The position numbers and the translations under genes are program-made. The notes beneath the pieces were generated by a model, which worked only from the letters and a program-made list of their open reading frames with translations, was not told the origin of the DNA and did not search any database. Shown here one piece after another: positions 1 to 37,674 of a stretch of DNA of 37,674 nt (position 1 is the stretch's first letter; every line of letters starts with the position of its first letter). The stretch comes from Acholeplasmataceae bacterium (GTDB lineage: Bacteria; Bacillota_I; Bacilli_A; ML615J-28; CAG-698). The DNA is taken from positions 1 through 37,674 of the forward strand of contig DUOT01000172.1 in assembly GCA_012838705.1 (NCBI GenBank). Reading direction: 5' to 3'.

Positions 1-111
1 GGAATTCTTCAGGAGGGCCGTGGCATTGCCACCGCTAAAAATATCGCATTTGACAAGTCTTACGACTTGCCAGATCGTGTTATCAATATTGATCCTGAGG
101 TACTTGGGTAA
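1..111 (+). CDS. C-terminal fragment of a structural protein, possibly the major capsid protein (5' end outside window)
   Basis: Open frame 1 from base 1 to TAA at 109-111 (GILQEGRGIATAKNIAFDKSYDLPDRVINIDPEVLG*). Capsid call rests only on its position upstream of neck genes. Confidence 0.4.
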   Translation, partial: GILQEGRGIATAKNIAFDKSYDLPDRVINIDPEVLG

Positions 112-115
112 TTAA

Positions 116-463
116 ATGGCCCAATATCCAGTAGTAGTCAAGCTACTCTCTTTAGCTCCGCTATGGGAGCCAAAATCGAATACTAACTTTTGGAAGGTTG
201 GAGATGTCAGTCGCCCTCTAGATGAGGGCACTGACTTCTCTGCAATCAAGAAGTATGTTAAAGAGGGTCGTATGGCAGTTGTCCAAGGTTCTCTAGATGA
301 TGAACCTAAGAAAGAAACAAAAAAGACAACTACGAAGACCCAAAAAACTAAAGAAGAACCAAAAGTAGAAGTCGAAACTCCCAAAGAAGAAACTCAAACT
401 CCTGAAGAAGAGCTAGAGACCAAAAAGACTACAAAGAAATCAACCTCTAAGAAGAAAAAATAA
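116..463 (+). CDS. Small phage structural/accessory protein with K/E/T-rich low-complexity C-terminal tail
   Basis: 115-aa ORF with a compact N-terminal ~60 aa, then a highly charged repetitive tail (EPKKETKKTTTKTQKTKEEPKVEVETPKEE...KKSTSKKKK). Followed by a terminator-like hairpin. Confidence 0.7.
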   Translation: MAQYPVVVKLLSLAPLWEPKSNTNFWKVGDVSRPLDEGTDFSAIKKYVKEGRMAVVQGSLDDEPKKETKKTTTKTQKTKEEPKVEVETPKEETQTPEEELETKKTTKKSTSKKKK

Positions 464-467
464 TGAG

Positions 468-491
468 CGGGGAGCTTAATGCTCCCCTTTA
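468..491 (+). terminator. Hairpin GGGGAGC-TTAAT-GCTCCCC followed by TTT (intrinsic terminator-like)
   Basis: Perfect 7-bp inverted repeat, 5-nt loop, short T run, in the gap between two co-oriented ORFs. Confidence 0.6.
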
Positions 492-505
492 GTTGGGAGT
501 AGGTG

Positions 506-1954
506 ATGGAATTGGCGTATGTTGGAGGCAAAGGACTGCAAGTTGTTAGTATTAACCCGTCAAGATATGCGACTAATGTCCCTGTATCTGCTTCTATCAA
601 TATAGTGCTTAGCACTGATATTATTAATGTTGATGAAGCTAGTTTAGCTTCTGCTGTTAAAATTAGGCAAGCCAATTCTGGAGTAGACGTTCCTGGTGAG
701 TTTTCCTATAAGTCCAGAACTATAACTTTTATCCCTAGCGACTACCTGTCTCCTGGGGAGAGCTACACAGTAACCGTAATTGCTAATGCGCTAATAGCCT
801 TAGATGGTAGCACTATGGCTAGCAATTACATCTCCACATTCGCAACGTCTTCATCTGAAACCCCTGCAATACCAACCCTACTATCCCCAGCAAACTATTC
901 AATGCTTGGCGACATAGAACTAAAATGGTTATCAGAATCTGATTTGCACACTATCCAAATATCAAAATCCAATTCCTTTAGCACTATTGTGATTGAGTCC
1001 GTTGCCTTCTCTGGAAACACCTTTGTCCCTACCGAGCTAGAGCCAAACCAGCAATATTACTGGAGGGTAAAGGGAGTAAGCAACGATGGATCTTCTGGAG
1101 CATGGTCTGAGACTTGGACTTTTTACCGTGAGGACAAAACAGATGAAGCTGGCGATCAAGATGAAGACACCACTGAACACTTCAAAGTTGAAAGCGTTAG
1201 TCCTGAGTCACAAAGTTCTTTTGTGCCAGTGACTTTAAAAAATATAGTGATCAATTACACGAAGTCTCTTGCAGAAGAAAGCCTTGCTGATGATCAAATT
1301 AAAATCATCGCTAGACCTATAGATGATGAATATTTGGAAGATGTTCCATATTATACTGATTTCACTGTCGAGGTTGAAGGTAAAAGCGTTAAGATAGCTC
1401 TTAACCAAGAACTTGAACCAACAACCGAGTATAGGGTTCATATTGGAAAGAACCTTATCGCCTCTGTAGATGGAGAAACAATCTCCGAAGATATTAGCTG
1501 GCATTTTACCACTCCGCTCCTTCCCCACTATACCACCGTAGAACTTGTTCGTATGGATATTGGTGAATTTATTCAAGATGTATCTGATGACTATATCCAT
1601 AGAGTAATCCATGACGTTAGCAAATGGGCAGACTTTATTGCTGAACGACCAGTAAGCGAAAACAACATATCATATTATCGCTGTTATGTTCGATACGAAA
1701 CCGATATGAGGTTACTCAATACTCAGATTTTGAAACAGGCAGTACAAAGTGGAGAAGAAGTAAAACTGGGTGATTTCCAGATTGCTAAGAAGCAGGTCAA
1801 TCCAGCTAGCATAACTATGGCAACTAAATCCATCAAAGACAATCTAGATAAGTGTGAGAAGAGCTTGCGTGGCTCAAAAGGAAAAGCAAGGCCTAGAGTG
1901 GCGACAAAGAGCGAAACTGGCTATCCATATCCACTCACACAAAGAAGATTTTAG
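506..1954 (+). CDS. Head-tail connector/neck-region protein with SbsA/Big_5-type Ig-like domains flanking an FN3-like domain
   Basis: ORF 503-1954; ATG at 506 preferred (GGGAG SD). Ig-like: VVSINPSRYATNVPVSASINIVLSTDI...LSPGESYTVTVIANALIALDGSTMASNYISTFAT. FN3-like: PAIPTLLSPANYSMLGDIELKW...LEPNQQYYWRVKGVSNDGSSGAWSETWTF. Second Ig-like: VESVSPESQSSFVPVTLKNIVINYTKSL...LEPTTEYRVHIGKNLIASVDG...ISWHFTT. Confidence 0.65.
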   Translation: MELAYVGGKGLQVVSINPSRYATNVPVSASINIVLSTDIINVDEASLASAVKIRQANSGVDVPGEFSYKSRTITFIPSDYLSPGESYTVTVIANALIALDGSTMASNYISTFATSSSETPAIPTLLSPANYSMLGDIELKWLSESDLHTIQISKSNSFSTIVIESVAFSGNTFVPTELEPNQQYYWRVKGVSNDGSSGAWSETWTFYREDKTDEAGDQDEDTTEHFKVESVSPESQSSFVPVTLKNIVINYTKSLAEESLADDQIKIIARPIDDEYLEDVPYYTDFTVEVEGKSVKIALNQELEPTTEYRVHIGKNLIASVDGETISEDISWHFTTPLLPHYTTVELVRMDIGEFIQDVSDDYIHRVIHDVSKWADFIAERPVSENNISYYRCYVRYETDMRLLNTQILKQAVQSGEEVKLGDFQIAKKQVNPASITMATKSIKDNLDKCEKSLRGSKGKARPRVATKSETGYPYPLTQRRF

Positions 1955-1966
1955 GGAGGGATATAT

Positions 1967-2506
1967 ATGAATTTGAATCCCACACCTAAACCAACATTCG
2001 GAAACATAGACATTCAAGAAGAAGTCGAGAGACTAATCGACAGAGACGGTTTTTACGTAATACTGATAAGACCCATTATGCAAATGCGTTGTCTGTGCTG
2101 GAATGAGCAAACAAAAGAGGCCCGCTCTGATTGTCAAACATGTTTTGGTACTGGATACCTTTTAAAATTCGAAAGGCACAAGTGTCGTGACTTTAGAACA
2201 ACAGATAATTTTATCGCTAAGTCGCTTCAGCAGTTTGCAACAGGAACTCTGCTTGAGCCAGCTCAGTATTTCTACCTTAAAAAACAGTCAAATATATCCT
2301 CCAATATGTTTATAGTCATCGCTGAGTGGGACGGATTAAATCCAATCAAAGAAAGCATGGAGGCTTTTGAAGTAAATATTGTAGACAAACATAGAGGTAA
2401 AGGTGGCAAGCTTGAATATTATCGAGTAGGTGCAAAGAGTAGGCCAGACATAACAAATCGTCTACAAAGAGCACCTATTAAGAACTTGCAGGTGATTGAT
2501 AAATGA
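1967..2506 (+). CDS. Neck/head-completion-type phage protein with Cys-rich (putative Zn-binding) motif
   Basis: 179 aa with CLCWNEQTKEARSDCQTCFGTGY (CxC...CxxCxGxG). Gene order lies between connector and sheath genes. Overlaps next ORF by ATGA. Confidence 0.55.
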   Translation: MNLNPTPKPTFGNIDIQEEVERLIDRDGFYVILIRPIMQMRCLCWNEQTKEARSDCQTCFGTGYLLKFERHKCRDFRTTDNFIAKSLQQFATGTLLEPAQYFYLKKQSNISSNMFIVIAEWDGLNPIKESMEAFEVNIVDKHRGKGGKLEYYRVGAKSRPDITNRLQRAPIKNLQVIDK

Positions 2507-3603
2507 TTGCCACAACCATTCCTTCTGTTACTTTTCTAGAAAGACTTCTAAGTCCACCCAACTCCACATTTTCAAATAATCTGCTATTGATTGGAACTTC
2601 AGAAAAAGGGCTAACTCCAGACCTATCATTTTCACCAGCATACGTGCACAACCGAAAAAGCGCCAAAGCTTATTTTGGTAGTGGTAGATTGGTCGAAGCC
2701 TACAATGAGGCTTACAGCGCTGGTGCTAGAAACATTTACCTTCTAAGAATAAACAAAGATGGAGAAACCTTTATCCCATCTGGAGAGCTACTAAACAGGC
2801 TCGAAATTGTTTATTCCCTCATACAAAGCCTTCCATTTCATATCATTGTTCCCCTAGATGTATTTCTTGAAGACGAAATAAATGACACAAGTCTCGCACT
2901 ACAGTTTGCGTCTTTCTTGCATAACAAAGAAAGTAAATCTATTGGAATTATAGGTGCTCGCTCTCAAAGTGCAGATGGACTACTAAGTAATTCCATTATG
3001 AACAACAAGATCAAGGCTACATCTGGCTCAGAAATGATTGATATTAGTTACTACCTTTCTGTTGTCCCTCAGCTTTTCGCCTTCACTCTTAACAATGAAA
3101 GATATATTGCAAATGCATCAGCATCATATGCTGGTATGCTTAGTTCTTTGGGTTCAGAAGTATCTTCTACAAACAAACCTCTCCTGGGTGTTGACAGAAT
3201 AGAAACTGAATTTCCCAAAGAAAAGATTAATGACCTTGTAGAGATTGGCTATGTAATTTTTAGAGAGAGTCAGCGAAGAGGTATAGTTCCTATTCAGGGC
3301 AACACTATGGCCCATCCTTCCTCCCCATTTTCCTCTGTCTCGTGCGTCAGAGTCTTGCATGAGGCAGTTTCCCGCATACAGTCTTATGTTGATATGTATA
3401 TTGGAGAAGAGTTCGGAAAGTCATCTGAGATAATTACGGAAGCAGCAAATAAAGAGTTGCTGGGTATGGTTAAAGACGGCAAAATCAAGTCTTTTAGTGT
3501 TAGCCCCAAAACAGAAGGTCTTCATGATCTTCATTTGCACATAGAGATTGTGCCTATAGGAGAAATACTCTCGATTGGTACAGATGTGCAGTTTGAAATA
3601 TAA
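2503..3603 (+). CDS. Tail-sheath-like protein (short paralog)
   Basis: N-terminal NLLLIGTSEKGL...SAKAYFGSGRLVEAYNEAYSAGARNIYLLRI parallels RILILGTAVDGP...DADRLFGEYTG...ALHQALSAGAGEVRVMRV of the sheath at 4223. C-terminal CVRVLHEAVSRIQSYVDMYIGEEF...LHIEIVPIGEILSIGTDVQF parallels VRIVNAAIGVTREATEPFIGEAG...IELELVPAFELRKIKTVVTV. Confidence 0.65.
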   Translation: MIATTIPSVTFLERLLSPPNSTFSNNLLLIGTSEKGLTPDLSFSPAYVHNRKSAKAYFGSGRLVEAYNEAYSAGARNIYLLRINKDGETFIPSGELLNRLEIVYSLIQSLPFHIIVPLDVFLEDEINDTSLALQFASFLHNKESKSIGIIGARSQSADGLLSNSIMNNKIKATSGSEMIDISYYLSVVPQLFAFTLNNERYIANASASYAGMLSSLGSEVSSTNKPLLGVDRIETEFPKEKINDLVEIGYVIFRESQRRGIVPIQGNTMAHPSSPFSSVSCVRVLHEAVSRIQSYVDMYIGEEFGKSSEIITEAANKELLGMVKDGKIKSFSVSPKTEGLHDLHLHIEIVPIGEILSIGTDVQFEI

Positions 3604-3614
3604 GGGGTGAGTCT

Positions 3615-4223
3615 ATGTCAGAAAGGCTACAGGCTGATAATAATGCTTCTATTTTCGATTTTACACGCCTTGTAAAACAAGTATGGGATGTTACCCAAAG
3701 GGATGGAGATAGGCCTGTTGAGATTTATCAGGCTTACCCTGTAAACATTGACGTCAATAGTTCTTTCCCAGTGATAACTCACATGATCACAACGAAACAA
3801 CCATCTGAGAGCATGCCTGAGCCAAGATCAAGGATTCGACACATATTTGACGATGGTAGTGATTCTAGGATTATAGTTACTGGGCAACGCTTTGATTATG
3901 ACGTCTTATTTTCAATTTGGACTGAAACCAATCAAGAAGCAGAGCATCTAGCAGAGGAATTTGAGGAATTTATGTATACCTATACAGGTCTATTTAAGAG
4001 GCAAGGGGTTGTCGACGTAAGGTTTCAAGGAACATTCTTAGAGCCCTCATATCTTGCAACTATTAGGCCGAATCAAGTCCCTCTTCCAGAGTATCTTGAA
4101 AACAAAAGAAGTCGCACTCTAATTTATAGGGTGACTATCGAGCGCTTGCGTCAAGTCGACACAAGGGCTATTGATAATATCTTAGTTAAGATTGTCGAGA
4201 AACAAAATAAGGAGGAAGAATAA
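3615..4223 (+). CDS. Neck/tail-completion (tail terminator-like) protein
   Basis: 202 aa. Position immediately before sheath; content FDYDVLFSIWTETNQEAEHLAEEFEEFMYTYTGLFKRQGVVDVRFQG typical of neck/terminator-type proteins. Confidence 0.5.
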   Translation: MSERLQADNNASIFDFTRLVKQVWDVTQRDGDRPVEIYQAYPVNIDVNSSFPVITHMITTKQPSESMPEPRSRIRHIFDDGSDSRIIVTGQRFDYDVLFSIWTETNQEAEHLAEEFEEFMYTYTGLFKRQGVVDVRFQGTFLEPSYLATIRPNQVPLPEYLENKRSRTLIYRVTIERLRQVDTRAIDNILVKIVEKQNKEEE

Positions 4224-5731
4224 TGCCTTATAATTTACCTGGATTTGCTTCCGAGTTGCGAGACACTCGTATGTACCTTACGAATGCCACAACTTCTGGA
4301 AGAGATCGCATCCTGATTTTGGGTACTGCTGTTGATGGTCCTGTCAATATTCCTGTTGTGGTTAACCGTGTTGACGATGCCGATAGACTTTTCGGCGAAT
4401 ATACTGGAGATTCTTACGGCGCAACCCTATTGCCAGCCCTTCACCAGGCATTGTCTGCTGGAGCAGGTGAGGTTCGGGTTATGCGTGTTGGTGGCGAATA
4501 TGCCAAATTAACACTCAAAGATGAAGCAGAGAACGAAGTATTTGAAGTTAGAGGTCAGTATCCTGGCGTTAAATACAATGGTGTAAAAGTGGAAGTCGCT
4601 GAAGGAACTGACGGCAAAGAGCTTATTATTACCGACCTTTTGGGTGTAGATCATAAGTACATTCTTAAAAACTATGCAAGCTACGGATCTCTTGCTCAGG
4701 CTATCAATAGTCAAGCTAACGATGCGTCTGCGGTTGTAGTTGGTGCTGTTGGAGCTTCTGTAGAGCTGGCTCTTGCATCAGCAGAAACCTTAGCTGGTGG
4801 CGATGACGGGATCAATAAGACCCAAGAGCAATTGTACACCGCAATGAGCGATGCTCTTGACTTACTCGTAGACTATGACGTTGATATTATTGTTGTTGCT
4901 GGCCTATACGTAACAGTAAATGGTTCAAGTGTAGGCTTTGAAGCAGCTAATCTCCTTGCAAAGCATTGCTATGAGGCATCTCAACGTGTTGGCGAGAGAC
5001 ATGGTGTTATCGCTGTACAGCCTATCGAAAATCCAACGCTCGATGCAATTAAAAACACTGTAGATGCTCTAGCACAATCTGATGTTAATCTCCAACATGA
5101 CTCTATTGTTGGTAGCAACGGCGAGCCATTAGATGTTGGTAAATACATCTCGATTGTGTTTGCTGAGCCTATTTATAGCGACCACAAGTTGGGTGTATAT
5201 ACTTCCGATGGTGCAAGCTCATACGCTGGTTTAATTACCACCTTGGCTCCAGAGTCAGCAACAACTAACAAGGTTGTAAATGGCGTTCAGGGTATGCGTT
5301 ATATCTTGTCTCCAGCACAGTTGAACAACCTTGCATCTAAGCGCTTTGTAACCTTACGTAATCGTGTAGGTCGTGGCGTAGTTGTAACCGATGGTGTCAC
5401 CGCTGCTCGTCCTGGATCTGACTATGGTCGTCTGTCTACTGTTCGCATTGTTAACGCAGCTATCGGTGTTACTCGTGAAGCAACAGAGCCGTTTATTGGC
5501 GAAGCTGGAACACCTCAGCACTTTAACTCTATGCAGACTGCTATTGAGTCTGGATTAAGTGCTATGAAGATGGCTGGCGCTATTGTCGATTATCGCTTTA
5601 CCATCCTTGCTAACCCAATGGATTTGGCACGTGGCGAAGCTGTTATTGAGCTAGAGCTTGTTCCTGCATTCGAACTCAGAAAGATTAAGACAGTTGTAAC
5701 TGTACGAGCAAGCTTTGATAATGCTCAATAA
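4223..5731 (+). CDS. Contractile tail sheath protein
   Basis: 502 aa; AGGAGG SD. Sheath-like N-terminal Rossmann-like ILILGTAVDGP and C-terminal LSTVRIVNAAIGVTREATEPFIGE...ANPMDLARGEAVIELELVPAFELRKIKTVVTV. Confidence 0.88.
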   Translation: MPYNLPGFASELRDTRMYLTNATTSGRDRILILGTAVDGPVNIPVVVNRVDDADRLFGEYTGDSYGATLLPALHQALSAGAGEVRVMRVGGEYAKLTLKDEAENEVFEVRGQYPGVKYNGVKVEVAEGTDGKELIITDLLGVDHKYILKNYASYGSLAQAINSQANDASAVVVGAVGASVELALASAETLAGGDDGINKTQEQLYTAMSDALDLLVDYDVDIIVVAGLYVTVNGSSVGFEAANLLAKHCYEASQRVGERHGVIAVQPIENPTLDAIKNTVDALAQSDVNLQHDSIVGSNGEPLDVGKYISIVFAEPIYSDHKLGVYTSDGASSYAGLITTLAPESATTNKVVNGVQGMRYILSPAQLNNLASKRFVTLRNRVGRGVVVTDGVTAARPGSDYGRLSTVRIVNAAIGVTREATEPFIGEAGTPQHFNSMQTAIESGLSAMKMAGAIVDYRFTILANPMDLARGEAVIELELVPAFELRKIKTVVTVRASFDNAQ

Positions 5732-5760
5732 TAGTACTTTATAAATAAAGGAGGATGGAG

Positions 5761-6324
5761 ATGGCTACCGACAACTATACAAGGACGTTTACGTCTTTCT
5801 CAGGTGCTGATATTGTTGCTACCTTCGGCTCCAAGGTAATCGGAGAACTTCAGGGTATCACCTACAGTGTTACCCGTGAAAAAGCACCGATTTATACTCT
5901 AGGAAGCCCAGACCCACGTAGCTTCTCACGTGGCAAACGTGGCATTGCTGGTAACTTGGTGTTTACCGTATTCGACCGTGACGCACTCTTATCCGAGCTA
6001 GGCGCAGGTCAGAAAATCTACGGAATCGGACGTGGCTTGGACTACTCTAAGGAAGGGGGCCCCACTGCTATTCACGAATGGAACCCAACTGTTCCTACTG
6101 ATAACGATCGTGATGCAAGAGCAACCAATGTTAGCTACGTAGACGAGCTTCCGCCTTTTGATATCACCATTACTTTTGCGAATGAATATGGTCAAATGGC
6201 TGTGATGAAGATCTTTGGAGTCGAAATCCTGAACGAAGGTTCGGGTATGTCTATTGATGATGTTGTAACCGAACGTGCTATGACTTATGTAGCTCGCAGA
6301 ATTGAGCATATTGCTCGGAAGTAG
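5761..6324 (+). CDS. Tail tube protein, copy 1
   Basis: ORF listed from 5755; AAGGAGG at 5748-5754 favours ATG 5761 (MATDNYTRTFTSFSGADIVATF...). ~96% similar at both ends to the next ORF; immediately after sheath. Confidence 0.85.
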   Translation: MATDNYTRTFTSFSGADIVATFGSKVIGELQGITYSVTREKAPIYTLGSPDPRSFSRGKRGIAGNLVFTVFDRDALLSELGAGQKIYGIGRGLDYSKEGGPTAIHEWNPTVPTDNDRDARATNVSYVDELPPFDITITFANEYGQMAVMKIFGVEILNEGSGMSIDDVVTERAMTYVARRIEHIARK

Positions 6325-6332
6325 AACGCTAA

Positions 6333-6357
6333 GGGGGCCCAGTCGGGCTCCCTCTTA
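6333..6357 (+). terminator. Hairpin GGGGGCCC-AGTC-GGGCTCCC followed by TCTT
   Basis: 8-bp stem with one G-T wobble, 4-nt loop, in intergenic gap after tube copy 1. Confidence 0.5.
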
Positions 6358-6374
6358 TGAAAGGATGTGAAGAA

Positions 6375-6932
6375 GTGGCTGACAACTATACAAAAACATT
6401 TACGTCCTTTTCGGGCGCCGATATTGTCGCAACATTTAACGACAAAGTTATTGGCGAGCTACAAGGGATCACCTATAGTGTTACACGTGAAAAGGCTCCT
6501 ATCTACACTCTTGGTAGTCCTGACCCACGCAGTTTTTCACGTGGGAAGCGTGGAATTGCTGGTAACTTAGTCTTTACGGTGTTCGATAGAGATGCACTTA
6601 TGGAAGAGATGGGTGAAAAATATATATATGGTGTTGATCGAAGCCTGGGAAGTTCTAGAGCCGACTACACCATGGATGAATGGAACCAGTTTATGACAGA
6701 ACTAAATGGCGACCCATACCATAGCCCTCAATTGGCTAAGTATGTAGATGAATTGCCTCCATTCGACGTCACAATCACCTTCGCTAACGAATACGGTCAA
6801 ATGGCTGTAATGAGAATTTTCGGCGTAGAAATTCTGAACGAAGGCTCTGGCATGTCGATTGATGACGTGGTTACTGAGCGTGCCATGACATATATTGCAC
6901 GAAGAATCGAACACATTAAGCGCATTGATTAA
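6375..6932 (+). CDS. Tail tube protein, copy 2
   Basis: ORF listed from 6357; GTG 6375 downstream of AAAGGATG gives VADNYTKTFTSFSGADIVATFNDKVIGELQGITYSVTREKAPIYTLGSPDPRSFSRGKRGIAGNLVFTVFDRDAL, nearly identical to copy 1. Confidence 0.85.
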   Translation: MADNYTKTFTSFSGADIVATFNDKVIGELQGITYSVTREKAPIYTLGSPDPRSFSRGKRGIAGNLVFTVFDRDALMEEMGEKYIYGVDRSLGSSRADYTMDEWNQFMTELNGDPYHSPQLAKYVDELPPFDVTITFANEYGQMAVMRIFGVEILNEGSGMSIDDVVTERAMTYIARRIEHIKRID

Positions 6933-6939
6933 AATGCTC

Positions 6940-6967
6940 AAGGGGGCTCTTTTGAGCTCCCTTTTTT
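6940..6967 (+). terminator. Intrinsic terminator: AAGGGGGCTC-TTTT-GAGCTCCCTT + T-run
   Basis: 10-bp stem (one G-T wobble), tetraloop, T6 run, directly downstream of tube copy 2. Confidence 0.75.
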
Positions 6968-6987
6968 CATTATAAGGTGGTGCTCTA

Positions 6988-7506
6988 ATGTCATTAAAAC
7001 AATATGCATCTTTTAACTCTTACTCTGGAGCAGATATTGTTGCAAGTATAAACCTCAACGGTAAGAATCGTGTTTTTGGAGAAATACAAACCCTCACCTA
7101 CTCTATCCACAGAGAGAAAGGGCAAGTGAGGGCATTAGGCCACACAAACGTCAAGGGGTTTACTTATGGTCCAAGAACAATAGCTGGCTCCCTAATCTTT
7201 ACCGTCTTTGATAGACACGTAATGGATGCATTCAAAAGACAAATGCTACACGATCTTCCCGATAAACTTACTGCTGGCAACTTCATCACAGATGAACTGC
7301 CACCTTTTGATATTACAATCACATTCGCAAACGAATATGGTCACATGTCTAGACTTGCGATCTATGGTGTAACTATTGTTGACGAAGGACAAACCATGTC
7401 TGTAGATGACATGATGACTGAAAACATAATGAGCTACATGGCTAGAGACATTGAGCTCATGACAGCTATGGGCGATGGGCTATGGACGATGGGCTATGGG
7501 CGATGA
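6988..7506 (+). CDS. Tail tube-like protein, divergent copy 3
   Basis: MSLKQYASFNSYSGADIVASINLNGKNRVFGEIQTLTYSIHREKGQVRALG...GPRTIAGSLIFTVFDR...DELPPFDITITFANEYGHMSRLAIYGVTIVDEGQTMSVDDMMTE aligns along its length with copies 1 and 2. Confidence 0.8.
   Translation: MSLKQYASFNSYSGADIVASINLNGKNRVFGEIQTLTYSIHREKGQVRALGHTNVKGFTYGPRTIAGSLIFTVFDRHVMDAFKRQMLHDLPDKLTAGNFITDELPPFDITITFANEYGHMSRLAIYGVTIVDEGQTMSVDDMMTENIMSYMARDIELMTAMGDGLWTMGYGR
7465..7506. repeat. 3 x 14-bp tandem repeat (gctatggRcgatgR) ending at the stop codon of tube copy 3
   Basis: gctatgggcgatgg | gctatggacgatgg | gctatgggcgatga read directly. Confidence 0.9.
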
Positions 7507-8375
7507 GCAACTGAAATAAACAGATAATTTCCACTCCAATCAAAAGACGGGCTTCCATGCCAAATATAGCCTTCACGGAGCGAGTGGTTTTTACCAGTCT
7601 CTGGATCTATCCATCTTAGGTTAGAGCCTACTATTCCATTTGGGAAAACAAAATGTTGCGAGTAAATAATTAAATCGTCCCATTTTCTGACCGTAGCATG
7701 GAGTCCGCCATCTGTTGTTAGTCTATGCATTGTTCCTTCTTCTATATCCACATACCATAGATCAGAATTAGGCAAATCATCAATCAGTATGGATGGTTCG
7801 TTCATTAAATTAGATCCAAATATTATTCTTTTCCCATCTGGGAAAAACTTGGGATAGTCTGCATAAGCTGGGATATCGACAACTATTTTTAGGTTTTTCA
7901 TGTCGGGGTCGGCGACAACGAGCTGCTCTCGATTTGGCGAAATGATTCTTTTGAATACTATTTTCGTACCGTCAAAGCTCCATGATGGTTGTGTCTCTGC
8001 ATACCTAGAATTAGATAGCTTTTCTTCATTTTCTCCACTAGGTTTAATTCTCCATATGGCGGAATCTCTATGGAACAGAATCCATTCTCCATCAGGCGAC
8101 CAACTCGGGTGTGAGCCTTTGGTTAAAAACCTATAGTTGTAGATATTCCCTGGCTGTGCAATATAAAGATTGCCACCGTCTTCAAACACTACTTTTTCAG
8201 AATCAGATGCTGATGCTCTATACCCAACTGCACTTACTGCTGAATATGACTTTAAAGGAAAGGCCAGATCATCTGGAGCAACAACATAGTTTGCAAGTGG
8301 GTGTGTTAGCCAAGCATCTGCGTATCCACCAATCAACAGCATCAACACGAAGACGATCAAAATCCGTTTTCTCAC
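7494..8375 (-). CDS. Secreted/membrane-anchored PD40 (TolB-like) beta-propeller protein, reverse-strand moron
   Basis: ORF listed 7494-8459; GTG start at 8375 has SD GGGGTGAT. N-terminal VRKRILIVFVLMLLIGGYADAWL resembles a signal peptide. Repeated PSWSPDGEWILFHRDSAIWRIKPSG, PSWSFDGTKIVFKR, PKFFPDGKRIIFGS, PSFDWSGNYLFIS blades. Confidence 0.8.
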   Translation of the reverse strand: MRKRILIVFVLMLLIGGYADAWLTHPLANYVVAPDDLAFPLKSYSAVSAVGYRASASDSEKVVFEDGGNLYIAQPGNIYNYRFLTKGSHPSWSPDGEWILFHRDSAIWRIKPSGENEEKLSNSRYAETQPSWSFDGTKIVFKRIISPNREQLVVADPDMKNLKIVVDIPAYADYPKFFPDGKRIIFGSNLMNEPSILIDDLPNSDLWYVDIEEGTMHRLTTDGGLHATVRKWDDLIIYSQHFVFPNGIVGSNLRWIDPETGKNHSLREGYIWHGSPSFDWSGNYLFISVAHRP

Positions 8376-8406
8376 TTTATCACCCCATGTGGTTTTCTTA
8401 ATGCTT

Positions 8407-8415
8407 ATTATACCA
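8407..8415 (-). promoter_or_regulatory. Extended -10 promoter (TGGTATAAT) for the reverse-strand moron
   Basis: Reverse complement of attatacca at 8407-8415 is TGG-TATAAT, a perfect TGn extended -10, about 30 nt upstream of the GTG start. No good -35. Confidence 0.65.
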
Positions 8416-8489
8416 CAAAATAAACTATTTAACCAGAAAAAAGAGGGAAAAAGTAGCAAATATAGAAATATATAAAGGGGCTATTGTTT

Positions 8490-9665
8490 ATGAGCACTCA
8501 ATATCTTAGAGAAGCTACGGTTCGCAGTGTACTTGATGGCAACCTTGTAGAGATACTGATAGACGGAAAAGTCGATGTCATTAAGCTTATTGGCAGTAGG
8601 TCTCCAGTTGCATGGGATGTTTTAAACAACAAAGAAATTGAGAGTCCATCTCCTTATGCCAAAGAAGCAAAAAGCCGACTACAAGAACTCTTGCCAGAAG
8701 ATTCAAATATATATTTTCAATTAGATTTCGACGAAAGAGATCACAACAACCACATTCAGGCCTATGTCTATCTATCAGACCAAGAAACAATGGTTAATGC
8801 TGTACTTATATCAGAGGGTCTCGCAAAATCAACAGCAGAGCCACCTAATGTAAGATTCTTTCAAGACTTTGAAATGCTTGAAGTCAATGCAAAGCAATCT
8901 GGCTTAAAAATCTGGTCTGAGCCGAATGAAAAACCACTTGTCGCTCAAACCATTTCCACAGTCACACCTTCTCCTATAATCCCACAACGGAATTCTTCAA
9001 AACCATCCACCCTTAATTACTATCAAAGATTTCCACAGCAATATTTCGCAGGAGCTAATGTCTCCATATACTTTGGAAGCATTCACATTGATGAGGTCCA
9101 AGATCTGGCTTTTTCGTTGCAAGAAGTGGTACAGCCTATATATGGATATGCAAGTTACACAGCCGATGCCTTTGCAAGAGGTACTCGGCTTATTGAGGGT
9201 CAGTTCACAATTAATTTCAAGGAGGCGTATTACCTAAAGGCCATTCTTGAAAAACTTAAACACACAGATAAGGCTAAAGCCCCAGAGGATCCCTTTATTG
9301 CCTTTGATAATGTGGGTGGTGGAAGACAGAACATTGAGGAGGTAATCAAACATCTAGATCCTCATGATTTTGACACATACGCCAAGCAATATCAAAAAAC
9401 CATTTGGGGTATAGGGGCAGATAGAACAGACATAGCAAGCCTCTCAGAATTTAAGGAGACAAGTCCATATTTTGATCAGCTAGATAGCGACGGCTTCAAT
9501 ATCGTGATCAACTATGGGAATATTGACTCCTCTCTACAAAACAGCACTACTAAAACGATAATTGGCGTTCAATTAACTGGTTGCTCTCAAATGCTTGCTC
9601 CAACTGGTCAACCAGTATTAGAACAATATAGTTTTATAGCAAAAGATCTAGACGGATTCATTTAA
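8490..9665 (+). CDS. Fusion: SNase (thermonuclease)-like fold, apparently inactive, + tail-tube-like domain
   Basis: ORF listed from TTG 8484; ATG 8490 with AAAGGGG SD. N-terminal REATVRSVLDGNLVEILIDGKVDVIKLIGSRSP...SPYAKEAKSRLQELL...NHIQAYVYLSDQETMVNAVLISEGLAKS...NAKQSGLKIWSE has SNase layout. C-terminal YFGSIHIDEVQDLAFSLQEVVQPIYGYASYTADAFARGTRLIEGQFTINF parallels VFGEIQTLTYSIHREKGQVRALGHTNVKGFTYGPRTIAGSLIFTVF of tube copy 3. Confidence 0.65.
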   Translation: MSTQYLREATVRSVLDGNLVEILIDGKVDVIKLIGSRSPVAWDVLNNKEIESPSPYAKEAKSRLQELLPEDSNIYFQLDFDERDHNNHIQAYVYLSDQETMVNAVLISEGLAKSTAEPPNVRFFQDFEMLEVNAKQSGLKIWSEPNEKPLVAQTISTVTPSPIIPQRNSSKPSTLNYYQRFPQQYFAGANVSIYFGSIHIDEVQDLAFSLQEVVQPIYGYASYTADAFARGTRLIEGQFTINFKEAYYLKAILEKLKHTDKAKAPEDPFIAFDNVGGGRQNIEEVIKHLDPHDFDTYAKQYQKTIWGIGADRTDIASLSEFKETSPYFDQLDSDGFNIVINYGNIDSSLQNSTTKTIIGVQLTGCSQMLAPTGQPVLEQYSFIAKDLDGFI

Positions 9666-9686
9666 AAAAAGAAAAGGGGTTTAGTA

Positions 9687-10136
9687 ATGGCTAAGAAAAA
9701 GATTGAAGAAGTAAAAGCGGAAGATATGATGCTTGAAGCTCAAGAAGAGCAATTGGAAGAAGAGTACAGCTTCGACAACATCGAAGACGAAGAAGGATAC
9801 GTCGACGAGGGTGATGGGCTCTTGTTCCCTGGTGGTCCAACCCTAGACCAAGTAGAAGAATGGAAATCTAGATTTACCAATATTTATGCTACAGAGTTTG
9901 AAGAAGACATTTTCATCTGGCGCCCGCTCACACGCATTGAATACAAAGAAGTTCTCAAGGTCAAGAATGCCGACGCTATGTATCGTGAAGAGCGCATCTG
10001 CGAAAAATGCGTACTCTGGCCTGAAAACTATAGCTTTGTTGCTATGAGCTCTGGTGGAGCTGGGCAACCAACCATTCTTTCTGAGCAGATTATGGAGAAA
10101 TCAGGATTTGTAGCTGCTGAAGCTACCAGATTATAG
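9687..10136 (+). CDS. Tail assembly chaperone-like protein 1
   Basis: 149 aa, acidic. EFEEDIFIWRPLTRIEYKEVLKVKNADAMYREERICEKCVLWPENYSF shared with next ORF. Located between tube and giant tail genes. Confidence 0.7.
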   Translation: MAKKKIEEVKAEDMMLEAQEEQLEEEYSFDNIEDEEGYVDEGDGLLFPGGPTLDQVEEWKSRFTNIYATEFEEDIFIWRPLTRIEYKEVLKVKNADAMYREERICEKCVLWPENYSFVAMSSGGAGQPTILSEQIMEKSGFVAAEATRL

Positions 10137-10156
10137 TTTCTTTAAGGGGTGACAGA

Positions 10157-10657
10157 ATGACACCCGAAAGATTACTAGAATTAAAACGAGAATGGGGCCA
10201 AATCTTCGAAGATGAAATTTTAGGTAAGATATTTATTTGGAGGCCTCTTTCTAGGCAAGAATATAAGGAAATTATTTCGCTTGATATAAGCACTGAAGAG
10301 CAAGAAGAATTAATCTGTCAAGCATGTATCTTAGAACCGAGCATTGAAGAGTTTAAGAGTTTTTCTGGCAAATATGGATTGGTTGCCACAACGCTTGCAG
10401 ATATGATTATTGGGACTTCATGCCTAGATAATGAATCAATCATGTCAAAACTAAGTGCATACAGGGCACAAGTTCAGCAGTTTGAGTCTCAGATGGACTT
10501 AGTTATCTTCGAAGGTTTTAGTGGTAGATACTCACTAGAGGAAATCAAGTCTTGGCCCATGGAAAAAGCAATCTCATACTTTGCTCAAGCTGAATGGATA
10601 CTAAAAGTTCTTCGTGGTGTCCCATTAGAAACAGAAGACTCAAATCCATTTGTTTAA
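10157..10657 (+). CDS. Tail assembly chaperone-like protein 2 (paralog of previous)
   Basis: 166 aa. IFEDEILGKIFIWRPLSRQEYKEIISLDISTEEQEELICQACILEPSIEEF parallels previous ORF; own SD AAGGGGTGA. Confidence 0.7.
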   Translation: MTPERLLELKREWGQIFEDEILGKIFIWRPLSRQEYKEIISLDISTEEQEELICQACILEPSIEEFKSFSGKYGLVATTLADMIIGTSCLDNESIMSKLSAYRAQVQQFESQMDLVIFEGFSGRYSLEEIKSWPMEKAISYFAQAEWILKVLRGVPLETEDSNPFV

Positions 10658-10672
10658 AGGAGGAAGAAGTCC

Positions 10673-13600
10673 GTGGCTAAAAACAGATATTCGGATTATT
10701 TAGGCGGGGCTTCTTCCCGTTTTGTCCAAGAGGAATATAACGCCCAGGACGACCGCACATCCCCTGGAAAGGTGGTAGCTGGGGTTGCCCTGGGCGTTGT
10801 CGCTTTAGGGGCAGTTGCGTACTCAGGAGCACTAAGATCGCCTATACAGCAGATTTCTAAAAGACTGGCGTCTGCTGATCTCGGGCCATCTCGTGCAGTA
10901 ATTCAAGGATTGCGCAATTGGGCTAAAAATCCTTCTGATCTCAGGCATGGCGTAAACCGCATTTTATCTAGAGAATATCAAGAAGGGTTTTCTAGGCTTA
11001 GAAATATCCCTAGAGCTATCAGTGACGAAGTTGCTGCTGCAAGCTCAAGACTAAGCAAGACAACTGGTCGCCATCTCTTAGATAATATTCCATCTGAATT
11101 CGAAACTAGAATGGTAGGCCATCTAGCTGACCAAGAAAACATAGTTCAGATGGCTTCTGGTTACGCCAAAAGAAACTTTGCCACTAAAATCATTGATGGG
11201 ACAATGGCTACAAACAGGGCATACGACGAAGGAATGCGAGATGCCTTTAGAAGAATCTCTGGTGTTGTTAGAGAAATATCTCCAATAAGCATGAATAGGA
11301 TGTCCAGAGATCAGTGGTCAAGGTTGATGAAAGAAAGGCTTGGCGATAGCTTTAACCAAAGTGCCGTTGAAGAAGCGTGGAATCAGCTTAGTCGTTTAAA
11401 CATTCATCGCACCCAAAAACTTGGTGATCGTGTCCATAGTCAATTCATCAATAAAGAAGAAATTAAACGACTTGCCAGATTGAGGAAAAGCGGACGAGCT
11501 GGGATGGAAAGAACTATCCTAGAGGCTCGATTCAGGGCTGAAAGAGATTATTATAAGATGGTAAACCGCAACACCAAAATGTTGCGTGAAGAATTCCACA
11601 AGCAGATGATGGTTAACGCATCAAAGGATAAGCTTCTTCAGAAGGCAACTGGCTTTAGACAGGCCACGGTTGGAGACCTCCATGATGCTGGCCTACTAGG
11701 CAAGATCCTTATCCCCAAAAGAGGGAAGGGGCAAATGGAGGAGTTTAACCTAGGCGAGCTATTGGCTGATGCCAGAAGTAAGCGAGCCCAATCGCTACGC
11801 AAACTATCTGCTGGCACTGGAATATACGTAAATGATTCTGGTGAAATAGTCGATATGAGAAAGCTGACATCCGTACCTGGAGATGTTTTAGACTTTCTCA
11901 CTTATGAGACAAGAATACCTGTAGCTGGATTTAACCCGTTAAGGGTTATGCATGTGCATTCAAGAAGACAGACTGCACATATGCAACAATTCCGTTTCGG
12001 TACATTAAAATCTGTACAGCCATGGATTACCGAAGCAGCAAGTAAAGAACAAGCCAAACTTGGCTCGGACTTTATCCGTTTTGGAAAACATCTCTATAGC
12101 TTTGAGACAGGTGATATCCTTCGTAATGCAGATGGAGTAGTTGATACATGGTACGCAACTCATTCAAGAAGAGGCCAGCTTTCGACTATGACCACGAAAA
12201 TGGTCGGCGCCACAGCTAGAGAAAGAGTGCGTCCAGAAGGCTGGAGAGGAACCCTTCACGATATAGGGCAATTTTTAGATATTGGCTTTCAAGATGAAGA
12301 TTCCATTCTCCAGAAACTAGCATCCATTAAAAACAAAAGAAGCGATCCTAACTGGATTCCAAATAGAGCAAGGCTTATTACGGACTTAGATCAAACTCCC
12401 AACACTGCTGATTTCTATGAAAGCTTCGAATTCATTAGGAACGAAGCTAGGAGGAAATCTAAGCAATTCAGTTCAGATGCATGGGGCGTGCTTACTAGTA
12501 CTCCTGCATACCAAGAACTGTTTGACGGGAAAGTCCTTAAATTTGACACCCCAGAGGACATCGCAAGTAGTCTACAGACTGTTCTTAATACTGAAAGAAG
12601 ATCCAGAAGCATATATGAAAATGAACTGACAAGATATTGGAATGAATACGCTAACAACCCATCTATGTTTCTTCATTCAGTAGCTCATGATCCAGATAAT
12701 ATGCAAAGGCTAGAGACTATCACTAAGACTATCCAAAAAGAAGTGTTATCCAGAATAGAGGAACAAGCAGAACATCCCATTAACTTCCTGGATTTCATTG
12801 AGAACTCTGGATTGTACGGTAGTGACGCTAGAGAGGGTAAGCACACCGTTTTAAGTTTTATTTTGGATAATCTTGGCGAGTCTGTTGATAGAGAGAGATC
12901 TGATGATATTAACAGATTGATGAGTGCTTTGCGTTCTCGCACAGATGAAGGCGAGCAAGTCAGACAGGTTATTAACGAATTTGCCGAACATGTCTCTCCA
13001 TGGTATAGACCAGTAGAGCCCGAGACCTATCCCAAGTTTGAATATTTTAAATCAAGTTTTGATGAGGATATTATCAGCTCAGATGTTCTATGGATGCGTG
13101 GCAAAAGAAAGCTTCCTATTAAAGAAGCATGGGAATTAATTGCCGACATTAATGACCAAACAAAACGAGATGCCTTCTTTAAGGGAACTACATCATGGGC
13201 TAAACAATGGGTTGCTGGTCGTCACGATATGGGTAACGTGACAACCGCTACGTTCATCCCTTATTCTTATCTTGAACGTTTAAATACCGCAATCGCTCCA
13301 TCTGGCCTTGCTTTAAGCTCTAGGCATTTAGGTTCGGCTTTAGATTTAGCCAAAGGTTTTGGGTTAAATCGTTACGGTCTAGCCTATGCTGCGTTTGCCC
13401 TTGGTGGCGGAGGAATTTTAGGGTACGTCAACTGGGAAATAGGTCAACTCTTGGGCAAGACACCTACTGCAATGGCTGCCGATGTTGTTGCTGGAACACA
13501 CAAAGCTACAGCCGCCTTGAGGGATGCAACTGGAGTAACTAGCACATTTAAGTGGCTTAGAAGTGTAACTCCTGGAAGTGAGCTTTTAACAGAGATTCCA

Positions 13601-16600
13601 GGTGGTCAATTCCTCGACTTCACCCAATCATATGAGGATCTAGAAGAGTACTACGAACACGGACAAGATCCAGTTCGTAAAGGCAGATACTGGACGCTAG
13701 GTAACACCCCATTCCAGGGTGGTAGGGTTAAGTACTATAGACCCAACTGGTATCAAAGAGCTCAAGCCGACATAATGCATACTGATGTCATGTATGGTTC
13801 AGGACAAGAGCACTATAGGAGAACTCCGTTCCCGACACTTAGAAATCCTCTTGCGCCGATTTGGTATTTTGCAGACCCATACTACTATGACCGCAAACAC
13901 TATTATGATCGCCCATATCCTGTAACTGGCGGTCTTGCGGAACTAGAAGAAATTCCTATTGTTGGTTCTACGCTTAATGCCACGGTTGGTCAAATACTAA
14001 AGCCCACTAGGTACATGCACGAAGAGCAATGGGCTTCTAATACTGCCAAAGAAACGATTGCTAATATAAATGAATATGAAAAAGCAAGAGCCACAAATAA
14101 GATTCGTGGCACTATTACTCCATCTGGTAGAATTCGATTTGGCGATGCATGGCGAGGAACTCAAGGGTTATCCCCAGAGTTTGGCGATGTAATCTATGAA
14201 GAAGATGCCGATACCGAAATGCTAGTGGATGGAGCAGGCAGTGTTCCTCTTAGCACATCTCAGCCTGGTCAAGATATGAGCGGAGGAGCGTTTCCAAGAT
14301 TATTCTATAGGCCAAGATCGTCTGGTTCTGGCAGAGAAGCAGTTGCACAAATCAACGTAGCAACAAAAGAACGTGCGATGAGGCAACCGCCAGCAGACAT
14401 GATCCAAACAACGAGTCCTCAGTATGCCTTCAGAGAAGGTATTGCTGATATATACCAAATCGGTGGTATATATGGATTCGGAGCGAAAATGGCTTTCGGC
14501 GAGCCTTATATGGATAGGTCAGTCCTTGAAAACGCATACAGAATGCACTCTGCAAGCGATAGATTTTGGGATATGGAGCTTGGTGGGTGGCTGTTTGGTG
14601 CTAACCTATCCGAGATTACTCGTAGGTTTATACCGCCAGACAAAGGCGACTATTTTAACCCAATTCGCAATACCATGCCATCATGGATGCCTGGAAATAC
14701 CTACTTCAAGAACTTCCAGATTGGAGATCCATATTCCAAAGTTGAAAGCGGAGAATACAGACTACCTGGTGCTGGATACGAAGCCATTAATGATGTCGGT
14801 GGCGTAACAATGCGTCTAGAGGCGCAAATGCTCTCTAGATCCAGCAAAGAACTTATAAATTACTTCCTATTAAATGAGATGCCAGCAGAAGAATATGACG
14901 AGTTAAAATCCCGTGGTGATAACAGGATTAGAGCTCGAATCATGAGTAGCTGGGATCGCAAAAATATGCTTGCTGGCGACACAGAAAGAAAGATGACAAT
15001 CTATGACCGACAAACAAACGTAATCGGTCAGATTGATGCCATCATAAATACTCAATACGGCCCAGAAGCTATTCAGATTCAAACTGTTAGCGAAGATGAA
15101 TTTTACAGAATAGCGGAACAAGGGCATGCACACGCCAAGCATATTACCGAGCTTAACTTCATGCTTAAACCAGCAGGTGCTACTCGAGGCGGAATCCTGT
15201 ATGTCAATGAAGAGGATACCTATGAACAAGCATACTACAACTTTGATTATAACGATCAGCTATGGTACAGCAGTTATAGAAAAGTTGAAAAGGCAAGAGC
15301 TCGGATTAATAAAATGGTCAAGAAGGGTCAAATAAATCGCTTTGACCTTTATGATGATTTCCACAAGTTCAAGATACTTGCAGATATAGCTCCGTTCTCT
15401 GACGAGTATCGCTATTATAATTCTATTGTTTCAAAGAGCCAAAGGCTCACAGATGAAGAAAGAGAAGAAATTAAAAGGATACGTAAGCAAGTATCTGAAG
15501 TCAAGAAAAAGCATAGGCATTTTGATTATCAATTTGCAGATGCCAATATCGTACAGCGCCGTTTTGTAGTTAAGGATGTGCTAGACAAACATCGCTTTAC
15601 TGTTTATGGAAGACCAGGAGAAATCTTCACACTTGCTGGTGTAGACATTCCATCTTCTCAAACAGATCCAGTGGCTCAGGAAGCTAGGGAACGCATCGCA
15701 GAAACAATCGCACCAATGAGAATGGTTACTCTAGGTATCACAAATGACCCCGTTCACTTGCGAAATAAAGACACCTATCGAACAGTTGGTGCAGTTGTCT
15801 ACGAGTCAGACGGAAGCGTATTACAGCAATCTTTAATTAGATCTGGACTAGCAACAGAAGACGAAGACGACATATCCCCAGCAGGAATCCATGCCAGATT
15901 TAATGCGTTCGAAAGGCAGATTGGTGCTCTGTGGGAAAGATTCGCTCACGCAGACACTCCATTTCACACAAAATTCCTACAGGTCAGAAGTCCACTAGAG
16001 GACTATAAGCGCAGAGAAGTATTCGGAAAGAACTGGCAATCATGGGATGCTCCAGTTAAAAATTTTATTCGTCCGACATTAGAATCTTTCTCCGCCAAGA
16101 ATCCTCTTGTAGCTGGCTTCCTGGGTGGAATGCTTGGGGCGGCGTTTGGTGAACCATCTTCTCCAAGGGCAAAGCTTATCTTAGGAACAGTCGGAGCCTT
16201 AACTACTGCATCATTAAGTCTTGCACAGTCTTTGCAAGAAATACAATCAGAAGAAAGATGGATTCCTAAGAGGCGGGTACTGGAAAGAGAAATCAATGAA
16301 TACTTCGACATTCTTAACTTCATCAAATGGCACGGCCTCTACCAGCACGCCTTGGACATGGCTGAAGAAGCTGGAGAAGGCAACGTCAAAAAGCTATTTG
16401 AAGAGATAGACCAAGAAGGCAGAAAAAGAAGACGAGTAACCAAGAGCCAGGAGCGGCGGAAGCGAGAAATCGTATCCAGGCACCTAGAAGAGATCCCTGA
16501 AGAAGAGATGCATCAGGAGTTTGGACTAGACTATCTACTAGAAAGAATTCATAACTGGAGAGCTAGACGGGACAAGAGAGATCTAGGAAAGATTAACTGG

Positions 16601-17266
16601 CAACTTGGAATATTAAAAAGTCACAATGAAGAAATAGAGCTTGGCGTCTGGGGTGCAAAAGCATACGAGTACAAGCGTCGCATGGAGACCACTCTTTATG
16701 GCGCAGACATGTACAACGTCCAGGATGCCATAACCGCAATGCCATATAAGGAAAGAGCTTACGCTCGTGCGTTCCTTGAGAATGCAAGTGAGAAAGAGCG
16801 AGAAGAGGTTCTGGAGCTCGTTCCAAGAAATATGCGTAGATTCTTCCAGACTCAATGGGGTATGGAAGTTGACGAACGTCCCAAGCTGGATGAATACTTC
16901 GCAACAAGATTTCTCCCTGGTCCTGATTGGGAGGGCTGGAGACCAGATAAAGACCTAACCGACGTTAAGGTTAAGGTTATTCGCAGAGAAGGCGCAGAGA
17001 TGACAGAGTTTAATCTCTGGCCTGACGATGTCGCCAAAGCGGAGGCGAATAACGCACCAGCTCTGCCAATCTTCAACATTAACACTCAGGCGAGAAATGT
17101 GAGAAGAGTGTTAGAAGAAACACTAAGAGGCGCAGGTCTCAAAAATGTTTCTGTGGTTGTCATGCCGACAGCAGGAGACGGAATAAACATCGACTTTGAC
17201 TATGAGCAAGACAGACAAGAGGAGTTCAGAGCCTACTCCTTAAACAATATCAATGCTATATTTTAA
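10673..17266 (+). CDS. Giant tail/virion protein (2197 aa), likely tape-measure-position protein with hydrophobic segments and embedded degenerate nuclease-like folds
   Basis: GTG start with AAAGGAGG. Directly follows the chaperones. Hydrophobic segments VVAGVALGVVALGAVAYSGAL, YGLAYAAFALGGGGILGYVNW, LVAGFLGGMLGAAFG...LILGTVGALTTASLSL. PD-(D/E)XK-like and SNase-like regions (see findings). Confidence 0.7.
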   Translation: MAKNRYSDYLGGASSRFVQEEYNAQDDRTSPGKVVAGVALGVVALGAVAYSGALRSPIQQISKRLASADLGPSRAVIQGLRNWAKNPSDLRHGVNRILSREYQEGFSRLRNIPRAISDEVAAASSRLSKTTGRHLLDNIPSEFETRMVGHLADQENIVQMASGYAKRNFATKIIDGTMATNRAYDEGMRDAFRRISGVVREISPISMNRMSRDQWSRLMKERLGDSFNQSAVEEAWNQLSRLNIHRTQKLGDRVHSQFINKEEIKRLARLRKSGRAGMERTILEARFRAERDYYKMVNRNTKMLREEFHKQMMVNASKDKLLQKATGFRQATVGDLHDAGLLGKILIPKRGKGQMEEFNLGELLADARSKRAQSLRKLSAGTGIYVNDSGEIVDMRKLTSVPGDVLDFLTYETRIPVAGFNPLRVMHVHSRRQTAHMQQFRFGTLKSVQPWITEAASKEQAKLGSDFIRFGKHLYSFETGDILRNADGVVDTWYATHSRRGQLSTMTTKMVGATARERVRPEGWRGTLHDIGQFLDIGFQDEDSILQKLASIKNKRSDPNWIPNRARLITDLDQTPNTADFYESFEFIRNEARRKSKQFSSDAWGVLTSTPAYQELFDGKVLKFDTPEDIASSLQTVLNTERRSRSIYENELTRYWNEYANNPSMFLHSVAHDPDNMQRLETITKTIQKEVLSRIEEQAEHPINFLDFIENSGLYGSDAREGKHTVLSFILDNLGESVDRERSDDINRLMSALRSRTDEGEQVRQVINEFAEHVSPWYRPVEPETYPKFEYFKSSFDEDIISSDVLWMRGKRKLPIKEAWELIADINDQTKRDAFFKGTTSWAKQWVAGRHDMGNVTTATFIPYSYLERLNTAIAPSGLALSSRHLGSALDLAKGFGLNRYGLAYAAFALGGGGILGYVNWEIGQLLGKTPTAMAADVVAGTHKATAALRDATGVTSTFKWLRSVTPGSELLTEIPGGQFLDFTQSYEDLEEYYEHGQDPVRKGRYWTLGNTPFQGGRVKYYRPNWYQRAQADIMHTDVMYGSGQEHYRRTPFPTLRNPLAPIWYFADPYYYDRKHYYDRPYPVTGGLAELEEIPIVGSTLNATVGQILKPTRYMHEEQWASNTAKETIANINEYEKARATNKIRGTITPSGRIRFGDAWRGTQGLSPEFGDVIYEEDADTEMLVDGAGSVPLSTSQPGQDMSGGAFPRLFYRPRSSGSGREAVAQINVATKERAMRQPPADMIQTTSPQYAFREGIADIYQIGGIYGFGAKMAFGEPYMDRSVLENAYRMHSASDRFWDMELGGWLFGANLSEITRRFIPPDKGDYFNPIRNTMPSWMPGNTYFKNFQIGDPYSKVESGEYRLPGAGYEAINDVGGVTMRLEAQMLSRSSKELINYFLLNEMPAEEYDELKSRGDNRIRARIMSSWDRKNMLAGDTERKMTIYDRQTNVIGQIDAIINTQYGPEAIQIQTVSEDEFYRIAEQGHAHAKHITELNFMLKPAGATRGGILYVNEEDTYEQAYYNFDYNDQLWYSSYRKVEKARARINKMVKKGQINRFDLYDDFHKFKILADIAPFSDEYRYYNSIVSKSQRLTDEEREEIKRIRKQVSEVKKKHRHFDYQFADANIVQRRFVVKDVLDKHRFTVYGRPGEIFTLAGVDIPSSQTDPVAQEARERIAETIAPMRMVTLGITNDPVHLRNKDTYRTVGAVVYESDGSVLQQSLIRSGLATEDEDDISPAGIHARFNAFERQIGALWERFAHADTPFHTKFLQVRSPLEDYKRREVFGKNWQSWDAPVKNFIRPTLESFSAKNPLVAGFLGGMLGAAFGEPSSPRAKLILGTVGALTTASLSLAQSLQEIQSEERWIPKRRVLEREINEYFDILNFIKWHGLYQHALDMAEEAGEGNVKKLFEEIDQEGRKRRRVTKSQERRKREIVSRHLEEIPEEEMHQEFGLDYLLERIHNWRARRDKRDLGKINWQLGILKSHNEEIELGVWGAKAYEYKRRMETTLYGADMYNVQDAITAMPYKERAYARAFLENASEKEREEVLELVPRNMRRFFQTQWGMEVDERPKLDEYFATRFLPGPDWEGWRPDKDLTDVKVKVIRREGAEMTEFNLWPDDVAKAEANNAPALPIFNINTQARNVRRVLEETLRGAGLKNVSVVVMPTAGDGINIDFDYEQDRQEEFRAYSLNNINAIF

Positions 17267-17285
17267 GTGAGGTGCTAATGTCGTT

Positions 17286-20200
17286 ATGCCACAGAAGAAT
17301 TTCAAAAGCAACCCCAGCAGAACAGCTGCAGATAGAATAGAAGGCGCTGGCATAAAAAGATATTTACCAGGCGAACCAGTACTCTTGTCTCTAAGGCACA
17401 TACAGAGTCAAAAAACAGATCCTTCTGCCTACAAGAGAAAAGAGTTAACCAATCTTCAAAAAATATTGTTGAATGGGCCGAAGCATCCTTTAACATCGAC
17501 TGAGATTTCTGGATTCGTTACTGCTTCAACATACCACAAAACACCACAGCAAGCCGTGGAAACATTCGACAGTATTCTCAATGGAAACAAACAACTTGTG
17601 GCATGGGACACAGAAATATTAGGGCTAAATAAGTTCGATCCAAATGTGCATGGCGGATTGGACTTATTTATGCCTACTGAAATATCTCTTAGGGCTTACA
17701 GTCCTAAGCAGGGAAGGGGCAACTTGTTAAGCAAAACAAGCCCCTTCCAGCACCATTCATCTATAAGTGTTTTGGTAAAACCAACCGAAGAACTGCAGAA
17801 AAACTACAGAGCGCTAATTGAGAAGGTAAGACAAGGAAGAAGTTTGACGCAATCTGAAAGGCGTACTTTTGTTGACTTAATGCGCTACTCTCAAATAGAA
17901 GATCCAGCTTCCTTTTCTGGAGTGTTCGGTATCAATCTAAAGAACGTGCATTTGTTTAATACGGGCGCATCCTTCATCAAGAGGAAGAACGGTATATTTG
18001 TGAAGCACCATGGAATGTTCTCAGGCAAGGGCATTCATGACTCTCTGTTGAAACAAAAGGCTGGCATCAAAACACTTCAAAGCCTAATACCGCACGCCGA
18101 GAGTGGCTTAGAGTCTCTAATTGGGTTTGGCATGTCTACTGATCAAGTTCAGAATCTTGTTGATGGCTTCATAGCTCAACATCAGAACTCAGTTTTCGTC
18201 GGTATGAACCAATTGGGTTTCGACATACCAGTAATGCAACAGTACTACAAGAAGCTTGGCAAAAAATTCAATATGCCAGCCAACCAACTCGATTTCTACC
18301 ATTTAGCGAGCAGCCTTTACACAAACCCAGAGGATCTCCATACCGAGCTATTGGGGAAGCAGGTCTCAAGAATAGGAAGAAGAACAGAGATAAACTTCAC
18401 TCTAGAGTCCATCCTGGAAACGCTTGGCGTAAAAGAACAGCCACATAGCGCTTACGAAGACGCTGGTCTTCTGGTGAATGAAGCACTGAATAAAACATAT
18501 AAAACCTTAAAAAGGCGCATGGACAAAGACGTAGCGTTTAATCCGCTCTCTCTTGACCAACCACACATAGCGAGAAATACTCCGATCAAGAAAGGGGATA
18601 CGCTATTTGCGTTTAGAAGTTTCTACTCAAAGGATGACGAGCTATCTTTCGCCGTAGAAAGAGACATATTTGATGAAAACAAGTTGGTCCAAGTTTACGG
18701 AGATTATAAGGGTAATAGTAGGGCTTTCTACAAAGTTCAAGACATCTGGAAACAAACAGTAGACCAAGATGAAATGAAAGATATTTTTGGAGTTACTCTG
18801 CTCGATGAAGAAATTGGCAGAGAGCTTCGTATAGCCGCAGAAAGTCCTGAACTTCTCGCTGCCAAAATCCAAAGTTTCGCTGTAACCCAGGATGTCTATG
18901 GCAAGGAGTCAAGACAAGTTCTTGTTGAGGCCGTAGCAAACGACAGAGCTAGACGACTCTATGAACGAATGTTTGAGTTTAGGACTAGCCCCAAGCAACA
19001 AAGCAGAGGAATAAGTCTAGCTAGAAACCTATATTCTATTGCAAGCGAGCTAGAAGACGGATACACTCAGCAAGATTTAATCAACGCATTCAAATCACGC
19101 AACATTAACTCTCAAGCAACCCTAAGAGACTTCCAGACTCTATTCCCTAGACTTAAATCAGAAGCTGAAGTAATGCTTAGTGCGATTGGAAAAATAGACG
19201 AAGCCGTAGAAACACAGGGCAATAGGATTAACGCTGACGCTGCATGGTTGGCTTTTTACAATAGACTTCCAGAGCACGTTGAGTCCATTGAGAGACTTAA
19301 TTGGAACAACAAGGGAGTTTATGTAAGAAACGCCCTGTATGATGGAACAACTTTGATCAATCTCCAAAATATAGACACAGCCAAGGCTTCTCTCTTCGGT
19401 GTTATTGATAATAACATCGGCAACAAGTTTATCTCAAAAGCATATCAAGACTCAGCTAGGGAGCAATACCTATCCAGAGAGATAATTGATGATCTGATTG
19501 AGAGAGAAATCCTGAGCTACTCTGACGCTAAAAGGATATTGGAACAAGATGGCATCGGAAACAAAATATCTAAGTTGATATCAGTTCTCTATGAAAAGCC
19601 AGAAGCCGATATGCTCCCAGCAGTAGAAGTGGAAAGTATGAGGGCTAGAGCCAACTTCAATCTTTCCGACATCGGCGAAAGTTTCATATATCAAGCTATT
19701 GAAGAATCTATTGATGAAGTAAGGAATGTAATGGCTATGCCGAGAGCGGAAGCTGACATTTCTATTCAATTGCTTGAGAAAATGAGAGAGATGGATATTT
19801 ACCAGAAAGATGAGCAAAGGCAAGCTATAGCCGAATTTGCATCTAAAATATATCAAGACTTGACTGGTAAGGGAGTTCAAGTCGATTTCGTCAAGCGTGT
19901 TCTCCCTGGAGACCAAACAGCTCTCCAACTAGTTATGTATTCCAACAAGAATCATGCAAGTGTGGCTCGTGCATTACTTGAAGGTAAACACACTGGTGTT
20001 GCAGCGACGTGGCAACTTCCAACATTTGACGAGAGTGGCAATATCGTTTTTGGAAAGCAAGCAAAGCTTAGACAGCACTTCTTGAGATATAGTAAAGAGG
20101 GGCCATTAGAGCGTGTTGGCATTCTAGATATGCTTTATGATCAATTTTCTTATTCTTATGGCATAGAGGGTATTGCCAGAGAAATTCGTGAAGGCAATAT

Positions 20201-23200
20201 TGAAGAAGCTCACAGGCTTATTAGCCGCAGAACTAATGACGCAATCAAAAGGCTTGGTGGTTCCACCAAATACATTAGAAGCTCTGAAAGAGATTATGCT
20301 GATGTTTCAAAATATGGACGGACTCTCTCTGATGTGAATAAAGAGCGACATCTTATTATTGCCGAACTTGCCAAACAAGAGTATGGCAGAGAGTGGGGAG
20401 ATCTGGGGATTATCCAAAAAGAAGACTTCATGCGTCGCAAACTCCCTGAAATCCTTCAGAAGAGTGGCATGGATATTGGGTACATCAATGCGCACTCAAT
20501 TAAGTCTGATCATATTATGGCTGGTAAAATTGCAGTTCACGACATTAGAAAATGGTCTGCATTTGGGACATACGGCGCAACAACTCGTGACAACATAGTT
20601 CAGTTTTTAAACTACGTACCAGTCAGTGAGGAAGCCTCAGTAGCAATAGTTAAGAGTGGTGCGAAAGGTTTAGTTCCAGGCTCGTTTTCTAGAACCGCAT
20701 CTGGTATAGCTGCAGAGATGCAAACAACCAAAAACCACACTACTGGTATTTCTGCAATAGGTGTTATAGCCAACGACCAAGACTTGGAAACACTTAGAAA
20801 AATGGCTATCGAGAAAGCCAGGCGTGATGGCGCTGACGATGTGGTTAGAGAGCTAGAGAGTTTAGCTCTAACTAGACCAAGAACTTACGAGAACTCAATA
20901 GTTTTTAGACAGAGCTTTATTGATAATTTTGAAGTGACTCAATCTAAAAACTATCAATTTGCTGTCGTAGATGCCACAGAGGAGTTCATTGCCATTGCTG
21001 ATAGATTCAGAGCTGGAGAAGCAATATCTATTGATGATCCTAAGTTTACCTACGCAAGATTCCTTCAAGGCGAGGACGACGAAGTATTAAGGCGGTTTGA
21101 CCTCCTTAAAAAGGGTGGCAAAATAGACGTCGTAGATATTCAGCAAGAGAACGGGATATTTAATGTAACCGTTACATCCAAGAGGAAGGCTAGCATTGCT
21201 GATAAGTTTGCCGTCGAAAGCGAGAAGGGAACTGGTGGTTCTATCATCAGCGATATGGCGGCAAACTATATGTTTGGCGAAGACGTTCAGTATGCTTACT
21301 GGACGAACATGATAAAACACAGAGACTTCAATGCATATCTAAAGGGTATGTGGAACTACGCCGCTTTAGAATCTCTAGCTGAGGGTAGAGAAGAAGAATT
21401 CGCAAGAGCCACAAAAAAATACTTTGGCTTCACTCCAGAGAAAAAAGTAGCATGGCATGGTGGCGTGTATTACGAGGTACCAGACGTAATATATAACAAA
21501 GGTGAGAACGCCATCGCTGACATGATGAATCTCTATAAAGAGATGGGATACAGTGAAGGCATCTGGCTAGGCGAAGGTGACATGAGAGTATACCTAAGAC
21601 GAGAGATGAACGAGGTCAGGCTCATGAATGTAAACACCGAACTCAGGTCAGCCAACGTAAGAGGTCACGGCCAAGGTATAAAATTTGGCATGCGTGAATG
21701 GCAAGCGCTTGAAAGGCGAGGTTTAGCATACAAGGATCCAGTATTAAGAACCATGTATGATCGTGGTGGGGCAAGCAACCTAACCGAAATAGGCAGATGG
21801 CTCCAAGATGGGCTAGACTCAGACCCACAGAGAAAAGAGTATCTCGCCCAAGCAAGAGGATTTGTTAAAACGCTCGACTCAGTGTTTGGAGAGGTAGATG
21901 ATTTAGCAGAATCACAGTTCATGACAATATCAGACTTTAAACCGCTTTCAAGGCGAACTGGTCTTTTTACTGACGTAGATATAGCTGGAACAGTATTTGA
22001 TCAAAGAAGGTTTTTCAAGAAAGCAACAGGCGATATTGTTCAAGATGGGTTTTATCTAGACCTAGGTACAGATATTACCATAGACATGGGCAAAGGCAAA
22101 TTCAAAACCATTGATAAGCTATGGATCGGCCCTCAAAAACTTGGAATGACTGAAGACAATCTCTATGTCATGAGTATGGACAAGAGAAAACTAGCAGACC
22201 TTTTAGACACAGTTGCGGAATTCCATGCGCTTTATGATATGCCAGATGCCCTAGATGATCAGGTAGTTAAAGATAGCGCACAGCAACTCAAATCCAAAAT
22301 GTCTACTCAGATCCGTGACTGGCTGGATGAAGCCGCTTATGAGCTCACAGACTCCAAGAGCTCTACGTTCGAGCGAGTTCTCGGCGGAAGAATGCCCACA
22401 TCTTTAATGAGTAGATTACAGATAGCATCTCCTCTAGCATACACGGATGGCACTCTATCTTATGATGATCTAGCCACTATATTTGTCTCCAGAGACCGAA
22501 TGGCAGAAGTCTTTGGAGAAAAAACTTTAACCAGTAGAATCAAACTAGATGGAGGAGGAACGACTACTCTTGAAGAATATTTATTAACAGAGGGTATTGA
22601 GGCTTACGGAGAGCGCTTTCCGCTCATTCACCAAAAGGGACTAACCTCAGTTAATATAAAGATTTCCAATGAATTAGAAGGCAATGCTGCTATAATTTCC
22701 CCATCTCTAGCTGAGTTCATGGATGGTGACATGGACGGCGACATCCTTGGTAAGGCAATAGCATGGTTGCAAGACATGAACCCCCTAGAGTCAAGTAGTG
22801 TGGCTAGCAGAAAAAGATTCTGGGCAACTCAAGAAGAGCTAAAAAAAGCCAGGATAGCTCAAATATTCGGAGATGAAGAACTTATAACTCAAGGCCTTGG
22901 AGATCTTCAGTACGATACTCATGCCCACATAATGGACAGACTTCTAGATAAAGAGACTGGTGTTTTCGCTGCAGGCAAATACAGCCGAGAAAAAGCATTC
23001 TCTGAGGCCCTCATTCAAGAAGGAGTCACTAATCTAGCTGATGATGCGCTCAACGATAGTGCAACACTTTCTGCCAAAATAACAAGACAATCCATTGGTC
23101 GTCTATCAAATATATCGGCAAAGATAAGCTCTATTGCACAGGACATCTACAAAGGAGACTTTGATAGATATGGCAATGAAGAGAGCTATTTGAAATTCCT

Positions 23201-24188
23201 ACAGATTGAAGAGTTCGGAAGAGTACTAGAGCAAAACGTTGGTTTCTCATCTAAGCACTTTACTGAGGGCTCTTCCTTACTGGCAATCGAAACACTGGTT
23301 CACCAATTAAGTTCATCTGAAGATGCCGACAGGGACATTTTGCTTGACACTCTAAGGATTCTAGATATAGACAGTAGCAAAATTAAAGTCCGAATGGCAA
23401 GAGATCTAGACAGCCCTGCATGGGCTATGGAAGAAATAGTCGATACATTTGTTGAGATGAAGTCAATGATAGGCAGACATTGGAATGACCTTCAACTAAA
23501 AGTTGGTCTTTCTGGATTAAGAACTGCGCCAGAAGCCTATGAAGCTCTTACTAGCTCTGGTGGAATTGTCGACTCAAAGATGGTTAGCTTCTTAGAAAAG
23601 ATCGATATGCTTCAGGAGGCTGGCTATTACGTTGATCGTAGTAAAAGGCCAAAGCTTGGTGTTCCTCAGACATTTACCGACTTGCTTGAAAGTGGACACA
23701 CACAAGTAGGCGGAGCGACACGAGAAGCAATTAGTGAGGCAACAGAGCAAGCAACATCTCAGCTAAGTAGACTTGGTGACGCTGTAGGCGAAACCATAGA
23801 AGATATAAGCACTCAAATGAGTGCACAAAAGGGTCTAAAAACTGGACTTGCTGTTATGGGTGGTATGCTCGCTATCGGGCTGGCGCTAAGAGTGATGAAT
23901 CCTAGAGATTCGGATGTCATTCCCGACGAACCCCCGCCCCCAGTAACAACTCATAACTTAGGTCCAAGAAGCGCCTACGTAGAAGAAGATTCTCCGCAAA
24001 CACGTGGACTCAAAGTTAATATTAGAGCGACTGGTACTGCTGGAGGACATGAAGCAGCTAGCTATGTAGATCAGGCTATGAATAACGGAATGCCTTTTAC
24101 TGTAAGAACACATGTAAACGTAACAGATAACACTCAAAAATTCAGTCCACAATTCCTGCAAAACATGTTTGCAGAGAGCCTGAGATAG
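17286..24188 (+). CDS. Giant virion protein (2300 aa): N-terminal DEDDh exonuclease domain + two-barrel RNA polymerase-like core (putative virion RNA polymerase)
   Basis: DEDDh: D108xE (VAWDTE), N308xxxFD313 (GMNQLGFD), H387xAxxD392 (HSAYEDA). Beta-like barrel: TYENSIVFRQSF...VTVTSKRKASIADK(1307)FAVESEK(1314)G. Beta-prime-like barrel: RFPLIHQKGLTSVNIKISNELEGNAAIISPSLAEFMDGDMDGD with DMDGD at 1815-1819. C-terminal hydrophobic helix GLAVMGGMLAIGLAL. Confidence 0.8.
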   Translation: MPQKNFKSNPSRTAADRIEGAGIKRYLPGEPVLLSLRHIQSQKTDPSAYKRKELTNLQKILLNGPKHPLTSTEISGFVTASTYHKTPQQAVETFDSILNGNKQLVAWDTEILGLNKFDPNVHGGLDLFMPTEISLRAYSPKQGRGNLLSKTSPFQHHSSISVLVKPTEELQKNYRALIEKVRQGRSLTQSERRTFVDLMRYSQIEDPASFSGVFGINLKNVHLFNTGASFIKRKNGIFVKHHGMFSGKGIHDSLLKQKAGIKTLQSLIPHAESGLESLIGFGMSTDQVQNLVDGFIAQHQNSVFVGMNQLGFDIPVMQQYYKKLGKKFNMPANQLDFYHLASSLYTNPEDLHTELLGKQVSRIGRRTEINFTLESILETLGVKEQPHSAYEDAGLLVNEALNKTYKTLKRRMDKDVAFNPLSLDQPHIARNTPIKKGDTLFAFRSFYSKDDELSFAVERDIFDENKLVQVYGDYKGNSRAFYKVQDIWKQTVDQDEMKDIFGVTLLDEEIGRELRIAAESPELLAAKIQSFAVTQDVYGKESRQVLVEAVANDRARRLYERMFEFRTSPKQQSRGISLARNLYSIASELEDGYTQQDLINAFKSRNINSQATLRDFQTLFPRLKSEAEVMLSAIGKIDEAVETQGNRINADAAWLAFYNRLPEHVESIERLNWNNKGVYVRNALYDGTTLINLQNIDTAKASLFGVIDNNIGNKFISKAYQDSAREQYLSREIIDDLIEREILSYSDAKRILEQDGIGNKISKLISVLYEKPEADMLPAVEVESMRARANFNLSDIGESFIYQAIEESIDEVRNVMAMPRAEADISIQLLEKMREMDIYQKDEQRQAIAEFASKIYQDLTGKGVQVDFVKRVLPGDQTALQLVMYSNKNHASVARALLEGKHTGVAATWQLPTFDESGNIVFGKQAKLRQHFLRYSKEGPLERVGILDMLYDQFSYSYGIEGIAREIREGNIEEAHRLISRRTNDAIKRLGGSTKYIRSSERDYADVSKYGRTLSDVNKERHLIIAELAKQEYGREWGDLGIIQKEDFMRRKLPEILQKSGMDIGYINAHSIKSDHIMAGKIAVHDIRKWSAFGTYGATTRDNIVQFLNYVPVSEEASVAIVKSGAKGLVPGSFSRTASGIAAEMQTTKNHTTGISAIGVIANDQDLETLRKMAIEKARRDGADDVVRELESLALTRPRTYENSIVFRQSFIDNFEVTQSKNYQFAVVDATEEFIAIADRFRAGEAISIDDPKFTYARFLQGEDDEVLRRFDLLKKGGKIDVVDIQQENGIFNVTVTSKRKASIADKFAVESEKGTGGSIISDMAANYMFGEDVQYAYWTNMIKHRDFNAYLKGMWNYAALESLAEGREEEFARATKKYFGFTPEKKVAWHGGVYYEVPDVIYNKGENAIADMMNLYKEMGYSEGIWLGEGDMRVYLRREMNEVRLMNVNTELRSANVRGHGQGIKFGMREWQALERRGLAYKDPVLRTMYDRGGASNLTEIGRWLQDGLDSDPQRKEYLAQARGFVKTLDSVFGEVDDLAESQFMTISDFKPLSRRTGLFTDVDIAGTVFDQRRFFKKATGDIVQDGFYLDLGTDITIDMGKGKFKTIDKLWIGPQKLGMTEDNLYVMSMDKRKLADLLDTVAEFHALYDMPDALDDQVVKDSAQQLKSKMSTQIRDWLDEAAYELTDSKSSTFERVLGGRMPTSLMSRLQIASPLAYTDGTLSYDDLATIFVSRDRMAEVFGEKTLTSRIKLDGGGTTTLEEYLLTEGIEAYGERFPLIHQKGLTSVNIKISNELEGNAAIISPSLAEFMDGDMDGDILGKAIAWLQDMNPLESSSVASRKRFWATQEELKKARIAQIFGDEELITQGLGDLQYDTHAHIMDRLLDKETGVFAAGKYSREKAFSEALIQEGVTNLADDALNDSATLSAKITRQSIGRLSNISAKISSIAQDIYKGDFDRYGNEESYLKFLQIEEFGRVLEQNVGFSSKHFTEGSSLLAIETLVHQLSSSEDADRDILLDTLRILDIDSSKIKVRMARDLDSPAWAMEEIVDTFVEMKSMIGRHWNDLQLKVGLSGLRTAPEAYEALTSSGGIVDSKMVSFLEKIDMLQEAGYYVDRSKRPKLGVPQTFTDLLESGHTQVGGATREAISEATEQATSQLSRLGDAVGETIEDISTQMSAQKGLKTGLAVMGGMLAIGLALRVMNPRDSDVIPDEPPPPVTTHNLGPRSAYVEEDSPQTRGLKVNIRATGTAGGHEAASYVDQAMNNGMPFTVRTHVNVTDNTQKFSPQFLQNMFAESLR

Positions 24189-24198
24189 GAGGTAGCTC

Positions 24199-27100
24199 AT
24201 GAATAAAAGAGAAGGATTTGTAGAGAAGTTTACCTTCTATAAAAAACATGAAAACGACAGTATCCTCATACACGAGAGCATAGTTATTGCTCTCGTGGAG
24301 GATAGACAAATTAACAACAGGATAGAGATTAAAAGTGAGAAGTGGACGGAAATCTTCGACAAAGACAACAGAGAAGGCATAGGCATAATAACCTATAAAG
24401 GCACTCCCGACGAGGTAACTGAAGGCGATTATGTCATCTGTACATTTTCAAGGGACGATAAACTTGTATCGGTAGAAAAGGGTGTGGGCTCTGGCTCAGA
24501 CATAACAGACATTGACTTCAGTCAAGGTAATCCGTTTTCTGAGTTCCTAGAGAGCGAATCCGAGTATACCAGAAGCGTAAAAGACTATCAGGTTAAAATA
24601 GGCAATTCTACATTTATCATTCCTCCACTTGAGATTGATGTTTCAACACAGTCTACGATAAACAGGGTTCCCGCTTTAAGGGCTAACGGCTCGGTAAAGT
24701 CTCAAACTGGACACTCAAACGTCAGGGTTGAAATGAATTTATACTTTAGCAATGTTGACCAAATAAATGACCCAGACAATGGACTAAGAGCTTTAATCGC
24801 TCAGTTTAAAAGAACTCCGTTTCTCCCTGTAGAAAGTAAGTACCTCAATGACATCCACAACGTCTACGCAGTAACCCTCGCTAACCTCACTATCAACACA
24901 GTCCCTGGTTTTCCAAACAATCTAATGGCAAAGCTCATTTGCTATAAGTTTAATCACACCCCTTATGTTTCCACAGAACCATTCTTTGCCAATCTCATTG
25001 ACTGGCCTCTGTTTAACTGGTACTACAAAAAAGACTTGATTTACCAGTACGACGAAAACGGTAAACCTATTCCACAAGCCCATGGAAGATTAAAGGCAAT
25101 CCCTTCCTCTGGAATGACCAACGACTTCACATTCAAGTATATCCCACTAAAAGAACTAACAGAATTCAGAGATAAGACACATGCGTTATCTAAGACCCAG
25201 GCTGCCAAAGCTTCTATTGGTGTGCACTCTAGCTACTACATGGATGACTTAGTTACTATGATGCAGGTCAAACAAGCGATCGAGGCCATCGAAAGCAATG
25301 AAGAGGTAAACAAGCTAAAAGAAGATCTGGTGAAAGCGAAGGGCGCCTGGAAAGAGGGGCTCTTTACTATTGAGAATAAGTACAAAAAATACCTAGAGAT
25401 AGCAAATAGTATCCTAGGCGACGTTGTTGGATTGCCTACTAGAATAAAGCTTTTGGAAAACACGAGCATATGGCCGTACACCGCAAAAATGAAATATGAA
25501 TCGCCTTCTGGTTTTAATTGGACGCCAAAGACCACTGACGATGGATTTGGTACTGAAGGGTATATCTTCGAAATTCCTATTAAGGGTCATTTGTCTGCAA
25601 CTAATTTACCTGGATGGACTCCATTAGAACGTGAGGACGAGAAATATAAGCCCTATATAAATGATGATGGAGTATCTCTAGGATACGTCAGATTTATCAT
25701 CAAAAGCGCAGACGAAATCAAAATATATAGCAAAGACGAAGACCTGACAACCGCAATTCAGACTAGCAACCCAAGGCTTACTCAGTTACTGTACAACATG
25801 CATGTTAATGCATTTTCAGATGAAAACGCAATAGATGCGCAAGGCGACGTATTGGCTGCGAACGAGCTTATTGCTGAGGATTACTTTGCCACGAAGCTTC
25901 TGGAGTGGGATATAACACACCCAGATAAACTGCATCTAACGAATGCTATGGCTGCATACGAAAACCTAGTAAGCGATCTACAACTTCAGGCAATGGATGC
26001 TCCTACACATCAATTCCTGGGAAGTCAAGACATATTCATTAAACTGGATATACGCACAGACAGCGAAGAAAACGTACAAGACCTTAAAGATCTATTCTCT
26101 TATTCGCAGGTCGTTGCTCGTGACTTTGCTGACTACGTAAAAGCTGGCTTTATCAAAATCGACCACGATCTAGCCAACTTAATGGGTGTTAAGTATGTTT
26201 TGATCGACCAGATTAACGTAAGAACAGTTCCCAATCTGCCAGGAGTGTATGACATTGAAATCATCATGATCGATTTCGACGTCATGCAACGCAGAATCGA
26301 AAGAACTGGCGGAATCATAGGAACCGCAGACTCGACAATGAGATACCTCCAGATTGGTAGTATGGATGAGAACAGCGCCAATGAACCACTAAAGGAACTC
26401 ATTCGACCTCAGAACCACAATGAGTCTGTAGAGTACATGCATCAGGCCAATGATGGTCGCAGAAGTGCAGATGAGCTGAGAAGGGATATTTATATAGCTC
26501 ACGATGGAGGCAAGCGTTCTCAGTACAGATACATCTCTATCAACAACATGTTTAAGTATTTTGAGCTGTATCCAGATCTTGAGCTTCCAACATGGGAAGA
26601 GCTGTCTCGAGTTAAGCTGACTCTTCCAAGCGGAGAAGAGCAAAATGCTACAGAAAGAATACGCTGGGTTCGAGTCGAAGACGACGGAACACTAAGGCTT
26701 GCGACATGGAACCCCAAAATGTCAGATGATACACCCAATGGTGGTATTTATGTCGATCCAGACTTCTATTTTAAACCGAGTATCCCAATATCTGCTTCAT
26801 TGCAGAGAAAGCTAAAAACAAGAGATCAAGTTCAAATGAGCTTTGTCGACGTAGCTGGAAATTGGGAGCACTTGCCCTACGGTGGCGATTACTTGGGCCC
26901 AGTAGAGATTCAGATTGAAGGCGTCGAAGAACCAAGTGTTACACTTGAGGATCTTGACATAGACGCCCTACATGTGAACCCTGGCGACAGTGGAAAGCAT
27001 TTCGAGATAACAGAAGGATACGAAATTCCTGATGGTAGGGGTTTGGTGGATACCATCGACAAGGCACTTAGAGAACACAATCCAAGCTACGACACCGAAG

Positions 27101-30100
27101 AAGAAATCGAAAAAGCTATTCGGCTATGCACAGATAAAGACAAGAGACTAGAAGTATTTCCTCCGCTAGAAGAAGTTGTTAGGTATTTCCAACCGAAGGG
27201 ATATATCTCTCAAGAAGAGATCCGAAAAAGGATGACAGAGCTAATTCATAGTGAAATAGGCGCGGTCGCCACACAACCGATATTTGCGGATCCTCCTGAA
27301 ATAGTGCATGGCTACGCAATTAAGAGCGGGCTTTCACTTAACGTAAATATAGCCAGAGCGTTGTTTGATTATGAATCCAATACTACTCAGCTCTATCCAA
27401 TGGATGGCATTAAAGTAATTAACCACGTAGAAAAGTCAGTTATCGGTCAGCCAGTTCAGGCATATACCAGATGGGATGACCAATGGCATCGCTCGTTTGG
27501 TATAGGACAAATTAACCTAGGTGCTCACTGGACCAAAGGCGCAAAAGATACTAGCCACATAAGAAGAAAAGACGGCAGAGGTTACGAACCTATAGATCCT
27601 TGGCGAATCGTATATGACTACCAATACAATATCAGGTATTCATTGCAATACCTAAAGAAAAAGAGAGACTTTCTCTACAACAATCACTACAACGAAGTAG
27701 TAGATCTGCTAAATCACCTCATCAAGTATGCAGGATACCCTCTGCTCCGCAGTCTTCCTCCTGTACGCCAAAACCGCTCCTCAAACAAGCAATTCGACGA
27801 CTACAGAAAAACACTCCATGACTTCTTCTGGAGGCTAGCAGCAGTAGCCTATGAGGGATTTAAAATGAGCGACATTGTTAAATCCTTCAAGAGTGGCAAA
27901 GGCGATCCTATAAAAAGATACGATGCGCTATTTAGTGCTTCGTCTGGAAGGATCGTCAAGTACCAGGCCGAACAAGAGCGTAGAGAACAATCAGCAAATA
28001 TTTCAGTAAAATACGGACCAATAAAGCATCTCGAACAAGAAGAATACAAAAGAAGTTTCGAGTACCAGGTGCTTCAGCCAATTGATGACGACGATCATTT
28101 CTATGATATTCGTGCAGTCTTTGGCCCAAGGCCGCCAACAGAAGAAGAATCACTAGAGGGAAGCTGGTACGACTACATCAACACAGACTGTTCTGGCAGG
28201 ATGGTCAAAGCATTCCCTACGTACCATATCTGCTTGATAGATGAGGGTCGAAAAATTAGATGGTGGAAGTTATGGGATAACTTCTACGACATGAGTGCTG
28301 TAGTTGATCTTTCTATACACAAGAGTAGAAAGAATGCCGCAGACACTTGTATGATTACTATGTCCAACGTCTATGGTGGGGTAGGAAACCTTCATAGTAG
28401 GGGCTCTCAATCCCACATCCCAATGATTAAGAAAAGCTTTTGGGAGGTAGTCCTGCACACTAAACCCAGCGACTTGCATTTAGAGTTACGAGACCAACTG
28501 GAGCCAAGATTAATGCTTTCTGCTGGTTCAAGAATATCAGTTAGACTCGGATATGGCTCTAATGCTGCGAAGATGCCAGTAATGTTCAACGGAACAATCA
28601 CTGAGTTTGAGCCTGGAGATATGGTAGAAATCATAGCTCAAGGAGATGGTATAGAGTTAACTAACATTCTTCCGTTTAGCAAGAAGAGCTCTGTTAATGG
28701 CTTCCTAAAATTCGGAGCGGAGCCAAGAGATCTTTTGCTTGGATTAATGACGACTCACTCAGCTATTCAAAAAGCCATACGAGGAATAACCAGAGGTTAC
28801 TTTGGAAGGCAAGAAGATTCATCTGGTGTAATCCACTTTGGAAGTGTAGACCACACCAAAGGCGTATGGTATTTAGCAGAAGAAATCGGAGAAAACATCT
28901 ATCCAGCTAACTTCAAGGGAGAGCCGTACCAATATGACCATCTAATCAATCCATTTGCATGGCACTCCAAAGGTGACGAGCAAAATATCACGATTGATGT
29001 CTATAATAAGACAATTTGGGACGTTGCTCAGACCTGCGCTATGGCTATGCCGAACTATATAGCAACAGTGCTACCTGTTGGATTTAGGTCAACACTTTTC
29101 TATGGAATGGCGCATTGGGGTTATGTCTATGATTGGGAAATAGAAGATCTAGGTTTTGATATTGAGCCTGGAATTAGAAAGATAAGAAAACCACTTCAAC
29201 AGTGGCACATCTACTCTAGTGTCTCTGATATTATAGACAACTCAATCAAAGCAACCAGCCGAGATATGTATACAAATGTAATTGGCACGTATCAGGCTGG
29301 AACTTCAAATATATTGGGCATGATTTCAGCGCTATGGGGTGCGGAAACATCTGGCAATCATGAAGCAAGTATAACAGCTTATGCAGATAAGGATATTTAT
29401 CCGCAATTCCAAAGAACCACACAGATATACACAGGGATTAGTTCCGAAGCAACAGACGTTCTAACGAAAGCAGTCAACTGGGTTCCAATAGTTGGACTAT
29501 CCAGAACCAGAATATCAGAAGCATTAGCTTTTGCTGTTGCTCAAAGTGCTGTTCGTGACTATCTGAAAGACATGTATCAAGGTGAACTTATAGTCTTGGG
29601 CGATCCGTCTGTTAAGCCCTACGACGCTGTGTATCTGTGGGACAAATATACTGAGATGTTTGGTATCTTTGAAGTAAAAGAGGTCACTCACCACTTGTCT
29701 TTAGAGACTGGATTTATCACAAGTATAGTTCCTGACTGTACTGTCTCAGTCGCTGACCCCAACAGAAATAAGTTGTGGGGATGGCAAAGCTCCCTGGCAG
29801 CTGCTGTTATAGTAGAAATAATCTTTCTATTTTTCAAAACCAGCACCGCTAAAATAATGTCCAAGGGCCTAGAAGAAGCAGGAACTAGCGCAACTGCAAA
29901 ACTTACAGGGTTGCAAGAAAAACTTGCAGCTACAGAAGTTGCAGGAGCACTTGGAAAGCTAGCTGGGTGGGGCAGTGCACTCACTGGACTTGGAATTAGT
30001 CTTGCTTCTCTTTTGGGCGCTGCCAGTTCAGGTTTACTTGTAGCTCCACCAGTAGCGAGTTTTGTCTTGGGGGTTGTGGTTCTAGCAATCACAATCCAGT

Positions 30101-31140
30101 CGGTTCAAAATCTTCTTCAGAGATGGCTTGACCAAGAGGAATGTGTAGTTATTAACTTCCTGACATACCGTGGCCGTGAGTTCTCTGCTGGAGTCTTAGG
30201 GCACAAGGGCATTGTGCTCGGTACTCAAGCAGGTGTCACAAAGTACGCATGGCTAAACAAATCCCTAGAATGGTTGTCAGGGATTATGAATTCAGACCGC
30301 TTGCTTTTTTCCCTTGGTGACGAACTTGGTCTTTCTAGTGATGGTGTTAAACTTGCGGATAGAACAGTTGAGATGGCAAACTCTTGGTATGGTGACAATA
30401 TAGTTGAAGCCAATAAAATGATCGAAGGCTACCAAGAGAGCTTGCATAGAGACTGGTCTGAAAAAGACGAAAGAATTGTGGCGAGAACTTCTCGTGGCAC
30501 AACAGAATACATGGCAGAGCTTGACGAACAAGAGCTGGAGTCAAAACGGAATATAATGGTTCCCTTTAAAAACCAGCGTAGAATTAGATTCCATGGCCCC
30601 GCAGAGCAGACTGTATCTCCTGCGTTCCAGGATCCATGGGATGAATTCTTCAATACTACGCCAGAAAATATAATATTCATCCAATCCACATGGGAGCCCA
30701 GGCCAAATCAAAAACCATCTCATGCAAATGGACTAGCAATAGAGATAGGGGCGATTGGAAAGGGTATTGAATTCGACCAAGCCCTCGACGCTATTACTCA
30801 AGGAATAGACTATGAGGACATTAAAAACATGACTCTCAAAGAGTTAAATGAGCTGGCTAATTCAAAAGCGGATAGCTTCCCAATCTCATATGAGTTCTTC
30901 AATAAGATGGCTCAGTGGGGCAACTGGTCTGAACTATACGGTCCATGGGGCGCTTATCAGTTCGACAGGGATACTCAAACCTTCCGCAATATGGAAGATA
31001 TATTAAACGAGAAGTATACCAATGGAACGCCAGCTTATATCATGTACGAGGCAAAGATTGCATCCATACGTAGAAAGTACATGGATAAGATTTATGTGTC
31101 TCGCTATCCGAGAAAAGGGGAGTTCGACGATGTCCAATGA
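24199..31140 (+). CDS. Giant baseplate hub protein (2313 aa) with SLT-type lytic transglycosylase-like domain and late-control-D/gp27-like region
   Basis: SLT-like: LFDYE(1059)SNTTQL...WHRSFGIGQINLGAHW. Hub-like: ISVRLGYGSNAAKMPVMFNGTITEFEPGDMVEIIAQGDGIEL. Hydrophobic segments LAAAVIVEIIFLFF and VASFVLGVVVLAITI. Followed by baseplate spike/gp25/J genes. Confidence 0.75.
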   Translation: MNKREGFVEKFTFYKKHENDSILIHESIVIALVEDRQINNRIEIKSEKWTEIFDKDNREGIGIITYKGTPDEVTEGDYVICTFSRDDKLVSVEKGVGSGSDITDIDFSQGNPFSEFLESESEYTRSVKDYQVKIGNSTFIIPPLEIDVSTQSTINRVPALRANGSVKSQTGHSNVRVEMNLYFSNVDQINDPDNGLRALIAQFKRTPFLPVESKYLNDIHNVYAVTLANLTINTVPGFPNNLMAKLICYKFNHTPYVSTEPFFANLIDWPLFNWYYKKDLIYQYDENGKPIPQAHGRLKAIPSSGMTNDFTFKYIPLKELTEFRDKTHALSKTQAAKASIGVHSSYYMDDLVTMMQVKQAIEAIESNEEVNKLKEDLVKAKGAWKEGLFTIENKYKKYLEIANSILGDVVGLPTRIKLLENTSIWPYTAKMKYESPSGFNWTPKTTDDGFGTEGYIFEIPIKGHLSATNLPGWTPLEREDEKYKPYINDDGVSLGYVRFIIKSADEIKIYSKDEDLTTAIQTSNPRLTQLLYNMHVNAFSDENAIDAQGDVLAANELIAEDYFATKLLEWDITHPDKLHLTNAMAAYENLVSDLQLQAMDAPTHQFLGSQDIFIKLDIRTDSEENVQDLKDLFSYSQVVARDFADYVKAGFIKIDHDLANLMGVKYVLIDQINVRTVPNLPGVYDIEIIMIDFDVMQRRIERTGGIIGTADSTMRYLQIGSMDENSANEPLKELIRPQNHNESVEYMHQANDGRRSADELRRDIYIAHDGGKRSQYRYISINNMFKYFELYPDLELPTWEELSRVKLTLPSGEEQNATERIRWVRVEDDGTLRLATWNPKMSDDTPNGGIYVDPDFYFKPSIPISASLQRKLKTRDQVQMSFVDVAGNWEHLPYGGDYLGPVEIQIEGVEEPSVTLEDLDIDALHVNPGDSGKHFEITEGYEIPDGRGLVDTIDKALREHNPSYDTEEEIEKAIRLCTDKDKRLEVFPPLEEVVRYFQPKGYISQEEIRKRMTELIHSEIGAVATQPIFADPPEIVHGYAIKSGLSLNVNIARALFDYESNTTQLYPMDGIKVINHVEKSVIGQPVQAYTRWDDQWHRSFGIGQINLGAHWTKGAKDTSHIRRKDGRGYEPIDPWRIVYDYQYNIRYSLQYLKKKRDFLYNNHYNEVVDLLNHLIKYAGYPLLRSLPPVRQNRSSNKQFDDYRKTLHDFFWRLAAVAYEGFKMSDIVKSFKSGKGDPIKRYDALFSASSGRIVKYQAEQERREQSANISVKYGPIKHLEQEEYKRSFEYQVLQPIDDDDHFYDIRAVFGPRPPTEEESLEGSWYDYINTDCSGRMVKAFPTYHICLIDEGRKIRWWKLWDNFYDMSAVVDLSIHKSRKNAADTCMITMSNVYGGVGNLHSRGSQSHIPMIKKSFWEVVLHTKPSDLHLELRDQLEPRLMLSAGSRISVRLGYGSNAAKMPVMFNGTITEFEPGDMVEIIAQGDGIELTNILPFSKKSSVNGFLKFGAEPRDLLLGLMTTHSAIQKAIRGITRGYFGRQEDSSGVIHFGSVDHTKGVWYLAEEIGENIYPANFKGEPYQYDHLINPFAWHSKGDEQNITIDVYNKTIWDVAQTCAMAMPNYIATVLPVGFRSTLFYGMAHWGYVYDWEIEDLGFDIEPGIRKIRKPLQQWHIYSSVSDIIDNSIKATSRDMYTNVIGTYQAGTSNILGMISALWGAETSGNHEASITAYADKDIYPQFQRTTQIYTGISSEATDVLTKAVNWVPIVGLSRTRISEALAFAVAQSAVRDYLKDMYQGELIVLGDPSVKPYDAVYLWDKYTEMFGIFEVKEVTHHLSLETGFITSIVPDCTVSVADPNRNKLWGWQSSLAAAVIVEIIFLFFKTSTAKIMSKGLEEAGTSATAKLTGLQEKLAATEVAGALGKLAGWGSALTGLGISLASLLGAASSGLLVAPPVASFVLGVVVLAITIQSVQNLLQRWLDQEECVVINFLTYRGREFSAGVLGHKGIVLGTQAGVTKYAWLNKSLEWLSGIMNSDRLLFSLGDELGLSSDGVKLADRTVEMANSWYGDNIVEANKMIEGYQESLHRDWSEKDERIVARTSRGTTEYMAELDEQELESKRNIMVPFKNQRRIRFHGPAEQTVSPAFQDPWDEFFNTTPENIIFIQSTWEPRPNQKPSHANGLAIEIGAIGKGIEFDQALDAITQGIDYEDIKNMTLKELNELANSKADSFPISYEFFNKMAQWGNWSELYGPWGAYQFDRDTQTFRNMEDILNEKYTNGTPAYIMYEAKIASIRRKYMDKIYVSRYPRKGEFDDVQ
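24271..24297 (+). other. Perfect 10-bp inverted repeat inside the 5' end of the hub gene
   Basis: CACGAGAGCA-TAGTTAT-TGCTCTCGTG. Confidence 0.7.
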
Positions 31141-31480
31141 GTTAGTTAAAAGAATAATAGATAAAGCGGTAAGGCCAGAGCTTCAAAAATTCCTCCACGA
31201 GACCATTGGGGTTGTTACGTCGTATAACGCTGACACAAGGTTAGCTAACATTTCGGCGTACAACCCCTGGACTGGGGGACTTATGGACTACAAGAATGTA
31301 CCGCTAGATTACCTTAAAGAAAACATGCACATTGTTCCTGACCCTAAAAGAGGAACATTCGTAAAGGTAGTATTTAATAACGGTAGCCCAGCAAACCCTG
31401 TTATTAGAGAGATTATAAATCAAGACGAGATGCGTGACTACGCATCAACAGCTATGCCGTTTTCTTATGGGTATTTGTAA
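31130..31480 (+). CDS. Baseplate spike/gpV-like OB-fold protein
   Basis: ORF listed from 31022; ATG 31130 has AAAAGGGG SD upstream (MSNELVKRIIDKAVRPELQKFLHETIGVVTSYNADTRLANISAYNPWTGGLMDYKNVPLDYLK...GTFVKVVFNNGSPANPVIREI), with the layout of phage baseplate OB domains. Confidence 0.6.
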   Translation: MSNELVKRIIDKAVRPELQKFLHETIGVVTSYNADTRLANISAYNPWTGGLMDYKNVPLDYLKENMHIVPDPKRGTFVKVVFNNGSPANPVIREIINQDEMRDYASTAMPFSYGYL

Positions 31481-31492
31481 GGAGGAGATATT

Positions 31493-31963
31493 ATGAGCTG
31501 GAGAGACAAAGTTTTAGAGACCAGAAAGCCATTCGATCCCAAAGAGGCGATGGAACAAGAGGTAAGGGTTATCAATGACGAAGTGGGAATTTCAAGCCCA
31601 ACCAGCCCAGCAACAATAAGAATCTACCGAAATGGTCGCATTGACCTGTTTTCCAAAAACGACCTGGGTCTCCGAATAGATCCAGTTACGAATTCAATTA
31701 CAGTACATGCATCCAAATTCTTGTGTATGGCTGATACTGCAAGTTTTTATACATCAGATCCTAAAGGTCTTGCATGGGCTCCTGGCGCAAGAAACTCCAC
31801 AGAGGGTATGGCAACACTAATGCCCTTTAATCCATCTGGTTTTTTACCTGCCTCTTCAGCCCTACTTCCTCCTGGTATGGAGGGGCCAGCTCGCCTCGCC
31901 AAATCGCTTGAAAAAATAATAAAGCAATTGCCATTTAATTTAGGAGCTGATCACAATGGGTAG
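31493..31963 (+). CDS. Baseplate/spike-associated protein
   Basis: 156 aa; SD AAGGAGGAG; position between spike-like and gp25-like genes; overlaps next ORF by 8 nt. Confidence 0.5.
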   Translation: MSWRDKVLETRKPFDPKEAMEQEVRVINDEVGISSPTSPATIRIYRNGRIDLFSKNDLGLRIDPVTNSITVHASKFLCMADTASFYTSDPKGLAWAPGARNSTEGMATLMPFNPSGFLPASSALLPPGMEGPARLAKSLEKIIKQLPFNLGADHNG

Positions 31964-32345
31964 ATATGGATGGCTTGCTGATATTGGCTTAACAGAGGAT
32001 GGCGACTTAGCTCTAGATGAAACTGGAGATTTTGCAGTGCATTACGGACTGAACTGTTTAGAGGATGATATTAGGATCAGAATTCAAACCAATAAGTCAG
32101 AGTGGCGCAGACACATTACTCTTGGTTCAAACATGGAGGATTTAATCGGTCTCCCCAACACAGAAAAAACAGGCGAGATAGGGCGCAAACAATTAATTGA
32201 AGCTCTTACCAGAGATGATAAGGTAAACATTAACGACCTTTCTGTTCACGTAATGCCTACTGACACTAAAACTATTCTATACTTTATTCTTATTGATGCT
32301 CAAGAAGATGGCGAAGTAAGAATACCATACGTTTTAAAGCTCTAA
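31956..32345 (+). CDS. gp25/W-like (or DUF2634-like) baseplate wedge protein
   Basis: LALDETGDFAVHYGLNCLEDDIRIRIQTNKSEWRRHITLGSNMEDLIGLPNTEKTGEIGRKQLIEALTRD fits the gp25-like pattern; directly before a J-like gene. Confidence 0.7.
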   Translation: MGRYGWLADIGLTEDGDLALDETGDFAVHYGLNCLEDDIRIRIQTNKSEWRRHITLGSNMEDLIGLPNTEKTGEIGRKQLIEALTRDDKVNINDLSVHVMPTDTKTILYFILIDAQEDGEVRIPYVLKL

Positions 32346-32361
32346 AGAAGGAGGTAAGTCG

Positions 32362-33168
32362 ATGCCATTCGCACCTAGAAAAGAAATAGATATTACCAAC
32401 AAACAAGTTCAACTATTGAAAGAAAACACAGACATTACCAACTTTAGCCCTGGCGCAAGGGCTCGAATGATTCTGGAATTAGTCAATATGGAACTAGAAC
32501 AAAGCGAGAAGAATCTTGAAAGAAACATGCTTCAGGCTTTCGTGTCAAATGCTTCAGGTGTTTACTTAGATTGGATTGGAGAACTCGTAGCTTGCTTTAG
32601 GTTGCCTGGCGAAAGCGATAGTAACTTCAGGTATAGAATTACTAACCAAGTGTACACACTGGCAACAGCAAACGAGCAGAGTATTAGAATGAACTGCCTT
32701 CTTGTTGAGGGCGTAAGAGATGCTAGATTAATCCCATACACTCACGGTACTGGCTCTTTTTCTGTTTACGTTATTCCAGAGGACAGCAATATCGCAGATC
32801 GTGTAACAAGCATGGTTCAAAGCGTTATTGATCGTTATCAAGCATATGGAGTTAAAGGGTATGCCATGAGGCCGAAAGATGTTCCAGTTAGAATATCAGC
32901 ACGGCTAATTACTAAGCCAAATGTTGATAGACAATTCCTGGTAGAAAGCGTAAGGTCTACCATAAGACTTTTCATCGAAGCACATGACCTTGGACAAAGG
33001 CTAATCATTAACGCTCTAGAAAGTGCTATTTTAGGAGTATCAGACGATATCGAAGATGTGGAGATTCATAGCCTCCATTTAAGAGATAAGGCTGTTCTCA
33101 TTCAAAACCAAGATGTCTATTGGGACGAAAAACTAAGCATATCATCTCAAGACATAACTATCTTATAA
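32362..33168 (+). CDS. Baseplate J-like wedge protein
   Basis: NASGVYLDWIGELVACFRLPGESDSNFRYRITNQVYTLATANEQSIRMNCLLVEGVRDARLIPYTHGTGSFSVYVIPED matches the J-like pattern. Confidence 0.88.
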   Translation: MPFAPRKEIDITNKQVQLLKENTDITNFSPGARARMILELVNMELEQSEKNLERNMLQAFVSNASGVYLDWIGELVACFRLPGESDSNFRYRITNQVYTLATANEQSIRMNCLLVEGVRDARLIPYTHGTGSFSVYVIPEDSNIADRVTSMVQSVIDRYQAYGVKGYAMRPKDVPVRISARLITKPNVDRQFLVESVRSTIRLFIEAHDLGQRLIINALESAILGVSDDIEDVEIHSLHLRDKAVLIQNQDVYWDEKLSISSQDITIL

Positions 33169-33180
33169 GGAGGAGATTAA

Positions 33181-35610
33181 ATGCCTTTCAATGGTTACAA
33201 CGAGAATTTTCCGTATTCAAACAAAACAGCTATTTGGGCAAATAACCTCCCTCCTTGGATGAAGATGGCTAATGACCCTACGTCAGTCGGGCAACAGTTT
33301 TTAAACTCGTTCGCATTAACTCTTGACGAAATAGACGATGCAATCAATCAAGCACTATACAATCAATATATTGGTCAGGCAAATCTTGGAGAGATTGCAT
33401 GGGTGACAAAAGCATTCCATGGGCTTAGGCTTTCTCCATCTAAAAGGTACAAGGTCAAGGCAGGTGGCAATGAGGTAAATGTTGTAAGCACATTAAGAGA
33501 GTTTTACGAAAATAAAGGCTCAGCTATCTTAGATTTCGATAAGATGCTCATCTATCTAAATACAGAACACCCCTATGATAGCCTAGAGCTAATAGATAGA
33601 GATGGACAAACAATCTGGACAGGAAATAAGTCCTCCCAAGTTAAACATCATGTCTGGAACTGTTTTGACGAGCTTGGGCTTTTAGTTGGACTAATGAGAA
33701 GAAATGGCGAAGGCAATGAGGATTTTGCCAAGCGCATCAAAAACGTATTCAGATACCCTGGGAATTCTTCGCATATGGGTCTGATATTTGGTCTTGCTGG
33801 GCAAATGGATCTGATTGAAAGTATCACTTGGGAAAAGAACAACGAGAGATGTGTTCTCCCAGTAGACACATATATAGAGAGCATTAAAGTTGGAAATAGG
33901 TTTTCTAGACCAGAAGAGCTTGAGATCAAAGAAGATGCTGTTGAAATCAAAAACGAAGTATTGGTTTTCCCAGATAACAAGCCAGACCAAGACTATACTC
34001 TAAACAAGTGCGAAATACAAGACGGCAAAATAGTTTTAGCCCCATCTGCACTAAGCGGAATCATAACAACTCCAGTCATCTCGATAGATAATCTTGAGCA
34101 CTGGAACAACCTTATATTAAAAGCTGATATTCCAGAAGAAACAGCAGTAAGTGTCGATGTAATGCACTACGAGCTAGATGTAGCTCACGTAGAAAACCTC
34201 ACCGATGGCGACGAAGTTATTGTGACATTAATCGAAGATGGAGCTGAAGAAAAATACATGGTAGACTCCAGCGTAAGGCTGAGAGTTAAACTTAGTAGGC
34301 CAGATACAACCTACGAGTCTCCGAGCGTAGAGCTAATAATGCTGTCTTACGAGAATACCGATGCAGAAGTTACCTACATCAAAAAGGACTCTATCAAGCT
34401 AGATGTTTTAAGCGACGAGCAGTTCAAAAAAGAACTAACTAATCCAGACGGCAGCCCCTCAAATGAGCTCAAGCAGTGGGCGCAAGAGTTATCAGACATG
34501 ATTCCTATTTTATGGAATAAGTTTATTTGGGATGAAGCGTATTGGGATGTAATAGACAAGAACTTAATGGGACTTGATGTGTTACCTCACAGATGGGATC
34601 CTACCATTGATAGAATCGCAAGTAAGTATCTTCAAATAGGGGTTGGTGACGGATTAGATTTAAAAGTTGCCGACATCGCAAAACAATCAGATTGGAATTT
34701 AAGAATCACTTCTGGTACTTACTTTGCTGGGGAAAACCTCGATGAATACTATCTGTTCGCAAAGCCCACAACAGAATTTTTCGTGAAATCAGATGAAAAC
34801 AATCAGGTTAAAATCAGTGGCACACCAATGCAGGGCGCCCCTGTTATTGTAGAGACCGACAATGGATACTTAACTCAGGTATCTTTTTTGGATGAAGATT
34901 TCAACTACACAATAGAAAACGAAGAGGTGGTGATCGCCGATGGTGGCCCTGACATTTATCTTAAATACAATGATTTGGACCTCAATCATGTTAATATTAC
35001 TGACAATGATAATGGATCTTATACTCCACTTATCGAACAGTATGATACGTCTAATCGGATTTCCTTATCGCCAGTACCAAAAAGGGGAACTGAGCTTAGA
35101 GTTTCTTACAGGGTTAAAAACTCGTTTATCATCTCTAATGAAGAAAATGGCTCAACGATTACGTTCTCTGAGGAGCAAAATAACATCAAGATAACGTACG
35201 AAGATTCAAGCGATACCAAATACTACGTGGAAACCAGAGTAACAATTGATCCGTCGCTGACTCACTTTAACCAAGGCTTTATATATGTAGCGAATCAAAT
35301 CGGCGATACAGTTAGAATGAGTGCCTCCGCAGATCCTGACATTGTACGGGCAAACGGCTATGATAGATCTGTAGTACACATTGACTGTTTCGACCAATGG
35401 GGTAATCCAACAAACAATAATGAGATTAGTGGTACAGCCTCAATCGGAATACTTACTTTGGTTGCAATAAGTGGAAATAGATCAACATTTAGATATACCG
35501 CCCCAAGTTCTATTGCAACAGATACCAAGGCAGAATTAACTTTCTCTGTGCCTAATGGGACTAGCGTTAAAACATCAATATTAGTGAAGGCTGGTGAGAA
35601 CGGTGCGTAA
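33181..35610 (+). CDS. Baseplate/tail protein I-like with C-terminal invasin-type (Big_1-like) Ig domain
   Basis: Follows the J-like gene. C-terminal DIVRANGYDRSVVHIDCFDQWGNPTNNNEISGTASIGILTLVAISGNRSTFRYTAPSSIATDTKAELTFSV fits a Big_1/invasin Ig pattern. Confidence 0.6.
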   Translation: MPFNGYNENFPYSNKTAIWANNLPPWMKMANDPTSVGQQFLNSFALTLDEIDDAINQALYNQYIGQANLGEIAWVTKAFHGLRLSPSKRYKVKAGGNEVNVVSTLREFYENKGSAILDFDKMLIYLNTEHPYDSLELIDRDGQTIWTGNKSSQVKHHVWNCFDELGLLVGLMRRNGEGNEDFAKRIKNVFRYPGNSSHMGLIFGLAGQMDLIESITWEKNNERCVLPVDTYIESIKVGNRFSRPEELEIKEDAVEIKNEVLVFPDNKPDQDYTLNKCEIQDGKIVLAPSALSGIITTPVISIDNLEHWNNLILKADIPEETAVSVDVMHYELDVAHVENLTDGDEVIVTLIEDGAEEKYMVDSSVRLRVKLSRPDTTYESPSVELIMLSYENTDAEVTYIKKDSIKLDVLSDEQFKKELTNPDGSPSNELKQWAQELSDMIPILWNKFIWDEAYWDVIDKNLMGLDVLPHRWDPTIDRIASKYLQIGVGDGLDLKVADIAKQSDWNLRITSGTYFAGENLDEYYLFAKPTTEFFVKSDENNQVKISGTPMQGAPVIVETDNGYLTQVSFLDEDFNYTIENEEVVIADGGPDIYLKYNDLDLNHVNITDNDNGSYTPLIEQYDTSNRISLSPVPKRGTELRVSYRVKNSFIISNEENGSTITFSEEQNNIKITYEDSSDTKYYVETRVTIDPSLTHFNQGFIYVANQIGDTVRMSASADPDIVRANGYDRSVVHIDCFDQWGNPTNNNEISGTASIGILTLVAISGNRSTFRYTAPSSIATDTKAELTFSVPNGTSVKTSILVKAGENGA

Positions 35611-37674
35611 TTTTAATCCTGAGCTAAAAGAAAACGAATCAACTATAAGAATCGGGAACACAGTTCCACCAGGCAGTGTTAACCTCGCTTTCGTTAGCGC
35701 ACCTTCTCTTTCCTCTGATAAAGCGGTTCAGGTGTTCGACTACTCCGCTAGTATTCCAGAGAACAATAAGCCACTCAGTAATCTAAAGACCAATCTTTAT
35801 GTAGACAAAAATGGTATTCTAATAAATGACGCTGGCGTGGCTAAATTTCCACTAAGCGATATCAAGATGACTAACGAATACTATAGATACGAAGACCCCA
35901 AGAGAGAACCAGTTCCGCTTTTCTACAGATATGTTTCTCGTTTCTATCACTACGAAGAAGGAATATCTGGAACAGAAAATAGATTTGAGTATACTGGTCA
36001 AAACATCTCTATAGTTTCAAACAGCGTCGCCCCAATCGGGCCACATAAGATTTACCTCAACAAAAAGGGGACGAATATCTACGAAGTAGAGGTTTTCTCG
36101 TCCTTCGCTACCAATGAGACGCTTACCTATCATTTAAGATATAAAAAGTATGATGGTGGCAAAGTCAACCCAAGCCATCAAGAAGTAATGAATTCGACGT
36201 TCGCATTCACCGAAACCACTCTTGATAAACTTGCTGATTACAACTATGCAGTAGAGAACGCCCCCAACTATGATGGGTATTACTTTAACGTAGGGTACTC
36301 AGCCACAGAAGAACTAAGAGAGCCAGTACTTTTCAGATGGAGATTGAAATATAATTCAATAGTGACTCCATGGAAATCTGAGTATCTGTTAGAAAAAGAA
36401 TCCATGCGTGATACCGACTATACGAATCACGTGGGCGACACAGTGTATCATGATGATGAAGTCGGAAGTCACATTGTATCTAAAAAGCAAATCGCTAAAT
36501 CTCCTGAGAGCGTATTCCAGACAATGATTCCAGAGAACTTCTATAACATGACGATGGAAGTTCAGGTTTGGAACGGAACAACTTGGTCAAGTGATGATGG
36601 AAGCATTATTTCCAAGGGAGAACTGCAATACAATAGCCCAATCTATGTATGGATAAACCCAAACTCAGAAGTTAAAACGGGACAGCCACAGTCGTTTATC
36701 GGAAGGTTCTTTCAGGAATATCCCAGTAGGTCACTTGCCTTTAAAATATCTGGGCGTTCAATCTACACTCAACACGAACATACGCCCGAGCAAATTATCA
36801 ACCACGCAAGACTCCAAAGGGGGGCAACAGCTTCTTGGGGTAATCAGGAAAGTGGCTGGAAAAACATTTATGACAAATTAATCGGCGTTGATAATGTAAT
36901 CAGAGGTTCGACAAGGCTACTCTTCTCCTCTATTCCAAGTTATGCATGGGGTAGAACAAAAGAAGGAAAAGGTTCTTATCCAGATCATTCCCGTCCAGAG
37001 ATAACAGTTACCCTTGACACTCCAAAAAGTCTAGACCATGTGGAAGTTGTCATGGGAAGTGCGGGAGATATATATCAAGTTGAATTGCTAGATAACAATG
37101 GTGCTGTTAAATGGCAGGGCAAACCAGTTCAGACAAAAACATCTCTACTACCCTATCAGAGACACTTTAGGCAGGATTTCCCATCTCAAATATCGAATAT
37201 TAAAAGAATAAGGGTGATTATTCAACCAGAGTCCAAGAAGGTAAAGGACTATTGGTGGATACTCAACATACTTGGAATTAAAGACAGATACATTGGAGAA
37301 TGGGATGTCTATGAAATAAACGCTGTTGAGGTAATACCCGAAGACACCAAGACAGACGAAAATATTTGGGCTAAGTCCAAAGAATACACGGTATCTGTAT
37401 CAAAAAATAGCAGATACAGACAAGAAATCAGAAGCTTAATCTTCGAGGATGAATTGTATCCTAGCGACCTTGACTTGAGAGAAAATTGCGTTTACAGTAT
37501 TGAGCTCATTGATAGCAATGACTGCAACATTAAGCTCGTAGATAATTCGGGTACAAAATACGTAAACACTCTAGGTGAATGGAATCTAACCTATCAAGAA
37601 GCCACAAGGTCTGGCTCTAGGGCCCCGATAATCGAAGGAACGACTGACGCCTACGAGGTCTATGGTTCAAGACA
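35603..37674 (+). CDS. Large beta-rich tail/baseplate or receptor-binding structural protein (3' end outside window)
   Basis: GTG at 35603 (VRNFNPELKENESTIRIGNTVPPGSVNLAFVSAPS...) open to the window end, overlapping the previous stop by 8 nt. Not in the supplied ORF track because it lacks a stop. Confidence 0.7.
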   Translation, partial: MRNFNPELKENESTIRIGNTVPPGSVNLAFVSAPSLSSDKAVQVFDYSASIPENNKPLSNLKTNLYVDKNGILINDAGVAKFPLSDIKMTNEYYRYEDPKREPVPLFYRYVSRFYHYEEGISGTENRFEYTGQNISIVSNSVAPIGPHKIYLNKKGTNIYEVEVFSSFATNETLTYHLRYKKYDGGKVNPSHQEVMNSTFAFTETTLDKLADYNYAVENAPNYDGYYFNVGYSATEELREPVLFRWRLKYNSIVTPWKSEYLLEKESMRDTDYTNHVGDTVYHDDEVGSHIVSKKQIAKSPESVFQTMIPENFYNMTMEVQVWNGTTWSSDDGSIISKGELQYNSPIYVWINPNSEVKTGQPQSFIGRFFQEYPSRSLAFKISGRSIYTQHEHTPEQIINHARLQRGATASWGNQESGWKNIYDKLIGVDNVIRGSTRLLFSSIPSYAWGRTKEGKGSYPDHSRPEITVTLDTPKSLDHVEVVMGSAGDIYQVELLDNNGAVKWQGKPVQTKTSLLPYQRHFRQDFPSQISNIKRIRVIIQPESKKVKDYWWILNILGIKDRYIGEWDVYEINAVEVIPEDTKTDENIWAKSKEYTVSVSKNSRYRQEIRSLIFEDELYPSDLDLRENCVYSIELIDSNDCNIKLVDNSGTKYVNTLGEWNLTYQEATRSGSRAPIIEGTTDAYEVYGSR

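Follow-up and report, generated by a model that had tools for sequence, protein, structure and literature searches.

A virion-borne, single-chain two-barrel RNA polymerase (RNAP) is known from the crAss-like phage phi14:2, in which it is gp66 (PDB 6VR4) and belongs to a podovirus transcription block. The experimental precedent for such an enzyme in a tail protein is gp96 of Thermus phage P23-45, an active RNAP that was discovered by its motifs and is fused to the tape measure (PMC10770324). P23-45 has the non-contractile tail of a siphovirus, and the RNAP forms the N-terminal part of its 5002-aa tape measure protein, which also carries a metallopeptidase. The RNAPs of the jumbo phages phiKZ and AR9 are split over several subunits. 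YonO-like RNAPs, which are single-chain two-barrel enzymes, occur in the large Bacillus phage 0305phi8-36 (orf99) and in the large phage c-st (PMC7824862, PMC2147016). A survey of 224 jumbo phages found that only two outside the phiKZ group encode RNAPs, one of them 0305phi8-36 (PMC7824862). We found no earlier description of the tail RNAP family reported here in the open-licence literature; one may exist elsewhere.

The window, that is the whole stretch of DNA that was analysed (37,674 nucleotides), is one entire contig (C153) of a 1.64-Mb metagenome-assembled genome in 175 contigs. Its gene content reads as a phage tail cluster, with the following features:

Positions 2503-3603: one of two sheath-type ORFs.
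Positions 4223-5731, plus strand: tail sheath of a contractile tail (phrog_16991, E 1.6e-90).
Positions 5755-7506: three related tube-type ORFs in a row.
Positions 9687-10657: two small ORFs in the chaperone position.
Positions 10673-17266, plus strand: protein of 2197 aa in the tape-measure position, after the two small chaperone-position ORFs; the order is identical in Bacillus phage KLEB27-3 and Acinetobacter phage ME3.
Positions 17286-24188, plus strand: gene of the putative exonuclease-RNAP tail protein, an open frame of 2300 aa homologous over its length to KLEB27-3 gp034.
Positions 24199-31140, plus strand: giant baseplate/hub protein of 2313 aa, 31-32% identical to KLEB27-3 gp035 and to CDS0032 of Moorella phage MTATph1.

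The genes follow one another as sheath, tubes, two chaperone-position genes, tape-measure-like gene, 2300-aa gene and baseplate gene, and this order bears out the tail-module context that the initial annotation had proposed for the 2300-aa protein. KLEB27-3 shares this order, and so does ME3, whose protein is more divergent and whose gene at the place equivalent to 24199-31140, ME3_37, is annotated as baseplate hub. Baseplate wedge genes are also present in the cluster. KLEB27-3 shows the same multiplication of sheath-type (2503-5731) and tube-type (5755-7506) ORFs. Two other genes lie within the cluster: a lone minus-strand gene amid the plus-strand genes (7494-8459), with a signal-like N-terminus and WD40-like PD40 repeats (E 1.2e-11), and a plus-strand gene (8484-9665) in which a Staphylococcal-nuclease-like domain (PF00565, E 2.4e-10) is fused to an apparent tube-type domain. 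A weak SNase signal (E 0.016) was also observed in the tape-measure-position protein. The tail gene layout of 0305phi8-36, whose presumed tape measure is orf146, resembles that of the window, but its orf99, a member of the RNAi RdRP-type family, is encoded away from the tail cluster, whereas the 2300-aa protein is encoded in the tail module (PMC2147016).

Single-sequence searches of Pfam, PDB and PHROG with the 2300-aa protein returned nothing useful and did not match RNAP significantly, and pattern-based searches of viral and genome contigs revealed no direct relatives of the RNAP region. The database searches gave a single clear relative, KLEB27-3 gp034, with 22.9% identity over residues 80-637 (E 8e-11). 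It can be aligned along its whole length, which places its RYPTINQ...LKADYDGDF opposite RFPLIHQ...FMDGDMDGDIL of the window. Further relatives appeared only once the query was switched to the adjacent baseplate gene. The aligned downstream baseplate proteins of the window, KLEB27-3 and MTATph1 yielded 36 viral and 5 genome loci, and a second alignment yielded 43 viral loci, the two sets overlapping. The giant ORF just upstream of the baseplate gene carries DxDGD in most of these loci, and alignment identified further full-length homologues in L011, L018-L020, L042, L044, L051-L054, L058 and L059. It was these relatives, found through the neighboring gene, that settled the fold of the 2300-aa protein.

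The 49 non-redundant candidate ORFs occupy equivalent genomic positions, and 40 of them contain the pattern R.P(32-44)D.D[GSTQ]D. All other ORFs of the loci (293,504 aa) gave a single match, which is the same protein in an overlapping locus, and shuffled candidates gave about 0.15 matches per set of 49. Occurrence of the motif in the candidate ORFs is more than chance. Most motif-bearing loci are on phage contigs of roughly 50-260 kb. Three relatives lie on contigs of 194,705, 206,307 and 197,999 bases in isolate assemblies of Oceanobacillus, Paenibacillus and Alicyclobacillus (L042, L044 and L045, respectively), which suggests whole resident or contaminating phages. A viral contig (IMGVR_UViG_3300002163_000009, L004:9001-9999) shares 99% identity with the window across the first part of the protein. 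A weak Rpb1_2 match on another contig (C161) belongs to a coiled-coil protein and was taken as chance.

Loss of the enzyme was considered for the loci without DxDGD and set aside, as six of them (L008, L010, L013, L022, L039 and L065) have DxDSD or DxDTD in the same place, at equal spacing from R-x-P. In ME3, the protein at the same genomic place (ME3_36, L096:33172-37983) has REP...DHDQD instead of DxDGD and probably represents a divergent member from a cultured phage. MTATph1 has the exonuclease part (E 2.7e-12), which is followed by IS21-type genes and then by a C-terminal piece only, the RNAP part being missing; the IS21-type istA/istB genes occupy the place expected for the RNAP (L003:13487-20843). 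Two further loci show the exonuclease signal only. Thus, the RNAP part can be lost, or arose as a module, and the relatives at the same place in which it is not detectable indicate that it is not essential in every such phage.

The initial annotation had read the 2300-aa protein as a two-barrel RNAP from two motif blocks. Both lie at the residues that it named, K1307 and K1314 in the first (TYENSIVFRQSFIDNFEV ... SKRKASIADKFAVESEKGTGGSIISDM) and D1815/D1817/D1819 in the second (RFPLIHQKGL...FMDGDMDGDIL, with DMDGD encoded at 22728-22742). The alignments, searches and models place these blocks among the following features:

Positions 20493-23525, plus strand: predicted single-chain two-barrel RNAP region, residues ~1070-2080 (AlphaFold (AF2) models of residues 1035-2135 and of the L020 homologue; top Foldseek matches are RNAPs).
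Positions 20871-20960, plus strand: segment resembling beta NFEDA, residues 1196-1225 (TYENSIVF; YEQQ in relatives), from the alignment.
Positions 21021-21245, plus strand: probable beta-type barrel (DPBB-B), residues 1246-1320, with K1307/E1313/K1314/T1316 (strand-rich in the L020 model; invariant in alignment A8).
Positions 22599-22763, plus strand: beta'-type barrel (DPBB-A), residues 1772-1826, with R1777-x-P1779 and D1815-x-D1817-G-D1819 (invariance in 37 sequences; profile; PF00623).
Positions 23058-23165, plus strand: putative bridge-helix-like segment, residues 1925-1960 (AKI..QSIGRLSN..AKISSIAQ), a long helix after DPBB-A in the L020 model, with G1938 invariant.
Positions 23205-23270, plus strand: conserved block Q1983...S-K1990-H, a possible trigger-loop region (Q1983 and K1990 invariant, 19/19).
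Positions 23841-23897, plus strand: hydrophobic, tape-measure-like helix, residues 2186-2204 (hydropathy peak).
Positions 24105-24185, plus strand: conserved C-terminal tail (..DNTQ..), with D2281 and N2282 invariant; probable baseplate/hub anchor.

The R, the P and the three D of R-x-P...DxDxD are invariant in the 37 aligned members. In the first block, K1307, E1313, K1314 and T1316 are invariant in A8, an alignment of 14 sequences, and K1314 is replaced by R in the KLEB27-3 group. The spacing of 7 between K1307 and K1314 is confirmed. Of the lysines that the initial annotation had stressed in this block, K1307 is conserved, whereas K1299 of KRK is absent from the relatives and was rejected as the first catalytic lysine. 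The counterpart of K1307-K1314 in E. coli beta is K1065-R-R-I-Q-P-G-D-K1073, and the K-x(6)-K arrangement with an acidic residue before the second K fits beta K1065...D-K1073 with one residue less. The likeness of DPBB-B to beta K-R-R-I-Q-P-G-D-K-M was judged by eye.

We then performed profile and fold searches with the RNAP region, which gave RNAP matches for the family profiles and for both models. A 72-column DPBB-A profile built from 37 members matches RNAP largest subunits, among them the Pol V largest subunit (E 4e-6), as well as the phiKZ nvRNAP (8e-6), and all 60 PDB chains among the matches listed are RNAP subunits. The phiKZ chain, 7ogp_A, ranks first or second among the PDB sequence matches of the family profiles. 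With an earlier profile, 7/7 matches were RNAP beta'/RPB1. PF00623 is matched by 10 of the 37 members (4/18 in the earlier member set). In an hhalign control, profile A9 aligned at DxDGD with the host rpoC (74.6% probability) and exactly at DFDGD of P23-45 gp96 (20.1%), while six other, unrelated window proteins reached at most 3%.

The AF2 model of window residues 1035-2135 is of low confidence (pLDDT 59), and its best 50 listed Foldseek matches in the PDB are RNAPs, including the AR9 nvRNAP. In the viral library, its best matches are a 'minor tail protein', an unnamed protein and an uncharacterised ME3 protein, presumably ME3_36, followed mostly by RNAP subunits and unnamed proteins; a poxvirus beta-type subunit is a weak match (E 8.6e-4), and crAss-like proteins are only weak. 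The model of the L020 homologue, made with 14 sequences, has a pLDDT of 81.7 and a pTM of 0.79, and the 50 PDB matches listed for it are RNAP chains. One chain, 9g0a chain A, whose record is described by its influenza complex, was counted as Pol II Rpb1 from its length and its grouping with an RNAP subunit in the profile search. The key residues checked are identical between L020 and the window except for N873 of L020, which is S1944 in the window. The Foldseek alignments are good over only ~240-300 residues, mainly in the beta' half. The beta half is less firmly shown, as it rests on conservation and motifs, predicted strands and one weak viral fold match. Profile searches, fold searches with two models and conservation together support the assignment, made in the initial annotation, of the 2300-aa protein as a putative single-chain two-barrel RNAP.

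The protein shares with P23-45 gp96 the apparent placement of a single-chain two-barrel RNAP within a giant tail protein, the presence of hydrophobic segments, and R-x-P followed by DxDGD (DFDGD in gp96). In contrast to P23-45, the RNAP region is located here in the C-terminal half of a separate protein encoded after the tape-measure-like gene, it is accompanied by a DEDDh exonuclease, and the tail has a contractile sheath. No significant full-length sequence relation to gp96 was detected with hhalign. A single-chain two-barrel RNAP is likewise the feature shared with phi14:2 gp66, and hhalign revealed no sequence link to three large structural proteins of phi14:2 (gp076-078). The phiKZ and AR9 enzymes differ in their several subunits, whereas here both predicted barrels are in one chain with the exonuclease. 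By sequence or architecture, the 2300-aa protein does not belong to the P23-45 gp96 or crAss-like gp66 families; it most likely represents a separate, widespread and exonuclease-fused lineage that is analogous to gp96.

Neither the exonuclease nor the breadth of the family was part of the initial annotation. The domain is as follows:

Positions 17589-18479, plus strand: DEDDh 3'-5' exonuclease domain, residues 102-398, with ExoI D108/E110, ExoII N308/D313 and ExoIII H387/D392.

Residues 102-398 contain D-x-E, N...FD and H-x-A-x-x-D (of the H-x-x-x-x-D type) in that order, the motifs and order that place it in the DEDDh class. Each of the 18 relatives whose sequences reach D108, E110, D313, H387 and D392 retains all five. 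One homologue (L018) scores above the Pfam cut-offs for RNase_T and RNase_H_2, and in the PDB profile A7 detects chains of PolB exonuclease domains, of DnaQ, of ExoI and of DEDDh proteins (E 5e-6). A loose exonuclease pattern occurs in 29 of 49 members, compared with 5.6 in shuffles. All five catalytic residues and the ExoI-III order are common to this domain and the DnaQ/RNase T exonucleases; the difference is its fusion here to an RNAP in a virion-type protein.

We propose that the 2300-aa protein is a virion exonuclease-RNAP that is carried in the tail, accompanies the DNA into the cell and serves there for the earliest phage transcription, a reading to which we give a probability of roughly 0.8. 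Its domains would be arranged as DEDDh exonuclease, long linker, lysine barrel, DxDGD barrel and tape-measure-like C-terminus. Within the virion it would occupy the tail tube, with the tape-measure-like protein on one side and the baseplate protein on the other; after its passage into the cell together with the DNA, the injected RNAP would transcribe the first genes from the entering end, before the host RNAP is redirected. Computation supports both folds (RNAP and exonuclease), the conservation of the active-site residues and the place of the gene in the tail cluster; packaging, injection, transcription activity, promoter use and the substrate of the exonuclease are inferred. The position in the tail cluster and the deposited label of KLEB27-3 gp034, 'structural protein', point indirectly to packaging and delivery. 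In most family members a Gly/Ala-rich hydrophobic helix precedes the C-terminus by ~115 aa, and this helix and the D-N end after it are reminiscent of tape measure proteins, which suggests a location in the tail tube. Two sigma factors are encoded by KLEB27-3, and the 202.8 of its 216.7 kb that were examined contain no further DxDGD RNAP, which fits a virion RNAP acting early and a redirected host RNAP acting later.

The same C-terminus bears on whether the RNAP might instead be made in the infected cell and left unpackaged, its gene residing in the tail cluster without encoding a tail protein. We consider this improbable, given the fused tape-measure-like end, a gene that always lies between the tape-measure-like and baseplate genes, and a homologue labelled as structural. 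That a two-barrel polymerase shares its chain with a 3'-5' exonuclease, and that both active sites are conserved, also raises the idea of an enzyme that synthesizes DNA or primers instead of transcripts and is proofread by its DEDDh domain, comparable to archaeal PolD and to DnaQ-equipped polymerases; PolD is an example of a two-barrel enzyme that makes DNA (PMC4996933, PMC7281927). However, all PDB sequence and fold matches listed are RNAP subunits, and a DNA polymerase III alpha and primases are encoded by KLEB27-3 itself. To our knowledge, the injected two-barrel enzymes of phages are RNAPs, which also counts against DNA or primer synthesis, and we regard that reading as very improbable.

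A protein that derives from an RNAP but has lost catalysis or become largely structural, serving as tape measure or entry channel, would agree with the tape-measure-like position, the hydrophobic helix and the existence of relatives without an RNAP part. Nevertheless, R1777, P1779, D1815, D1817, D1819, K1307, Q1983 and K1990, as well as the residues of the exonuclease, stay the same even where overall identity drops to 15-20%, and we give this explanation little credence. Equally slight is the prospect that the RNAP works mainly as a motor for drawing the genome into the cell, transcription being a side effect, since, despite its placement at the tail-baseplate junction and the proposal from P23-45 that transcription is coupled to entry (PMC10770324), RNAP-driven entry was judged too slow to account by itself for the delivery of a 218-kb genome (PMC2147016).

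Under the preferred reading of a tail-packed exonuclease-RNAP, the exonuclease might act on the transcript as it is being made, or on nucleic acid of the host where the phage DNA enters. That the fused DEDDh domain works with the injected RNAP, to proofread, trim or recycle its own transcripts, across this contractile-tailed lineage is a tentative and on balance unlikely suggestion. We found built-in exonuclease editing of this kind described for no RNAP. If true, it would be a built-in editing activity of an RNAP, present throughout a lineage of large contractile-tailed phages.

The finding of an RNAP, as read here, in a large tail-cluster protein at 40 of 49 non-redundant loci contrasts with the survey of 224 jumbo phages (PMC7824862). 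The RNAP was missed by annotation because its sequence similarity is confined to ~70 residues. The exonuclease-RNAP fusion would be a new architecture, and the idea is directly testable, as Bacillus phage KLEB27-3 is a cultured phage with a homologue. If the enzyme is active, many phages would bring their own polymerase through a contractile tail, which would explain early gene expression before the host RNAP is redirected.
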